The notes under the pieces: model-generated
What the model saw: only the letters and a program-made list of their open reading frames with translations
The model's database searches: none
What the model was told of the DNA's origin: nothing
Translations under genes and position numbers: made by a program
Shown: piece by piece, positions 1 through 64,000 of the stretch
How positions within the stretch are numbered: position 1 is the stretch's first letter
Layout: each line of letters starts with the position of its first letter
NCBI GenBank assembly: GCA_030625775.1
Contig: DAOUQC010000007.1
Location: forward strand, 1 to 64,000
Source of the DNA: Verrucomicrobiota bacterium
Lineage (GTDB): Bacteria; Verrucomicrobiota; Verrucomicrobiia; Verrucomicrobiales; DEV007
DNA: 64,000 nucleotides
Reading direction: 5' to 3'

Positions 1-1
1 T

Positions 2-226
2 TACGATGACGGGGACAACGAACATTTGTCATTCACCCAGGGGGCGGGGCATGGAGGATCGCATCCGCATCTGGTGCACGAGTTTTTGACGGCGCTGGTG
101 GAGGGGCGGGATCCGTGGCCGAATGCCAAGCAGTCGGCGAATTGGACTTGCACGGGAATTTGCGCGCACGAGTCGGCTTTGGCGGGAGGGGAAATTGTGA
201 GATTGCCGGAAGAGACGATTTCGTAG
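2..226 (+). CDS. Gfo/Idh/MocA-family oxidoreductase, C-terminal end (partial)
   Basis: This frame is open from the left edge and ends in TAG at 224-226, so only about 74 C-terminal residues are visible. They carry the stretch GSHPHLVHEF followed by a region with ANWT and ICAHESAL. That is the usual end of Gfo/Idh/MocA NAD(P)-dependent sugar or inositol dehydrogenases of the PVC group. The nucleotide-binding fold lies outside the window, so cofactor and substrate cannot be judged. The family call is by recognition of the C-terminal pattern. Confidence 0.75.
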   Translation, partial: YDDGDNEHLSFTQGAGHGGSHPHLVHEFLTALVEGRDPWPNAKQSANWTCTGICAHESALAGGEIVRLPEETIS

Positions 227-320
227 CGGAGAGAAAGAGAACCGCGAATAAACGTGAATGGGGAATAGGATGAAGAATAATAAGTGATGAGGAGGGGGGG
301 ATAAAGGGAAAGAGGTCTCT

Positions 321-344
321 CGCAAAGTCGCAAAGATCGCAAAG
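321..344. repeat. Short direct repeat CGCAAAG x3
   Basis: Three copies of CGCAAAG lie at 321-327, 329-335 and 338-344 in the spacer before the large dehydrogenase gene. The spacer (227-381) is purine-rich with a run of seven or more G at about 293-300. No function is claimed. Confidence 0.5.
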
Positions 345-381
345 GAAGAGTATTGATTTAGAAAGAAGAAGAGAGCCCTGA

Positions 382-3300
382 ATGGAAAATAAGATGAAAA
401 ATAGAATAGGTTATTGGTTAGTTATTGGGCTGCTTGCGATTTCTGTGGCGGGGCAGGCGGCGGATGAGGTGGGGCTTTCGTTTGAGAAGAAGCGCTTGTC
501 GGATGTGTTCTATTCGGAGGGGGCTTCGTTTGGGGATGTGGATAAGGATGGGGTGAATGACATTGTGTCGGGGCCTTATGTATATTTCGGACCCAAGTTT
601 GATAAGAAGGTGGAGATTTATCCGCCCAAGCCTTTCAACAAGAAGGGCTACTCGGATAACTTTTTTTCTTTCACCGATGATTTTGATGGTGACGGATGGG
701 TGGATGTGCTGGTGCTGGGATTTCCAGGTAAGGAAGCAATCTGGTATCGGAATCCGGGCAGGGAGGGAAAAGGGCATTGGGAAAAACATGTGGTATTCGA
801 TATCGTGGATAACGAGTCGCCCGATTATAAGGATGTGACCGGCGACGGGAAGCGGGAGATCATTTGTTCTAAAAACGGGGTGCTGGGTTACGTGAGTCCG
901 AATTGGCAAGAGCCGGCGAAGAGTTGGGTGTTTCATAAGATATCAAATGACAAAGCGACGGGGGCCAGATTTTCCCATGGTCTCGGTATAGGTGATGTGA
1001 ACGGGGATGGGCGACAGGATTTTCTGGCTAAAAATGGATGGTGGGAACAGCCGGAATCATTGAAGGGGGATCCGGTTTGGAAAAAACATGACTTCGCTTT
1101 TGCGGGTCCCGGGGGTGCGCAGATGTATGCTTACGATTTTGACGGTGATGGTGACAATGATGTGCTTACCAGTCTGGCTGCGCACGGGTATGGATTGGCC
1201 TGGTATGAGCAGGTGGAGGGGGATGCCAAATTCAAGAAACATCTGATAGTTGGGGCGACTCCGGGGGAGAATCCTTACGGGGTGAGTTTCAGCCAGATGC
1301 ATGGCATTGATCTGGTGGATGTGGATGGTGACGGGGTGAAGGACGTCGTGACGGGAAAACGTCATTGGGCTCACAACGGACACGATCCGGGCGGCAACGA
1401 TCCGGCTGTGCTTTATTGGTTTCGCACGGTGAGGAAATCCGGTGCGGGGGAAGTTGATTTTGTTCCGTATCAGATCGATGACAATTCCGGGTTGGGAGTG
1501 GGGGTTGTGGCTCGGGATCTGAATGGTGACAAGTTGGTGGATATTCTGGTGGGGAACAAAAAGGGCACCTTTGTGCATCTGCAGCAACGCGGGAAGGGGG
1601 TGTCGTCCGGTCGGGCATTGAGGCCGCCGAAGCGCAAGGGACTGGCGGAGCAGGGATACAAGCCGAATGAGGCTTTGGGAAAAATGACTCTGACCGAGGG
1701 TTTTACTAAGAGTCTGGTGGCGGCGGAGCCCGATATCAAACAACCGATTGCGATGACGATTGATTCGCGCGGTCGCATCTGGGTGGCGGAGGCCTACTCC
1801 TATCCCTTTCGTCAACCGGAGGACAAGGCGCGAGACCGGATTGTAATTTTTGAAGATAAGGATCAGGATGGAAAATTTGAGACACGAAAAATTTTCGCGG
1901 AAGGGCTGAATTTGGTCAGCGGATTGGAAGTTGGGTTTGGGGGAGTGTGGGTGGGAGCGGCTCCGTATTTGATGTTCATTCCCGACAAGGATGGCGATGA
2001 CAAACCCGATGCCGAGCCGGAAATATTACTGGATGGCTGGGGTTATCAGGACACCCACGAAACGCTTAATGCTTTCACCTGGGGACCGGATGGCTGGCTG
2101 TATGGCTGTCACGGGGTGTTCACCCATTCAAAAGTCGGCAAGCCGGGCACGCCGGAGAAGGATCGCATACCAATGAATGCCGGTGTATGGCGTTATCATC
2201 CGGAGAATCACAAGTTTGAAGTTTTTGCCTGGGGTTCAAGCAATCCCTGGGGAGTGGACTTTAACGACTACGGTCAGGCATTTATCACGGCTTGCGTGAT
2301 TCCACATTTGTATCACGTGATTCAAGGGGCGCGTTATCAAAGGCAAGGCTCGAGTCCTCATTTTAATAAATATGTGTTTGATGACATCAAGACCATAGCC
2401 GATCACGCCCACTATGCAGGCAAGGTATTGCGGACTAAATCTCAGGGCACTCTCGATGCGGGAGGCGGGCATGCGCATTGTGGGCTCGCAATTTATCTCG
2501 GTGACAATTTTCCGAAAGAATACCGGGACAATCTGTTATTCGACAACATTCACGGACACGGAATCGTCAGGGATCGCGTGGCGCGTGAAGGTTCGGGTTA
2601 CGTAGGCAAACACGCCCCGGATTTCATGTATGCGAATGATCGCTGGTTCATGGGGGTGGCGTTTCGTGTAGGCCCGGATGGAGGTATGTATTTTATCGAC
2701 TGGTATGATACTCAGAATTGTCATCGCCGGGATCAGGAAATCTGGGATCGCAGCAATGGGCGATTATACAAGGTGGCCTACGGAACTCCAAAAGCACCGA
2801 CTGCGGGTTTTGACGTGGCGAAAATGAGTGACGCCGAATTGGTGGCCTTGCAGTTGCATGAAAACGATTGGTGGGTGCGCACGGCGCGGCGGGTGTTGCA
2901 GGAGCGTGCGATGATGGGGAACTTGGATGGTGAAGTTGCCAAGCAGGGGCTGAAAAAGATCCTCGATGGGAATCCGGAAGCGACGCGCAAGCTGAGAGCT
3001 TTGTGGGCACTGCAAGTGATCAAGGGATTGTCCGAAGCAGATTCGTTGGCCTTGCTGGATACGAAGGAGGAATATGTTCGTGGATGGGTGATTCAGTTTC
3101 TCGGCGAAAACGGGGATCTGACTGATGCGGCTCTGGCTAAATGCGTGGCCCTGTCAAAGAGTGATCCGTCACCGGTGGTCCGACTTTACCTGGCGGCATT
3201 GGCTCAACGGTTGCCCTTGGAAAAGCGGTGGAACCTGGTGAAAAATCTTGTCGCGCACAAGGAGGATGCTGCTGATCACAATCTGCCGCTGATGGAATGG

Positions 3301-4989
3301 TATGCGGTCGAGCCGCTGGTGATGGAGGATCCGCTTCGGGCACTTGAGCTTGCAGGGCAATCACAAATACCTACGGTGGCGCATTTTATTTATCGGCGTC
3401 TGGCGGTGGAGGAGTCCGGTCGGGAGCAGTTGTTGGAGCGCATCACTTCGCTAAAAGGAAAGCTGCCCCAGCAAAAAGAAATTCTCGCTGAAATTGCGGG
3501 GGTATTGCGTGAGCGGGCGAACATGTCAATGCCCAAGGCGTGGGATCAAGCTTACCTGTCATTGAAGGATGGGAAAGATGCGGAGATGAAAGCGGATTTG
3601 AGTTTGCTAGGTATCAAGTTTGGAGACAGGCGTATGTTGCCGGAGTTCAGGGAAATTCTAGCAAATCCAAAATCCAAAATCGAAGAAAGGAAATTGGCAT
3701 TGGCAACTTTGCTGGCGGCACGTGATCAGGAATCGTTGCCGACTTTTTATGAAATAGTAGCGGCGCCAAAGTCTCCATTAAAATCGCCGGTGATACGTGG
3801 TCTGGCAGGCTTCAAGGATGGGCGGACTCCGAAAGTCCTGCTCGATACCTACAATAAGTTGGGCACGGCTGAAAAAGCAGACGCTGTGCAGGTGCTGGCT
3901 TCAAATAAAAACTATGCGTTGATCATGCTGGCGGCGGTGGGTGAGGGACTGATTCCGCGTGCGGACATAGGGGCTTTCGCCGCGAGGCAGTTGGGGGCCT
4001 TGAAGGACAAGGAAGTGAATGCTGCCTTGGAAAAAAACTGGGGAAAGGTGGGCGAGGCGTCGAAAGAGAAAAAAGCGGAATTGGCGCGTTACAAAAAAAT
4101 GATGACTCCCGCTTTGTTGAAAGGTGCGAACGTCGGTAATGGCCGTCGTTTGTTTAATCAGACCTGTTTCGCTTGTCACAAATTGTATGGCGAAGGAAAT
4201 AACGTGGGGCCTGATCTTACGGGTTCTGATCGCGGCAACATGGATTACCTGCTGGAAAATATTATCGATCCCAGTTCGGTGGTTGGTAAGGACTACCGTC
4301 TGACTATTCTGACCTTGAAAGACGGACGAGTGGTATCGGGAATGGTGCGCAAGCAGAACGACAGTGCTTTGACGGTGGCGATCGCCGGTGGTGCGGAAAT
4401 GGTTATAGCCCGGGCGGAGATTAAAAAGAAGGAAGCCCTGCCGATGTCGATGATGCCTGAGGGAATCCTGCAGGTTTTTGATCAAGCTCAGGCGGCGGAC
4501 CTCATTGCTTATTTGCAGAGCCCGAAGCAGGTGCGTTTGTCTGAACCTGGTGAGACTATTTTTCAGGGAGAAAAACTCAAGGTGGTGAAGTCGACCGGAC
4601 AAGCTCGCCCGCAATTGATGAAAAATTTCAAGGCGGACAAGTGGGGCGAGGATTCACACTTGTGGTGGACGGGGGCAAAACCGGGTGATGAGCTGGTAGT
4701 AGAATTTACCGTTCCTGAGGATGGTAAATATGATCTTGCGGTGAATTTGACCAAAGCCAGGGATTACGGGGTGTTTGATTTGAGGATGGATGGGGGAAAG
4801 CTTCTGGCGGAAAAGGTGGACTTATTCAGTAGTCCGGATGTGGTCACTACAGGGGAAATCTCATTGGGTCAGCATCAACTGAAGGCGGGAACGCATCGCT
4901 TATCCGCTAAAGTGACCGGAGCCAATCCGGCAGCAGTGAAAAGCTTCATGCTGGGTCTGGATTATCTGCGTCTGGTGAAGCGGCCCTAA
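382..4989 (+). CDS. PVC-type membrane-bound dehydrogenase with FG-GAP, HEAT and heme-binding domains
   Basis: This 1535-aa secreted protein starts with a signal peptide; the second Met (position 394) begins the cleaner signal MKNRIGYWLV. Residues about 40-400 contain repeated D-x-D-x-D-G calcium-loop motifs of FG-GAP/VCBS propeller repeats. Residues about 435-810 are the PVC-type membrane-bound dehydrogenase (sorbosone dehydrogenase-like) propeller. About 820-1240 are helical HEAT-like repeats. A c-type heme site CFACH lies at 1262-1266, followed by a Planctomycete-type heme domain to about 1380. The last 140 residues look like a carbohydrate-binding beta-sandwich. Family knowledge suggests periplasmic oxidation of sugars or alcohols with electrons passed to heme; the substrate is unknown. 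It may follow the partial Gfo/Idh/MocA gene in one transcript. Confidence 0.85.
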   Translation: MENKMKNRIGYWLVIGLLAISVAGQAADEVGLSFEKKRLSDVFYSEGASFGDVDKDGVNDIVSGPYVYFGPKFDKKVEIYPPKPFNKKGYSDNFFSFTDDFDGDGWVDVLVLGFPGKEAIWYRNPGREGKGHWEKHVVFDIVDNESPDYKDVTGDGKREIICSKNGVLGYVSPNWQEPAKSWVFHKISNDKATGARFSHGLGIGDVNGDGRQDFLAKNGWWEQPESLKGDPVWKKHDFAFAGPGGAQMYAYDFDGDGDNDVLTSLAAHGYGLAWYEQVEGDAKFKKHLIVGATPGENPYGVSFSQMHGIDLVDVDGDGVKDVVTGKRHWAHNGHDPGGNDPAVLYWFRTVRKSGAGEVDFVPYQIDDNSGLGVGVVARDLNGDKLVDILVGNKKGTFVHLQQRGKGVSSGRALRPPKRKGLAEQGYKPNEALGKMTLTEGFTKSLVAAEPDIKQPIAMTIDSRGRIWVAEAYSYPFRQPEDKARDRIVIFEDKDQDGKFETRKIFAEGLNLVSGLEVGFGGVWVGAAPYLMFIPDKDGDDKPDAEPEILLDGWGYQDTHETLNAFTWGPDGWLYGCHGVFTHSKVGKPGTPEKDRIPMNAGVWRYHPENHKFEVFAWGSSNPWGVDFNDYGQAFITACVIPHLYHVIQGARYQRQGSSPHFNKYVFDDIKTIADHAHYAGKVLRTKSQGTLDAGGGHAHCGLAIYLGDNFPKEYRDNLLFDNIHGHGIVRDRVAREGSGYVGKHAPDFMYANDRWFMGVAFRVGPDGGMYFIDWYDTQNCHRRDQEIWDRSNGRLYKVAYGTPKAPTAGFDVAKMSDAELVALQLHENDWWVRTARRVLQERAMMGNLDGEVAKQGLKKILDGNPEATRKLRALWALQVIKGLSEADSLALLDTKEEYVRGWVIQFLGENGDLTDAALAKCVALSKSDPSPVVRLYLAALAQRLPLEKRWNLVKNLVAHKEDAADHNLPLMEWYAVEPLVMEDPLRALELAGQSQIPTVAHFIYRRLAVEESGREQLLERITSLKGKLPQQKEILAEIAGVLRERANMSMPKAWDQAYLSLKDGKDAEMKADLSLLGIKFGDRRMLPEFREILANPKSKIEERKLALATLLAARDQESLPTFYEIVAAPKSPLKSPVIRGLAGFKDGRTPKVLLDTYNKLGTAEKADAVQVLASNKNYALIMLAAVGEGLIPRADIGAFAARQLGALKDKEVNAALEKNWGKVGEASKEKKAELARYKKMMTPALLKGANVGNGRRLFNQTCFACHKLYGEGNNVGPDLTGSDRGNMDYLLENIIDPSSVVGKDYRLTILTLKDGRVVSGMVRKQNDSALTVAIAGGAEMVIARAEIKKKEALPMSMMPEGILQVFDQAQAADLIAYLQSPKQVRLSEPGETIFQGEKLKVVKSTGQARPQLMKNFKADKWGEDSHLWWTGAKPGDELVVEFTVPEDGKYDLAVNLTKARDYGVFDLRMDGGKLLAEKVDLFSSPDVVTTGEISLGQHQLKAGTHRLSAKVTGANPAAVKSFMLGLDYLRLVKRP

Positions 4990-5075
4990 TTGTTATCGCA
5001 ATATAAGCGGTGCGATGATGCGATTAAGCAGTCTTGCAATCATTCACAGAAAAGGGTAAGCCATGATTCTGAATC

Positions 5076-6050
5076 ATGAAAAAATTTCTCTTTCTTCTCA
5101 TCGTAGTTGCTATCGGGGCAGGCTGGTACTTTTATGACCCCTATCTGAAACCCTATGTAGGATCGTATGTTGAGCAAGCTCGCAAAGCTGTTGAAAAAGA
5201 TGGTGATGAGACTTCCTCGCAAGGGGAGAAAAAAGTCGTTGAAAAATTGAATGAAGATCCGGCTCCAAAAGATAAAATGCCGACGCAGAAACCGGCCGAC
5301 AAGAGGGTTTCCCGTAGTGATAAAAAGCCTAAAGCTTTACCTTTGTCGGATATGGACAAGTTGCTTGCCAAGCGCTATCCGATGCCGGATATCAAACCTT
5401 TAATAGAAATAGTCGACAACTGGAATCGTGTGCCAATCAAGGCTTACCCGAAACAGGTAACTATAAAGCAGCGGGTTGCGTTCCAATTGATTGTGGAGGG
5501 AAAGGCGATCGGTGCCAGTGTTGCTGTGCCGGGTACTTTTGTGACACCGCTAAGGTTGGACGGTGAAACTCTCCAGGTAGCAAGCCTGGCCAATCGGACA
5601 ATGAAGTCCCAGCTTCCCGTGGACCAGACGAATTTTAAGGAATTGGTGCAAAAGCGTTATGATGATTTTGTGGTGAAGACAAGAAATCAAGTGAGCTCGA
5701 ATAGGGCCAAGGCAAAAAAAAATCTCACAGCTGATCCCGAGGTTTTTAAAAATTTCGGTAAAGCTGAAAAAGGCTGGGATGACCCGAACGATCCGCGATT
5801 TGAACTGGTGAAATCGAGCTTGGCAAAAGGTGATGTCAAAGCGGTACAGTTGGGTGAGGCAAAACAATTTCGCTGGAATGGTTCAGAAAAAATCAATGGT
5901 GATTTGTATCGAGGGACTTACGACACTGTGTCGGTAAAATTTGAAGTAAAGACTATTTTTGGTGTCTTCCCCAATGAGTTCAAGTGCTTACTGCAGGCCG
6001 GCAGGGTTGTGGGCTGGATTGATCCGCTTACCTTGGAAGAAAAAATTTAA
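5076..6050 (+). CDS. Anchored periplasmic protein of unknown function
   Basis: This 324-aa protein is not one I recognise. Residues 1-20 form an N-terminal membrane segment (MKKFLFLLIVVAIGAGWYF). Residues about 30-100 are a Lys/Glu/Pro-rich low-complexity linker. The rest, about 105-324, looks like a soluble mixed domain with a Lys-rich middle around 200-225. The architecture implies an inner-membrane anchor with a periplasmic domain. It sits 86 nt after the PVC dehydrogenase and 13 nt before the hydrolase at 6064, so the three may be cotranscribed. Base composition matches its neighbours. Confidence 0.7.
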   Translation: MKKFLFLLIVVAIGAGWYFYDPYLKPYVGSYVEQARKAVEKDGDETSSQGEKKVVEKLNEDPAPKDKMPTQKPADKRVSRSDKKPKALPLSDMDKLLAKRYPMPDIKPLIEIVDNWNRVPIKAYPKQVTIKQRVAFQLIVEGKAIGASVAVPGTFVTPLRLDGETLQVASLANRTMKSQLPVDQTNFKELVQKRYDDFVVKTRNQVSSNRAKAKKNLTADPEVFKNFGKAEKGWDDPNDPRFELVKSSLAKGDVKAVQLGEAKQFRWNGSEKINGDLYRGTYDTVSVKFEVKTIFGVFPNEFKCLLQAGRVVGWIDPLTLEEKI

Positions 6051-6063
6051 TCTGAATAAAACG

Positions 6064-8016
6064 ATGAGAAATTTGATGCTACTGTCAGCTGTTTTTTTTG
6101 CAACTTGGAGCTTTTCAGTGCTCGCTTTAGAACCGATTCCGAAAATCGAAAGGCGGATTCCGCCAAAGGGAGTGGCTTTGCCAGCAGAGCTGCGGACAAA
6201 GTTGGAAGGTGAGTTAAAAAGCTTGCAGGCCCGGGTGAAAAAATTAAAAGAGAAGAAGGTGGACACTCTGGATGCCGAGGTGTTCGTGAAAGCCTTGCAG
6301 TTTTCACTGGTAAATGGTGAGTATTTTCGCGACAAGGATTTTCCTTTGGGGGAGAAAATGGTGACCTTGGCTAAGGAGCGGTTGGACGGGCTGGAGAGTG
6401 GGAAAACACCGTGGAACGAGCAGCGAGGTGCTTTGGTGCGGGGACTGAGATCCAGGATTGACGATTCGGTGCAGCCCTACGGTTTGTTTATTCCAGAGGA
6501 GCTCAATTTAAAAAAGCCTTCGCCTTTGTTGGTTTGGCTGCATGGTCGAGGGGATACAACAACGGATATAGGTTTCATTAATCGCTCACTTACAAAAAAC
6601 GCAGCTCTGGGGCGTTTTTTTGATTCCAAGGAAATGATCACGATCGCACCCTTCGGCAGGCAGTGCATCGGCTGGAAGCACTCCGGGGAAATTGATATAT
6701 TCGAAGCCATTGAGCAGGTGAAAAAACAATACAAGATTGATGAAGACCGCATCGTCCTGGCGGGTTTTTCCATGGGTGGCGCAGGGGCCTGGCATGTCGG
6801 GGCTCATTACACGGATCGCTTTGCCGGGGTGTATCCAGGGGCGGGTTTTGTCGATGTAGCCAAATACAATCGACTGAAGCAAGAGGATTTTCCTGTGTGG
6901 TATGAGCAGACTTTGTGGGGCCTGTATGATGTGCCGGGTTATGTGAGAAACTTGTTCAATGTGCCGATCACAGTATATACAGGAGAAGAGGACAAGGCTC
7001 GTCCCCAGTCGGAGTTGATGGTGAAAAATTTTGCCAGAGAAGGCCGTAAGTTGACCCACTTAATCGGGCCGGGAATGGGACACAGATATCATCCTGATAC
7101 CGCAAAGGAGATTCAGAGCTTGATCGAAAAGAATGCGCGTGACGGGCTGAATCATTATCCGGCTCAGGTGACGCTGCAGACCAGGACTTTACGCTATCCT
7201 CGCATGTTTTGGGTGAAAGTGACCGGTTTGGACGAGCACTGGAAAGACAGTCGTGTGGATGCCGAGATGAAGTATGACAATTTGGTGAAAGTGACTACGA
7301 AAAATGTGAGCTCGTTTCAACTTGAGAGAAAGCTGAAAGCTGGAACGAAGATTGAGGTCGATGGTCAGGAAATCAGCTTGGAAAAAGGTCTGGCAGAGGT
7401 GGAGCTGGTGAAGGCCGGGGACAAGTGGGAGCTGGGTCAACCTGCTGCGGGTTTGCGCAAAAAGCCCGGGCTTCAGGGCCCGATTGACGATGCTTTTATG
7501 GAATCTTTTCTGGTGGTGACTCCTGATGGAAAATCGGAAAACGAGTTATTGGAGCGATGGGTAAAATTCGAAATTGCCCATTTTGACAAGCGCTGGAGGG
7601 AACTGATGAGAGGCAAGTTGCGGGTGAAGCAGGCGGATGAAGTGAGTGATGAGGATATCGCTAAATACAATTTGATCCTGTGGGGGAGTCCGGATTCGAA
7701 TTTGGTGATGAATAGATTGGCTGACAAATTGCCGGTGAAGTGGGGAGCTAAGGAGATCTCGGTTGGAGGGAAGAAATTTGATACTACCTGGCATTTGCCG
7801 GTTCTGGTTTATCCTAATCCGTTCAATCAGGAGAAGTATGTGGTGATTAATAGTGGCCACACGTTCCGCGAAGGGCACGACCGCACCAATTCCCTGCAAA
7901 ATCCCAAGCTGCCGGATTGGGCAATATTGGATTTGAGTCAGATGCCCGATAATTTGTCAGCCGGTAAAGTGGTGGCCGCTGATTTTTTCGATGAACAGTG
8001 GCAGGTGAAGAAGTGA
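6064..8016 (+). CDS. Secreted alpha/beta hydrolase (esterase/prolyl oligopeptidase-like)
   Basis: A 650-aa protein. The open frame extends upstream to 5959 but overlaps the previous gene; the Met at 6064 starts a normal signal peptide (MRNLMLLSAVFFATWSFSVLA) and is preferred. Residues about 135-370 are an alpha/beta hydrolase fold with the nucleophile motif GFSMGG (Ser236), a likely oxyanion motif LHGRGD, and His in GMGHRYH. The C-terminal 280 residues form an extra domain often seen in PVC esterase-like proteins of this kind. Substrate is unknown; carbohydrate-ester or peptide cleavage are both possible. The neighbouring PVC dehydrogenase suggests a role in degradation of external organic matter. 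Confidence 0.8.
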   Translation: MRNLMLLSAVFFATWSFSVLALEPIPKIERRIPPKGVALPAELRTKLEGELKSLQARVKKLKEKKVDTLDAEVFVKALQFSLVNGEYFRDKDFPLGEKMVTLAKERLDGLESGKTPWNEQRGALVRGLRSRIDDSVQPYGLFIPEELNLKKPSPLLVWLHGRGDTTTDIGFINRSLTKNAALGRFFDSKEMITIAPFGRQCIGWKHSGEIDIFEAIEQVKKQYKIDEDRIVLAGFSMGGAGAWHVGAHYTDRFAGVYPGAGFVDVAKYNRLKQEDFPVWYEQTLWGLYDVPGYVRNLFNVPITVYTGEEDKARPQSELMVKNFAREGRKLTHLIGPGMGHRYHPDTAKEIQSLIEKNARDGLNHYPAQVTLQTRTLRYPRMFWVKVTGLDEHWKDSRVDAEMKYDNLVKVTTKNVSSFQLERKLKAGTKIEVDGQEISLEKGLAEVELVKAGDKWELGQPAAGLRKKPGLQGPIDDAFMESFLVVTPDGKSENELLERWVKFEIAHFDKRWRELMRGKLRVKQADEVSDEDIAKYNLILWGSPDSNLVMNRLADKLPVKWGAKEISVGGKKFDTTWHLPVLVYPNPFNQEKYVVINSGHTFREGHDRTNSLQNPKLPDWAILDLSQMPDNLSAGKVVAADFFDEQWQVKK

Positions 8017-8136
8017 ATATCGAGCTGTAGCGAAGCAAGACAGCCGGAGCATACTGTCCGAAGGCAATGCCGAACAAGGAGCAGAGGAATGAAGAGGGTA
8101 AAGCAGAGGCAAGGAGAGAGGTGAAATTTGCCAGGC

Positions 8137-8142
8137 TATAAT
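8137..8142 (+). promoter_or_regulatory. Candidate -10 box before MBL hydrolase
   Basis: A perfect TATAAT lies about 30 nt upstream of the GTG start at 8172 and just before a run of nine G. No good -35 box is seen at 16-18 nt spacing, so this is a weak prediction. Confidence 0.3.
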
Positions 8143-8171
8143 GAAGGGGGGGGGCAGAAATTCTGAAAAAC

Positions 8172-8834
8172 GTGCTTCAGATAAGGATGCCCATGGTTTG
8201 CTGTTATGCAGTCAGGGATGGGGATTCTGCGTATCTCATCGATACTGGATTTGTTGGCGGGCTGAATGTGATTGAAAAAGCATTGGAGCAGGAGGGGTGG
8301 TGCGAGCTTACTCTGAAGGGCATTCTTCTTACGCATGGCCACCTCGACCATACGTTGAATGCTGAGGCAATCGCTTCTAGGCATGATGCGTGGGTGATGG
8401 CGCCTGGAGCAGATCGATCTTTGCTTGAAGGGGATTTCAGTGGTGAAGGTTTGGGGCGTGTGGGTGGGGTGATGCAGCAAGCAGGTGCAGCTCTTTTAAA
8501 TTACCGAAAGCCGGATGAAATCATCTGGTATCAAAAAGAGACCAGATTTGATTTTCCTGCGGGCATCGAAATAGTGCCCTTGCCAGGGCACACAGCTGGG
8601 CATTCGGGATTCCTTCTTGGCAGGCATCTTTTTTGTGGGGATGCATTTGCCAGTTTTGCGGATTTCCCCCATCTGCCGCCGCAGATTTTTAATAATGATA
8701 CTGAACAGGCAAAAGTGAGTCTTGGTGTGATTGCTGGGATGGATATTGATGGTGTTTTCCCTCATCACTGTGACAAGGCATCACCGGAAGTTCATCTTGA
8801 ACGGCTGCGTCGCATGGCTGCTTCGATCAAGTGA
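8172..8834 (+). CDS. MBL-fold metallo-hydrolase
   Basis: A 220-aa metallo-beta-lactamase-fold protein. The metal-binding signature THGHLDH lies at residues 54-60 (His55, His57, Asp59, His60). Further likely ligands are His in PGHTAGHSG, Asp in FCGDAF and His in FPHHCD. The family covers hydroxyacylglutathione hydrolase-like and lactonase enzymes; the substrate cannot be told. The start is uncertain: GTG at 8172 lacks a good Shine-Dalgarno site. An upstream ATG at 8141 is out of frame by one base because of a nine-G tract at 8146-8154; removing one G would extend the protein by about ten residues. The gene stands alone between the hydrolase and the porin. Confidence 0.85.
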   Translation: MLQIRMPMVCCYAVRDGDSAYLIDTGFVGGLNVIEKALEQEGWCELTLKGILLTHGHLDHTLNAEAIASRHDAWVMAPGADRSLLEGDFSGEGLGRVGGVMQQAGAALLNYRKPDEIIWYQKETRFDFPAGIEIVPLPGHTAGHSGFLLGRHLFCGDAFASFADFPHLPPQIFNNDTEQAKVSLGVIAGMDIDGVFPHHCDKASPEVHLERLRRMAASIK

Positions 8835-9028
8835 ATTCCGAGCTCAAGAAGAGATCGCGTAGGGTCACCGAAGACAAGGTAAGGGACTGGAAAGCGAGCC
8901 TTTCTCTGCGCTATTTTTAAGATGCATCCGCAAATCTTGCTGAAACGTATTTTAATGTTGGTAAATGAGTCATCTTCATTTGCCTCTTTGCATAAATCCT
9001 GCAAGGATCAATCCAACCTATCGTTATT

Positions 9029-10294
9029 ATGAAAATCAGAATTCCATATATTTCCGCGGCATTTGCTTTGGCGTTTACTGTATCTTCTTATGCAGGAGAT
9101 AAAGATGTTATCATAGTTCCAGAAGCTGAGGAGCCAGCCACCGCCTTCTCTACTTTCATCAAGGACACACGACCATTTGTAGACGGTCGTATGCGATATG
9201 AGTGGGCCGACATCGATGGTTTTAATGACAGTTATTTGTTGTCATTGAGAAACCACTTTGGAATTGAAACGGGCAAGCTGGCTGGTTTTTCCTTCCTTGT
9301 GGAAGGGGAGCACACTTGGATAATGACCAATACAGACGAATACAATGCCTTTCCCGGCACTGGTTCCAAGCAGACTCTGATTGCTGATCCTGAGAATTTC
9401 CAACTCAACCGCTTGCAACTCACCTTTGATGGCTTTGACAGCCACGTGGTTGCCGGGCGACAGGAAATCATCATCGATGACCATCGATTCATTGGCAATG
9501 TTGTCTGGAGGCAGAATGATCAGACTTATGATGCAGCTTTGTTCCAGAACGAATCCATAGAGGATCTGAAATTGACCTACGCATACATTGACCGAGTGAA
9601 TCGTATCTTCGGTGAGCAAGCTCCTAGTGCAGGATTGACGCGTTTTGAATCAGATTCGCACCTTTTCCATATAGAGTATGCAGGTCTGGACATCGGTAAG
9701 TTGCGCGCTTTTGGGTATTTTCTGGATTTTGGTGATGAAACCGGATTGTCGAGAAAGTGGTCGACCAACACCTACGGGATAGAGATTCAGGGAGCGAAGG
9801 AATTGGATTCTAAGATCAATCTCACTTACCTGGCAACCGCCGCCTACCAGCAGGAGGCAGGAGCTAATCCGGTCAATTACGGCACGGGCTATTATCGTAT
9901 TGAGCTTGGTGTGAAAAAGGACAGTCTCAATGGTGGTTTTGGAACTGAATTTTTGACCAGTGACGGAGGCAACGCAGCCTTCCAGACTCCACTGGCTACC
10001 GGGCATAAATTCAACGGTTTTGCCGATGCTTTTCTTATCACCCCGGATCGTGGCTTGAGGGATTATTACATCTGGCTGGGGGCAACTTGCCCACTCAAGA
10101 TCAAACATAAAGTAATTTTGCACTATTTCACCAATGACTATGGCAGTGATGCATTGGGCTTTGAGACTGATTACGTGGCTGCACGCAAAATCAATGATCA
10201 CTTCACGGCAGTGCTGAAGCTGGCTTTCTTGAATGGCAGTGGTGGCCAGCCGGACGTCAGTCGTATTTCCTTGCAGGCCGATTATTCTTTCTAG
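9029..10294 (+). CDS. Alginate-export-like outer-membrane porin
   Basis: A 421-aa protein with a clear signal peptide (cleavage near SSYA, residue 22). It has an alternating hydrophobic/polar pattern with many aromatic residues, and ends in Phe (ADYSF), as outer-membrane beta-barrels do. The N-terminal part (FVDGRMRYEW, then RQEIIIDDHRF) resembles alginate-export-type porins. It probably forms a beta-barrel pore; the solute is not known. It lies upstream of moaA and is followed by a hairpin, so it is likely its own transcript. A link to nitrate uptake for the operon at 12-22 kb is only a possibility from position. Confidence 0.75.
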   Translation: MKIRIPYISAAFALAFTVSSYAGDKDVIIVPEAEEPATAFSTFIKDTRPFVDGRMRYEWADIDGFNDSYLLSLRNHFGIETGKLAGFSFLVEGEHTWIMTNTDEYNAFPGTGSKQTLIADPENFQLNRLQLTFDGFDSHVVAGRQEIIIDDHRFIGNVVWRQNDQTYDAALFQNESIEDLKLTYAYIDRVNRIFGEQAPSAGLTRFESDSHLFHIEYAGLDIGKLRAFGYFLDFGDETGLSRKWSTNTYGIEIQGAKELDSKINLTYLATAAYQQEAGANPVNYGTGYYRIELGVKKDSLNGGFGTEFLTSDGGNAAFQTPLATGHKFNGFADAFLITPDRGLRDYYIWLGATCPLKIKHKVILHYFTNDYGSDALGFETDYVAARKINDHFTAVLKLAFLNGSGGQPDVSRISLQADYSF

Positions 10295-10331
10295 AACGCC
10301 TCCGGGGTAAAGGCAGTTGAATGGAAAAGCA

Positions 10332-10352
10332 GGACGGAATGACATTCCGTCC
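10332..10352 (+). terminator. Hairpin terminator after porin gene
   Basis: The arms GGACGGAAT (10332-10340) and ATTCCGTCC (10344-10352) pair perfectly around a 3-nt loop, 38 nt after the porin stop. The following sequence GCTTTAT is only weakly T-rich. Confidence 0.6.
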
Positions 10353-10477
10353 GCTTTATGTAAGTTTGGACCAACGGAGTGGCATTCAGCCTTGCTCTGT
10401 GTAATTGGAATTTAAAGCAATAGTTGCCCGGATGCAGGGAACCCCTATAGTCAGGAGTTCATTCAGCATTCGTAATC

Positions 10478-11482
10478 ATGGCATCGCCCGATCAGTTTCA
10501 ACGTCCCCTTAGGGATCTCCGCATTTCGGTGACGGATCGTTGTAATTTTCGTTGCCGCTACTGCATGCCAGCGGAAATATTCGGCCCTGATTACCAATAC
10601 CTTCCGCGTGAAGACATCCTCGACTATGAAGAAATTTCCCGTCTTGCCAGAGTGTTTCTTTCTCTGGGAGTAAGAAAATTACGCCTTACCGGAGGAGAGC
10701 CGCTTTTGCGGAAGGATTTGCCCACATTGGTTTCCCAGCTTTCAGCGCTCGAGGGCCTCGAGGATTTGGCGCTCACGACCAATGGCACGGCACTCGCACA
10801 ACAGGCAGGCAGCTTAAAACAAGCAGGATTGCAGCGGGTAACGATTTCGCTCGACGCCCTTGATCCCGAGGTGTTTTCGCAAATGAATGGGATCAATGCT
10901 TCTCCGCAGAAAGTGGTCGACGGTATTGCTGCAGCGAAGGAGGTGGGCCTGGGGATCAAGATCAATGCGGTTGTGCAGCGTGGAGTTAATGAAACACAGA
11001 TCCTGCCGCTGGTGCAGTTTGCTGCGGAGCATGAACTGATCGTGCGCTTCATTGAATACATGGATACCGGGGCGGCCCATGGTTGGAATCTTGGAAAAGT
11101 GGTACCGAGCAATGAGTTGCTGGATTTGATCAAAGATCATTTTGAGCTGGCATCCTTACCTCAAAATCATCCGGGAGAAACTTCTGTCTGCTACCGCATC
11201 TCGGACACGGCAGCTGAAGTTGGTTTTATTTCGTCGGTCACCCAACCTTTTTGTACCAATTGCAGCCGGGCTCGTTTGACCGCCGACGGTCATTTGTTCA
11301 CTTGTCTTTTTGCTCCCAACGGGCATGATATCAAAGGGCTGCTTCGTGAGGGTGCGAGTGACAGCGAACTTGCGAATCGGATCCGGGAGATCTGGGGCAT
11401 GCGCTCGGATCGCTATTCCGAAATCCGTTCCCACGCCACGCCTGCCCACGCAAGACCTGAAATGTCTTATCTGGGGGGCTAG
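10478..11482 (+). CDS. moaA: GTP 3',8-cyclase MoaA
   Basis: A 334-aa radical SAM enzyme that starts molybdenum cofactor synthesis by converting GTP to 3',8-cyclo-GTP, which MoaC then uses. The N-terminal cluster site is Cys22-x3-Cys26-x2-Cys29 in DRCNFRCRYC. The SAM-binding TGGEPLLR follows. The C-terminal cluster motif is CTNCSRARLTADGHLFTCLF, and the protein ends with the conserved Gly-Gly (MSYLGG). Length and motif order are those of complete MoaA. No other moa or moe gene is in the window. A MOSC gene follows 27 nt after the stop. The NapA-type enzyme at 18.4-21.0 kb is a likely customer. I looked for a Moco riboswitch in the 183-nt leader and did not recognise one. Confidence 0.95.
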   Translation: MASPDQFQRPLRDLRISVTDRCNFRCRYCMPAEIFGPDYQYLPREDILDYEEISRLARVFLSLGVRKLRLTGGEPLLRKDLPTLVSQLSALEGLEDLALTTNGTALAQQAGSLKQAGLQRVTISLDALDPEVFSQMNGINASPQKVVDGIAAAKEVGLGIKINAVVQRGVNETQILPLVQFAAEHELIVRFIEYMDTGAAHGWNLGKVVPSNELLDLIKDHFELASLPQNHPGETSVCYRISDTAAEVGFISSVTQPFCTNCSRARLTADGHLFTCLFAPNGHDIKGLLREGASDSELANRIREIWGMRSDRYSEIRSHATPAHARPEMSYLGG

Positions 11483-11509
11483 TTATTTTTAATCCAGGGC
11501 AATTGTAAG

Positions 11510-11995
11510 ATGAAAAAAATCCATCATCTCTATACTTCTCCGGGCCACAATTATTTTGGCCACCACGGCAAGGAGCCCGACGAGTATCCGATCGAGGAGA
11601 GTGAGTCACTGAAACTGGTCGCAGGCAAGGGGATTCATGGGGATCGTTTTTTTGACTGGAAGGAAGACTACAAGGGGCAGATTACCTTTTTTGATCAAGC
11701 GGTGGTACAGGCGGTGCGCGATAAAATCAGCCAGCCGGAACTGCCGGCGACCACCTTTCGCCGCAACGTCATCATTGCAGGCGTGGATCTCAATGCATTG
11801 ATCGGGAAAACTTTCCGGATTGGGGATGCTGAGTTTGAAGGCGTGGAGGAATGCCGGCCCTGCTACTGGATGGATTACGCAACGGGGGAGGAAAGTGTGG
11901 AGGAGTTTTTGAAAGGGCGTGGCGGTCTGCGCTGCCGAATCCTGAAGGATGCAGTGCTCGAGGTGGGGGAGTGTGAAGTTGAGGTGATTGGTTGA
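11510..11995 (+). CDS. MOSC domain protein
   Basis: A 161-aa protein made of a single MOSC (molybdenum cofactor sulfurase C-terminal-like) domain. Visible landmarks are GKGIHGDRF near residue 40, FRRNVIIAGVDL near 85, and the conserved Cys motif ECRPCYWMDYA near 115-125. MOSC proteins bind or carry molybdenum cofactor; some reduce N-hydroxylated compounds, others have no known reaction. Lying directly behind moaA, it is probably cotranscribed and works in cofactor handling for molybdoenzymes such as the one in the neighbouring operon. Confidence 0.85.
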   Translation: MKKIHHLYTSPGHNYFGHHGKEPDEYPIEESESLKLVAGKGIHGDRFFDWKEDYKGQITFFDQAVVQAVRDKISQPELPATTFRRNVIIAGVDLNALIGKTFRIGDAEFEGVEECRPCYWMDYATGEESVEEFLKGRGGLRCRILKDAVLEVGECEVEVIG

Positions 11996-12115
11996 GAGGA
12001 AAAGAGCTAATCACGTAATGGAATGGATGCTGTTTTTGTAGGGTAGATTTTCATGTCTGTCGGGGAAAGCGTGTGTAGCATAACGCAGGTATGGAATTGC
12101 CTGCGGCTGTCTACG

Positions 12116-12131
12116 CAGGGCTTCGGCTCTG
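12116..12131. terminator. UUCG-type hairpin between convergent MOSC and nap-like operons
   Basis: CAGGGC and GCTCTG pair (one G-T) around a TTCG loop in the spacer where the MOSC gene and the leftward respiratory operon converge. The flanks carry further short repeats (GTAGGG...CCCTAC, GCAGG...CCTGC). There is no T-tract; it may be a terminator or a dispersed palindromic repeat. Confidence 0.4.
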
Positions 12132-12185
12132 CCCTACGTTAGTAACACCCACTTAGCTCTGAATATTAATGAATATTCTTCCGCA

Positions 12186-12821
12186 TCAACCCTCCAAGGC
12201 AGCAATCGTTATCGATCCTGGATCGGACTCGCAGTAGTAGGCGCACATGCCGCAGCCGGTGCATAGAGCGGTGTCGAGCTGTGGCTGGCGGCTGATCATC
12301 TTGATCGCTTTCACGTGGGGGGGGCACATTACAGAGCAGGTGTCGCAGATGGTTCCCTGGCTGTTCAGGCAGGTGCCAAGGTCGATCACGGCTTTGGAAA
12401 TTGCCGGCATGATCATCTTGTCATTTCTGTCGGTTTTGGGGGCTTGCAGGGCTTCGCTGGGGCAGGCGTTCACGCAGGGGAAATCAAAACACCAGCGGCA
12501 GGGAGATACCTCGGGAGTGAGGAAGGGGCTGCCTTCAAGTTTGCCATGGGAGGGACTGAAAGTATCGATGACTCCGTCGTAAGGGCAGGCATCGACACAG
12601 GCATTGCAGCGTTTACAAGCAGCTAAAAATTCTGTTTCATCCGGCAAAGCTCCGGGCGGGCGGATGATGGCGGCTTCAATGGATGGCTCTTCTTGTGTTT
12701 CAGCAGGCAACTCGTTCAGGGTGTTCTCTTCCGTGAGGCTATGGCGTGCCTGGCGCACGAGGTTGCCTACATCACCGAGGCGAAGTTTGAATAGTTGTCG
12801 TCTGGAAAAGTTAGAACTCAC
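12186..12821 (-). CDS. NapF-like ferredoxin with four iron-sulfur clusters
   Basis: A 211-aa cytoplasmic-type ferredoxin. The N-terminus carries SRRQLFK, like the SRR motif at the start of NapF, without a following hydrophobic stretch. Four cysteine groups are visible: CKRCNACVDACP, CRWCFDFPCVNACP, a third ending CDTCSVMCPP, and CTGCGMCAYYCE. Each could hold a [4Fe-4S] cluster. In nap systems NapF helps assemble or reduce NapA, but MauM/NapG relatives look similar. The start is GTG at 12821, 13 nt after the stop of the membrane protein gene upstream, so it is the last gene of the leftward operon. Confidence 0.8.
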   Translation of the reverse strand: MSSNFSRRQLFKLRLGDVGNLVRQARHSLTEENTLNELPAETQEEPSIEAAIIRPPGALPDETEFLAACKRCNACVDACPYDGVIDTFSPSHGKLEGSPFLTPEVSPCRWCFDFPCVNACPSEALQAPKTDRNDKMIMPAISKAVIDLGTCLNSQGTICDTCSVMCPPHVKAIKMISRQPQLDTALCTGCGMCAYYCESDPGSITIAALEG

Positions 12822-12834
12822 AGGATCAAGGGAA

Positions 12835-14385
12835 TCACATCGCCGAGCGCATGTCCATGGGTTGCATGATCAGCCAGACGCTGAAACTGGAATAGAGGAT
12901 CATGGTGAAAATCAAGGGCATCAAACTGCGGAAAGCGGCTGGGTTGTCGCCAAACAAACGGCGGGCGAAACGGTCGGCCATCACCACGCCGTAGAGGTGC
13001 CCAAGCACCACGCAACCAATCTGCAAATACCAAATGGAACTTAAGGAAAGCATAGGCGCATAAGTTCTGGTTGCGGTTCCAAATAGGTCCCAGCCCCAAC
13101 CGAAAGGATCGCTGAGCAGGGGGATGAGGTGTTGGGCCTCCATGAAAAAGTGCATGCAGTTGTGGGCCAAGTGGTAAAATAAGGCGATGGGAATGAGGGA
13201 GTAGGAGAAGGCTTTGAAAATCTCAGGAACAGTGACATTCGTTGGGCTGGCTAGTTTTTTGGCAATCCTGGCTCCGACCCAGAAAAGCAGGATGGGCAAA
13301 ACAATCATCAGGGCCATGAGAATGGTGAAAATGCTGGTGGCACCCAGTCCGGTCTCGGCGCGGAGGACGCCGTTCCAATGTGCCCAGTGAGGAGTCATGG
13401 TCAGGCCGTGAAAGCTGGTAAGCGATAGCAATACCACAGCAAGAATGGATTCATCCCACTGGAAGGTGGTTTTGTTTTTCAGATCAACTCCCACGGGGCG
13501 GAAGTTGATCTCTAGATTGTCGTGCGGGCAGGAGCGGATACATTCAGTGCACAGGGTGCAGTAGGAGTTTTCATTGAGCTTGGAGGGAAATAAAAAGGTC
13601 GGGCAGGGGGTGGTGGTTTGTGTGCCGGTATAACATTCCTTGGTTTTGCAATCGCTACAGACCTGGGCCGAGGCGGTGCGCAGTTCGAGTGGGGCGAAGA
13701 GCGAATAGAGTCCGCTGATGCGACCTACCAGGCAGCCGTAACGGCAGAAGGAACGTTTCTCGAAAATGATGGCGGAGAGGATGGCCATGCTGACCATGAC
13801 CAGTCCAAGAATGGAGGTCCACATTGCCGAGCGGGTGATATCGCGGCCAAGTTCGAACCAGGTCAGGATAATGAAAAAAATGATCGCGGGGAAGATGTTA
13901 CGTGCCCACTTGGGCCAGGGCCGGTCAAAACCCAGTTTTTTGACCCGCGAGGTAAAAGAGAGGGAGGTGATTATTGAAGAAAGGCCTTCCCAGGGGCAGA
14001 TCATGCAAAAGACTTTGCCAAATCCCATGGCGAGGAAGATCAACAGCACCCACCACCAGGTCCAGGTCAGCACCGGGCCGATGTTGTGTTTGTCGTTGCC
14101 GATCAGGCCCGCGGTGATCACCAGTAGGAAAAAGAAAATCGACAAGGATTGCACTAACAAGGGGAACCAGGATTTTTTCACCAGATTGGCGATCCATTTG
14201 AATTGGAACAGGCGCCATTTGCGGTAGTCCATCAGCTCGATGGAAGGTTTGCGGTAGCGGATCAGCAGATGGGAAGAAATGATGATGATGATCAGGCCAA
14301 GTATGCCCATCCATGATGGGATGCCGTCCATCATGTGGCCGCCATCTGCACCCATCGTGGAGTGATCCATTTTTGAATGATCCAT
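12835..14385 (-). CDS. NapH-like membrane iron-sulfur protein with Met/His-rich N-terminus and extra C-terminal membrane domain
   Basis: A 516-aa polytopic membrane protein. Residues 1-20 are Met/His-rich (MDHSKMDHSTMG), a pattern seen in copper-binding tails. The core has the NapH/NosR-type paired motifs FCMICPWEG and FCRYGCLVG. It then has soluble cysteine groups CSDCKTKEC and CTLCTECIRSCP for [4Fe-4S] clusters. After residue about 320 come about five further membrane helices containing His-rich spots (YHLAHNCMHFFMEAQH), which standard NapH does not have. A role in moving electrons between quinol and periplasmic partners fits the family. It lies between the 205-aa protein and the NapF-like gene in the operon. 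The extra domain is not one I recognise. Confidence 0.8.
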   Translation of the reverse strand: MDHSKMDHSTMGADGGHMMDGIPSWMGILGLIIIIISSHLLIRYRKPSIELMDYRKWRLFQFKWIANLVKKSWFPLLVQSLSIFFFLLVITAGLIGNDKHNIGPVLTWTWWWVLLIFLAMGFGKVFCMICPWEGLSSIITSLSFTSRVKKLGFDRPWPKWARNIFPAIIFFIILTWFELGRDITRSAMWTSILGLVMVSMAILSAIIFEKRSFCRYGCLVGRISGLYSLFAPLELRTASAQVCSDCKTKECYTGTQTTTPCPTFLFPSKLNENSYCTLCTECIRSCPHDNLEINFRPVGVDLKNKTTFQWDESILAVVLLSLTSFHGLTMTPHWAHWNGVLRAETGLGATSIFTILMALMIVLPILLFWVGARIAKKLASPTNVTVPEIFKAFSYSLIPIALFYHLAHNCMHFFMEAQHLIPLLSDPFGWGWDLFGTATRTYAPMLSLSSIWYLQIGCVVLGHLYGVVMADRFARRLFGDNPAAFRSLMPLIFTMILYSSFSVWLIMQPMDMRSAM

Positions 14386-14413
14386 GCTTTTTAGGAGAGA
14401 AAATTTAGGAGTG

Positions 14414-14497
14414 AGGAGTTAGAATGCGTAGAATTGAAGTTTTATGTGAACTGTTGTTTTGTTCATCTTGTCTTCTAACTCCTGTCTTCTAACTCCT
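14414..14497. repeat. 11-bp inverted repeat with duplicated right arm
   Basis: AGGAGTTAGAA at 14414-14424 is the reverse complement of TTCTAACTCCT at 14473-14483 and again at 14487-14497. The two right arms form a 14-nt tandem repeat that encodes the last residues of the 205-aa protein. It could fold as a hairpin in the operon RNA. Confidence 0.5.
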
Positions 14498-15092
14498 TGT
14501 TTCTTTTTTCCGCTTCTTCCTTTCGATCCATTGCAACCCTTGCTTTTCTTGCGCCTACCGCGGCGACGATGATGAGGATCAATAAAACCCCGGCGACCCA
14601 TTTGCCCCAGTGAATTTTTTGTGATGATAATTTGAAGGGAATCACGCACTGCAGGTCACCCACACTGTGCAGGGTCAGGCGCAGGGAATATTTTCCGGTA
14701 TCAGGTAGATCCTGATGCATGGAGTAGAGGTTTTCCAGTTCTGAGGATTTATGCCTCTCACTGTGTACGACTTTTCCATTATCCAGCACTTCGAGGGTGA
14801 GGGGGCCACCGTAGATGTCGTTGTTGCGAAGATTAAAGATCACAAGAAAGAGGCGTACCATATCGGGGTCGTCGACTTTGCCACGTTGGATGCCCTGGAA
14901 ATCATAGACCACCAGTGACACTTCGTAATCACCCACCTGTCCGAGAAATTCCTCTTCCGGAATTTCCGGGTAATTTTCGAAATAATTGTAGTGTGGCAGG
15001 CCCTTGAAATGGTGACCCATCACAGCAATCGGGATAAGGCATAGTGCCGCTACGCAGAAAATGATCAATCGGATGGAAAGATGTTTTTTCAT
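14475..15092 (-). CDS. Periplasmic protein with C-terminal membrane anchor, unknown function
   Basis: A 205-aa protein I cannot assign. It has a signal peptide (MKKHLSIRLIIFCVAALC...AVMG), then HHFKGLPHYNYFENYP. A beta-rich domain of about residues 45-155 follows (VSLVVYDFQG, LTLEVLDNGKVV, YSLRLTLHS), like a small immunoglobulin-type or YtkA/FixH-type periplasmic fold. One membrane helix lies near 165-185, with a charged tail after it. The start ATG lies one base after the stop of the NapH-like gene upstream, so the two are translationally coupled. It probably is a periplasmic accessory factor of the operon, perhaps in metal or heme handling; that is inference. Confidence 0.75.
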   Translation of the reverse strand: MKKHLSIRLIIFCVAALCLIPIAVMGHHFKGLPHYNYFENYPEIPEEEFLGQVGDYEVSLVVYDFQGIQRGKVDDPDMVRLFLVIFNLRNNDIYGGPLTLEVLDNGKVVHSERHKSSELENLYSMHQDLPDTGKYSLRLTLHSVGDLQCVIPFKLSSQKIHWGKWVAGVLLILIIVAAVGARKARVAMDRKEEAEKRNKELEDRS

Positions 15093-15093
15093 A

Positions 15094-16020
15094 TTACTTG
15101 GAAGCGGCTTTTTTGCGCAAACCGATGGACAGGCACTGTGGCGGGCAAACAGTCAGGCATTCACCACAAATGGAACAGTCGATGTTTTGGTCATATTTGG
15201 GTTGGACTTTCATCGGGCAGACATCGATGCAACTTTGGCAGGCATCCAGACAGGTGCTGCTATCGCGCTGAATCGTGATCGGTGATTTCCTGCCGATGAA
15301 ACCCAGTAATCGGCCTGTAGGGCAAACGTAGCGGCAGGTGAACTGTTTGCCGAGGAAAAGATCGAGGGCGCTGAATAAGAGCAAGCTGCCCAAGGCGATG
15401 GACAAGGTGCCCGAAGCAATGCCTGCGTAGAGGGTTTGCCCGACAGCAAAATAAGGAAGGATCAGGATCCAGATGCCGTGGCCAAAATAAACAGCCATGA
15501 CCAGGCCGCCGGCCAAAATCCCCCATGAAAAACCACGGTTCATTCTGATGTCTGGAAAGAAAAAGATCGGTGAGAGCAGTTTTCTTACTCTTGAAATGGT
15601 GAAAAATAATAGCGAAGCCGGGCAGATGTAAGAGCAGAATACACGCCCAAAAACCAATGCCAGTGACAGTGGCACAATCAGGCCAAGGGCAAAACCCATT
15701 TCCCAGCGGTGGTTTTTTGCCAGCACCGAAAGCGCGGCGACAGGATCAGTAAACGGAATGCCTGCGATGCGGATCGACCAGGTCATGCCGCCACTTTTAC
15801 GGGCCTCGATCTCAGGCTCGCCAAAGAGGGATAAAAACTTGTCGGTATTTTCATAAAAAAAGCGACTGGTTTTTCCACTGCTGAGTTCTACCAGACGAGG
15901 GTTGTTGTAGGCAGATTTCAGATTGTGATAATGGGTCAGCATCGCCAGGGCACAAAGAATCGTCACCACCCCGATTCGGGAGATGATCGATATCGCCAGT
16001 AGCAAGCGTCCCGATTTCAT
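15094..16020 (-). CDS. NapH-like membrane iron-sulfur protein (second copy)
   Basis: A 308-aa membrane protein of the NapH/NosR-like family. The frame is open to a TTG at 16026, but the ATG at 16020 (MKSGRLLLA) is the better start. It has about five membrane helices. The paired cytoplasmic motifs are FCSYICPAS and TCRYVCPTG. The C-terminus carries two [4Fe-4S] sites, CLDACQSCIDVCP and CSICGECLTVCPP. It resembles the product of 16100-17119 along its length (a loop with WSIRIAGIPFTDPVAA against WSADIYGLSVTDPLAA), so the two are paralogs. The family passes electrons from quinol towards periplasmic reductases. A strong palindrome lies between the two genes. Confidence 0.85.
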   Translation of the reverse strand: MKSGRLLLAISIISRIGVVTILCALAMLTHYHNLKSAYNNPRLVELSSGKTSRFFYENTDKFLSLFGEPEIEARKSGGMTWSIRIAGIPFTDPVAALSVLAKNHRWEMGFALGLIVPLSLALVFGRVFCSYICPASLLFFTISRVRKLLSPIFFFPDIRMNRGFSWGILAGGLVMAVYFGHGIWILILPYFAVGQTLYAGIASGTLSIALGSLLLFSALDLFLGKQFTCRYVCPTGRLLGFIGRKSPITIQRDSSTCLDACQSCIDVCPMKVQPKYDQNIDCSICGECLTVCPPQCLSIGLRKKAASK

Positions 16021-16041
16021 TCTCAAAAAAGTTTATCTAAA

Positions 16042-16071
16042 TTATAGCGTCGGCTAAAGCCGACGCTATAA
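16042..16071. repeat. Perfect 14-bp-arm palindrome inside the operon
   Basis: Left arm 16042-16055 (TTATAGCGTCGGCT) and right arm 16058-16071 are perfect reverse complements around AA. It lies in the 79-nt gap between the two NapH-like genes. On the coding (minus) strand no T-run follows, so it looks more like an RNA-processing/stability hairpin or a REP-type repeat than a full terminator. Confidence 0.75.
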
Positions 16072-16099
16072 AAAGGCCCGTATAATTACAAAGAGATTG

Positions 16100-17119
16100 T
16101 TATGCATCAGTTTTTTTTGGCAGTTTTGGAAGTCCAAATTGTAAAGATAGCGATCCGGGCGGGCATGAGTTGAGGCACAACATACACTGGTCGCATTCGA
16201 TACCCGGTGATGTTGACTTCATGGGATTCAATCCCATTGGGCAAACTTGCACACACTCGGTGCAGCTGGTGCATTGTTGCAAATCATTGCGAACCCGGGT
16301 GAGGCGTCCCATTCCGATCAACGAATACAATCCGCCACCAGGGCAGACAAAACGACACCACAAGCGGCGACTGACAAAGGTTTCGGCTACAATAATGCCG
16401 ATAATAAAAAAGCCACTGAGGGAAATTCCTGTGACCACGGGATAGTCGGTGAGCACAGAAAAGAAGGCAGCGGTCAAGGCGCTGATTTCCCGTCCCAGCA
16501 CAGCGGGGGGGTAGAAGGCTCCCAGTACAGGGACGCCTACAAGAGCCCCGACCACCAAGCCGACTATCAGCAGCACATATTTATTGCCTCGCCACAGATT
16601 CACGTTGCGCGTTGGCATGCCCAATCGTTGTAAAAGTGAACGCAGGCGATCCGCAATATCAAATAGAAAGCCAGCCGGGCAAATCCACGAACAAAAAAAC
16701 CGTCCTAGTAGCAGCGTGGCAATTACAGGCAGAGCCAGGCCGATGAGTAAGGACCTGGTGACCTTGCGGCTGGTGGCCACCGATTCGGCGGCAGCGAGAG
16801 GGTCGGTCACGCTGAGGCCGTAGATGTCTGCCGACCAGGTGTTGCCGCGGATGACGGAGAGATGTTTTTGCTCGACGCCACGTTGAGCTTCGGGGCCGCT
16901 AAGGTATTGGTGCATGGCCAATGCGCTTTGTCGGGCCAAGCTCGGATTTTCTTCCGACTGGATCACCTTGATTTTTTCCTTGGTCACAAAGACCCGGTAA
17001 TGGGCTACCAGACCTGTGCCGATGATCCCAAGCAATACGGCCAGGCGAATCAGGTGGCGTAGACCTTGAACCAGAGTGGACCCGGCAAAACCGGATGGGG
17101 TGGTGAAAATTTTGCTCAT
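16100..17119 (-). CDS. NapH-like membrane iron-sulfur protein (first copy)
   Basis: A 339-aa NapH-family protein. The open frame runs up to 17185, but ATG at 17119 (MSKIFTTPSG) has an AAGGGA ribosome site just upstream and overlaps the previous stop by ATGA. About five membrane helices are visible. The motifs are FCSWICPAG and WCRFVCPGG, followed by CTSCTECVQVCP and CDQCMLCLNSCPP for two [4Fe-4S] clusters. In nap operons NapH with NapG forms a quinol-oxidising module. Here it directly follows a NapG-like gene, as expected for a napGH pair. Confidence 0.87.
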   Translation of the reverse strand: MSKIFTTPSGFAGSTLVQGLRHLIRLAVLLGIIGTGLVAHYRVFVTKEKIKVIQSEENPSLARQSALAMHQYLSGPEAQRGVEQKHLSVIRGNTWSADIYGLSVTDPLAAAESVATSRKVTRSLLIGLALPVIATLLLGRFFCSWICPAGFLFDIADRLRSLLQRLGMPTRNVNLWRGNKYVLLIVGLVVGALVGVPVLGAFYPPAVLGREISALTAAFFSVLTDYPVVTGISLSGFFIIGIIVAETFVSRRLWCRFVCPGGGLYSLIGMGRLTRVRNDLQQCTSCTECVQVCPMGLNPMKSTSPGIECDQCMLCLNSCPPGSLSLQFGLPKLPKKTDA

Positions 17120-17724
17120 GTTATATCCCTTCCTGAAAATACCCGGATTGCCTTGATGCCTTCCACAATGCAAGCTTCCTCGCATAGACCACAGCCGACA
17201 CAGTGGTCTTCATGCACGGTTGGAGCATTGTGCGAGCCTTGGGTGATGGCTAGATTTTTGAAAGGACAGGCGGTGTGGCAGGCTCCGCAGACTCCTGTGC
17301 CATTGATTGAAACGCAAGTCCGGTCATCCACTACGGCGAGTCCCATATTGACATCTTTAGTCAGGGTCAAAAGTTGCAGGGCGTCTGTCGGGCAGGTGGT
17401 GGTACAGGCCAGGCTCAGATTGCAGCCTGATTCAAAGGGCAAGACGTAGGGAGTGCCGAGTTGGGCGGGATCTCCAAAGCCACCAAGCTTGATAGCTCCT
17501 GTCGGGCAGGCATCGCGGCAACGGGCGCAACGAATGCACTGGGACAAAAATTCGGTTTCACTTTCCAGGGCGCCGGGTGGGCGGATGATTTCCGGTTCGC
17601 CCAGCACCGGGTAGGGGGCAGCTTTCCTTTTTAGCAATCCGGCAAAAACACCGAGTCCGGTGAATGAGGCGATGCTGACTCCGACTGTGCGCAATAGCAT
17701 TCGGGTGAATTTTCTTCGTATCAT
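17116..17724 (-). CDS. NapG-like periplasmic ferredoxin
   Basis: A 202-aa ferredoxin. The chosen start, ATG at 17724, overlaps the upstream stop (ATGA); the longer frame from 17835 is unnecessary. The N-terminus MIRRKFTRML followed by a hydrophobic run looks like a twin-arginine export signal, fitting periplasmic NapG. Four cysteine groups are at 63-73 (CIRCARCRDACP), 101-111, 137-153 and 175-185 (CVGCGLCEEAC). The region IIRPPGALESETEFLSQC is typical of the MauM/NapG group. It likely shuttles electrons between the NapH-like membrane partner and the molybdoenzyme or cytochrome. It is a paralog of the next gene upstream. Confidence 0.85.
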   Translation of the reverse strand: MIRRKFTRMLLRTVGVSIASFTGLGVFAGLLKRKAAPYPVLGEPEIIRPPGALESETEFLSQCIRCARCRDACPTGAIKLGGFGDPAQLGTPYVLPFESGCNLSLACTTTCPTDALQLLTLTKDVNMGLAVVDDRTCVSINGTGVCGACHTACPFKNLAITQGSHNAPTVHEDHCVGCGLCEEACIVEGIKAIRVFSGRDIT

Positions 17725-18374
17725 GAGGCTGTGGGTTTGGCTTTCGCCTGTTCTTCGAGTTCCAGACGAGGAATGATTCTGACTGCTTGCGGCATTTTGA
17801 TGCAGGCCTGCTCGCACAGGCCACAACCAATGCAATGTTCGGCGTGCACGTGAGGTTGTTCAAAAAGGCCGAGCGTCATGGCTTCGCCAGGCAAAGGGCA
17901 GGCGCGATAACAGACTCCGCAGGTTCGGCCGGCAAATGAGTAACAAAGATCCTCGGCGACGACGGCCAGGCCCATTTGCACCGCACGCATGCCTTCTTTG
18001 CTGGGCTCGAGTTTTTCGAGTGCGTCGGTGGGACAGACCTGGGTACAGGCCATGCACAAGATGCAGGCCTGGGCGCGCGCTGTGATGCGCGGAGTGCCGA
18101 GGTTTTCAAGCCCGGCTTCTATCCCATAAAGGTCGATGCATTGGTTGGGGCAGACATTTGCGCATTGACCGCAGGCGATGCAGTTCTGTAAAAACAGGGA
18201 TTCCTTCTGCGCCCCCGGTGGCCGCAGGAAGCGTCTCAGTTTCACTTGGGCAGAAAGCGGAAGTTTTTCGATCAGGGGCAGCACCAAAGTGGCCCCCAAT
18301 CCAAAAACAAACGACTTCAGAAAGCGTTTTCTAGTGAGAGCGCTGTTCTTTTCAAGTGATGGTTTTTCAGACAA
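17721..18374 (-). CDS. NapG-like periplasmic ferredoxin (paralog)
   Basis: A 217-aa ferredoxin of the MauM/NapG type. The start is TTG at 18374: an in-frame TGA lies two codons upstream, no Met occurs nearby downstream, and AGGAAAG precedes it. The N-terminus has TRKRFLKSF before a hydrophobic stretch, a Tat-like but not perfect signal. Four iron-sulfur groups sit at Cys65-75, Cys104-114, Cys144-159 and Cys181-191, with the same spacing as the product of 17116-17724. The gene starts 31 nt after the molybdoenzyme stop and overlaps the next ferredoxin by 4 nt. Two tandem NapG-like genes suggest a duplicated electron-transfer step. Confidence 0.83.
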   Translation of the reverse strand: MSEKPSLEKNSALTRKRFLKSFVFGLGATLVLPLIEKLPLSAQVKLRRFLRPPGAQKESLFLQNCIACGQCANVCPNQCIDLYGIEAGLENLGTPRITARAQACILCMACTQVCPTDALEKLEPSKEGMRAVQMGLAVVAEDLCYSFAGRTCGVCYRACPLPGEAMTLGLFEQPHVHAEHCIGCGLCEQACIKMPQAVRIIPRLELEEQAKAKPTAS

Positions 18375-18405
18375 GGTTCAGACTTTCCTGTCGCAGTTAC
18401 GAGTT

Positions 18406-21024
18406 TCACAGAAGCTCCACTCGTGCTGCGCATTTTTTAAAGTCAGCCTGGCCTGACACCGGGTCAAAGGCCCGGTGGGTTGTGCCGTTGGCCAACCATT
18501 TGTTTTTCTTTGGATCCGCCGAATCGGCTACTGACAGATTCCATGGGCTAAAGAGAAAACCTTTTGGCACCGTATTGCGGGCAGGTTTGACAGCAGAATC
18601 CAGTCCGATTGATGCTCGGGCTTCGATCGATCCACGACGGGTCGTGATTTTGATCCACTGACCGTCTTTGACTCCCAGTTCCTTTGCGTCTTCAGGGTGC
18701 ATTTCTACATACATCTCTGGCACCAGTTTTTTTGTGGTGCCGGAGCGGATCGTTTTTGCGGTGTGAAAATGCTCATAAACCACGCCCGTCGCCCACCAGA
18801 ATGGATAGGTGCCAGCCGGGGCTTCACCCGCTTTTTTGCCGAGGTGTTCCGCATGCGGAAGTTCAGGTGTCAGGCCAGCATCACGAGCTTTTACTAGCAG
18901 ATCCATGTTGTCGATCATGTAATGACCCGGCACGGTTCCTATTTTGGCGAGTTCATCGGTGATCTCCCGGTAGTTCGAATAATCCTGGTGACACATGTTG
19001 AAGTGCATCTTGCCATCCTTGTGGCGGAACTCCGCATAAGGTTTGTCCGGCCAGGCGGCTTCCTGTCCCATATAACGACGCTTGGTTCCACCGGCTTTGG
19101 CAATGGCTGCTGTAGGAGCGGGCCACTGGATGCCACGCAATTCCTTGATCTGTTCGTAAGGAGATTTGCCGGTTTCTTTTTCGACTTCAAGGATGCCTGT
19201 GAGGTCACAGTCGGTTCCCTTGGAAGCCTTGATAAAATCGCGGAAGACTTCTTCTGGATCGTAATAGCCATTTTCCTTACGTTGGTAAGGGAAGATTTTT
19301 TCTGCATCGAGGCCGAGTTTTTCAGCGATCAGCTTGCCTTTGTCGATCACCATGTCCATGTCCGGACGGCAGCCTTTCACCGGATTTCCGGTGCCTTCAT
19401 TGATATAGAGGCGGCGTTCCGATTGGATGTAGATCCCATTGATCCATTCGCCCCAAGTGGCGGCGGGAAGGATGACGTCGGCATAGAGGTTGTTCGGCGC
19501 ATCTTTGTAAATCTCCTGCACAACGGTGAAGGTCTTGGTCAGAGCCGGGCGCGACAGGTTGTAGGCATCCGGCAGATCAATATGGGTGGCATAGATCAGG
19601 AACATCGCCTGAACTTCACCCTTCAGAGCGCGTTCCATCATGCCTACCGCCATACCAGTGTTTTGCATTTTAGCGACGGCGTCGAGGCGTTCCTGTGGGA
19701 TGCCCCATTGCTCGGCACACCACTTGCGGTGTTTTTCATCGTTGATGCCGATGTTGAATGGCAAACGACCAGTGAGTCCGCCGGTGAGGCGTTCGCCCAT
19801 GGCGTTGGGTTGACCTGTCTGTGAGTGAGGTCCACAACCCGGACGGCCAATGTTTCCGGTCAGAGAAAGCAAGTTGACCAGGCTCATGGTATTGTTCTGG
19901 CCGTGCAAATGTTGGTTGTAGCCGATGCCCCAGATGCAGAGTACGCCGCCGCTGCCGCGCTCGCGGCCCTGGACACTTTTCTCTGCCCAGATCTTGGCGA
20001 TTTTGTAAATCTCCGCAGCAGGGATCTTGGTGCGATCTTCCACGTCCTCGGGTTTGTAGCCCTCTTTGACTTCTTTGACGTAGTTTTCCCAACCAGTGGT
20101 GTGTTCCTTCAGGAACTCCCAGTTCACCGCTTCAGGGTGTTTGTTCAGGATCGCCCAGGCGATGGCGTTATGGATCGAAATATCACCATTGATGGTGGGG
20201 AAGTGGTAGCTGTTTTCCTTGTCCACATCTTCCAAACCCATCACGGTTCCGGTGCGGCGAGGATCAACCACCAGAGTGGGAATGTCGCGCTTGGCTTTGG
20301 TATCGGCGACACGCCAGTAGAGAATTGGATGAGCTCCACGGGCATTGTGTCCCCAGAAACAAATCATGTCCGCCAGTTCGACATCGTCGTAACAGGTGGG
20401 CGGAGTGTCCGATCCGAGTGATTTGAAATAACCGGTCACCGCTGAAGTCATGCACATACGGGCATTGGCTTCGATGGTGTTCGATCCGATCACGCCCTTC
20501 ATGAAGATGTTTTCCAGATACTGTCCTTCAAGCGAGAGCTGGCCGGAACCATAGAGCCCCACGGCGTTGCCGCCGGATTCCTTGATGATTTCCGTGATCT
20601 GTTCGGCGATCAGCTCTTCGGCTTCTTCCCAAGTGGCTTCGCGGAAGAGCTCGGGATCGTAGGAACCCTTGGTTTTTGAAACGTGGCCACGTAGCGGATC
20701 CGACATGTCTTTGCGGATCAGCGGTTTGGTCAGGCGGTTGACATAGATCGCCTCGGCGGACGTCAGGCCCTTGATGCACTGCAGACCTTTGTTGGTCGGG
20801 TGATCCTTATCCGGGATGATGTTGGTGATGCGGCCATTTTTGGTTTTGATGATAGTTCCACAACCCACACCACAATAGGGACAGGCCGAGTAACAATCAT
20901 TTTTGGCATCGTTCCCTTCCAGCTCAATTTCTTCGCCAGCAGGCACCGCCCATCCGTCTTTGGTCACTCCGGTCGACAGGGCAGCAGCGGCTGCGGAGCT
21001 TTTTAGTAGTGTTCTTCTTTTCAT
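18406..21024 (-). CDS. napA: NapA-type periplasmic nitrate reductase, catalytic subunit
   Basis: An 872-aa molybdopterin oxidoreductase. The N-terminus MKRRTLLKSS plus Ala-rich stretch is a Tat signal. The [4Fe-4S] ligands are Cys48, Cys51, Cys55 and Cys83; Lys85 in CIKG is the conserved relay lysine. The proposed Mo ligand is Cys191 in NARMCMTSA, which fits the NapA/NasA branch rather than Ser- or Sec-type enzymes. The C-terminal TGVVYEHFHT and HPEDAKELGV match the dinucleotide-binding region of NapA. The reaction is probably nitrate to nitrite. It follows the tetraheme cytochrome gene by 21 nt. No NapB, C or D is in the window, so the physiological electron route differs from the textbook system. 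Other oxyanion substrates are not excluded. Confidence 0.88.
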   Translation of the reverse strand: MKRRTLLKSSAAAAALSTGVTKDGWAVPAGEEIELEGNDAKNDCYSACPYCGVGCGTIIKTKNGRITNIIPDKDHPTNKGLQCIKGLTSAEAIYVNRLTKPLIRKDMSDPLRGHVSKTKGSYDPELFREATWEEAEELIAEQITEIIKESGGNAVGLYGSGQLSLEGQYLENIFMKGVIGSNTIEANARMCMTSAVTGYFKSLGSDTPPTCYDDVELADMICFWGHNARGAHPILYWRVADTKAKRDIPTLVVDPRRTGTVMGLEDVDKENSYHFPTINGDISIHNAIAWAILNKHPEAVNWEFLKEHTTGWENYVKEVKEGYKPEDVEDRTKIPAAEIYKIAKIWAEKSVQGRERGSGGVLCIWGIGYNQHLHGQNNTMSLVNLLSLTGNIGRPGCGPHSQTGQPNAMGERLTGGLTGRLPFNIGINDEKHRKWCAEQWGIPQERLDAVAKMQNTGMAVGMMERALKGEVQAMFLIYATHIDLPDAYNLSRPALTKTFTVVQEIYKDAPNNLYADVILPAATWGEWINGIYIQSERRLYINEGTGNPVKGCRPDMDMVIDKGKLIAEKLGLDAEKIFPYQRKENGYYDPEEVFRDFIKASKGTDCDLTGILEVEKETGKSPYEQIKELRGIQWPAPTAAIAKAGGTKRRYMGQEAAWPDKPYAEFRHKDGKMHFNMCHQDYSNYREITDELAKIGTVPGHYMIDNMDLLVKARDAGLTPELPHAEHLGKKAGEAPAGTYPFWWATGVVYEHFHTAKTIRSGTTKKLVPEMYVEMHPEDAKELGVKDGQWIKITTRRGSIEARASIGLDSAVKPARNTVPKGFLFSPWNLSVADSADPKKNKWLANGTTHRAFDPVSGQADFKKCAARVELL

Positions 21025-21045
21025 CTTTAGTAGGATTTGTGGTGA

Positions 21046-22407
21046 TTAATTTAAAGTTCTCAAATAGGAAATGATGTCGTAAACATCCTGGTCATTCAGG
21101 TTGGCGAGGCCTTTGGCGCCGATGAAGGATTTCATGGCGGTACCGACTCGCCCGAGCTTAACGGTTTGGTAAATGAAGTCATCCGAGGCAACTGACAAAA
21201 AGCCGGCCAGTCCGATGGCGGGTCCGGCTCCGCCTGATACGTAGCCCGTGCCTTTGTCTCCGTGACAGGACATGCAATAGGCCTGGAATTTGTCATGACC
21301 TTGTTTTGAATCACCGGCAACTTTTTTGCTTTGATCAACCTTGATGTTGGCAGTGTGTATGGTCGGTGCCGAACGCAGGTAGGCGATGATGTCTCCCATG
21401 ACTTTATCAGAAAGATCCGGACGTGGTAGCATGGCGGTTCCCAGACGACCGATTTTTACGGTTTTGCGAATGAAGTCATCCGAGGCCAGGGCAAGGAAGT
21501 CCGAGTTGCGAATACTGGGAGCAAAACCAGGTTTGCCGATGCCTCCGGGTTGGTGGCAGGCCATGCAGTTGGCATCGAAATGCATTTTTCCAGCTTCCGG
21601 GTCTGGTGAGACATCGGTTTTAACCTCGGCGATTTTTGGTTTGCCGGGAAGTGTTCTCAGGTAGGCGATGACATCACCCACATCGCCTTCAGTCAGGTTG
21701 GCGAGCCCCTTGGCGCCTACGAAGGGCAGCATGGCAGTTCCAGCGCGACCATGTTTGACCGTTTGCATGATGAAATCATCCGATGCCACCGAGAGGAAAC
21801 CTGCCAGCCCGATACCCGGACCCGAGCCGCCTGCAGCATAACCTTCCGCATTCGGGCCATGGCAAGAAGCACAATAGGTTTCAAAGGTGACCTGTCCTTT
21901 GCCCGCCGCACCGGCAATTTCCCGATCCGGATCCTGGGAAAGGTCTGAAACATAACCTTCATTACCGATTCGCAGGTAGGCGATCACGCCTGCGAGCTCT
22001 TTTTCGCTCAAGGCGCTCCATGCCACCATGGCGGTACCGGGACGTCCGGCTCGAATGGTATTGCGCAGGTAGTCATTGGAGGCCAATGCAAGAAAATCGT
22101 GATTTCGAATACCTGGTGCAAATCCGGCTTTACCAGTCCCGCCCTCCTGGTGACAGGCTGCACAGAGGCTGTTGTATGTAGTTTCACCGATTTTAAGCAA
22201 TTCCGGATCAACGGGAGCGGTTCTTCCTTTTAGTGGTGAGGCGGCGACTGTTCTGATCACATGTCGATCCTTTGATGCTATTGCTTTAGGTGCGTGTTTG
22301 TTCACCAGGGAGAGGCCTCCGGTAATGAGGCAAAGTGCGAATACTCCTACGAGTAACAAAGCGAGTAGGGATGGTCCTTTTGTTTGATCTGGTGAGTCTT
22401 TTTGCAT
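21046..22407 (-). CDS. Membrane-anchored tetraheme c-type cytochrome (four mono-heme domains)
   Basis: A 453-aa protein with an N-terminal membrane segment (about residues 12-35). Four class-I type cytochrome c domains follow, with heme motifs CAACH (82-86), CASCH (179-183), CMACH (281-285) and CMSCH (378-382). Each domain has a GTAM segment offering a distal Met. Domains 1 and 3 share one pattern (FAPxIRNxDFLALAS) and domains 2 and 4 another (GIGLAGFLSVASDDF), so the protein arose by duplication of a two-domain unit. It is the first gene of the operon, next to napA. It is the obvious candidate electron donor in place of NapB/NapC. Confidence 0.9.
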   Translation of the reverse strand: MQKDSPDQTKGPSLLALLLVGVFALCLITGGLSLVNKHAPKAIASKDRHVIRTVAASPLKGRTAPVDPELLKIGETTYNSLCAACHQEGGTGKAGFAPGIRNHDFLALASNDYLRNTIRAGRPGTAMVAWSALSEKELAGVIAYLRIGNEGYVSDLSQDPDREIAGAAGKGQVTFETYCASCHGPNAEGYAAGGSGPGIGLAGFLSVASDDFIMQTVKHGRAGTAMLPFVGAKGLANLTEGDVGDVIAYLRTLPGKPKIAEVKTDVSPDPEAGKMHFDANCMACHQPGGIGKPGFAPSIRNSDFLALASDDFIRKTVKIGRLGTAMLPRPDLSDKVMGDIIAYLRSAPTIHTANIKVDQSKKVAGDSKQGHDKFQAYCMSCHGDKGTGYVSGGAGPAIGLAGFLSVASDDFIYQTVKLGRVGTAMKSFIGAKGLANLNDQDVYDIISYLRTLN

Positions 22408-22594
22408 GTTTATCCAAGATTTTCTTAAAAATTATCTACGTTTGTTCTCAGGTTACAGATGCGCAGAGCCGAGTGAAAGATTTAACAGGTATCTGTTTAT
22501 TTAATTTCACCAGTCGGATACATTTATGTAACTAATTTTGCGAGCACTATATTTCCAGATAACATCTAACTTCACGTGTATTGTGCATAGGCGG

Positions 22595-23614
22595 CTAATT
22601 TTCTGGAAGTAGTGAATTTAATAGCTTGCGGTTCCATTTTTTGCTGCCTCGATCATAGAGCCCGAAACCAGAGCAGAATTCCCAGTAAGCCCAGGAGATA
22701 TTCTTTTTTTCAGCCTCGGACCGGACAAAAGACATCCAGCGAACTCTCGAGGCAGTGTCGGCTTTGCTGTAAGCTCCGAATTCTCCCATGTAGAGTGGTC
22801 GCCCATGGGACTTTGCCCACTGCCGGGCTTCATTGAAGTGGGCGGTAATTTCATTTTTTTCCTGTTCTGATCCGGTCCATTGGGTGCCAAGCCAGGCTTT
22901 GCTTTGATTGCCTACCCAAGTGGCTCCCTGGTGAGTGAATTTAAAGGGCTGGTAATAGTGAAAAGTGACGATGAGGTTTTTGTCTTCGTCTGGCAGTTCC
23001 AGATTTTTGAGCTGGGATATATTATTCCACTGAGCCGGGCCAAGCACGACAGCTCGTTTAGGATTGGATTTCCGAATAATAGAGAGGGCTTCCTTGAGAT
23101 ACTGGTTCCACAACTCGCTGGTGAGTTTGTTATGAGGTTCGTTGAGGATTTCGAAATAAAGAGTGCCGGGGTAGTCCTTATAGCGCTGGGCGAGTTGTTC
23201 CCATAGGGCCAGGAAACGGATTTTGTGATTTTCCGGTGAAGTGAAAATCTCATCGTAGTGATGAATGTTGATGATGGCCACCAGCTTGTGGGACAAGGCC
23301 TGGTTGATTGCCCAGTCCACACGTTCGAGGAAATTCTTGTCGATGGAGTAGGGGGCGGATGCAGCGGCATGGGCGGACCAGCGGACAGGGATGCGGACCG
23401 AGTCGAAGCCCGCTTTGGCTATGAGGTCGAAATACTCTTTCTCAAGTGTCACTCCCCACGCACCCTCTTTGGGAGCATCGAGCGCATTGCCGAGATTTAA
23501 CCCTTTGCCGATCAGTGAATTCCAGTGATAGGCATCATGTTTCTGATCATCCGCAATTAGGGATGAAGTAATCAACAGTACAGTAGCAGTCAGACAGAAT
23601 AACAAAGTTCTCAT
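22595..23614 (-). CDS. Glycoside hydrolase family 5 endoglucanase-like enzyme
   Basis: A 339-aa secreted (beta/alpha)8 hydrolase with a signal peptide (about residues 1-21). GH5 landmarks: GKGLNLGNALDAP near 37-48, RIPVRW at 74-79, the acid/base Glu159 in EILNEPHNK, FHYYQPF near 219, and the nucleophile Glu278 in LYMGEFG. The end WAYWEFCSGFGLYD is typical. It likely cleaves beta-1,4-glucan or mannan type chains outside the cytoplasm; substrate specificity is not decided by the sequence alone. It is divergent from two sulfatase genes, and is read in the same direction as the cytochrome operon but separated from it by 187 nt. Confidence 0.9.
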   Translation of the reverse strand: MRTLLFCLTATVLLITSSLIADDQKHDAYHWNSLIGKGLNLGNALDAPKEGAWGVTLEKEYFDLIAKAGFDSVRIPVRWSAHAAASAPYSIDKNFLERVDWAINQALSHKLVAIINIHHYDEIFTSPENHKIRFLALWEQLAQRYKDYPGTLYFEILNEPHNKLTSELWNQYLKEALSIIRKSNPKRAVVLGPAQWNNISQLKNLELPDEDKNLIVTFHYYQPFKFTHQGATWVGNQSKAWLGTQWTGSEQEKNEITAHFNEARQWAKSHGRPLYMGEFGAYSKADTASRVRWMSFVRSEAEKKNISWAYWEFCSGFGLYDRGSKKWNRKLLNSLLPEN

Positions 23615-23798
23615 GGGGATTTCCCGGCAGGCATACTGTTTCTAGCGTAAACCTGCTGGCAGGTCAAGTAGTGTAAGACAAATTAGGGATGCACGTTGAC
23701 CGTCGAGTTGAAATCGACAGTGGGGTAGGGAGGATGCAGTTTTCTAATAGTTCTAATAACTTGACCAAGGGTGATTGGGCGGGCCACATTGTTTCATC

Positions 23799-25382
23799 AT
23801 GAAATCCATCCTTTGTCTTTCAGTATTCATAATAACGATTGCTGTCGTGAGTTTCGCTCAGGCAGCCAAGCCCAACTTCCTTTTCATCCTGGTTGATGAT
23901 CTTGGCCGACAGGATTTGAGCTGTGAGGGAAGTGCTTTTTATGAAACCCCGAACATCGATCGAATTGCAGGCAAGGCGATGCGGTTTTCCAATGGTTATT
24001 CTGCTTGCCAGGTTTGTAGTCCTTCGAGGGCCGCGATCCAGACTGGCAAGTACCCGGCACGTGTCGGGATCACGGACTACATCGGGGGCACTGCCGGACG
24101 CAACCAGCCGGACAAATGGAATCGAAATACCAAGTTGCTGCCGGCACATTACCAGATGGAGATGGATCTGAATGACGTCACCGTAGCCGAAGCTTTGGGT
24201 AAGCACGGTTACAAAACCTTTTTTGCCGGCAAGTGGCATCTTGGACACGAGGGTCATGGCCCCCAGCATCAGGGATACGATGTCAACAAAGGTGGGAATC
24301 TCACGGGATCACCGTCGGGCGGATTTTTTTCTCCCTACAATAACCCAGCGTTGGAGGATGGTCCGCCAGGTGAGGAGTTGCCAGTGCGCCTTGGTCGTGA
24401 GACGGCGAAGTTTATCACCGAGCACAAGGACAAACCCTTCTTTGCGATGCTGAGTTTTTATTCCGTGCACGCGCCGATCCAATGTAGTGAAAAGCGTTGG
24501 AAAAAGTATCGGGCCAAGGCGGAGCGAATGGGCTTGATTGATCGGGATGCACCTCGTTTTCGCTTGGATCGACTGAAGGAAGTTCGCCAGGTGCAGGATC
24601 ATCCAGTCTATGCAGGTATGATGGAAGCCATGGATGAGGGCGTAGGTCATGCGCTCAAGGCTCTGGAGGATAACGGTCTGGCAGACAATACGGTGGTGAT
24701 CTTTACTTCGGATAATGGAGGGGTTTCGTCAGGGGATGGATTCGCCACCAGCGCTTTGCCTTTGCGCGGGGGCAAAGGACGGCAATGGGAAGGCGGGGTG
24801 AGGCAGCCCTATTATATTCAGTGGCCGGGAGTGACCCATGGGACTCGCACGGATGTTCCTGCGACTGGCACGGATTTTTATCCAACGATTCTGGATATTG
24901 CCGGGTTGCCCTTGCTGCCCGAGCAACACCTGGATGGAGTCAGCCTGGTGCCGGTATTGAAAGGGGAAACCATTGCCGATCGTTCACTGTTCTGGCATTA
25001 CCCGCACTATGGCAATCAGGGAGGTGAACCTTCGGCCATCCATCTGCGTGACGACTGGAAGCTGATCCATTATTTTGAAGACGGGCGCAATGAATTGTAT
25101 CACGTGGGTCGTGATATTGGTGAGCAGCGTGATCTTTACCGGGAGCACCCGGAGCGGGTTGCTGAAATGTTAAAGGAGCTAAAAGCCTGGCAGAAAAGTG
25201 TTGGGGCGAGTATGCCGACGCAAAATCCGAACTGGGATGCCGAGGCTTATGAAAAATCGATGAAGCAGCTTGAGGAAAAGGGGATTGCGAATCGCAATAA
25301 GCAACATGCGGATTTTCTGAAGCCGGATTATGTGCCGCGGGGTGGATGGTGGGAGAATAAGGGGAAGAAGAGCAAGAAATGA
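23799..25382 (+). CDS. Sulfatase (formylglycine-dependent, arylsulfatase family)
   Basis: A 527-aa exported sulfatase. The frame is open from 23775 but the Met at 23799 begins a clean signal peptide (MKSILCLSVFIITIAVVSFAQA). Metal-site residues are LVDDLG (two Asp) and FTSDNGG. The active-site Cys73 lies in CSPSRAAIQTG, the motif turned into formylglycine. Other family marks are GKWHLG, SFYSVHAPI and WHYPHY. It removes sulfate esters, likely from polysaccharides. It is the first of two sulfatase genes in a row, opposite a GH5 gene, as in small polysaccharide-use loci. The maturase (FGE or anSME) is not in this window. Confidence 0.93.
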   Translation: MKSILCLSVFIITIAVVSFAQAAKPNFLFILVDDLGRQDLSCEGSAFYETPNIDRIAGKAMRFSNGYSACQVCSPSRAAIQTGKYPARVGITDYIGGTAGRNQPDKWNRNTKLLPAHYQMEMDLNDVTVAEALGKHGYKTFFAGKWHLGHEGHGPQHQGYDVNKGGNLTGSPSGGFFSPYNNPALEDGPPGEELPVRLGRETAKFITEHKDKPFFAMLSFYSVHAPIQCSEKRWKKYRAKAERMGLIDRDAPRFRLDRLKEVRQVQDHPVYAGMMEAMDEGVGHALKALEDNGLADNTVVIFTSDNGGVSSGDGFATSALPLRGGKGRQWEGGVRQPYYIQWPGVTHGTRTDVPATGTDFYPTILDIAGLPLLPEQHLDGVSLVPVLKGETIADRSLFWHYPHYGNQGGEPSAIHLRDDWKLIHYFEDGRNELYHVGRDIGEQRDLYREHPERVAEMLKELKAWQKSVGASMPTQNPNWDAEAYEKSMKQLEEKGIANRNKQHADFLKPDYVPRGGWWENKGKKSKK

Positions 25383-25477
25383 TGAGCGATGAATTTGCTT
25401 TTTTTCAAGGAAGTAGGCGAATAGCTTGATTGATGAAGCTTTGCCACTCACCGATAGTGTGTATTGTTCCTCAAGTT

Positions 25478-26929
25478 ATGAAGCAATCCCTCATCATTAT
25501 CCTTTGTCTGCTGTCTGTATCGACTTCACTTTTCTCCCAGGAGAAAAAATACAACGTGTTGTTTATCATTTCCGATGATCTCACCCCAACGGCCCTTTCC
25601 TGTTACGGCAACAAGGCCTGCAAGACGCCGAACATCGATGCTCTCGCCGCACGTGGAACTCGATTCACCCAAGCTTATTGCCAGGCGACTTACTGTGGGC
25701 CTTCGCGAGCCTCCTTCATGTCGGGTTATTATCCGAATGCCACCGGGGTATTGGGTTACAAAAATCCTCGACCGCAAATTGGGGATCGTGCCACCTGGTC
25801 GCAGCATTTCAAAAACAACGGCTATTATTCGGCGCGGGTAAGCAAGATTTATCACATGGGGGTGCCGGGGGGGATTGAGTACGAGGAGGGACGTGACCCC
25901 GATTTTTACAACGGAGCCGATGACGTGTTGTCCTGGACGGAACGTTTTAACAGTCCGGGGCCGGAATGGATGGCGCCGGGCAAGGGCGAGAACCTGGAAA
26001 ACAATCCGGACGGTACCAAACCCCTGGTGGGCAGAAACACCATGGTCGTCGTCGAAGCTGATGGTGATGATCTGGTACACTCCGATGGCAAGACAGCGGT
26101 GAAAGCAGCAGAGCTGATCGCAAAACATAAAGATGAGCCGTTCTGGCTGGGGGTGGGGTTTGTGCGTCCGCACGTTCCTTTTGTTGCACCGAAATCTTAT
26201 TACGAGCCCTACTTGCCCTACAGCAAAATGGTCTTGCCGGAACAGGTGGAAGGTGACTGGGACGATATTCCCAAAGCCGGGATCAATTATAAAAACAACA
26301 AGAACATGAAATTGGATATCCGCCGCCAGAAAAAGGCCTTGGGGGCATATTACGCTTCGGTATCCTTCATGGATGCCCAGGTGGGCAAGGTGATGGCGGC
26401 TTTGAAAAAATCAGGACTGGAGGACAAGACGATTGTGATTTTTACTTCTGATCACGGTTATCATCTGGACGAACACGAATTTTGGGAAAAAGTGAGCCTG
26501 CGTGATGAGTCGTCAGGTGTGCCTTTGATCATTTCTGTGCCAGGGAAAAAACCAGCAGTGTGTCATTCCTTTGTCGAGTTGCTGGATCTCTACCCAACGC
26601 TTTCCAGCCTCTGCGGATTGGATGTTCCCAAGCGGATTCAAGGGAAAGATATTTCAGCCCTGCTGGATGACCCGACACAAAAAGTCCGCGAGGCGGCTTT
26701 TTCTGTCGCACCGATGCGCAAGGGTTTCCTCTTGCGTGAAAAAAACTGGTCCTATATTCAGTATGGCGAGGATGCGGGCAAGGGGATCGAGTTGTTTGAC
26801 ATGAACAAGGATCCCAAGCAGTTCACTAATCTTGCCAAGGATCCGGAACATCAGGCTGTGGTGGATGGTTTCAAGGCCAAGCTGGCGGCAAAGCTGAAGG
26901 AGCTTCGGAATAACGACCTGGGTCTGTAG
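25478..26929 (+). CDS. Sulfatase, iduronate-2-sulfatase-like
   Basis: A 483-aa exported sulfatase. The Met at 25478 starts a good signal peptide (MKQSLIIILCLLSVSTSLFS); the frame upstream to 25430 is probably not used. It has IISDDLT for metal binding, Cys73 in CGPSRASFMSG as the formylglycine site, RPHVPF in the substrate pocket and FTSDHGYHLDEH as the second metal site. HEFWEK and LYPTLSSLCGL are typical of iduronate-2-sulfatase-like members (subfamily S1_7 type). It follows the first sulfatase after 95 nt. The two differ strongly, so they probably act on different sulfate positions. Confidence 0.92.
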   Translation: MKQSLIIILCLLSVSTSLFSQEKKYNVLFIISDDLTPTALSCYGNKACKTPNIDALAARGTRFTQAYCQATYCGPSRASFMSGYYPNATGVLGYKNPRPQIGDRATWSQHFKNNGYYSARVSKIYHMGVPGGIEYEEGRDPDFYNGADDVLSWTERFNSPGPEWMAPGKGENLENNPDGTKPLVGRNTMVVVEADGDDLVHSDGKTAVKAAELIAKHKDEPFWLGVGFVRPHVPFVAPKSYYEPYLPYSKMVLPEQVEGDWDDIPKAGINYKNNKNMKLDIRRQKKALGAYYASVSFMDAQVGKVMAALKKSGLEDKTIVIFTSDHGYHLDEHEFWEKVSLRDESSGVPLIISVPGKKPAVCHSFVELLDLYPTLSSLCGLDVPKRIQGKDISALLDDPTQKVREAAFSVAPMRKGFLLREKNWSYIQYGEDAGKGIELFDMNKDPKQFTNLAKDPEHQAVVDGFKAKLAAKLKELRNNDLGL

Positions 26930-26963
26930 CGTTGAGGGCAAGACAAGCTACTAAGCCAGAAAT

Positions 26964-27010
26964 ACAACAGGACAGTTATAGTGACGGCCGTCCGGGTATT
27001 GTCTTGTTGT
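26964..27010. terminator. Long imperfect hairpin between convergent genes
   Basis: ACAACAGGACA (26964-26974) pairs with TGTCTTGTTGT (27000-27010) with one mismatch. An inner palindrome GACGGCCGTC lies between them. It sits after the second sulfatase and before the convergent small membrane protein gene, so a two-way terminator is possible, although there is no T-tract. Confidence 0.35.
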
Positions 27011-27112
27011 GAGGGAAGGGCTTGCAGTTTTTTTGTGAAAGCCCGGCAGGATGGGGGGGACGTGTCACACATGCTGAAATAAAGTTGGGACTTCATTTTG
27101 CTGTTGCTTGCT

Positions 27113-27346
27113 CTATTTCACAGGTAAAAACTCCTGACTAAGAGATCCAATGCTGCCGAAGATGAGCATCCCTCCGACCAGGATTAACATCCATAACATG
27201 GTGGCCTGGCAAAAGGTTTTGCGACTGGTATTTCCCGAACTGCCAAAGCCCCATACCAGATACATAATGATATTGATTACAGGTATAGTCAGGATGAGCA
27301 TGGTGATCATCCAGTCTCCGACTGTCATTGGGTAATCATCTTCCAT
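27113..27346 (-). CDS. Small two-helix membrane protein
   Basis: A 77-aa protein with two hydrophobic helices (about residues 12-33 and 48-68) joined by a short loop with FGSSGNTSRKTF. Small proteins of this pattern recur in PVC and Bacteroidota genomes, usually without known function; I recognise the type, not a role. The start codon has no strong ribosome site. The length, helix spacing and N-terminal acidic residues argue that it is real rather than a chance frame. Confidence 0.6.
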   Translation of the reverse strand: MEDDYPMTVGDWMITMLILTIPVINIIMYLVWGFGSSGNTSRKTFCQATMLWMLILVGGMLIFGSIGSLSQEFLPVK

Positions 27347-27484
27347 TTTTATTGGTTTGGGTTAAGGTTAATATCTTGTTTTTTCTGCTTAGGAATTTAG
27401 GAGGGATACATAGATGTCGCGATTATAATATGCCTGGAAAATTGTAATCGCATGATTAGAGGTTTTCCGTCAATGTTTGTCATC

Positions 27485-27949
27485 ATGAGCGCCGCCGACC
27501 TCACCACTAAAACGCAGCAGCAGAAGGATCTTGAGCATCTCAAATTATTGTCCGTATTTCATTTTGTGTTGGCGGGGCTTACCCTGGTCATGATTGCTTT
27601 CCTTTTTCTGCATTATCTCATAATGAATGCCATGTTTTCCAATCCGCAGATGTGGGAAGTGCAGGGCAACAAGGGGGGTGGTCCACCACCGGAATTTTTT
27701 GCTGAGTTTATTAAAGTTTTTGTATGGTTTTATCTCTTTATGGGAATCATTGCCCTGGCTTTCGGGGCAGCGAATATTCTCTCCGGTGTATTTATCAGGC
27801 AGAAAAAGCATCGTACGTTTTCTCTGGTTGTTGCGAGTTTGAATTGTATCTGCATGCCTTTTGGCACGGCTCTGGGCGTATTCACCCTGGTTGTTCTGTT
27901 GCGCGAATCTGTCCAGGAAGAGTACGGGGCTAGGGTGGATAGGGAGTGA
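27485..27949 (+). CDS. Membrane protein of unknown function
   Basis: A 154-aa protein with a short soluble start (MSAADLTTKTQQQKDLEHLKLL) and about four membrane helices. The frame is open up to 27452, but the Met at 27485 gives the more usual N-terminus. A Gly/Pro-rich loop (NKGGGPPPEFF) separates helices one and two. Proteins of this build, beginning with a segment like DLEHLKLLSVFHFV, are common in PVC bacteria. None has a role known to me. It is followed by a 37-bp palindrome, so it may be a single-gene transcript. Confidence 0.65.
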   Translation: MSAADLTTKTQQQKDLEHLKLLSVFHFVLAGLTLVMIAFLFLHYLIMNAMFSNPQMWEVQGNKGGGPPPEFFAEFIKVFVWFYLFMGIIALAFGAANILSGVFIRQKKHRTFSLVVASLNCICMPFGTALGVFTLVVLLRESVQEEYGARVDRE

Positions 27950-27990
27950 GCTGGTCGTGTCCGGAAGTGACGTCGTGGAACTCTGTTTTA

Positions 27991-28027
27991 CTGATACAAT
28001 CATCATTTCAAATGATGATTGTATCAG
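27991..28027. repeat. Perfect palindrome with 18-nt arms
   Basis: Left arm 27991-28008 (CTGATACAATCATCATTT), centre C at 28009, right arm 28010-28027. It starts 41 nt after the stop of the 154-aa membrane protein and ends 52 nt before the four-gene ligase/ACP/radical SAM operon. It is AT-rich, so it suits an operator (dimeric regulator site) at least as well as a terminator. The right half belongs to a longer motif repeated at about 31698-31734. Confidence 0.8.
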
Positions 28028-28050
28028 TTCTTTCGATTTTATAGATTGAT
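28013..28050. repeat. About 38-nt direct repeat, copy 1
   Basis: It begins TGATGATTGTATCA, then has TCTTTCGATTT and ends GATTGAT. The same order of blocks is found at 31698-31734. The two copies flank the operon 28080-31640 and lie upstream of 28080 and 31775 respectively. Confidence 0.6.
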
Positions 28051-28079
28051 GGTGAGCATCATAGGCTGGGATCACCAGC

Positions 28080-28505
28080 ATGAAACTGAACACATCAGAA
28101 TCGAATCGGCGCATTGGCTGGACCAGTGCGGCTCTTGGGGGAATCACTGGCTTGATTCTCGGATTGTGGTCGTTCGACGGGCCCTTGCCCGTACCGGAAT
28201 TTTTGGGGGAATACGATGATACTTCACGTCGTCTGGCTAGGTTGGGGCACATTGCGTTTTTCGGCCTTGGGATTTTGAATTTACTCACGGCGTCTCAATT
28301 GGAGAGGAATACCTTGTCAGAAAAATCCAGCAGGGTAGCGAGTTGGCTGATGAATTTTGGTAATATTTTTCTGCCGCTGACGCTTTTTGCCGCCAGCGTT
28401 TATCAGCCCTGCAAATACCTCATGCCTCTTCCAGCGACGGCGGTGACCATCACCATGTGCCTGCTCGCAATGGGAACTTGGAAGTCAAAGGAGGGATTAA
28501 CATGA
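28080..28505 (+). CDS. Small polytopic membrane protein of the ligase/ACP/radical SAM operon
   Basis: A 141-aa protein with about four membrane helices (near residues 14-30, 50-70, 86-106 and 114-132). It has a short polar N-terminus and a loop PEFLGEYDDTSRR. I do not recognise the family. Its TGA overlaps the ATG of the AMP-ligase (ATGA at 28502-28505), so the two are translationally coupled and likely share a function. It could anchor the enzymes or handle a lipid product; this is inference from position. Confidence 0.65.
   Translation: MKLNTSESNRRIGWTSAALGGITGLILGLWSFDGPLPVPEFLGEYDDTSRRLARLGHIAFFGLGILNLLTASQLERNTLSEKSSRVASWLMNFGNIFLPLTLFAASVYQPCKYLMPLPATAVTITMCLLAMGTWKSKEGLT
28488..28495 (+). 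promoter_or_regulatory. Ribosome binding site deciding the AMP-ligase start
   Basis: AAAGGAGG(G) lies 6 nt before ATG 28502 and selects it over the in-frame start at 28457, which would give 15 extra residues overlapping the upstream gene. Confidence 0.75.
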
Positions 28506-30088
28506 TCGATATTCAAAACTTACAAACCCTGCCGGGTCTTTTGCCAGCGGTAGCATCTGCGCATGGGGATCGACCAGCTTTAAAAATGGCCGGAGGGGAT
28601 GAAGCTGTTTCGTATCAGGAGCTCAAATCCCTGTCGGCAGCAATCGCCGCGCAATTGGTGTCGGCCGGTGCTCAATCCGGGGATCGCATCATTCTTTTCT
28701 CTGAGTCCCGGCCTGAGTGGATGGCGTCCATGTTTGCCCTGTGGGGTTTGGGAATCACCGTTGTTCCCTTGCCAGTTGATATGCCGCCTGAGAATCTTGC
28801 GGCGGTGTTTCAGTTTACTGGAGCAACTTATGTCGTCAGCAGTGAGCGTGTCAGCAAGGTGCTTCCTGCAGGCTTGCCCGTTCTGCTATTGGAAAAATTG
28901 AGAGAGGGGAGCTGCGAGATTTTGCCTGAGACACAGCTCGACATCGCTTTGCTGGGATTCACATCCGGAAGCACTTCGACGCCGAGAGCGGTGGAGTTGA
29001 CTGCGGAAAATTTGCTGGCTAATTTGAAGTCGCTGTTGGCTCTCCGCAGCACTTCACCTGAGTCGAATTTTCTTTCAATATTACCGCCAGCGCATTTGTT
29101 TGAGTTGATGGTCGGTCACTTGGGGCCCTTGTCTTGCGGTGCGACGGTTGTCTATTCAGCAACCCTGTTGCCCAACCGGATCATCGAAACCCTGAAGCAG
29201 GAAAAAATCTCTGGTGTTATTCTTGTGCCGGCATTGTTGCGAGTGGTTTATAAAGATCTGGTGAGCCAATTGGTGGAAGATGAATTGGTGCCAGCGGTTT
29301 TTCTAAAGCAATCGGGGCTCGAGAACATTGAGTATTTGAAAAACGAAAGTGATGCCGAGGCATTGGCGAAATTCCGTCAAAATGTGAGTGAGCGAATTGG
29401 TGGTTATTTGGAGAGGCTTGTTGTTGGAGGGTCGGCCTACAATCCGCATTGGGCGGCTATTGCTCAAGCACTGAATATCAAATTGGAAATCGGCTACGGG
29501 CTTACGGAAGCATCACCGATAGTGAGTCTGGATGATGCGGCGGACTGTCCTTTCGGATCGGTGGGAAAAGCACTGCCCGGCATTGAGATTAAAATTTCGC
29601 CGCAGGGTGAAATCCTGGTGCGGGGGCCGAATGTGATGCGTGGATATTTTCAGGATCCGGAAGGGACCGGCGAGGCCCTGGTCGATGGCTGGTTGCATAC
29701 CGGAGACAAGGGGGAGCTTGATGATGATGGCTGCCTTTTCATTCGTGGAAGATTAAAAGAAGCCATGGTTACCGATGCCGGTGATACGATTTATCCAGAG
29801 GATGTTGAGCCTTATTATGGGTGCTCTTTGTTCAAGGAATACTGTGTGATTCCTTTTGCGGATGACAATGGCAACGACAAGCCGGTCTTGTGTGTTGTGC
29901 CGCAATCCGAGGAGGCGTGCGAGGATGAGCTCGAGGCTTCTTTCAATCAATTGCGATCGCATGCGCCGGGCAAATTTCGATTGAGTAAAATGGTGCATCT
30001 TAACAGTGGGCTGCCGCGTACGGCGGCGGGGAAAGTTCGTCGACGGGCTTTGGCGGAGGCATTGCAAGCACAGGAGGTGGGGAGATGA
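28502..30088 (+). CDS. AMP-binding acyl-CoA/acyl-ACP ligase
   Basis: A 528-aa member of the adenylate-forming (ANL) family. It has the phosphate loop GFTSGSTSTPRAVEL near 155-170, GYGLTEASP near 330, RGPNVMRGYF, WLHTGDKGELDDDG and the C-terminal Lys motif TAAGKVRRRAL. It activates a carboxylic acid with ATP and probably loads it on the acyl carrier protein encoded next; the ACP start overlaps its stop by 4 nt. The acid could be a fatty acid or another carboxylate. There is no ketosynthase or condensation domain nearby, so this is not a complete polyketide or peptide synthase. Confidence 0.88.
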   Translation: MIDIQNLQTLPGLLPAVASAHGDRPALKMAGGDEAVSYQELKSLSAAIAAQLVSAGAQSGDRIILFSESRPEWMASMFALWGLGITVVPLPVDMPPENLAAVFQFTGATYVVSSERVSKVLPAGLPVLLLEKLREGSCEILPETQLDIALLGFTSGSTSTPRAVELTAENLLANLKSLLALRSTSPESNFLSILPPAHLFELMVGHLGPLSCGATVVYSATLLPNRIIETLKQEKISGVILVPALLRVVYKDLVSQLVEDELVPAVFLKQSGLENIEYLKNESDAEALAKFRQNVSERIGGYLERLVVGGSAYNPHWAAIAQALNIKLEIGYGLTEASPIVSLDDAADCPFGSVGKALPGIEIKISPQGEILVRGPNVMRGYFQDPEGTGEALVDGWLHTGDKGELDDDGCLFIRGRLKEAMVTDAGDTIYPEDVEPYYGCSLFKEYCVIPFADDNGNDKPVLCVVPQSEEACEDELEASFNQLRSHAPGKFRLSKMVHLNSGLPRTAAGKVRRRALAEALQAQEVGR

Positions 30089-30336
30089 GCGACGCTTTAA
30101 TCGGAGAACTGCGCACTCTGCTGACGGAGGTGGTAGGGAAGGATGCCGAGGATGTTCAGCCTGGGGATGATCTGGTGGAAAAACTGGGTATCGACAGCCT
30201 GACCGGTTTGCGTTTTCTGGCGGTCATCGAGAAAAAATATGAGTTGAGGTTCCCTGATCATCATCTAGCGGATATCCGCTCACTGGATAAAGTCAGCGAA
30301 TTCATCATCGAGAGCAGGGAAGGAGGAGCGGCATGA
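30085..30336 (+). CDS. Acyl carrier protein
   Basis: An 83-aa carrier protein with the phosphopantetheine site Ser38 in KLGIDSLTGLRF and an acidic helix I-II loop (EDVQPGDDLVEKL). Size and helix pattern match free-standing ACPs. It is joined by ATGA overlaps to the AMP-ligase before it and the radical SAM gene after it. It probably carries the acyl group activated by the ligase while the radical SAM enzyme or another partner modifies it. It is not in a fatty-acid synthesis cluster, so it is likely a dedicated ACP, not the housekeeping one. Confidence 0.9.
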   Translation: MSDALIGELRTLLTEVVGKDAEDVQPGDDLVEKLGIDSLTGLRFLAVIEKKYELRFPDHHLADIRSLDKVSEFIIESREGGAA

Positions 30337-31640
30337 AGATTGGATTGATCGCCATGAGTGGTGTGCGGGTTCGCACCAAGGAGCTCGCCGAGTTGGGAGT
30401 GACTCTTCCTCAGTTCGTGAACCGGGGGAAGGTGGTCGCTTCTCTTCCCAGTCTGGGATTGCTCACCGTAGCAGCGTTGACTCCACCTGACGTCGATGTG
30501 GAATATCGTGAGATTGCAGAGTTGGATCCGGATGCTCCGCTTGAGGAATTTGATCTGGTCGGGATTTCTTCGTTCAGCGCCATGATCGATGATGCGTATG
30601 CCTTGGCGGACGCATATCGCGAAAAGGGCATTCCTGTAGTGTTGGGCGGTTTGCACGTCACCATGATGCCGGATGAAGCTGCCCAGCATGCGGATGCGAT
30701 TGTGGTCAACGGAGCGGAAGGTGCGTGGCCACAACTGGTGGAGGATTTCAAGCGCGGACGAATGAAGGTGTATTACGAAGGGTTGAAGGCGGATGTTTTC
30801 AAAGAGCCGAACTACGTCAAGCCTCGATTCGATTTGCTCAAGGGGCGGGAATACAATCGGCTGACCATACAGACTTCTCGTGGTTGTCCTTTGCGTTGCG
30901 AATTTTGTGCAGCGAGTTTGAGGATTACTTCATCCTTTCAGCAGAAGCCGGTGGAATTGGTGGTGGCTGAAATAAAAGAGGCGTTGAAAGTCACCGAGCA
31001 TCCGTTTTTTGAACTGGCGGATGACAATACCTTCATCAACAAGAAGTGGGGTAAGGAGTTTCTCAGGGCAATCATACCTCTTGGCATTACGTGGTTCACT
31101 GAAACGGATATCTCTATCGCGGAAGACGATGAACTGCTGGATCTGTTAGCCCGAAGTGGTTGCCGACAAATTCTTGTAGGATTGGAAAGCGCAGGGGGGG
31201 GAGATCTCGACGGGATCGATCCAAATAACTGGAAGCACAAACAGAGCAGCCGTTACCTGGCTGCAATCGAAAAAATTCAGAACAAGGGGATTACCGTGAA
31301 TGGTTGTTTTATTCTCGGGCTCGACAGCCAGACGACAGACAGCTTTGAGGAGGTACGCGATTTTGTGCAGAAGTCCGGGTTGCTCGAAGTGCAGATTACC
31401 GTTCAAACTCCGTTTCCAGGGACGCCGTTATATACTCGCCTGCAATCTGAAGGCAGGTTATTGCAAGATCGTTACTGGGATCGCTGCACCTTGTTTGATG
31501 TGAATTATATACCAAAGCAGATGAGCGTCGATGAGCTTGAGTCAGGAGTCCGTTGGTTATTCGGCGAGATTTATAACGAGAAGGAATTCGTCCGCCGTCA
31601 GCGTCACTATATGGAAATAGTGAAGAATCAGATGTCTTGA
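30333..31640 (+). CDS. B12-binding-type radical SAM enzyme
   Basis: A 435-aa radical SAM protein. Residues about 1-165 form a cobalamin-binding-like fold with VVLGGLHVTMMPDEA and VVNGAEGAWPQLV, as in B12-dependent radical SAM enzymes. The [4Fe-4S] motif is Cys185-x3-Cys189-x2-Cys192 (RGCPLRCEFC). The later stretch VGLESAGGGDLDGI is typical of the Elp3/MiaB/NifB-like barrel. Such enzymes often methylate or rearrange unactivated carbons. Coupling with ACP and ligase suggests an acyl substrate. The start overlaps the ACP stop by 4 nt. Substrate and product are unknown. Confidence 0.87.
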   Translation: MKIGLIAMSGVRVRTKELAELGVTLPQFVNRGKVVASLPSLGLLTVAALTPPDVDVEYREIAELDPDAPLEEFDLVGISSFSAMIDDAYALADAYREKGIPVVLGGLHVTMMPDEAAQHADAIVVNGAEGAWPQLVEDFKRGRMKVYYEGLKADVFKEPNYVKPRFDLLKGREYNRLTIQTSRGCPLRCEFCAASLRITSSFQQKPVELVVAEIKEALKVTEHPFFELADDNTFINKKWGKEFLRAIIPLGITWFTETDISIAEDDELLDLLARSGCRQILVGLESAGGGDLDGIDPNNWKHKQSSRYLAAIEKIQNKGITVNGCFILGLDSQTTDSFEEVRDFVQKSGLLEVQITVQTPFPGTPLYTRLQSEGRLLQDRYWDRCTLFDVNYIPKQMSVDELESGVRWLFGEIYNEKEFVRRQRHYMEIVKNQMS

Positions 31641-31689
31641 AGTAATAGCGGAGGGTCAACAGCGGGGAAGGCGCTGATTCGGCTGTATC

Positions 31690-31705
31690 AACTCAGTTGA
31701 TGATT
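31690..31705. repeat. Palindrome ATCAACT-C-AGTTGAT
   Basis: Seven-base arms around one C, placed about 70-85 nt before the DUF2157 gene start and just upstream of the second copy of the 38-nt repeat. A possible operator; low certainty. Boundaries are good to within a base or two. Confidence 0.4.
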
Positions 31706-31734
31706 GTATCAAATCTTTCGATTTAATGAATGAT
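31698..31734. repeat. About 38-nt direct repeat, copy 2
   Basis: It contains TGATGATTGTATCA, TCTTTCGATTT and GAATGAT in the same order and spacing as copy 1 at 28013-28050, with a few mismatches. It lies 41 nt before the DUF2157 gene, at a similar distance to copy 1 before the ligase operon. Confidence 0.6.
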
Positions 31735-31774
31735 ACCTCCTCCCGCTAAAGTGTGACTCAACACGGATTTTATT

Positions 31775-33103
31775 ATGAGATTGATACGCTTATTTAAAAG
31801 GGACCTCGCCAAGGAAATGGCATGCTGGGTCGATAAGGATCTGATTTCGACCGATCAGGCTCATTCCATTTGTCGTGAATATGATATGGAGTATGGGTCG
31901 GCTGAGAATCACTCGCTGGGTTACCGATTACTGGTTTCATTGGGATACCTGTTCATAGGGGTGGCTGTGATTATTTTGATTGGAGCCAACTGGGATGAGA
32001 TTCCCCGGGAGTTACGCATGGGAGGATTGACAGCGATCACGCTGGCGACTCAAGGCTGGGCCTTGCGTCTTTATTATGAGGGGAAGGAGTCGAGCGCGAC
32101 CGGATTGTTTTTGCTGGGCAATATGTTTTATGGAGCCTCGATCATCCTGGTTGCCCAGATTTATCATCTTGGTGAGCACATGCCAAACGAGGTGTTATGG
32201 TGGGCCTTGGGGAGTTTACCGTTCGGTGTGCTATTGAGAAATTCCTGGCTGACTCTCTTCAGTTGTCTGCTGGCTTTGTTTTGGTTTTTCATGGAGTTGA
32301 GTTCAGGATTTTTTCCAGCATTGCTGCCGGTGTTCATTATTGCCTCTGTGTATGTTCTGGTAAAAGGAAAGCAGAGCGCTCTGTTATTCATGACGACTGC
32401 TGCTAGCATTGGTTTATGGATTGAAGCCCTGCTGGCCAGATTGTGGGTCGGTGAGCGGCACGCTTTCGACATTCACGCCGAGCATCTGTTTGTCAGTGTG
32501 GCCTTGTTCCTGTTCGCTTATGCTTTCAGCCTTTGGTTGCACACGCGGGAAAGCAGCAAGGCGAAAGATTATGGGGTGATGCTGTCTCTATGGTCATTGC
32601 GCTTCGGCCTGGTTTTGATGCTGGTCTTTAGTTTTAAGGAGCCTTGGGAGGAACTCATCATGGCAGACTGGAATCATCTGATCTCGATGGGTGTAATCGT
32701 TTTTGTACTGACAGGGGCGGCTCTGTGGATCGGATGGAAGGCCGGGAAACTTCAGGCTTTGCTGCCGGTTTCCATTTTTGCCTGCCTGTCGATGTTGGCG
32801 GCGGTTTTTTTTGGTACATCCGTCTTATTAAGCAATGTCAATTCCGAGGCTATTTTCCAAATCATCTACAATGTCGTTCTGGTCTGCTCAGGTATTTATC
32901 TGATTGTGCGAGGGATTAACGATGGCATTTCTCATTACTTTTTTCTGGGAGTAGCGACGATCCTGCTGGTTGCCTTGATGAGATACATCGATTTGATCGG
33001 CGAATACATTGGTGGCGCAGTGCTGTTTATGTCACTGGCGGCATTGCTTCTGGGCGCTGCGAAATATTGGAGAGTGCAACAAGTTAAGGAGATAAAAATA
33101 TGA
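31775..33103 (+). CDS. DUF2157 membrane protein
   Basis: A 442-aa protein. Residues 1-45 are soluble and helical; from about residue 50 there are about 12 membrane helices. The N-terminal segment and first helices (SLGYLFIGVAVIILIGANWDEIP) match the DUF2157 pattern. The function of this family is unknown. It usually stands before a GDYXXLXY-domain gene, as here: the next gene starts within the stop codon (ATGA at 33100-33103). The 38-nt repeat shared with the ligase operon hints at common control. Confidence 0.85.
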   Translation: MRLIRLFKRDLAKEMACWVDKDLISTDQAHSICREYDMEYGSAENHSLGYRLLVSLGYLFIGVAVIILIGANWDEIPRELRMGGLTAITLATQGWALRLYYEGKESSATGLFLLGNMFYGASIILVAQIYHLGEHMPNEVLWWALGSLPFGVLLRNSWLTLFSCLLALFWFFMELSSGFFPALLPVFIIASVYVLVKGKQSALLFMTTAASIGLWIEALLARLWVGERHAFDIHAEHLFVSVALFLFAYAFSLWLHTRESSKAKDYGVMLSLWSLRFGLVLMLVFSFKEPWEELIMADWNHLISMGVIVFVLTGAALWIGWKAGKLQALLPVSIFACLSMLAAVFFGTSVLLSNVNSEAIFQIIYNVVLVCSGIYLIVRGINDGISHYFFLGVATILLVALMRYIDLIGEYIGGAVLFMSLAALLLGAAKYWRVQQVKEIKI

Positions 33104-33618
33104 AACGATCAAGAACCATTATCGGGCTTGGGCTTGCCGTGGCTCTGCAATTATTCGTTGTGTTGGGCATGGTTGGCAAAGCGGCCTTGCCGATGTGGAC
33201 CGGTACGGAAATTCGAGTTAAAACCGTGCCACGTGATCCGCGTTCGATGTTTCGCGGCAACTATGCACGATTGAATTACGAGATTGGAAGCTTGCCTAAA
33301 GAGATGTTGAAGATTGAAAGGAGGCCCCGGCGAGGTGAAGTCGTTTACGTAAGTCTGAAGGAGAACGGGGATGGCTTATTCGGTATCGCAGGCGCTTCGC
33401 TCGACAAACCGGACGAAGGTGTTTTTCTACGTGGGCATATCGTGAAAAATTATCCTCCATACCAAGTGGAGTACGGCATTGAAGCCTTCTTTGCTCCGAA
33501 GACAAAGGCGCTGAAATTGGAGCAAGACTTGCGTAGCGGTGGAGTGGCTTTGCTGATGGTCACGGACAGCGGCAGGGTTGCTCTGAAGGATGTCGTGCCG
33601 AAGGTGGATAAGAAGTGA
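33100..33618 (+). CDS. GDYXXLXY-domain protein
   Basis: A 172-aa protein with one N-terminal membrane helix (about residues 8-30) and a periplasmic domain. The namesake motif appears as RGNYARLNYEI near residue 51, with Asn in place of the first Asp. The remainder (GEVVYVSLKENGDGLF, LRGHIV, YGIEAFFAP) follows the family. The genes for DUF2157 and this protein overlap by 4 nt and almost certainly form one functional unit. The role of the pair is unknown; envelope function is likely from topology. Confidence 0.88.
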   Translation: MKRSRTIIGLGLAVALQLFVVLGMVGKAALPMWTGTEIRVKTVPRDPRSMFRGNYARLNYEIGSLPKEMLKIERRPRRGEVVYVSLKENGDGLFGIAGASLDKPDEGVFLRGHIVKNYPPYQVEYGIEAFFAPKTKALKLEQDLRSGGVALLMVTDSGRVALKDVVPKVDKK

Positions 33619-33724
33619 TAGATTCAAGACTAAAGGGGCATTACAAAAATTTGAGTTGGAGCTTGAAAGTATTTGACCTCTGCTATGGAATCGACCTCGG
33701 TAAAGGTCAGACCTCCTCCCCCCT

Positions 33725-35080
33725 ATGAATTCAATTAAGCGTTTCTTTGTATTTTCGATTTTTTTTGTAATCACCGCTTCAGAAGGCTTCGCGGATTCGA
33801 GGCCTAACATTTTGTTGATTCTCAGTGATGATCACAACTACCGCGCGCTAGGGGCCTCGGGCAATAAGGCCATTCGCACGCCGAATCTTGATCGCCTGGC
33901 AAGTGAGGGAGTGTATTTTAATCGCTGTTTTTCCCCCAATCCGATCTGCATGGCAGCTCGCGCGTGTATTTACACCGGACAGGACAGCTGGACAAATGGA
34001 GTCACCTTCAATGGCAAAAAAATCAAGCGGGAGTCCCCGGTGTTTCCCAGTGTGATGGCTGTGAGTGGTTATGAAACCTACTTTGCTGGCAAGTGGCACA
34101 GTGACGGCAAACCCTGGACACGCGGATTTACCACCGGCGGGCGGTGTTGGGCCGGTGGCAAGTTTGACCATTTTGAGTTGGCTCTGACTCCATTCCGTGG
34201 AGGGCAGGATGATCGGGAAACGGCTGATGATTATTCAACAACCGTATTCACCGATGACGCGGTAAAGTATCTGGAAGGTGAACACGATCGTCCTTTCTGC
34301 ATGGTAGTGGCTTACACGGTTGGGCATGATGTTTTTATGGCGCCACCGGGTTATGGCAGGAAATACGCAGCCAATGAGATTCCTCTGCCACCGAACTACA
34401 TGCCGAAGCCGCCTTTCAAGCAGTTCAATGCAAAGATACGCGATGAAACGGTCATCCCTTTTCCACGCACCAAAGCATCCGTGCGCAGGGCGACGGCTGA
34501 ATATTACGCGATGTTCGAACACATGGATGATCAGATCGGGCGAATGCTGGCAGCACTCAAGCAGAAAAAGCTGGATGAGAATACCCTGGTGATTTTTGCC
34601 AGCGTGAAAGGAATGTCGATGGGATCACACGGTATCATTGGCAAGCAGACGATGTATGAAGAAGGGGTGCGCTCTACTTTAATCGTGCGGCATCCGACCT
34701 TGAAGGTTGCAGAAAGAACCAACTCGTCATTGGTCAGTACCGTGGATATATTTCCAACAATTTGCGAGATAGCAGGCGTTGTTATCCCGGAAAGTGTCGA
34801 GGGTCAAAGCCTGCTCGGCCTTTACGACGGCAGCCGGAAAGCTCGCGAGCGGCTGTTTTGTTCCTACAGCGATCCCCGGCGTGATACCGTGACCCGTATG
34901 GTTCGAACCGATCGTTACAAATTGATCCAACATCTGGTTACGGGTGAGCGCCAGTTTTTTGATCTTGAGAAAGACCCCTACGAAATGAAAAACCTGTTTG
35001 GCAAGCCGGAGGGGAAAGCTGCCGAAGCAGAGCTGACACAGGAGTTGATGCGCTGGCGCGAGGGGGCGGAGGGGAAGTGA
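33725..35080 (+). CDS. Sulfatase-family protein with altered metal site
   Basis: A 451-aa exported protein with a signal peptide (about residues 1-23). The N-terminal metal pair is present (Asp35, Asp36 in LSDDHNYRA). The formylglycine motif is CMAAR (Cys75), which fits the permissive C-x-P/A-x-R rule. GKWHSDG is present. At the position where active sulfatases have SDNG or SDHG, this protein reads ASVKGMSMGSHG (Val294, Lys295), so both expected metal ligands are missing. It may be inactive, or have a different activity or binding role. It has a complete frame, so it is not a simple pseudogene. An SHD1-hydrolase gene follows after 67 nt. Confidence 0.88.
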   Translation: MNSIKRFFVFSIFFVITASEGFADSRPNILLILSDDHNYRALGASGNKAIRTPNLDRLASEGVYFNRCFSPNPICMAARACIYTGQDSWTNGVTFNGKKIKRESPVFPSVMAVSGYETYFAGKWHSDGKPWTRGFTTGGRCWAGGKFDHFELALTPFRGGQDDRETADDYSTTVFTDDAVKYLEGEHDRPFCMVVAYTVGHDVFMAPPGYGRKYAANEIPLPPNYMPKPPFKQFNAKIRDETVIPFPRTKASVRRATAEYYAMFEHMDDQIGRMLAALKQKKLDENTLVIFASVKGMSMGSHGIIGKQTMYEEGVRSTLIVRHPTLKVAERTNSSLVSTVDIFPTICEIAGVVIPESVEGQSLLGLYDGSRKARERLFCSYSDPRRDTVTRMVRTDRYKLIQHLVTGERQFFDLEKDPYEMKNLFGKPEGKAAEAELTQELMRWREGAEGK

Positions 35081-35147
35081 TAAATGCACAGTATATAAGG
35101 TTAGATTTGTATTGCTATCAATTGTGAGTTTCACAATACTAAGCGGC

Positions 35148-36059
35148 ATGAAGTATTTTTTTCTTGTGGCTGTTCTGATTTTTGGTGTTTCTTCTTCTGT
35201 TTTGTCCAGGGAGTGGACTTCGACGGATGGGAAAAATCTAAAGGCTGATTTTGTTTCCAGTGCAGATGGCAAGGTGATCCTGAAACGAGCGAGGGATGGC
35301 AAGCAGTTCACTCTGGCACTCGATCGTTTGTCCGAAGCGGATCGCAAATGGGTCGGAAAAGAGCTGAAAAAAGTGACTCCTTTGACCGGGCCCTTTGCCA
35401 AACAGCTCAGTGGTGATTGGGTGCTCGCCGAACATGACGGTCTGCCCTATGCCATATTCGGTGCAGCTGATCTCGATGGTAACAAGAAGTATCCATTGCT
35501 CATCAGTCTGCATGGGCGCAGTTCGAATGAGGAGAACGGCAAGCAGGTCAACTGGTGGACAAAGCTGTATTCGGCTAAGGATTTTTACAAAAAACACCCT
35601 TCCATCATCATCGCCCCCCTGGGGTATCAGCCATTCGGTGGTGAGGGCAGGGCGTGGACCAGTGAACCTGGAGAGAAAACCTTGCAACTGATCGAGGAGC
35701 TGAGGGACAGTCTGCCCGTTGATAAAGACCGCATCTATGTGTTAGGCCATTCGATGGGAGGTTTTGGAACCTGCCATTTTATAGACAGTAAACCCAAGCT
35801 TTTTGCCGCAGGTATTGCCTCTGCTGGATGCACTTCACCTTCAACGGCAGGAGCCTTCAAACGTTTTCCCTTACGGTTATTTCATGCCGCAGATGATCGT
35901 ACGGTTGATGTTAAATATTCCCGGGATCTAGCCGAAGCACTGAAGCGCTCTAAGACATTCAAATACACTGAATACCCCGAGGGTGGGCATAATATTGTAG
36001 GGAAGATTATCAAAGACCCCGAAGTTCACGAATGGCTCTTTCAGCAATCGAGAAAGTGA
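35148..36059 (+). CDS. SHD1-domain alpha/beta hydrolase
   Basis: A 303-aa secreted protein. The frame opens at 35112, but the Met at 35148 starts the signal peptide (MKYFFLVAVLIFGVSSSVLS). Residues about 20-75 (REWTSTDGKNLKADF...LSEADRKWV) are an SHD1-like domain, common in PVC secreted proteins. Residues about 90-300 are an alpha/beta hydrolase with LHGRSS, nucleophile Ser202 in GHSMGG, an Asp in HAADDRTVD and His in GGHNIVG. It is an esterase or peptidase of unknown substrate. The position behind a sulfatase-family gene suggests a role in decoration removal from polysaccharides. Confidence 0.85.
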   Translation: MKYFFLVAVLIFGVSSSVLSREWTSTDGKNLKADFVSSADGKVILKRARDGKQFTLALDRLSEADRKWVGKELKKVTPLTGPFAKQLSGDWVLAEHDGLPYAIFGAADLDGNKKYPLLISLHGRSSNEENGKQVNWWTKLYSAKDFYKKHPSIIIAPLGYQPFGGEGRAWTSEPGEKTLQLIEELRDSLPVDKDRIYVLGHSMGGFGTCHFIDSKPKLFAAGIASAGCTSPSTAGAFKRFPLRLFHAADDRTVDVKYSRDLAEALKRSKTFKYTEYPEGGHNIVGKIIKDPEVHEWLFQQSRK

Positions 36060-36304
36060 GAGGGGATTCAAGTGAGGTGCTTAAGCGATCAGGTATTATA
36101 AGTTGGTGGTGGATAGGATGAAAACCAGTTGAGTGCACTGCTCGATTCCGATCTGGCAGGGTGCCGAAACAAAGATTGATTTGTGTTCAGTGATTTCCCT
36201 GAGGGAAAAGGGTCAGGAGAATATTTTTGCAATAGGCGTCATATTTTTTGTGATGTTTGCGGGGCCATAAGCATGATGCTCCAGGCTGGATTGAGCCGTG
36301 CGGG

Positions 36305-36748
36305 TCACGCCCAGAGATTCCGATCTAGGCTGCGGTATTGGATCGCTTCGAGCAGGTGCCGGGCTTGAATTTGTTTTTCGCCATCGAGGTCAGCCAGGGT
36401 GCGGGAGACTTTGAGAATGCGGTCGTGGGCGCGGGCGGAAAAATTGAGATCGTTCATGGCTTGTTCCAACAAAGCATGCGACTCGACTTCGAGCTGGCAG
36501 TGCTGCCGAACGAGCTTGGAAGGCATGGCGCTGTTGGTGGTGACGGTGCTTTGTCCGGCATCGGAGATGGTGTGGTGTGGCGAGCGGAAGGGGCGGGTGG
36601 CGATGAAGCTGTGACGGCTGTCGATCAGGCCGGCTACTGAGTGGATCTTGGTGGTTTCGATGGCCTCGCTTTCGGTCATCGCAGGCATGATGGTGGCGAG
36701 GCGTTTGGCGAGCATGGATTTCCCGGTGCCGGGAGGGCTGATCATCAG
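36305..36748 (-). pseudogene. Decayed partial copy of comM 3' part
   Basis: This 444-bp segment matches intact comM (41100-41987) in the same orientation, with about 12 base differences by hand alignment. It lacks 444 bp that the intact copy has between two GTCCGGCA copies (41348-41355 and 41792-41799); a single GTCCGGCA remains at 36553-36560. Homology begins at the comM stop and ends near the Walker A region ([10 protein letters not shown]). The start and about 215 N-terminal codons are missing, so it is not a working gene. The frame continues to 37096 by chance into unrelated sequence. Confidence 0.9.
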
Positions 36749-37053
36749 GAAATAGCAACCGTCTGGCTCCCTGCTGACTGACCAGCAGGGAGGTTCACTA
36801 ATGGCAAACCTACAAAGCCTTGTTTGCCGGCGAGTAATCGTGGAAACAAGGAGGGGCGGGGGAGTCATTTCCGCAGCTTTTACCGTCAATCTTTTACGCC
36901 ACCCATTGATAATGGAAGAAGCGCGTGTTTTAATCCCAAAAATGAATGGTAGAATGGTATTCACCCCTTCCAACCCCGGTTCGGTAACGGAAGAGCAGGG
37001 GAGGTGAAAAGGCAAATACCTAGCAGTCACCTGTTGTAAATCGAACCAAAGAA
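36749..37053. other. Gene-free stretch between comM fragment and the fusion gene
   Basis: No convincing gene is seen in these 305 bases. The stretch holds two perfect inverted repeats: CTCCCTGCTG/CAGCAGGGAG (36767-36792, 6-nt loop) and CCTTGTTT/AAACAAGG (36818-36851, 18-nt loop). It may be the left end of the acquired segment. No integrase remnant is recognised. No clear Shine-Dalgarno precedes the ATG at 37054. Confidence 0.5.
36767..36792. repeat. 10-bp-arm inverted repeat at the island edge
   Basis: CTCCCTGCTG and CAGCAGGGAG pair perfectly around ACTGAC. It begins 19 nt from the end of comM homology. It could be a terminator hairpin or a mobile-element end. Confidence 0.6.
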
Positions 37054-40000
37054 ATGCCCACTGTTTCCCACTGTTTTCTTTTCCTACTCGTCGCAACTTC
37101 TGTGAATGCAGAACTCTTATTGCAACGAGGGCCAGCCCGCGATGTCACGGTCACTTCGACTGCACCCAATACGCTGGAACTAACCATCACCGGCGATTCC
37201 CCGCATTTCTGGACTGAAATCATCAAGACATCGCCGGATTCGAAGGAGCATCAGATTCTCGCCTTCGAGTATTTCTCTCCAAGCCCTTTGAAGTCCTTCG
37301 GCATCCGCTTCAGGAATTCAAAGGGAGTCATGGTCTTTGCTGGGTCAAAGCCACTTCACCTGGCTGAAACATGGCAGCCCTTTTACATCGATCTCAAGGA
37401 AGCACCTGAATTCCCCACCCTTCACAAGGACCTCCGCTTTCACTTTGCCCTTCAAGCCAAAAAGGGGGCCCAACTCCAGATCCGGAATCTGAGACTCCGC
37501 CCCATCAACGCCTCTGAACGCATTAAAGCCGAAGAACTGGAGCGAATCGCAAAGGATAGAGACAACAAGGCCAAACAAACACTGCAGCACTTGCGCGATT
37601 GGTACCCAGCGAGCATTGATCATATCCAAGTGACCAAGGATGAGCTGGTAGTTCAAGGAAGCTGTAAGACACCCGTTCATGTCATAGAGGTTCCTATTCA
37701 CTTGTCTGCTGACGAGAAAGTTGAAAGCAAGAAACGGCCTCCACAAATCACCCCTGATGCAAATGGCAAGTTCACGGTGCGAATACCACGAATGAACGGC
37801 AGAAGAGACCTTTCCCTTTCGCGCTGGCGCTTGGTCAACAACAAGGGCGAAACCGTTTCTCAAAACCACTGGCCCAATGACATTGATGGATCACTTCAAC
37901 GTGATCTGGAAAAACTCAAGCACACCCATCAGAAGGGACTTGGCGGCATGGTTCATTTGAAGAGTCCTGACCATCAGATCTTCGACCTCGGCATTCAGCA
38001 CGCTACCATCAACATGGTTCTAACCTCACTTGTATCTGATCACCCGAGGCCGGGTTGGAAGCCTTTTCACTTTCAAGGGCATACCTTCCATCTGAATGAA
38101 CGTAGCTCAGCCTGGCGGGACGAAACGATCGTCCAACTCTCCAAAAAGAACATCATCGTCACCTGCATTCTTTTGGTCGGAAACCAGCGCGACTCCGAAG
38201 GAAATCCGAGATCGCTCATGACTCATCCTGCTGCAGAGGCACGCGGCATCTACTCGATGCCCAACCTGACGACAGCCAAGAGCACCGCTCTCTATCAGGC
38301 TGCCATCCATCATTTGGCAGAACGCTATTCCAGAGACGATGGGAAGTATGGACGCATCAGCAACTGGGTGCTTCACAATGAAGTCAATCAGGCAGGCACA
38401 TGGACCAATATGGGAAACCAACCATTGACCACCTATGTGGAAACCTATCAACGCTCAGCACGCATCGTTCATCACACCAGCCGGCTTTTTGATCCACACT
38501 CCCGCGTCTTCATGTCGATCACTCATCATTGGAACAAGGACAACACAGGGCATGGCACTTATCATGCAAGGGATCTAATTAACCTGTTCGCAGAGTTTGC
38601 CAAAGCGGAAGGCGATTTCGAATGGGGACTCGCCTACCACCCTTACCCAGAGAACCTGCGTGATCCTGATACCTGGAAGGACAGCAACGTCACCTATGAT
38701 TTCGATTCGCCTTTGATCACGCCAAAGAACATCGAGGTGCTCCCCGCCTACATGGAGCAGCCTTTCATGCAGTTCAAAGGGAAGACGCGAGGCATTCTCC
38801 TTTCAGAACAAGGGTTCAACACGCCCACTCTCAGCGAACAGGATCAGAAGCGTCAGGCAGCCGGGTTGATTTACATGTTCAAGAAACTGCGCAAGCTTCC
38901 AACCATCGAGGCCTATCACCTGCACCGCTACAGGGACATGCCGAAAGCCGAAGGCGGACTGCGTCTTGGCATTGTCGATGAACAGGAGAACCCCAAACTT
39001 GGTTGGCATGCCTACAAAGCGATTGGCACGGAAAAAGAAAAAGAATTCGAAACACTGATTAACTCCATCATTCCGTCAGGCGCCAAACCGAAAGTGCGGC
39101 CGATCAAGCCAACTCACCCCAACATTGTTCTGATCGTAGCAGACGATCTCGGTTGGGCTGACACCAGTGCCTACGTGAAAGATAGTCCAATGTTCTATCA
39201 CACGCCTCACTTGGAGAGACTTGCCAGTCGAGGCATGCGATTCAAAAAAGCTTATGCTGCCAGTCCACTTTGTTCCCCTACTCGATCCAGCATTCTTACA
39301 GGCCAATATCCGGGGCGCATTCGCCTGACCACTCCGGCCTGTCACCTTCCACAAGTCGTCCTGAATCCGGGAATCAAGAAATCCGCAAATCCATCACAGC
39401 ACTCTATCGAACCTGAAACGCGCACACGTTTTCCCAACTTCTACGTGACCATCGCTGAGCGATTGAAGGACATCGGGCACACCACCGCTTTTGTAGGAAA
39501 ATGGCACCTTGGAAGAACTCCTTACTTCCCTGATCAGCAGGGATTTGATCGAGTGATTGGCGGACGTGAACATTCGGGCCCTCCCGGTGGCTTCTTTGCT
39601 CCATGGCCCATCGCCACCATTCCACAGGCACCGGAAGGAAGTCACATTGACGACGTCATCACCACCGAGTCGATCAAGTGGCTGGAGGCCCAAAAGAAGA
39701 ACAACAAACCATTCTTCCTGAATCTTTGGTATTACTCCGTACACGCCCCCTTGGAAGCAAAGCCAGAGTTGGTTGCCAAATACGAAAAGCTGGCAAAGAC
39801 ACTACCTCCCAATGCGCCTCGCAGAAATCCGGTTATGGCCGCGATGATTGAAACGCTGGATTCTAACGTGGGCCGGATCATCGACACATTGGACCGGCTT
39901 GGACTTACTGATGACACACTCCTGATCTTCACATCAGACAATGGAGGCAACGAATACAACTACGTCGCCGAAGAACTCGCCACCAACAATCACCCACTTC

Positions 40001-40917
40001 ACAATGGAAAGGGAAACATCGCGGACGGCGGACAACGCGTTCCTTTTATTGCGGTCTGGCCTGGACAGATACCAGAAGGAGTGGACTCAGAGACATTGAT
40101 CTCGTCCATCGACCTATTCCCTACTCTTCTCGCTGCTGCCAACCAACAATCAGCACCTGAACAAGTCGTGGATGGAATCAACCTGCTCCCGGTCTTAATG
40201 GGAAAATCGAAAGGTAATCCGGAAAGAGCCATCTTCTGCCACTTCCCGCACTCCCCTCCTGCAACAGGAAACATCGGTGCCACCTCGGTCAGGCAGGGAG
40301 ATTGGAAACTCACACGACATTATGCCGACGGTCCGAACCAAAGCGATCGACTTCGCCTCATCAATCTGTCCAATGATCCAGGTGAAGCGAACGATCTTTC
40401 TGAAATAGAGCCAGAGCTGGCAGAGAGGCTCAATCGACTGATTACGTATCATTTGGAAGAGACCGACGCGCTCGTTCCGATTCCTAACCCACGCTATCAA
40501 CCATCCGTTCTTTCATGGACAGGAAGTAGCAAGACCTCCATCAAACGAACCGACGGAGCACTCCTTGTCTCAGCTGATCATAGAGACCCATCGATCAGGA
40601 CGAGTAGTGTTGGAAAAATCACTGGTGATTGTTCCATCGAAATCACCATGAGCCGCAAAGGCAAAAGCAAAGCACAGGTATATTGGGCCACTCGGAATGA
40701 AAAGGGATTCGTGAAGGAGCGTCTGAAATTAGTCAGTATCACCCCGGATGGAAAACCACACTCCTACAGGGTAGATTTGCAATTGGGGAAGGATCAATTG
40801 AAGGGCCTGAGGATTGACCCAGCAATGGAACCCGGCCAAACCAGCATCCATTCTATCCGGCTCATTCAATGGACTAGCCCAGGGACAGGAATTACCCGGA
40901 GACTCTGGGAGTTCTAG
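37054..40917 (+). CDS. DUF5722-sulfatase fusion protein
   Basis: A 1287-aa secreted protein with a signal peptide (MPTVSHCFLFLLVATSVNA). Residues about 20-280 look like beta-rich N-terminal modules. About 290-680 match DUF5722, a glycoside-hydrolase-like barrel (GLGGMVHLKSPDHQ, NWVLHNEVNQAGTWTNMG, ILLSEQGFNTPTLSEQD); Glu in HNEVN and Glu in LSEQG are candidate catalytic residues. About 688-1140 are a complete sulfatase: IVADDLG, Cys740 in CSPTRSSILTG, GKWHLG, FTSDNGGNE. The last 140 residues are an extra beta domain. Fusion suggests coupled cleavage and desulfation of one polysaccharide. Codon use is richer in C and poorer in G at third positions than its neighbours, and it lies between two comM copies, both signs of transfer. 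Confidence 0.88.
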   Translation: MPTVSHCFLFLLVATSVNAELLLQRGPARDVTVTSTAPNTLELTITGDSPHFWTEIIKTSPDSKEHQILAFEYFSPSPLKSFGIRFRNSKGVMVFAGSKPLHLAETWQPFYIDLKEAPEFPTLHKDLRFHFALQAKKGAQLQIRNLRLRPINASERIKAEELERIAKDRDNKAKQTLQHLRDWYPASIDHIQVTKDELVVQGSCKTPVHVIEVPIHLSADEKVESKKRPPQITPDANGKFTVRIPRMNGRRDLSLSRWRLVNNKGETVSQNHWPNDIDGSLQRDLEKLKHTHQKGLGGMVHLKSPDHQIFDLGIQHATINMVLTSLVSDHPRPGWKPFHFQGHTFHLNERSSAWRDETIVQLSKKNIIVTCILLVGNQRDSEGNPRSLMTHPAAEARGIYSMPNLTTAKSTALYQAAIHHLAERYSRDDGKYGRISNWVLHNEVNQAGTWTNMGNQPLTTYVETYQRSARIVHHTSRLFDPHSRVFMSITHHWNKDNTGHGTYHARDLINLFAEFAKAEGDFEWGLAYHPYPENLRDPDTWKDSNVTYDFDSPLITPKNIEVLPAYMEQPFMQFKGKTRGILLSEQGFNTPTLSEQDQKRQAAGLIYMFKKLRKLPTIEAYHLHRYRDMPKAEGGLRLGIVDEQENPKLGWHAYKAIGTEKEKEFETLINSIIPSGAKPKVRPIKPTHPNIVLIVADDLGWADTSAYVKDSPMFYHTPHLERLASRGMRFKKAYAASPLCSPTRSSILTGQYPGRIRLTTPACHLPQVVLNPGIKKSANPSQHSIEPETRTRFPNFYVTIAERLKDIGHTTAFVGKWHLGRTPYFPDQQGFDRVIGGREHSGPPGGFFAPWPIATIPQAPEGSHIDDVITTESIKWLEAQKKNNKPFFLNLWYYSVHAPLEAKPELVAKYEKLAKTLPPNAPRRNPVMAAMIETLDSNVGRIIDTLDRLGLTDDTLLIFTSDNGGNEYNYVAEELATNNHPLHNGKGNIADGGQRVPFIAVWPGQIPEGVDSETLISSIDLFPTLLAAANQQSAPEQVVDGINLLPVLMGKSKGNPERAIFCHFPHSPPATGNIGATSVRQGDWKLTRHYADGPNQSDRLRLINLSNDPGEANDLSEIEPELAERLNRLITYHLEETDALVPIPNPRYQPSVLSWTGSSKTSIKRTDGALLVSADHRDPSIRTSSVGKITGDCSIEITMSRKGKSKAQVYWATRNEKGFVKERLKLVSITPDGKPHSYRVDLQLGKDQLKGLRIDPAMEPGQTSIHSIRLIQWTSPGTGITRRLWEF

Positions 40918-41099
40918 ACGACTTCACCCTTCAGCCCCGGTCACGGGATCGCTTTCTTCTTCCAGCCTGGATTCCATGGTTCATGGGGTCTTCATGGGGT
41001 CAGTCAACAAATATTGACTAATGATGAGCATCCAAAGCTCTATGGGTTCAGTTCCTTGGTGATATTGGAAAGTGCTACTAAGATCAGTGTATTACCCCC

Positions 41100-42638
41100 T
41101 CACGCCCAGAGATTCCGATCCAAGCTGCGGTATTGGATCGCTTCGAGCAGGTGCCGGGCTTGAATTTGTTTTTCGCCATCGAGGTCAGCCAGGGTGCGGG
41201 AGACTTTGAGAATACGGTCGTGGGCGCGGGCGGAAAAATTGAGATCGTTCATGGCTTGTTCGAGCAGCGCATGCGACTCGACTTCGAGCTGGCAGTGCTG
41301 CCGAACGAGCTTGGAAGGCATGGCGCTGTTGGTGGTGACGGTGCTTTGTCCGGCAAAACGTTGTTGCTGAATGTGGCGGCATTTTTCGACCCGGCTGCGA
41401 ATGGTCGCAGAGTCATCACCACTGTCATCGGTGCTGGAGAGTTGTTTGTAATCAACGGTTGGGACTTCAACGTGGAGATCAATGCGATCGAGCAACGGTC
41501 CGGAAATGCGTTGCCGGTATTTTTCGATCTGGCCCGGAGAGCAACGGCATTGTTTTTTAGGATCACCGAGGTATCCGCAGGGGCAGGGGTTCATCGCGGC
41601 GATCATCATGAACTCACTGGGGAAGGTGAACTTGCCTGCAGCCCGTGAAATGGTGACCTGACCGTCCTCCAGCGGTTGGCGCAGGACTTCGAGGGTGGAG
41701 CGTCGAAATTCCGGTAGTTCGTCGAGAAAGAGGATACCGTTCTGGGCGAGGCTGACTTCACCTGGCGAGGGCTGACTGGAGCCGCCTAGCAGTCCGGCAT
41801 CGGAGATGGTATGGTGGGGCGAGCGGAAGGGGCGGGTGGCGATGAAGCTGTGACGGCTGTCGATCAGGCCGGCGACAGAGTGGATCTTGGTGGTTTCGAT
41901 GGCCTCGCTTTCGGTCATCGCAGGCATGATGGTGGCGAGGCGTTTGGCGAGCATGGATTTCCCGGTGCCGGGAGGGCCGATCATCAGCGCATTGTGTCCT
42001 CCGGCCACGGCGACTTCGAGTGCACGTTTGACATGGATCTGACCTTTGACATCGCTGAAATCGATTTCGTATTGAGCTTGTTGTTTGAAAAATTCCTGTC
42101 GGTCGATTTTTTCAGGCAGGATGTTTTTCTCACCTTTCAGCAGATCGACGGCCGCGCGTAGATTGGGGATACCGTAAACGTAGATGCCTTCGACCAGACT
42201 GGCTTCGCGGGCATTTTCCTGCGGAACCAAAATGGCTTTGCGTCCATCAGCCATGGCCTCAAGGGTGAGTGAGAGGATGCCTTTCACCGGCCTCACTCGT
42301 CCATCGAGAGCTAGTTCCCCGACAATGGCGCATTGCTCCAGAGCACCTTCTTTGAGTTTTTCAGTGAGCGCAACGATACCGACGGCAATGGGTAGATCAA
42401 AACTGGGCCCCTCCTTGCGGACGTCTGCGGGAGCCAGATTGATGGTGGTGCGGCCCCTCGGTTTCAGGTAACCGGTATTGCCGATGGCAGTCCATACCCG
42501 GTCGCGGCTTTCTTTCACTGCGACATCAGGGAGGCCGACGATGATGATGCTGGGTTCTCCTTTGCCCTCGTTGATTTCGATTTCAATACTGAGTGCATCG
42601 ACACCATGCAATGCGCCGGAGTGAATACAAGTTAGCAT
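41100..42638 (-). CDS. comM: ComM/YifB-family AAA ATPase (Mg-chelatase-like)
   Basis: A 512-aa protein. The frame is open to 42668, but the Met at 42638 gives the family's usual N-terminus ([15 protein letters not shown]). Residues about 1-165 are the Lon-protease-like N-terminal domain, with [13 protein letters not shown] and [20 protein letters not shown]. The AAA module has Walker [10 protein letters not shown], Walker [10 protein letters not shown] and a Cys-rich insertion [15 protein letters not shown]. The C-terminal domain is complete. ComM is a branch-migration helicase that helps integrate DNA taken up by transformation. comM is a known insertion site of genomic islands in Acinetobacter. 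Here it is intact but has a decayed partial copy 4.8 kb away. Confidence 0.93.
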
Positions 42639-42803
42639 GAGGGGATGATGGCAGCTTAGTCGTATCATGGCAAACCTTTTGAAGAAGCGGGCTTACAAAA
42701 GCGACTTTACTTTGTAGTCGAAATAAAGCCTGTGCCTTTAAATAAGTAGATCGAAACAGCAGCATGCGCGAATCATACCAAATGTATTCAATCAACTCCT
42801 AGA

Positions 42804-42833
42804 TTGAAATGACTAGGGCTTTACCTGTATAAC
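42804..42833 (+). promoter_or_regulatory. Candidate promoter of the carbohydrate operon
   Basis: TTGAAA at 42804-42809 and TATAAC at 42828-42833 with an 18-nt spacer, about 80 nt before the first gene. The boxes match sigma-70 consensus moderately. An imperfect CTGTATA...TATACAG inverted repeat overlaps and could be an operator. Confidence 0.35.
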
Positions 42834-42913
42834 AATGGCTTCCGGGTGGTTTTATATACAGAAAAAGTTTAGTTTTTGTGTGAGTTTCATTCCATATTTC
42901 AATTCGATCAACT

Positions 42914-43699
42914 ATGCTGGCAGATAAAAAAATTGTAATTGTGGGGGGGACGACGGGCCTGGGGCTATCGGCGGCTTTGGCTTTTACCAGGCGCAAGGCA
43001 AGTGTGGTGGTTGTCGGTAGGAATTCGGAAAGTTGTGAGGCTGCAGAGTTGCAATTGAGAGGTGAGGGCATTGCGCTCGCCGGGGATGCCACCACCGAAG
43101 AAACGGCAAGCAAGGCGATTGAGCTCTGCCGCGAAAAATTCGGGGCTTTTGATGGGCTTTATCATGTGGCGGGTGGCAGTGGACGCAAAGCTGGGGACGG
43201 TCCTTTACATGAATTGACTCTGGAGGGCTGGAACAAAACCCTGGAGCTCAATCTGACCTCCATCATGTTGTCTAACCGAGCCGCCGTTAAGGCATTCATG
43301 GAACAAGAGAAAGGAGGATCGATCCTGAATATGGGATCGGTGCTGGGCTATTCGCCCTCTCCCAAATACTTTTCAACTCATGCCTATGCTGCCGCAAAAG
43401 CGTCCATTATTGGTTTTACTAAATCGATCGCAGCTTATTATGCAAGCGAGAGCATCAGGATCAACGTGATTGCACCCGCCCTGGTGGAGACTCCGATGGC
43501 ACAGCGGGCGGCCGAGGATAATTCGATTTTAAAGTTTATTAAAAGCAAACAGCCCTTGGACGGTGGGCGTATTGGTCAGCCCGAGGATTTGGATGGGATG
43601 GTCTCGTTGCTGATGTCGGATCAAGCGGCTTTTGTGACGGGGCAGGTTTTGACGGTTGACGGGGGGTGGACAGTTTCAGAGGGACAGTATGAAGGGTAA
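42914..43699 (+). CDS. Short-chain dehydrogenase/reductase
   Basis: A 261-aa SDR, first gene of a six-gene operon. It has the nucleotide-binding motif VGGTTGLGLS near residue 10, a VAGGSG stretch in place of the usual NNAG, Ser in NMGSVLG, and the catalytic Tyr-x3-Lys (YAAAK) near 159. The end TGQVLTVDGGWT is typical of classical SDRs. It oxidises or reduces a hydroxyl group with NAD(P). Given the kinase, lactonase and isomerase genes behind it, a sugar or polyol substrate is likely. The next gene starts 11 nt inside its end. Confidence 0.88.
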   Translation: MLADKKIVIVGGTTGLGLSAALAFTRRKASVVVVGRNSESCEAAELQLRGEGIALAGDATTEETASKAIELCREKFGAFDGLYHVAGGSGRKAGDGPLHELTLEGWNKTLELNLTSIMLSNRAAVKAFMEQEKGGSILNMGSVLGYSPSPKYFSTHAYAAAKASIIGFTKSIAAYYASESIRINVIAPALVETPMAQRAAEDNSILKFIKSKQPLDGGRIGQPEDLDGMVSLLMSDQAAFVTGQVLTVDGGWTVSEGQYEG

Positions 43700-44594
43700 A
43701 CTGGCAATTGGAATCGACCTTGGTGGCACAAATGTGAAAGGGGTGTTGATCCGCGAGGACGGTGAGCTTTTGCAATCACTGCAGATGCCGATGCAGGATA
43801 GACTTCTGGAGGGGGCAGAGCCGACCGATCATTGGAAGAAGGTGGTGAGGCAAATACTGGCCGATTTGGAGGAAGGGAGGGAGGTCAAGGCGATTGGGCT
43901 GTCGGCACCTGGTTTGCCTGATAAAAACAATGGGAAAATTGTGACGATGCCGGGACGGCTGTTGGGGCTGGAGGGATTGCACTGGGGGGATTATTTACAA
44001 AAAGAACGAGTGACGGTTCTCAATGATGCCCTGTCCGCATTGATGGCGGAATGCAGCTTCGGAGTGGGCAAGGGAATGGGAAATGTGATCATGCTCACTC
44101 TTGGCACCGGGGTGGGAGGTGGCATCATGATCGATGGGGAGGTTTACCAGGGTTATGGGCAACGGGCGGGGCATTTGGGGCACATGGTGATTGATTCAAC
44201 TTTGGATCCAGGGATCACCGGCACTCCTGGCAGTCTTGAGAATGCGATTGGCAATGCCACCCTCGAAAAACGCTCGCAGGGAAAATTTGCGAGCACCCGG
44301 GACTTGGTGGAAGCTTATGGAAAGGGTGAGCTTGAGGCATCCCGCATTTGGTTGGAATCGGTGAGAAAGTTGGCCGTCGGCATCAGTTCATTGTGCAATG
44401 TGATCTCACCGGAGCTGGTGATTCTGGGTGGGGGGATTTCCATGGCGGGGGATGCCCTGTTCAAACCGTTGGCTGAATTCATGAAGACTTATGAGTGGCG
44501 CCCGGGTGGGCTTGGAACTGCGATAAAAAAAGCAGAGCTCAATGAGTTTGCCGGGGCCATCGGGGCAGCGGCTTTTGCATTTAGAAAAAATTAG
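43689..44594 (+). CDS. ROK-family sugar kinase
   Basis: A 301-aa ROK protein. The frame is open from 43656; ATG 43689 (MKGKLAIGIDLGGTN) is the expected N-terminus. The ATP-binding DLGGTNVKGV, catalytic Asp in LNDALSALMAE and GTGVGGGIMIDG are present. The zinc-binding Cys cluster of many ROK kinases (CxCGxxGCxE) is replaced by a Cys-free DPGITGTPGSLENAIG, so it is a zinc-free variant. It has no DNA-binding domain, so it is a kinase rather than a repressor. It probably phosphorylates a sugar from this operon's pathway. Confidence 0.88.
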   Translation: MKGKLAIGIDLGGTNVKGVLIREDGELLQSLQMPMQDRLLEGAEPTDHWKKVVRQILADLEEGREVKAIGLSAPGLPDKNNGKIVTMPGRLLGLEGLHWGDYLQKERVTVLNDALSALMAECSFGVGKGMGNVIMLTLGTGVGGGIMIDGEVYQGYGQRAGHLGHMVIDSTLDPGITGTPGSLENAIGNATLEKRSQGKFASTRDLVEAYGKGELEASRIWLESVRKLAVGISSLCNVISPELVILGGGISMAGDALFKPLAEFMKTYEWRPGGLGTAIKKAELNEFAGAIGAAAFAFRKN

Positions 44595-44612
44595 AATTAG
44601 AAAACAATTACG

Positions 44613-45395
44613 ATGGTTAAAGAATACTTGGAAAAATGCTCAGGGCTTGTGGACAAAGTAGGGGCTCAGGAGCAGGTGATCAAACAGGCTGCCGGATGGT
44701 TTGCTGAAACGATTCTCGCGGGTCGGATGGTGCACTTATTCGGTTCGGGTCACAGCCGTATTTTTGTGGAGGAGATGTGGCCGCGTTACGGTTCTTTTCC
44801 CGGCTTCAATCCGATCGTGGAGTTGTCACTGACTTTTCACAATCTGGTGGTCGGCGCAAACGGTCAGCGCCAGGCGATGTTTTTGGAAAATGTGTCTGGT
44901 TTGGCAGAAAAAATATTGAGAAATTTTGATCTGAGTCCACAAGACTGCGCTTTGGTAGTTTCTTCCAGCGGTTGCAACGTGGTTCCCATTGAAATGGCTG
45001 AAAATTTTCAAAAACATGGGGTGAAGGTGGTGGCTCTGGTTTCCCAACTGCACGTCGATGCCAGCACCAGCAAACGTGAAGACGGACTGAAGCTCACCGA
45101 CTTTGCCGATCTTGTTCTGGATACCGGTGCGCCGGTGGGTGATGCCATGGTGAAGGTGCCGGATTTGGATACACCGGTTGCGCCCGGATCCACGGTGGGC
45201 GGGGTCATGGTGGTGAATTGCATCAAGGCAGAGGTGGCCAGAATCATGACGGAAGCAGGACAACCCCCGAAGGTGCTGAGTGCTGCGGTGGTGGTTGGGC
45301 AGGAACGGGCAGTTGAGCTTTTTGAAGGGGCTTATGACGAACATGCTCACCGTCTGGCGAAACTTTATCAAGGGGTCGGAGGAAATCATGGCTGA
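44613..45395 (+). CDS. SIS-domain sugar-phosphate protein
   Basis: A 260-aa protein with the SIS fold. FGSGHSRIFVEEMWPRYG near residues 42-60 is the phosphosugar-binding loop, and VVSSSGCNVVPIEMAENF near 118 is the second ligand loop. The family includes isomerases and etherases of amino-sugar phosphates. The gene begins 18 nt after the ROK kinase, so it may act on that kinase's product. Its stop overlaps the next start by 8 nt. The reaction is not determined. Confidence 0.8.
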   Translation: MVKEYLEKCSGLVDKVGAQEQVIKQAAGWFAETILAGRMVHLFGSGHSRIFVEEMWPRYGSFPGFNPIVELSLTFHNLVVGANGQRQAMFLENVSGLAEKILRNFDLSPQDCALVVSSSGCNVVPIEMAENFQKHGVKVVALVSQLHVDASTSKREDGLKLTDFADLVLDTGAPVGDAMVKVPDLDTPVAPGSTVGGVMVVNCIKAEVARIMTEAGQPPKVLSAAVVVGQERAVELFEGAYDEHAHRLAKLYQGVGGNHG

Positions 45396-46764
45396 AATAT
45401 TCAATTGTATGGATATGCCGCTGCTGATGGAGACGGATATCCTGGTCGTGGGCGGAGGTTCGGCCGGTTGTCTGGCGGCGATGTCTGCCGGGCAGCAAGG
45501 AGAGAATTCAGTGCTTCTGATCGAGCGCTATGGTTTTCTCGGTGGTTCATCCACCCAGATGCTGGATACCTTCTATGGGTTTTTTACTCCCGGAGACAGT
45601 CCTCGCAAAGTGGTGGCGGGTTTGCCGGGTCAGGTGGTGGATGTTCTTGATGGGACAGGGGATATTTTTCTTCGGGCAAATACTTACGGGGCGGGAACTG
45701 GGGTCAATTACAATCCTGAGCGTCTCAAGCTGGTTTGGGATCAGCTGCTGCAGCAAGCCGGGGTGAAGGTAGCTTTGCATACTTCGCTGGTGGGGGTAGA
45801 GAAGATGGAGCAAGAGGGGATCCTGTGTGTGGTCTGGCACAAGTCGGGTTTTTATAAAATAAAGGCCAGCCGGGTGATCGATGCTTCAGGTGATGCCGAT
45901 TTTTGTCATCTGGCTGGTTATGCTTATGAAAAAGCGGGGGAAGTGGCGGCGGCTCAAAGCATGACCACGACCTTCAGGATGAGCAATGTTGACCTGGATC
46001 AATTTGAACGGGCCGGAGGCAAGAATATGCTGAAGGAGAAGATGGGGCTGGCTGTGGAACAAGGACGGCATCCTTTGCCACGGAAAGAAGGTTCGGCTCA
46101 CGCGATGTGCCAGGTGGGTTGCATATCAACAGTTGCCGTGAAGGTGGGGCACCTGGATCCGCTGAATGTGTTCGAGATGTCCCAAGCAGAAGAAGAGGGG
46201 CGCAGGCAGGCTTTCATCTTGGAGAAATTTTTCCAGGATGATGTTCCTGGTTATGAAAGGGCGAGTATCATTGGTCTTTCCCATCAAATCGGGGTGAGGG
46301 AAACGAGGCGTGTGTATGGGGAGGCTCGCCTGGACAAAGAAGGGTGCATGAGTGGGAGGGCAGTGAATGACAGTATTTTTCTCTGTGGTGCGCCGATTGA
46401 AGATCACCGTCAGGGGGCAAACGGGGAGGACGAAACCTATTGGCAGTACATTCCCGGGGGTGGGGTGTATGGCGTGTCATATCAGACCACGGTTCCACAA
46501 GGCAGTGAGCAGGTATGGGTGGCGGGGCGTTGTTTTTCGGCGACCCATGAGGCCCATGCCTCCTGTCGTTCGATGGCCCAGACCATGGCGATGGGGCAGG
46601 CGACTGGTTTGGCAGCGGTGCTGTCATTGCAGTATGGAGAAAGTGCGCGGGATTTGGACGTAAAAAGATTGCAGGAGGGCCTGGTGGATAGAGGTGCTAT
46701 TTTAGAGCTTCCGGAAAAACCCGCTGATATCAGCAGGGAGGGCTGGGGGAAGAGTATTGACTGA
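45388..46764 (+). CDS. FAD-dependent oxidoreductase
   Basis: A 458-aa flavoprotein. The frame extends upstream to 45280, but ATG 45388 follows a GGTCGGAGG ribosome site and overlaps the SIS gene's stop. The dinucleotide motif VVGGGSAGCLAAMSA lies near residue 20, an FAD-associated RVIDASGDADFCHLAGY in the middle and QVWVAGRCFSATHEAHAS near the end. This is the FAD_oxidored (PF12831-like) type, often found beside sugar epimerases in PVC and other bacteria. It probably oxidises a sugar or sugar-derived hydroxyl; electron acceptor unknown. Confidence 0.85.
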   Translation: MAEIFNCMDMPLLMETDILVVGGGSAGCLAAMSAGQQGENSVLLIERYGFLGGSSTQMLDTFYGFFTPGDSPRKVVAGLPGQVVDVLDGTGDIFLRANTYGAGTGVNYNPERLKLVWDQLLQQAGVKVALHTSLVGVEKMEQEGILCVVWHKSGFYKIKASRVIDASGDADFCHLAGYAYEKAGEVAAAQSMTTTFRMSNVDLDQFERAGGKNMLKEKMGLAVEQGRHPLPRKEGSAHAMCQVGCISTVAVKVGHLDPLNVFEMSQAEEEGRRQAFILEKFFQDDVPGYERASIIGLSHQIGVRETRRVYGEARLDKEGCMSGRAVNDSIFLCGAPIEDHRQGANGEDETYWQYIPGGGVYGVSYQTTVPQGSEQVWVAGRCFSATHEAHASCRSMAQTMAMGQATGLAAVLSLQYGESARDLDVKRLQEGLVDRGAILELPEKPADISREGWGKSID

Positions 46765-47746
46765 AAACAGACAGATGCCATTCATCAGGACAGTTTTAGG
46801 AGATGTTGATGTTGCAGAGATGGGGCTCTGTTACAGTCACGAACACGTCATTATCGAAGAAGGCTATGTCACGGAAAAAAATGAACTTTTCCTGTTAAAC
46901 GATGTGGATAAAATTTCCCGGGAGTTGCAGGATTTTTATGATCATGGGGGCCGGACAATGGTGGATACCATGCCTGCCGGGGCGGGAAGGAATGCCTTGA
47001 AATTGGCGGAAATTTCCCGTCGGACTAAGGTTCATCTTATCGCTCCCACTGGCCTGCATTTGGCCATCTATTACCCGGCGAATCATTGGCAGTTTCATTA
47101 TTCGGAAGAACAACTGGCCCAATTGTTCATCGATGATATCCAACTTGGGATTGATACTTTTGATTACAGTGGGCCGCTGGTAAAAAGAACAAGGCACAAA
47201 GCGGGCATGGTGAAGTTGGCGACGGAGGGTGGAAATTTCACGACTCATCAGGAAAAGATCTTTCGTGCCGTGGTGGCGACGCACCTGGAAACGGGGGCTC
47301 CAATTTTGACCCACAGCAAAGGAGCTCATAATGCCATTGAGCAAGTGGCTTTGTTTGAAAAACTGGGAGCGGATTTGTCGCATGTGGTGATCTCCCACGT
47401 GGACAAGGAAAAGGATTTGGCTTTTCACCGTGAACTGCTGCAGACAGGAGTGAGAGTGGAGTATGACAGCGCTTTCCGTTGGGGCTCGGAGCAGAGAAAC
47501 AACACCTATGAGTTGTTGAAAGTTTTACTGCCCGAGTTCTCCGGGCAAATCACCATGGGAATGGATGCCGCCAAACACAGCTACTGGAAATCTTATGGAG
47601 GCAGCCCGGGGCTTGATTTTTTGCTGACCAGTTTCAAGGAGGATTTGGTAAAGATGGAACTGGGTCGATACTACGATCACATTTTCATCAAGAACCCTGC
47701 TTCCCTATACAGTTTTTGTAGTAATATACCCCCAGGAAAAACATGA
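46757..47746 (+). CDS. Phosphotriesterase-family lactonase-like hydrolase
   Basis: A 329-aa amidohydrolase-type TIM barrel. TTG 46757 is chosen since GGGGGA lies 6 nt upstream and it overlaps the previous stop; ATG 46775 is the alternative. Metal ligands are all visible: His28 and His30 in SHEHV, the bridging Lys in GMVKLATEG, His in LTHSKG, His in VISHVDKEKD and Asp in TMGMDAAKH. The family's natural members hydrolyse lactones. Beside an SDR, an FAD oxidoreductase and a kinase, hydrolysis of an aldonolactone is the best guess. No signal peptide, so cytoplasmic. Confidence 0.83.
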   Translation: MTENRQMPFIRTVLGDVDVAEMGLCYSHEHVIIEEGYVTEKNELFLLNDVDKISRELQDFYDHGGRTMVDTMPAGAGRNALKLAEISRRTKVHLIAPTGLHLAIYYPANHWQFHYSEEQLAQLFIDDIQLGIDTFDYSGPLVKRTRHKAGMVKLATEGGNFTTHQEKIFRAVVATHLETGAPILTHSKGAHNAIEQVALFEKLGADLSHVVISHVDKEKDLAFHRELLQTGVRVEYDSAFRWGSEQRNNTYELLKVLLPEFSGQITMGMDAAKHSYWKSYGGSPGLDFLLTSFKEDLVKMELGRYYDHIFIKNPASLYSFCSNIPPGKT

Positions 47747-48633
47747 AAACAAAAATGCTATCACGACGTGAAATGTTATCTCGAACGGCGGCAGGAGCAG
47801 CAGCGCTTTCCTTTGCTCCGTCTGTGTCTCCTCTCTTTTCCGAGTCAAAGTCGCATCGTTTCAAAATAGGTGCCTGTGACTGGTCAATCGGCAAACTTGC
47901 GGATGTGGGGGCCTTTGAAGTGGCTGGGCAGATTGGGCTGGACGGGGTCCAGGTTAGCCTCGGAACGGAGAAGGACGACATGCAACTGCGTCAGCCCGAG
48001 GTTCAGGAGTCTTATCGGCAGGCGGTTAAAAAAACCGGTGTCCAGGTTTCTGCTTTGGCTATTGGTGAGCTCAATAAAATTCCCTACAAAAGCGATGCAC
48101 GCACGATTGAATGGGTGAGCGATAGCATTGATGTGTGTCAGGTGATGGGTTGTAAAATTGTGCTACTGGCTTTTTTTTCCAAGGGAGATCTCAAGGGTGA
48201 CAAAAAAGGCACGGATGAGGTGGTGAGGCGTTTGAAGGAGGTGGTGCCAAAAGCAGAAAAGAGTGGGGTGATTCTTGGTATTGAAAGCTGGTTGAGTGCC
48301 GAAGAACATATGGATATCATTGATCGTGTTGGCTCGCGAGCGGTGCAGGTTTATTATGATGTGGCCAACTCAAACAAGATGGGCTACGACATCTATGAAG
48401 AGATTCGTTGGTTGGGAAAACAAAAGCAGATCTGTGAGTTTCACATGAAGGAAAACGGTTCCCTGCTGGGACAGGGTAAGGTCGATTTTCAGAAAGTGCG
48501 GGCCGCTATAGATGATATTGGTTATAGTGGCTGGATGCAGATCGAGGGGGCGATTCCGCGTGGGCAGCCGATGCTGGAAAGTTATCGTGCGAATGAAAAA
48601 TACCTGCGAACTGTGTTTCCACAGGATGCGTGA
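47743..48633 (+). CDS. Sugar phosphate isomerase/epimerase-like TIM-barrel protein, Tat-exported
   Basis: A 296-aa xylose-isomerase-like TIM barrel. The N-terminus has SRREMLSRTAAGAAALSFAP, a twin-arginine signal, so unlike the rest of the operon it should be periplasmic. Candidate metal residues are Glu in GIESWLS, Asp in YYDVANSN, His in CEFHMKEN and Glu in WMQIEGA. Such proteins epimerise or isomerise free sugars or keto-acids. Its ATG overlaps the lactonase stop by 4 nt (ATGA), so it is the last gene of the operon. Confidence 0.86.
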   Translation: MKTKMLSRREMLSRTAAGAAALSFAPSVSPLFSESKSHRFKIGACDWSIGKLADVGAFEVAGQIGLDGVQVSLGTEKDDMQLRQPEVQESYRQAVKKTGVQVSALAIGELNKIPYKSDARTIEWVSDSIDVCQVMGCKIVLLAFFSKGDLKGDKKGTDEVVRRLKEVVPKAEKSGVILGIESWLSAEEHMDIIDRVGSRAVQVYYDVANSNKMGYDIYEEIRWLGKQKQICEFHMKENGSLLGQGKVDFQKVRAAIDDIGYSGWMQIEGAIPRGQPMLESYRANEKYLRTVFPQDA

Positions 48634-48696
48634 AGGGATTCGAATTTATTAAATGATAGTAAGTCGGATGATTGTAGTTATAGGATAAAAATTACC

Positions 48697-49410
48697 GTGA
48701 ATACACCTGATGAAGCACTCGTAAGGCTGACTGATGTTTATAAAACCTACCTGATGGGAGAGGTCGAAGTGCCGGTCTTGAGGGGTGTGAGTATGGAGAT
48801 CCGAAAAGCGGAGTTCCTTACGATCTGGGGTGAGTCCGGATCGGGGAAGAGCACGCTGATGAACTTGGTAGGTGGCATTGATCGGGCAGATTCTGGGGAG
48901 ATTGTTTTTCAGGGAGAAGATATTACCAATTTCAGTGAGTCGGAATTGACGCACTATCGCCGCAGCCAGGTGGGTTTTGTTTTTCAGTTTTACAATCTGG
49001 TTCCTTCGCTGACAGCACTTGAAAACGTTTGGGCGGCAGCTGAAATTGCAGAGGATCCTATGGATCCTGAAGAAGCGTTAAAGCTGGTTGGGCTTGCCGA
49101 CCGTAAAGAGCATTTTCCTTCCCAGCTATCAGGAGGGCAACAACAGCGGATAGCTATTGCCAGGGCGCTGGTAAAACGACCGGCGCTGCTGTTGTGCGAT
49201 GAACCTACAGGTGCTTTGGATCATGATACCAGCATTGTTGTTCTGGATCTTCTACAAAATCTTAACAGTGAGACCGAAACGACTCTGGTCGTTATCACTC
49301 ACAATCCCGAGATAGCACCCCTTGCTGACCGGACGGTTTCTATCGTTGATGGCCTGATTCAGGGGGTGAATGAAAATGAGCACCTCCAAATTTCAGAGGA
49401 TCCGGGTTGA
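48697..49410 (+). CDS. MacB-type ABC transporter ATPase
   Basis: A 237-aa ABC ATPase of the LolD/MacB class with GTG start (AGGA lies 12 nt upstream; there is no better Met). Walker A is GESGSGKST, signature [15 protein letters not shown], Walker [12 protein letters not shown], and His in VITHNPE is the switch residue. It drives the permease encoded next (stop and start share one base, TGATG). With the adaptor at 51800 it forms a tripartite-type exporter or lipoprotein/drug efflux unit; the outer-membrane partner is not in the window. Confidence 0.92.
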
Positions 49411-51791
49411 TGAAAACGTTGAATCGCAAGCTTCGCCGGGACCTTCAGCAGTCATGGAAAATGCTACTGGCAGTGACAGCTGTAATCGCAGTGGGTATTG
49501 GCAGCTTTATTGGAATGCTGGCAACGGCAGGGAATCTTCAGGTGGCGCGGAGCCAGTATTACTCCACCTGTCGGATGGCTGATTTTTGGATAGATCTCAA
49601 AAAAGCGCCAGCGGATGAAGTTCATCGACTGGGGCAATTACCTGGCATTTCGGAGATACGAGACCGACTTCAATTCAAAGTGATTGTAGACCTGGAAACA
49701 GCTGAGAAGCCAGTCAGCGCAATTGTGCTGTCACTTCCGGCAGTTCCTGGCACTACAATAAATGGCATTGTTATTAAGACTGGCAGCTATTTTAGCCAAG
49801 ATCGCAGTAATGAAGTTATTGTTTCCGAAAAATTTGCTAATGCTCACGACTTGGAACTTGGTGATCGCATCCATGCCATCATGAATGAACAGCGCAAGGA
49901 GATGATCATTTGCGGAACGGCTACCAGTGCAGAATTTGTCTACCTGACATCACCAGGCAGTCTGGTTGATGACCCGGAAAACTACGGTCTATTTTATGTT
50001 AAGCGCCAGTATCTCGAAGAGACCTTTGGGTTTGAGGGGGCCTGCAATAGTGTAACAGGTTTGTTTACTCCTGAATTCCGGGGGCAGAAAAACCCTCCGA
50101 TCCTGCAGGCCTATGCCGACCGGCTTGAGCCCTTTGGGGTTTTTGCTTCGATGCCTAGGGCAGACCAGTTTTCGCATATGGTTCTGGATGCGGAAATGAC
50201 CCAGAACCGCACGATGGCCTTTATTTTCCCCTCGTTCTTCCTCGTTGTGGCCAGCCTGATTATGAATGTCCTGATGAGCCGGTTGGCAGAGCAGCAACGC
50301 ACTATAATGGGAACCCTGAAGGCACTTGGTTACAGTAATCGTGATCTGGTAGTTCATTTTCTCAAGTTCGGATTGGCGGCAGGAGTCTCAGGTGGTGTGA
50401 TGGGTGCAATCATTGGGTTTTGGATGTCTGGAGCGTTGACGGAGATGTATTTGGATTTTTTTTCTTTCCCGCGTCTGGTGAACAGTTTTTATCCTGGCTT
50501 AAGTTTCCTGGGCCTGCTTCTTTCGGTCGGTGCCTGTTCTTTTGGCACGATCCAAGGAGTCAGACGGGTAATCCGATTGCAACCAGCAGAGGCCATGCGG
50601 CCAGCCCCACCTGCAAAAGGAGGAAGTATTTTGCTTGAGCGGTGGCCGCGTTTCTGGGAGAGCTTGGACATCCAGTGGCAAATGGTGTTGCGAGGAATCA
50701 TTCGGCGGAAAAGGCGGACTTTTGTTGCTATATTCTCAGCTGCGATGGGGGCTTCGATCGTATTGCTGACGTTTGGGTTTGTGAATTCCATGGACGCCAT
50801 GATTCAGATTCAATTTGATAAAATCCTGCGTAGTGACTATCACCTCGCCTTATCCAAGGAGTTGGGTAGTGAGGTGGTGGATGAGATCAGGCGTCTTCCG
50901 GGTGTTACGGCGGTAGAGGCTGTATTCGCGGTGCCGTGCACTTACGAGGCCGGGCATCGGAAGAAGAAGGGAGGCATCCTTGGTATTTTGCCAGACAGTA
51001 AGCTTACCTTGCCAACTGGAACCGATGGGCAGCGCATCGCTGTTCCAGATACAGGGCTGCTGATGGCGGAAGGATTGATGGATCAGCTGAATCTTCAACC
51101 CGGCGACCCGGTTCGCCTGGTGCCAATCAAAGGAGACCGAAGGCCGGTGACAACTCATGTGGCACAAGGGTTTCCAAGTATGCTTGGCTTGGATGTTTAC
51201 GCCAACTATTCCTGGCTGAACTATTTGATGGGGGAAAGTGGCGCCGTATCAGAGGTGCGCGTATCAGCCCTTCAGAACCGGAAACAAAGAAAAATATTTA
51301 TGCGCGCCTTGAAAGAAATGCCGAATCTGGAAGCCGTTTCTGATATACGTGAGCAGAAGCAGGTTCTGGTTGATCATATGGATCGGGCGATGCGGGGCAC
51401 AGCTGTAGTCATGATTCTGTTTGCGGCAGTCATATTTTTTGGTGCTATTCTTAATGCCACCCTGATTGCTATTGCTGAGAGGCAGCGTGAAATCGCTACA
51501 TTCAGTGCTATGGGATATTTTGATCGTGAGACTGCCCGGCTTTTTTTCAGGGAGAATATGCTGACAAATGTGATTGGTTCCGTAGTTGGCTTGCCGTTGG
51601 GAGCCGCTACTCTTAATGGAATTGTTACCCAGTTTCAAACTGACGCCTACAGCATTCCGGCGGTCATTAGCTCAAGTAGTTACCTATATACCATTGCCCT
51701 GGCGGTCTTTTTTGTTATGTCGGCCCAACTCGCGGTAATACATAATATGAGGAAAATAGATCGTGTTGAGGCCATGAACCTGAAGGAATAA
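49410..51791 (+). CDS. ABC transporter permease with two FtsX/MacB domains
   Basis: A 793-aa membrane protein. A hydrophobic helix near 18-40 is followed by a large periplasmic (MacB-PCD-like) domain to about 260, then three helices to about 400. The pattern repeats: helix near 435, second periplasmic domain to about 650, three helices to the end. The two-fold arrangement is typical of the 8-helix FtsX-type permeases of the LolE/DevC/MacB group. It works with the ATPase before it (1-nt overlap). Cargo is unknown; macrolides, lipids or peptides are known in the family. Confidence 0.88.
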   Translation: MKTLNRKLRRDLQQSWKMLLAVTAVIAVGIGSFIGMLATAGNLQVARSQYYSTCRMADFWIDLKKAPADEVHRLGQLPGISEIRDRLQFKVIVDLETAEKPVSAIVLSLPAVPGTTINGIVIKTGSYFSQDRSNEVIVSEKFANAHDLELGDRIHAIMNEQRKEMIICGTATSAEFVYLTSPGSLVDDPENYGLFYVKRQYLEETFGFEGACNSVTGLFTPEFRGQKNPPILQAYADRLEPFGVFASMPRADQFSHMVLDAEMTQNRTMAFIFPSFFLVVASLIMNVLMSRLAEQQRTIMGTLKALGYSNRDLVVHFLKFGLAAGVSGGVMGAIIGFWMSGALTEMYLDFFSFPRLVNSFYPGLSFLGLLLSVGACSFGTIQGVRRVIRLQPAEAMRPAPPAKGGSILLERWPRFWESLDIQWQMVLRGIIRRKRRTFVAIFSAAMGASIVLLTFGFVNSMDAMIQIQFDKILRSDYHLALSKELGSEVVDEIRRLPGVTAVEAVFAVPCTYEAGHRKKKGGILGILPDSKLTLPTGTDGQRIAVPDTGLLMAEGLMDQLNLQPGDPVRLVPIKGDRRPVTTHVAQGFPSMLGLDVYANYSWLNYLMGESGAVSEVRVSALQNRKQRKIFMRALKEMPNLEAVSDIREQKQVLVDHMDRAMRGTAVVMILFAAVIFFGAILNATLIAIAERQREIATFSAMGYFDRETARLFFRENMLTNVIGSVVGLPLGAATLNGIVTQFQTDAYSIPAVISSSSYLYTIALAVFFVMSAQLAVIHNMRKIDRVEAMNLKE

Positions 51792-51799
51792 ACTAGGAT

Positions 51800-53023
51800 A
51801 TGAAAAAGAAAAGCGCACAGAAAATCGGGACCCGATATCTAATCATCGGGATCCTGCTGGTCGTGGTTGCACTGGCGATTTACGTGGACATCAGCAAGCC
51901 TGTTCCAGTACGTGTGACTGCTATCACAAAGGGGGTCATCGAATCTTATGTGGAGGAAAAGGCACGCACCTCGCTGCCTCATATCTATCATGTAACGATG
52001 CCCTTGCCTGGTCGGATTTTACCTGTCGAGGTGAAGGAGGGGGACGCTGTAAAAAAAGGGCAGGTGGTCGCCACCCTTGACGATGTCGAATGGAAAGAAG
52101 CGACCATCAGTGCTGCTGAAATGTTATTTGCGATGAAGAATGCTGTCGATTCATCCAGAGCTGAGGTCAAGGCCAGCGAAGCTCGCGCCGATTACACGGA
52201 GTGGATTCTTGAAGCAGTGAAAAAAGCGTTGAAAACGAAAGCTATTAGCGAAAGGGAATCGCGGGAAGCAGAGTGGCAGTTTCTTGACTCCAAGGTGAAA
52301 AAGGAGGAGAGCGAAGCTAATTTCCATTCCACCAATGCCCTGTTTTCGATCGCCAAGCTCTTGCCGGGAATGGTGGAGAGGAATATGAAAAGAACTCGTA
52401 TTCTCAGCCCGGTTGGGGGCGTTATTCTCAAGGTTCATGTGTCCAACGAAAAAACCATGATGCCTGGAGCGGCGGTGCTCGATATCGGGCACCTGGAAGA
52501 CCTTGAGGTGACTGCTGATGTCCTGACTGAGGAAGCAGTCAGGATCCAGCCCGGCGATCCTGTCCAGATATTCGGTGAAGCGATCGGGGATCGACCTGTA
52601 ACTGGGAGGGTGCGTCGTATCAAGCCGAAAGCCTTCACCCAATTGTCTTCTCTCGGTGTCGAACAACAACGTGTTGCTGTTGAAATCTCATTTTCATCCG
52701 ATGCATTGAAGGTCTTGGATGACGCAGGGCGTTCCCTGGGCTTGAACTATCGGGTTCGGATAAAAGTTATTACTGCTACAAAGCCCGAGGTGCTGATAAT
52801 CCCTCGAACCGCCCTGTTTCGCGGTGGCGACGGCGCTTGGGAAGCTTTCAAGGTAACCGGCGGTCAGGTGGGCCGAGTCGCTTTGAAGATAGGTTTGATG
52901 AATGACTATCAGGCTGAAGTAATGGAAGGCCTCGAAGTCGGGGATCGGGTAGTTATCGCCCCCGAAGCAGCACTAAGTGAGGGGCTTAAGGTAATAACTT
53001 CAAAGGAGGAGGGGAACTTGTAG
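51800..53023 (+). CDS. HlyD/MacA-type periplasmic adaptor
   Basis: A 407-aa membrane fusion protein with one N-terminal helix (about 10-30). It has a biotinyl-lipoyl-like half motif VEVKEGDAVKKGQVVATLDD near 75-95, a helical hairpin to about 200, the second lipoyl half GGVILKVHVSNEKTM, then beta-barrel domains with the family's LIIPRTALF. It starts 8 nt after the permease stop. It would link the ABC permease to an outer-membrane channel. A weak hairpin (CATGGG/CCCATG, 53032-53050) follows. Confidence 0.88.
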   Translation: MKKKSAQKIGTRYLIIGILLVVVALAIYVDISKPVPVRVTAITKGVIESYVEEKARTSLPHIYHVTMPLPGRILPVEVKEGDAVKKGQVVATLDDVEWKEATISAAEMLFAMKNAVDSSRAEVKASEARADYTEWILEAVKKALKTKAISERESREAEWQFLDSKVKKEESEANFHSTNALFSIAKLLPGMVERNMKRTRILSPVGGVILKVHVSNEKTMMPGAAVLDIGHLEDLEVTADVLTEEAVRIQPGDPVQIFGEAIGDRPVTGRVRRIKPKAFTQLSSLGVEQQRVAVEISFSSDALKVLDDAGRSLGLNYRVRIKVITATKPEVLIIPRTALFRGGDGAWEAFKVTGGQVGRVALKIGLMNDYQAEVMEGLEVGDRVVIAPEAALSEGLKVITSKEEGNL

Positions 53024-53112
53024 GCAAGTAGCATGGGCTTCCACCCCATGAATCACAGGTAAAATGTTCGTTCCCAATATTCCCAAAGCCCGCTAATAAA
53101 GCGCTATTCGGT

Positions 53113-54321
53113 TCAGGAGATCAGTCCGATTTGGCTTCTCTCTGCCCCTGGAAAAACAGCGTTCATTTTAGTATTCCCTGTAACTCCCCGTAATACTTCG
53201 CCAAGAACCGAGCGATAGTCGTAGGTGATTTGCAGGCCGCCAGGCCCCTCGGAGTTTTCCTCTTTCATTGCCGGCCAGGGGCCATGGATTGCCCCACCCT
53301 TGATCCTTCCGCCCATCACCATCATGGCAAAACCGCGACCGTGATCGGTTCCCAGTGAAGCATTTTCATACAGCCGTCGTCCGAATTCGGTCATCACCAC
53401 CGTGGTCACACGATGCCGCACCGATTTCAGATCCTGGTCAAAAGCAGCCAGGCTATCAGCCAGAATTTCAGATTTTTTTCCGTGAAAACTGGATAGGGCA
53501 CCCTGGAAAAAATGTGTGTCCCAGCCGCCAAAATCAAGGCAGGCCACTTCCAGGCCCACATCCGCTTTGATCAATCGTGCAATCTCTCTGAATCCCTTTG
53601 CTGTTTTGTGGTCGGGATAGTCCACCCCGCTGGCAGGGACATATTTTTGTTCCCGGATTTTTCGAACCCGCTTCAAAAGGTCGACCGTTTCACTCCCTTG
53701 TTTTCCCAGCATGCTTGCTTCTGCTTCGTATAAGCGCGACAATATACGGGCTACCGTTTCTGGCTGACTTGCCCGGGTTTTTAATTCCAGATCTTCAAGT
53801 GATTCCAATACACTGGCTGCCGGAGCACCGCGCAGGGACTCCGGCATCACCGAACCGATTGCCACAGCTGACAGAGAGGTGGCCCTGTTTCCAATGTGTG
53901 AGCGCAAATACCTTCCCAGCCAGCCTCCTCCGACCGTTTGACCGCTGGCCTCGCCGTGCTCCATCTGATCCTGGCATTCAAAGTGAGAGCCGCTGGTATT
54001 GTCCATGCCAACCCCCTGCACCACGGCGAGACGACCTTCATCAAAAAGCGGCTTGAGACTTTTCATTCTTGGATTCAAGCCGTAGTGCCCATCCAGATCC
54101 AGAGCGCTGCTGTTACCGTTTTTCTTTGGGCGTGCAATACCAATCGTGGGTCGTTGCCGATAATATTCGTCATCGCCATAGGGGATGAACATATTCAGGG
54201 TGTCGGCCCCGCCTCTGAGAAACAAACAAACCAGAGTGTGCGGTGATTGCCGGGCTGCGGTGACGGCATTGCCCGTCAACAGGTTTTGAATAAATGTTCT
54301 TCTATTGGCGGATTGGCTCAT
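53113..54321 (-). CDS. DUF1501 protein
   Basis: A 402-aa DUF1501 (sulfatase-like fold) protein. ATG 54321 (MSQSANRRTFIQN) begins a Tat-like N-terminus; the frame opens at 54339, inside the previous gene. Family marks are LFLRGGADTLNMFIPYGDDEYY, GWDTHFFQGAL, VMTEFGRRLYEN, DHGRGFAMMVMGG. The role of DUF1501 is unknown; it almost always pairs with DUF1800 or a PSCyt gene in PVC bacteria. Here it follows DUF1800 by 11 nt, so the two share a transcript and probably a periplasmic process. Confidence 0.93.
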   Translation of the reverse strand: MSQSANRRTFIQNLLTGNAVTAARQSPHTLVCLFLRGGADTLNMFIPYGDDEYYRQRPTIGIARPKKNGNSSALDLDGHYGLNPRMKSLKPLFDEGRLAVVQGVGMDNTSGSHFECQDQMEHGEASGQTVGGGWLGRYLRSHIGNRATSLSAVAIGSVMPESLRGAPAASVLESLEDLELKTRASQPETVARILSRLYEAEASMLGKQGSETVDLLKRVRKIREQKYVPASGVDYPDHKTAKGFREIARLIKADVGLEVACLDFGGWDTHFFQGALSSFHGKKSEILADSLAAFDQDLKSVRHRVTTVVMTEFGRRLYENASLGTDHGRGFAMMVMGGRIKGGAIHGPWPAMKEENSEGPGGLQITYDYRSVLGEVLRGVTGNTKMNAVFPGAERSQIGLIS

Positions 54322-54332
54322 TGTGATATTTC

Positions 54333-55868
54333 TTAGCATCGTTGAAAGGCCGGAGATGCCATTAAAACGGCGAGTAGTTCTGCCTGTTGTTTTGGATGTT
54401 CATTTCCGTTTTCCAGCTCCTTGCGGTATTCCTCGATGGCTGCAGTTTCATTTTCCGTCGCCTGTCTTCCTAGCAAATAGGCGGCTATGGTTTCGGCCGA
54501 TAAGTCCTTCCCGCTCAAGGCATTTGTAGATTTTGCCATTTTCCCCAAGGGAAGTTTAACATCGGGGATTTCATTATTCACTATGCCGAAAGCAAAATTC
54601 CATCGCCACAACAAGGTTCCCATCCAAGGGGTTTCCTCTTCCGGGTAACCATCTGGAGTAGGGTGTGAGAATGGAGTTTGTCCCATGCGGTTGAAATATT
54701 CGATCAACGGTTTGTGGGCATGGGTGTCGGCACCTAGCGCTCTCAAAGTAGAAACGATATAGCGAAAGGGGCGTTTAAAACGTTGACCTTTAGACTGGTT
54801 GAATTCTTCGGACAAGAGGATGGTTCGCAACAGGGTCTTGATGTCGCCCTTGGATTTTATGAAATCTTCTGTAACCCGAGAAACCAGGGTTTCAGGAGGA
54901 TCATAAGAGACAAAACGGCGGCAGAGTTTCAGTGAGATATACCGGGCGGTGGCCGGATGTTCACATACGATGTCGATCAGGTCTTCGAGGTCTTTTTCTC
55001 CGTCATGCGTCTCTCTTTCCGGGATGGTCTTGCCCAGGATCACTTTTTCCCCATCGTCATGGTGTCCGGGATTGAAATAGACTGTGCCACGATTAAGGAA
55101 GGCTTTCTTTTTTTTGATGGTCCAGCCAGTCAAACAGCGAGCGGCTTCACTCACGTCTTTCTGGGTATAACCGCCGTGCACGCCCATGGTGTGTAGTTCC
55201 ATCAACTCCCGGGCATAATTTTCGTTGGGCACATCATCTGTGCCTTTGCGCTTCCGGTTTTCTTTGCCATCGAGGTATACCAGCATGGCCGGAGAAATGA
55301 CCGATGCCCGAATGAGGTCACGAAAGTTTCCAAGCGCATGTTTGCGAACGACGTTGAGATCATCCCATGGCTTGAAATAGATACAGTCTCCCTTACCGAG
55401 ATCGATATTCAGGTGATCGGTCCAAAACCCGACCATGACTTCGAACAGCTGTCGTTTGCTGTAGATCGCGCGCAGCAGGGTGTGTCGCGACAACTCTTCT
55501 CTCAGCACGTTCTCTTTGAATTCATAGGCATTGCCAGGTTTGAAAAATACCGATTCGAAACGTCGCGCGCGTGATTCACAAGCCAGATCATCGATGGTCT
55601 CAGGCTGCAATTGCTGCTCCAACCATGCTTGGGTTCCCATCGATTTCAGATAAGAAACATCCCCGGGCCAGGGGCCGTAGGCTGCTCGATTGAGCAGGTG
55701 GTAAGCATCATCGATGTCATTGGACTCCGCCACGAAAACGGTGTCGGGAAAATCCTGGCCAAAACGCCGACTCGCCGAGCTGATCATTTTTTCACAGCTT
55801 GCCAGGGCGAGCGTGCTTCCGGCCAGGGCGGCGCCCTTTAAGCTGTCTCGGCGGCTGAGTTTTTTCAT
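54333..55868 (-). CDS. DUF1800 protein
   Basis: A 511-aa protein with the N-terminus SRRDSLKGAALAGSTLALASC, a Tat signal with a lipobox-like LASC, suggesting an exported lipoprotein. DUF1800 marks are HLLNRAAYGPWPGDVSYL, FWTDHLNID, NENYARELMELHTMGV, CLTGWT and LRTILLSEEF. The biochemical role is not known. Many PVC genomes keep it upstream of a DUF1501 gene, exactly as here. The start follows the 175-aa membrane protein gene by 33 nt on the same strand, so that gene may be the first of the transcript. Confidence 0.93.
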   Translation of the reverse strand: MKKLSRRDSLKGAALAGSTLALASCEKMISSASRRFGQDFPDTVFVAESNDIDDAYHLLNRAAYGPWPGDVSYLKSMGTQAWLEQQLQPETIDDLACESRARRFESVFFKPGNAYEFKENVLREELSRHTLLRAIYSKRQLFEVMVGFWTDHLNIDLGKGDCIYFKPWDDLNVVRKHALGNFRDLIRASVISPAMLVYLDGKENRKRKGTDDVPNENYARELMELHTMGVHGGYTQKDVSEAARCLTGWTIKKKKAFLNRGTVYFNPGHHDDGEKVILGKTIPERETHDGEKDLEDLIDIVCEHPATARYISLKLCRRFVSYDPPETLVSRVTEDFIKSKGDIKTLLRTILLSEEFNQSKGQRFKRPFRYIVSTLRALGADTHAHKPLIEYFNRMGQTPFSHPTPDGYPEEETPWMGTLLWRWNFAFGIVNNEIPDVKLPLGKMAKSTNALSGKDLSAETIAAYLLGRQATENETAAIEEYRKELENGNEHPKQQAELLAVLMASPAFQRC

Positions 55869-55901
55869 TGGGCTGTTTTGAGGTTTGAGATTGGGCCCCT
55901 A

Positions 55902-56429
55902 TTAAGCAGCTGACTTTGCTATGGTGTTTTCATCCGCCAGTGGCTCGGCCACTTTTTTTCGGGAACAAGTGCTTCGAAGCATTGCCCCGAAGCCGATTGC
56001 AATGGTTATCAGGGGCAACATGACCCAACCAATGACAGGAAACAGGAAAGTCAGGACCAGCGCAATGCCGCCTCGCCCCGTGACTTTGAAGGCCGAGGCA
56101 TCTTCGCCTTTCCTGCCAAGCCTTTCGCCAATCATGGTGGCTAAGCCTGCTACACCCACCTGGCTGAAAAAGAAGCCTATTGCCAGAATAAGTGCTCCCA
56201 GTAACGCAGCTGGACCTCCTGCTTGAAGGAGGACAACTCCGACAGTCGTAATAATTGCAGCCGGAATCACTCCCCAGAGAAAACATCTTAGAGACTGGCC
56301 GGCTGTCTTCTCTGCAGCCCGTTGAACTTTGTCCGGCCACAGTGCGCGGGCGACCAGCCAGAAAGCAGGAAAGGCGATAATAATGCTTAGGGCGATTAGG
56401 AGTATTCTGAATGCGTCTGCAAATAACAT
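55902..56429 (-). CDS. Polytopic membrane protein, unknown function
   Basis: A 175-aa protein with about five hydrophobic helices (near 5-27, 50-70, 72-100 in two parts and 120-150). The cytoplasmic tail is charged. The start has a strong ribosome site (AAAGGA, 7 nt before ATG). I do not recognise a named family. It precedes DUF1800 and DUF1501 on the same strand, so all three may be one operon; whether it shares their role is unknown. Confidence 0.7.
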   Translation of the reverse strand: MLFADAFRILLIALSIIIAFPAFWLVARALWPDKVQRAAEKTAGQSLRCFLWGVIPAAIITTVGVVLLQAGGPAALLGALILAIGFFFSQVGVAGLATMIGERLGRKGEDASAFKVTGRGGIALVLTFLFPVIGWVMLPLITIAIGFGAMLRSTCSRKKVAEPLADENTIAKSAA

Positions 56430-56645
56430 GGTTTTTCCTTTTTTTGAAGGGTAGGATTTTTCTACCCGGTATTAGATTGTGTCGTCAGGAAACAAAGACC
56501 CCCGCTCGCTGGCAATGGTTACAAATTTCCCCCGGTTTTTAAATTATAGTGATTTTAGGTCGCTGTTTCCTTCTTTAGGAGTGGGTAAAACAAGCAAAAG
56601 GAAATTTCTGGCACTTGGATTATTTTGACCTTAGATTGTTCGACA

Positions 56646-57251
56646 ATGCGTGTGATTCGAACCCTATTGAGCTTTGCTTTCGTTCTGCTAACGAACGATT
56701 TGGCATTGGCACTCGAGTATGAAAAGGACATCATGCCGATCTTTAAAAAAAAGTGCTTTGAATGTCACAGCGATGAAGCCGACAAGGCGAAAGGAGGTTT
56801 GCGGCTTGATGACCCCTCTCATTTTTACGGCAGGTTCGACAAGGATGAACTGGTGCGACCGGGTGATCCAAAAATGAGCAATCTTTATTATGGCCTCATT
56901 CGCCCCCGCTATGACGATGGAGCCATGCCGCCGGAGAAAAAGGGGAAACAACTCACCGAGGAAGAAATTAAACTGGTTCGCAACTGGATTCTCGAAGGGG
57001 CTCCCATCAATGGCGAGCGGGGTAAGCGAGGCAAGATACCCGAAGAGGAAAAAGAGCCGAGCAAAACACTGCCGGCGAGGGCAGTGGAGCAGGAGTGGGT
57101 CAATCAGGAGGGTAAAATCATTGTGGCTACTTTTTTGAGAATTGATGGGGAGGTGGTTTTGTTGCGAGTCAAAGGCGGCAAGGTCTTTCGTTATCCCATC
57201 GCCAAGTTGTCTGAAAAAAGCCAGACAGCCCTGAAGAAGCTTGCACAGTAG
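56646..57251 (+). CDS. Planctomycete-type cytochrome c (PSCyt1-like) with SHD1-like tail
   Basis: A 201-aa exported protein; ATG 56646 starts the signal peptide (MRVIRTLLSFAFVLLTNDLALA). EYEKDIMPIFKKKCFECHSDE contains the heme motif CFECH, and GGLRLDD...DDGAMPPEKKG is the usual PSCyt1 core with the possible Met ligand in MPPEK. After a Lys/Glu-rich linker, residues about 150-201 (QEWVNQEGKIIVATFLRID...LSEKSQTALKKL) form an SHD1-like domain, like the N-terminus of the hydrolase at 35148. A one-heme electron carrier or anchored sensor is possible. Confidence 0.85.
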   Translation: MRVIRTLLSFAFVLLTNDLALALEYEKDIMPIFKKKCFECHSDEADKAKGGLRLDDPSHFYGRFDKDELVRPGDPKMSNLYYGLIRPRYDDGAMPPEKKGKQLTEEEIKLVRNWILEGAPINGERGKRGKIPEEEKEPSKTLPARAVEQEWVNQEGKIIVATFLRIDGEVVLLRVKGGKVFRYPIAKLSEKSQTALKKLAQ

Positions 57252-57329
57252 TTAAATGCTTGACCCGGAGCGGGTTTCCGGCAAATCCTATAGCTTGGTC
57301 AAAGGGGAAGCCGTTTATATTATTTAGTT

Positions 57330-59519
57330 ATGCGTTTATCACAAAATCTTGTTCGTCGAGGTGGTTTTCTGGCTGCCTGTATTGGTTTATTTTTATTTGC
57401 CGGAGGGGCACCCCAGCTGCAGGCACAGGATGCTGCGTCCAATGGCAAGACCATCATCATTCTGGATGCTTCTGGATCGATGTGGGGAGATGTGAAGGGT
57501 GGGGTGAAAATTGATATTGCCAAAAAAGCAATTCGCGATTTGCTGCCAACGATTGAAGATGGTGTAGAGATTGGCCTGATGGCTTACGGGCATCGCAAGA
57601 AGGGGGATTGCTCGGACATTGAATTACTGGTGCCTCCCGCTGCGGGAAACCGCGCTGCGATTCTGAAGGCGGTGGATGGAATTGTGCCGAAGGGCAAAAC
57701 ACCGCTTTGTGATGCGGTGTTGATCGCGGCGGCTTCTCTTCAGTTTGAAGAGAACAAAGCCAGTGTGATTTTGATTTCCGATGGCATCGAAACCTGTGAC
57801 AAGGATCCTTGTGTGGTTGGAGAACAGTTGGAGGCCAAGGGCATCGACTTTGTCTGTCATGTGGTGGCTTTTGACATCACGCGGGATAAGAATGCCGGAC
57901 TGGATTGCCTTGCCAATAAAACCGGGGGGCTTTATTTGGAAGCCAGGGATGCGGCTAGTCTGAAAGATGCGCTCAACCAGGTGGTGAAAGCGACGGTGAA
58001 AAAGCCGGTGATGGAGAAAAAAACCTATCTGCTTTTACGGGGCAAAGACGGAGAAGGTAAATTGTTGCCTAAAGGAGTGAAGTTTGCCATCTACAAAGGC
58101 GACGAAGTGAAGGGCGAGCCGATGTATCAAGGGGGAGGAGGAGAGTTCAAAACCGAGTTGGCTGCCGGTGAATACACGGTGACCGGCGAGTTTGGTAAAA
58201 TGAAAGCAGAAAGCACGCTGCAGATCCCGGAAGGCAAGACGGGAATTCACGAGATGGTTTTCAAGGCTTTGGGGTTGACCTTGCATGCGGTCATGGCAGA
58301 GGGCGACAAGCCGATCCAAAAGGGCATGGCCTGGAGTATTTACCGGGCAGAGGACGGGACGGAAGGCAAATCGCTGGAGGACTCTTATAAAGCCGAGCCG
58401 GTGTTTAATTTGGAAGCAGGGAAATACATTGTCCGTGCGCGTTTTGAGGAATCGAGGGTGGAGAAGGTGGTGGAGATTGAGGAGGGCACGGGTCGTGAGC
58501 TGACGTTGATATTGGGATCCGGGGTTCTGGTGGCTCAGGCGAAGATGAGTGAAGGCAGTGATCTGCTCAGCAAAGGTTTGTCGTGGAGCCTGGTGAATGC
58601 CGAGCCGAATAGCGAAGGTGAGTTTCCCGAGCTGGTTCATTCTTACGAATCCAAAACCAATTTGGTGGTGGCTGCTGGCAAATATTTGCTGAAGGTCAGA
58701 TACGGGGAGTCGAATACACAAAAAGAAGTCGAGGTGAAAGCGGGAGAAAAAACAGCAGTGGTGCTGACTTTTGGGGCGGGTACGGTGGTGGCAAAGGCGG
58801 TTTTTGTGGAAGGTGGAGAGGTATTGGAAAAAGGTTTGTCGTGGTCTTTGCAGAGCCCGCTGAATTCGGAAGGGGAGCGTAGAGAGGTGGCTCATTCCTA
58901 CTCGGCTATCACGGAATTCAAGGTGCCGTCTGGAACCTATTTGTTGAAGTTGAAACGCGGGGAGGCGGTAGCAGAGAAAGAGGTCGAAGTGGCTTCCGGG
59001 GAGAAGACCGAACTGACCTTGTCATTGAATGCGGGGATCTGGAAAGGGCAGGCTCTGATGGCGGAAGGGGCGGCGGAAGCGGTCACCAAGGACACTTCGT
59101 GGACGGTCTATAAACCTGATGGAGAAGGTGGCCGCAAACAAGTGGCTCACGCGTATTCAAAAGGTGAGTTTGTTTTGCCGGCGGGCACTTACAGCCTGCT
59201 GTTGAAACGAGGGGCGGCCACGGTGGAAAAAGAGATTTCAGTTTCTGCGGGGAAGGTGAACAGTGATCAATTGGTATTGAATGCGGGAGTCGTGGCTTTA
59301 GAGGGGGAGGGGAAAAAGGCCGCAAAAATCGAGGTTTTTTTGGTCGGAGAAGGTGAGCGTAAATCGATTGTTCAGAGTTACGGCAACAAGCAGAAGTATT
59401 ATCTGCCGGCGGGAGCTTATGAGGCGAAGTTTACCCGCACGGTGGGTGATGAGAAGAAAGCGAGCGAGGCCAAGTTTACGGTCCAAGCGGGGAAGTTTTT
59501 GAAGGTGGAGTTGAAGTGA
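57330..59519 (+). CDS. von Willebrand factor A protein with six beta-sandwich repeats
   Basis: A 729-aa secreted protein with a signal peptide to about residue 32 (LQAQ). A VWA domain at about 40-225 has the metal-ion site Asp46-x-Ser48-x-Ser50 (DASGSMWG), Thr in GKTPL and Asp in ISDGIETC. Residues about 230-729 are six tandem repeats of 78-86 aa, each with the order KG-x-SW/AW-x-x-Y, HSY, x-x-AGxY and EKEVEV-x-x-GE. They look like transthyretin/carboxypeptidase-regulatory-type beta sandwiches. VWA proteins bind partners through Mg2+. It may be a cell-surface adhesion or matrix protein. Confidence 0.85.
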   Translation: MRLSQNLVRRGGFLAACIGLFLFAGGAPQLQAQDAASNGKTIIILDASGSMWGDVKGGVKIDIAKKAIRDLLPTIEDGVEIGLMAYGHRKKGDCSDIELLVPPAAGNRAAILKAVDGIVPKGKTPLCDAVLIAAASLQFEENKASVILISDGIETCDKDPCVVGEQLEAKGIDFVCHVVAFDITRDKNAGLDCLANKTGGLYLEARDAASLKDALNQVVKATVKKPVMEKKTYLLLRGKDGEGKLLPKGVKFAIYKGDEVKGEPMYQGGGGEFKTELAAGEYTVTGEFGKMKAESTLQIPEGKTGIHEMVFKALGLTLHAVMAEGDKPIQKGMAWSIYRAEDGTEGKSLEDSYKAEPVFNLEAGKYIVRARFEESRVEKVVEIEEGTGRELTLILGSGVLVAQAKMSEGSDLLSKGLSWSLVNAEPNSEGEFPELVHSYESKTNLVVAAGKYLLKVRYGESNTQKEVEVKAGEKTAVVLTFGAGTVVAKAVFVEGGEVLEKGLSWSLQSPLNSEGERREVAHSYSAITEFKVPSGTYLLKLKRGEAVAEKEVEVASGEKTELTLSLNAGIWKGQALMAEGAAEAVTKDTSWTVYKPDGEGGRKQVAHAYSKGEFVLPAGTYSLLLKRGAATVEKEISVSAGKVNSDQLVLNAGVVALEGEGKKAAKIEVFLVGEGERKSIVQSYGNKQKYYLPAGAYEAKFTRTVGDEKKASEAKFTVQAGKFLKVELK

Positions 59520-59739
59520 TGCTTTGGGAAGTGGATGAAGAGTGCCAATCTTTACCGTATCGTCAAACACTGCACCAAAGTCATGGCCAGCGAGGGCAGG
59601 AAGGACAAGGGCGTTCCGGCTTCCGCACGGGGCAAGTGGCGATAGGCATCAAAAAGGCCCATTTCATCAACAACAGGGAAATGAAGGCGGAAATTTTAAT
59701 CGCATCTTCGATAACGATGAGCGATAGCAAATGACTGAG
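59520..59739. other. Spacer between convergent VWA and HzsA-related genes
   Basis: Two short frames cross the region (36 and 72 codons), but none has a ribosome site or recognisable sequence. A weak CATTTC/GAAATG inverted repeat is present. Nothing is annotated with confidence. Confidence 0.4.
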
Positions 59740-62196
59740 CTATTTTCCAACTTCTGGCTGATACCACAGGGATTGCCAATAACGTTGATCAAGCTGGTAG
59801 GGGTTCACCTTTTCTTTTGCCGGATCAAAGGATTCGGGGAGAATGCCGAAACGTTTCATTTCCCGAATGTATTCCGGGCGGGCTTTGAAGTTTGGCATGT
59901 CGAAGCGAGTGACTTCATTGAGTTTGTCTTTTCCAGCTCGGATCATGGCTAGTATCGTCTGGTAATCCGGGTCTTGGCTGTCTTTAAATATTTCGATAGG
60001 TTTTGACTTTCCGTCCTTGCCGGAACTTGTGCAGGCACCCTCACCGCCGGCTTGTTTGGAGAGTGGGCCAAGCAGGATCAGAGATTGTTCGGGTTGGGTG
60101 AGATTGAAAACAATATGGCGGGCGGTCTGCAGCATCTTGTCGTGGGGTTCGGGTTTCCAGAAACTGATATCGCGTTCGTCTGACAGATTGAGGGGTAGGC
60201 GGGATTTTTTAGTGTGGCAGGAAGCGCAGCGACGCTTGATGGCTTCCGCACCCTTCAGCGAAGTAGGCCATTGGGAGTCATTATTGAGCTCTTGTTTGTT
60301 TTGCTGGTAACCGCCGATCATACCGCTGCCGAGGGAGGCGTAAGTTCCTGGATACACCGCAGCCGACTCGATCCAGTAGCGGATTTTTTTGATTTCACCC
60401 GGAGAGAGTTGTGCACCGTAGTGTTCGCCATTGAGCTTTTTCATCAGCGGGCTGGAGGCGGCCCCGATCTCGTAGGGTTCGTAGTTGGCGTGTGTCCGGT
60501 TGCGGCCATCGGCGAATTGTCCGTGAATGGTCAGGTTGAAATAACTGTGACTGAACATCGGTCCCCGATCTCCGGTTAACAGAATGCCACCGTCTCGTTG
60601 TGCAGGGCTGTGGCATTGCACGCAGTGTTTGTCCAGAATGGGTTGGATGTCTCGCGGGAAGTCGAAGACTTCCGGAATACCATCGATCTTGCGGATCTTG
60701 CTGGCGGCCCGTGTGGCGGCAAGCGGAAGGGCTTTGGCGGGCTCGGCTACGGTCGTGCGTTTTTCGTGGCAGCCTATGCAACTGAGCATCTCACCCGGCA
60801 TGACGGAGGTGAAGCTGTGCATGCGTTTGACGCTGTCTTCTTTTTCATCGAGAGCGATGAAAAAGACCGAACGGTTGGCGGGCACTTCAAAAAAGGCCGA
60901 GCCATCTTCTTCGACCGGCACCGTGCCGAGCAAACGTTCGAGAGTGAATGATCCGCCGTAGGTGAGCGGATCCATGCCGCCGGTGAAATTGATCGGTTTG
61001 GGCAAGGCTTCCATCACCAGCAATTTTTTGATCGTTCCCTTTTTCACGCTGCCCATTTTCTGTCCGATGTAAACATTCGTCAGCAGCATGGTGCCGGTGC
61101 TTTTTGATTCATCGATGCGCTTGGGCAGCATTCTCTCGCGCGGGTGTTTGATGAGCGGGCGGGGTTCATGGATGCTCAGTTCTTTTGGGAAGGTTTTTTC
61201 AGGTAGTTGGAAGGCGGGCAGTTCGACTCCCTCACGGTTGAGGGCGACCAGATCACGTCCCCGTGCTGCGATGAAGACATCTTTGCTTAGTGCGTAGGGA
61301 TCGCGGTAGATGTCTTCGCTGGTGAGGTATTTTTTTGACTTCAGATCATCCGGGCCGTTTGCATTCGAAAGCAGAATCACTTTTCCGGCATGTTCCCGGC
61401 GTCCGTGTCCGGGGGATTCAATCAGGATCACCTCTTCGGATTCAGGCACGGGTTTGGCATCGATCAGCACGCCTCCCGGATGCATGTTGCCGTAGTAGAT
61501 TTTTTGTTCGGTGCCGTCGGGGTTCATCGTCCACAGGTGGTGGAATACCATCTGGCTGCGGTCGATGTATTCCCAGCGTTGGTACATGACGCGGCCGTCG
61601 GGCAGGGTCCAGGGTGTGTTGTCGTGTTCGAGATTGGGGGAGAGTTGGCGCACGTTCTGTCCTTTGCTGTCGGATTGGTAAATGGTTCCCACCTGGGTCA
61701 ACCAGCAGTTCACCCAGCGCTTGGCGCGGGTTGAGACAAAGACGATGCCGCCGTCCGGTTGATAGGAGGGTTCGTAATCATCGTAGGATCCCGATGTCAG
61801 CTGTTCGAGCCCGGAGCCATCGGTATTGATTTCATAAAGGTGAAAATTTTCACTGTGTCCTTTGCGATAGGAAAAGAGAATTTTTTCACCACTGTAGTGA
61901 ACGGCGGGATCCCGGATGGTGCCATTTTTGTCTTCGAGCAGGATGTCGACGGCTCCGGTTTTCAAATTCAAAATACAAAGATGGCCGCCGTTTGAATAGA
62001 GTTTGGAATCCTTATCACAGGAATAATATCCAATATTCGCATACCAGTGACCGTCCCGAACCTGGCCTCTGCTGGCAAAGACAATTTGTTCACAGCCCTG
62101 GTCAAGGATCAGCTTGCGGCCGGTTTCTATTTCTCCGCCAGATGCTCTGGTAAAAATCGCCATGAGCAGCACAGCGAGGATGGCTTGTATTCTCAT
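59740..62196 (-). CDS. HzsA-related multiheme protein
   Basis: An 818-aa exported protein (signal peptide about 1-19, SD GGAG before the ATG). Residues about 35-330 are TolB-like propeller repeats (YEINTDGSGLEQLT, LWTMNPDGTEQ). A middle region has TVPVEEDGSAFFEVPAN. Three c-type heme sites follow: CIGCH (473-477), CVQCH (525-529) and CASCH (657-661). This order of propeller and hemes matches the hydrazine-synthase alpha-subunit-related family widespread in PVC bacteria. It does not imply anammox: family members without HzsB/C have unknown substrates. The paralog at 62341 is divergent. Confidence 0.85.
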   Translation of the reverse strand: MRIQAILAVLLMAIFTRASGGEIETGRKLILDQGCEQIVFASRGQVRDGHWYANIGYYSCDKDSKLYSNGGHLCILNLKTGAVDILLEDKNGTIRDPAVHYSGEKILFSYRKGHSENFHLYEINTDGSGLEQLTSGSYDDYEPSYQPDGGIVFVSTRAKRWVNCWLTQVGTIYQSDSKGQNVRQLSPNLEHDNTPWTLPDGRVMYQRWEYIDRSQMVFHHLWTMNPDGTEQKIYYGNMHPGGVLIDAKPVPESEEVILIESPGHGRREHAGKVILLSNANGPDDLKSKKYLTSEDIYRDPYALSKDVFIAARGRDLVALNREGVELPAFQLPEKTFPKELSIHEPRPLIKHPRERMLPKRIDESKSTGTMLLTNVYIGQKMGSVKKGTIKKLLVMEALPKPINFTGGMDPLTYGGSFTLERLLGTVPVEEDGSAFFEVPANRSVFFIALDEKEDSVKRMHSFTSVMPGEMLSCIGCHEKRTTVAEPAKALPLAATRAASKIRKIDGIPEVFDFPRDIQPILDKHCVQCHSPAQRDGGILLTGDRGPMFSHSYFNLTIHGQFADGRNRTHANYEPYEIGAASSPLMKKLNGEHYGAQLSPGEIKKIRYWIESAAVYPGTYASLGSGMIGGYQQNKQELNNDSQWPTSLKGAEAIKRRCASCHTKKSRLPLNLSDERDISFWKPEPHDKMLQTARHIVFNLTQPEQSLILLGPLSKQAGGEGACTSSGKDGKSKPIEIFKDSQDPDYQTILAMIRAGKDKLNEVTRFDMPNFKARPEYIREMKRFGILPESFDPAKEKVNPYQLDQRYWQSLWYQPEVGK

Positions 62197-62340
62197 TTCT
62201 ACTCCGGGGGTTAAGGTGTGATTTGATAACTATAAAGCTACTGGTAGCAATTTCTGTGCAGGAAGTGGCAAAATAGTATGCGTTTTTTGCCATACACAAT
62301 CTTGACTGTGTCGTGAGGATATTGTTAGTCAAAGGAGCTA
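62197..62340. promoter_or_regulatory. Divergent promoter region of the two HzsA-related genes
   Basis: This 144-nt spacer must hold both promoters. Good ribosome sites are seen at each end (AAGGAG before 62341; GGAG on the minus strand before 62196). I could not pick clear -35/-10 boxes. Confidence 0.4.
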
Positions 62341-64000
62341 TGAAAACGGGACAAGGATTGATCGTGATTGGTTTGGTATTATGGTCAATGGTCTATGCTG
62401 GGTATGGGAGTGAAAATAGCCATGAGTCTTTGCAAGCGGCAATCGAACACATCTCCCAATCTTTCGGAAAGAATTACCCAGACGGACCTAAGTACCTGGC
62501 TGCATTGGACAGGATCGCTGATTCTTCCAGCCAGGCATTTAAGGATTTGCAGCGCGAGGCTTTGATTGCCAACCCCCTTGTCAGTCGGCATCCGATCCTT
62601 TTTGTCGAACGTCGGCAGTATCCTAGCGATCACCATAATACGGGCAATCTGTTTCAGGCAGGTGAGGTCAATGCCAAAAAGTTTGAATTCATGGCCGGGG
62701 GTGCGCTTAAGACTGTGAACCTTGCAAATGGAGAGGTAAAGGCACTCATCCATTCAGATCGTGGTATGCCGCGTGATCCGGAAGTTCGCTTTGACGGGAA
62801 GGAGATTGTTTTTTCCCTGCGCCACGGCCCCAGGGATGATTACCACATTTACAAGATCAAACCCGATGGGTCTGATCTTGTGCAGCTAACTTTTGCTAAT
62901 GGGGTGAGTGACACAGACCCATTTTATCTTTCAGATGGAGGTATTGCATTCGGCTCGACGCGGGAGCCGAAGTACTGCGCCTGTAACCGCCATATCATGC
63001 GCAACCTGTTTCGAATGGAGTCTGATGGTGCGAATATTCTGCAGATAGGCAAGAGTATCGAGAATGAGGGTCATGGGATTCAGATGCCCGATGGGTCTCT
63101 ATTGTACAATCGGTGGGAGTATGTGGATCGCAACTTTGGAGGTGGGCAGGGACTCTGGCTTAGTAACCCTGACGGCACCGGTCACAATCTTTATTACGGC
63201 CAGAGCACTCCTCATGCTATGCTCAATGCGCGTCCGATTCCCGGCAGCAATAAAATAATCTGTATCCTGTCATCCTGCCATGACCGTCCCTGGGGTGCAC
63301 TTACTATCCTGGATCGTACGTTGGGAGCAGAGGGAAAAAAGCCCGTAATTCAAACATGGCCAGCATCGGCGCGTGATCTTATTGCAGGCAAAGAAAGTAA
63401 CTACGCCGACAGTGGTGGGTTCGACGTCTTCAAGAAGGTTCTCCCAAAGTATGAGGACCCTTTTGCGCTGGATGAACATACATTCCTGGTTTCCCGCCTT
63501 GTTGGTTCAGATGAAAAAATGGGTATTTATCTGGTCGACACTTTTGGCAATGAATTTCTCCTGCACATGGCTGATTCGAATATGGGCTGTTATGACCCGA
63601 TGCCAGCCGCGCCATCGAAGACACCAGCTGTGGTTCCTGCCAGGCGCAACTATACTGATAAGAATGGTTATTTTTTTGTTGCCAACGTTTATGAGGGCAC
63701 CCATCTGAAAGGAGTAAAGTCTGGATCGGTGAAATCGATTCGTGTGGTCGAGGGCCCTCCAAAACTATTCTGGACCGAGGGTCGCTGGGATGGACAGGGG
63801 AGGGAATCGCCTGCAATGAACTGGCACGATTTTAACAATAAGACTATTCTAGGAACCGTGCCAGTGTCGGAAGACGGCTCTGCGTATTTTGAAGTTCCAG
63901 CTGATCGGTTTGTTTTTTTTCAGATGCTGGATGACAAGGGGAAGATGATCCAGTCCATGCGTAGCGGTGTGGTGGTTCAACCCGGTGAGTTGAATTCTTG
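62341..64000 (+). CDS. HzsA-related protein (partial, runs off the window)
   Basis: The frame is open to the window end, giving 553 residues. It has a signal peptide (MKTGQGLIVIGLVLWSMVYA) and propeller repeats (IYKIKPDGSDLVQLTF, LFRMESDGANILQIG, RWEYVDRNFGGG). TVPVSEDGSAYFEVPADR is the same junction as in the paralog on the other strand, where it precedes the first CxxCH. The visible part contains no heme motif yet, but the frame stops at PGELNS, where the paralog has PGEMLS and then CIGCH. Expect CxxCH in the next bases. It is a paralog, not a copy: identity is patchy. Confidence 0.85.

Follow-up and report, generated by a model that had tools for sequence, protein, structure and literature searches.

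A nine-gene operon around a NapA-like molybdoenzyme

The minus strand at positions 22407-12186 of the window (the whole 64,000-nucleotide stretch of Verrucomicrobiota DNA analyzed) carries nine genes that all run in one direction (Table 1). Gene calls and family models agree with the leftward operon and the parts that a sequence-only reading had listed. The adjacent pairs G1/G2 and G2/H1 share 4 bp (ATGA), and the starts of G2 and H1 were assigned from this overlap with the preceding gene; the remaining gaps measure approximately 1 to 90 bp. Given these overlaps and short gaps, the nine genes likely form one unit, as had been proposed. The intergenic stretch that separates H1 from H2 contains a perfect hairpin, GCGTCGGCT-loop-AGCCGACGC, at positions 16047-16066. 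It occurs only once in the window, where 0.01 would be expected, and is possibly an attenuator, a terminator, or a repeat element. On the opposite strand, the operon is adjoined by moaA, which also adjoins several homologous clusters in other genomes, and by a gene for a MOSC-type protein without an NCBIfam match.

Table 1. Genes of the operon and its flank (window coordinates)
Feature	Position	Strand	Basis
cyt4, membrane-anchored cytochrome with four tandem class-I c-type domains	21046..22407	-	Pfam Cytochrome_CBB3, four stretches; four CxxCH
Catalytic molybdopterin subunit, 872 aa	18406..21024	-	4Fe-4S and Mo-bisPGD domains; Cys-Met ligand motif; N-terminal MKRR; own clade
G1, NapG-like exported ferredoxin	17721..18374	-	NapG model 142 bits, below cutoff; N-terminal hydrophobic segment
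G2, second NapG-like ferredoxin	17116..17724	-	NapG model 130 bits; ATGA overlap
H1, NapH-like membrane iron-sulfur protein	16100..17119	-	NapH model 114-120 bits; four hydrophobic segments
H2, NapH-like membrane iron-sulfur protein	15094..16020	-	NapH model 108-112 bits; four hydrophobic segments
X7, exported Ig-like domain with C-terminal membrane anchor	14475..15092	-	Predicted model, pLDDT 85.6; invariant His-His, 35 homologues
H3, large NapH-related membrane iron-sulfur protein with extra C-terminal helical domain	12835..14385	-	NapH model only 26-31 bits; invariant Cys/His columns
F9, NapF/NapG-like ferredoxin	12186..12821	-	NapG best model; no export-type hydrophobic segment
moaA, molybdenum cofactor synthesis	10478..11482	+	MoaA match above cutoff
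MOSC-type protein (named by inspection)	11510..11995	+	Cluster-adjacent homologues in L008, L013, L015, L016, L018, and L034

The cytochrome cyt4 has a single N-terminal hydrophobic segment and CxxCH motifs at residues 82, 179, 281, and 378. Its domains 2 and 4 are 66% identical and domains 1 and 3 are 46% identical, from which it follows that the four domains represent a duplicated pair. F9 scores best with the NapG model yet resembles NapF in having no segment for export.

X7 matched no Pfam or NCBIfam model. The His-His pair is located at its predicted mature N terminus, and its predicted fold ties with many Ig-like proteins. Several copper proteins have such a fold; X7 keeps just the N-terminal His-His, and since the fold is common to many proteins, we make no claim that X7 is a copper protein. 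The predicted model of H3 (pLDDT 84) had no clear match in the PDB, the best being VIA with a Z score of 5.4. Among 387 Verrucomicrobiota genomes, H3 matches above 600 bits occurred in the host genome, in three other carriers of the cluster, and in G216, in which the reductase was not found. Distant relatives keep the Cys scaffold of H3 but neither H326 nor H405, and the set of invariant membrane His residues is largely peculiar to H3. In other Verrucomicrobiota, some such relatives are fused to CtaG-like parts (L131 and L133, in oxidase operons) or to a cupredoxin-like part (L132), the partners being named by inspection. The likeness of H3 and X7 to CcoG/CtaG-type copper-handling modules is no more than a resemblance. 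Any role of X7, H3, and F9 in the proposed system is putative.

The catalytic subunit belongs to a separate clade beside Nap

The catalytic subunit scored 330 and 356 bits against the NCBIfam NapA models, which have curated cutoffs of 930 and 904. At about one-third of the cutoff, it is NapA-like but not NapA by the NCBIfam standard. It is approximately 27% identical to Escherichia coli NapA and approximately 30% identical to its closest plasmid-encoded relatives, and no plasmid-borne relatives were found at an identity of at least 60%. In a 37-protein tree, its family formed one separate clade with a support of 100/100, and the formate dehydrogenases fell outside the group of Nap, Nas, and the new family, again at 100/100. 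The new family was sister to Nap at 95/88, with Nas branching next, a support that comes from one tree, as the order of the three was not settled in a quick first tree with very long rows. With Nap as sister and Nas outside, the new clade is bracketed by nitrate reductases. The sequence-only reading had taken the subunit for a NapA-type enzyme, which its position outside the Nap clade and its low score contradict. The tree placement that had been suggested as a check gave no grouping with NasA or with formate dehydrogenase.

An alignment with Nap, Nas, and Fdh proteins shows three features of nitrate reductases conserved in the subunit: a Met directly after the Mo-Cys, the funnel Asp, and the Arg. 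The subunit shares these residues with Nap but neither its score range, its clade, nor its association with NapB and NapD. It likewise falls outside the Nas clade, and it is set apart from FdhF-type enzymes by its clade and by Cys-Met in place of Cys or Sec followed by His. Its TGQPNAM motif is nearer the Nas version, and the Glu adjacent to the funnel Asp of Nap is replaced. Taken with the long stem of the new clade (1.45), this replacement leaves room for a change of substrate.

NapB and NapD are absent from the genome and from the conserved gene set

NapB and NapD had no match anywhere in the host genome (4.88 Mb, 96% complete), nor was NapC proper found there, so that the absences noted for the window hold genome-wide and the search for NapB and NapD encoded elsewhere returned none. 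The sole match to the NapC family (NNT) is the N terminus of an octaheme cytochrome encoded on a different contig, and we therefore rejected a hidden NapC.

A close homologue of the catalytic subunit occurs in 5 of 387 Verrucomicrobiota genomes, the host genome counted, and a scan of species genomes yielded 80 loci with 58 to 95% identity. By their MAG labels, these loci belong to Verrucomicrobiota, Planctomycetota, Cloacimonadota, Myxococcota, Alpha- and Gammaproteobacteria, and others; Shewanella, Photobacterium, and Ruegeria are named, cultured-type carriers. The set that recurs in the approximately 80 loci comprises a multidomain class-I cytochrome c, the reductase, G, H, X7, H3, and F. 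The comparison of gene order in other Verrucomicrobiota, also suggested beforehand, showed the same set without NapB and NapD. When the cluster loci were scanned with home-made NapD and NapB profiles, clear or supported matches were confined to L036 and L087, which each hold a separate nap-type cluster; two more NapB matches fell within large cytochromes of the kind found in the cluster and were weak (E values of 1e-3 to 6e-3). NapB and NapD are not part of the conserved gene set.

One might read the operon as a true Nap operon with a NapA orthologue that has lost NapB, NapC, and NapD and acquired substitute donors. The NapG/H/F-like partners, the NapA-like catalytic subunit, and the sister position to Nap are what such a history would leave. 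We nevertheless consider it very unlikely, as the enzyme lies outside the Nap clade at full support and scores at a third of the NapA cutoff, and the same set, free of NapB and NapD, recurs in about 80 loci. On the grounds of tree and conservation, we rejected a Nap system with missing parts; a position outside the Nap clade together with this recurring set argues for a distinct conserved system rather than a reduced Nap.

At the level of whole carrier genomes, strong NapB matches (E values below 1e-25) were found in 8 of 43, all reached through proteobacterial loci, while 31 of the 43 had none at all. The Shewanella and Photobacterium carriers have two strong NapB matches each, which would make nitrate reduction by the new cluster redundant in these organisms. 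NapC-like genes are present in 33 of 48 proteobacterial-type loci versus none of 22 Verrucomicrobiota-type loci.

Some neighborhoods deserve separate mention. On a Thiotrichaceae contig (L036, 123-6614), a canonical nap set with NapF-, NapD-, NapA-, NapG-, NapH-, and NapB-like genes adjoins the new cluster divergently, and the two coexist side by side. The new cluster also has an unusual neighbor in a Verrucomicrobiota genome (L087, 1-5527), namely a Nap-NrfCD cluster in which two genes for four-heme cytochromes and NrfC-like and NrfD-like genes follow a Nap-clade catalytic gene. Cytochromes with 15 and 21 CxxCH motifs adjoin the cluster on two gammaproteobacterial contigs (L069 and L078), a possible link to extracellular electron transfer.

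Candidate routes for electrons

The cytochrome of the cluster has two or four hemes in most clades and ten in six loci (L057, L082, L083, L085, L088, and L089). In all six, Rieske and cytochrome b genes lie directly upstream of the cytochrome and the reductase (for L089, they were read across into L092). This position fits an order that runs from quinol through Rieske/cytochrome b and the class-I cytochrome to the reductase. An ordinary bc complex was not found in the host genome, whose single cytochrome b match forms a fusion with iron-sulfur domains and adjoins an oxidase-like operon; here, the NapG/H-like and H3 modules are candidates for the quinol route. The alternative electron path via NapGH-like modules and a multidomain cytochrome c, as envisaged in the sequence-only reading, is plausible.

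Nitrogen metabolism in the host genome and near the clusters

The PF00384 matches in the host genome include no NarG-like protein or canonical NapA, which leaves the new enzyme as the only candidate respiratory nitrate reductase of this organism. The other matches are Nas-like (in an assimilation locus), formate dehydrogenase-like, and NuoG-like. An assimilatory role was rejected, as a separate locus encodes Nas-like, NirA-like, and NarK-like proteins (the latter two named by inspection). The genome also encodes NosZ with NosR, proteins of the heme-copper oxidase family, and a cd1-type protein with a Cytochrom_D1 domain, whose gene lies next to a NirJ-like gene and one for a uroporphyrinogen methyltransferase. 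NirK had no match, and NrfA had only matches below the cutoff. The octaheme cytochrome adjoins an NrfD-type gene, and its best solved relative is the multiheme protein 4QO5. A homologue of it (43% identity over 99%) lies behind the L089 cluster, where an ammonium transporter gene and a NapC-like gene precede it. Five clusters have iron-sulfur repair genes (RIC/DnrN-type) in their vicinity, and one has a copper nitrite reductase; nitrogen genes neighbor the cluster in only a minority of loci. Together, the genome and the neighbor context point to nitrate as the substrate.

A putative cytochrome-c-fed periplasmic nitrate reductase

We think it probable that the enzyme of this operon is a respiratory nitrate reductase located in the periplasm, fed by cytochrome c and representing a third lineage, sister to Nap. 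We infer its substrate, direction, and electron route as follows. The catalytic subunit would be exported by Tat in a folded state and would reduce nitrate to nitrite in the periplasm, with the membrane-anchored tandem class-I cytochrome taking the place of NapB as direct donor. Quinol oxidation might fall to the NapG/H-like modules and H3 in the membrane, acting alongside the quinol:cytochrome c route of the respective host, possibly a NapC-like cytochrome in many Proteobacteria and, in the ten-heme group, a Rieske/cytochrome b complex. In the present host, nitrite may then pass to the cd1-type nitrite reductase-like protein and/or the octaheme cytochrome.

The same architecture could conceivably serve mainly another oxyanion, e.g., chlorate, selenate, iodate, or an unknown acceptor. 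The long stem and the changed residue beside the funnel Asp would agree with such a shift, as would the co-occurrence of canonical nap in several Proteobacteria, but the nitrate-type residues are conserved, Nap and Nas bracket the family, and the gene context is one of nitrogen oxides. Moreover, chlorite dismutase (PF06778), the partner looked for in a chlorate system, had no match in the host genome. On balance, we regard a different main substrate as unlikely. Class-I c-type domains often take electrons from periplasmic dehydrogenases, and the enzyme might on this ground run oxidatively, passing electrons from its substrate via the class-I cytochrome to an oxidase. This is highly improbable, as the NapG/H-like modules of the quinol dehydrogenase type and the NapC-like cytochrome in many Proteobacteria argue for quinol as the donor, and in the tree nitrate reductases make up both neighboring families.

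Compared with the canonical Nap of E. coli (napFDAGHBC), the putative nitrate reductase system has in common a NapA-like catalytic subunit and NapG/H/F-like iron-sulfur proteins, whereas it is without NapB, NapC, and NapD and has cyt4, X7, and H3 in addition. The Nap systems of the Campylobacterota Wolinella succinogenes and Campylobacter jejuni are likewise built on a periplasmic nitrate-type molybdoenzyme with NapG/H partners and without NapC, and C. jejuni Nap depends on the QcrABC (bc) complex for electrons (PMC6195509). However, these systems use a true NapA with NapB and NapD, while the new one has an enzyme of a sister lineage and a class-I multidomain cytochrome in place of NapB. The napGHCAD gene set of Sporomusa ovata combines NapGH with the absence of NapB (PMC12780646) but, unlike the new system, has NapC and NapD; its gene order resembles that of the short Nap of Selenomonas, which itself falls inside the Nap clade in our tree.

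No published description of the cluster was found in the open-license literature, and the third lineage is apparently undescribed. More tentatively, and with somewhat less than even confidence, we suggest that it represents a third, hitherto unnamed class of respiratory nitrate reductase, in which electrons would flow from quinol via Rieske/cytochrome b (encoded in the same cluster in one branch) and fused class-I cytochrome domains directly to the enzyme, conserving energy without NapB, NapC, or NapD. If so, the link between Rieske/cytochrome b and a class-I cytochrome would be an energy-conserving route, contrary to the usual view of Nap. If the enzyme is indeed a nitrate reductase, a whole lineage of such enzymes is probably labeled napA or "molybdopterin oxidoreductase" in genomes from marine, sediment, and vent habitats, and nitrate respiration in, e.g., Verrucomicrobiota and Planctomycetota would escape surveys that rely on NapA models with curated cutoffs. 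The named, cultured-type carriers make the system directly testable.

Other features of the window

Three sulfatase-like genes, read from the sequence, lie near the operon (23775-26929 and 33725-35080). Further along, a 263-aa open reading frame (36305-37096, minus strand) contains two DNA stretches that are 97% identical to parts of a 522-aa ComM/YifB-like gene (41100-42668, minus strand; named by inspection), the middle being missing. The frame is a recent, partial duplicate of that gene with an internal deletion.
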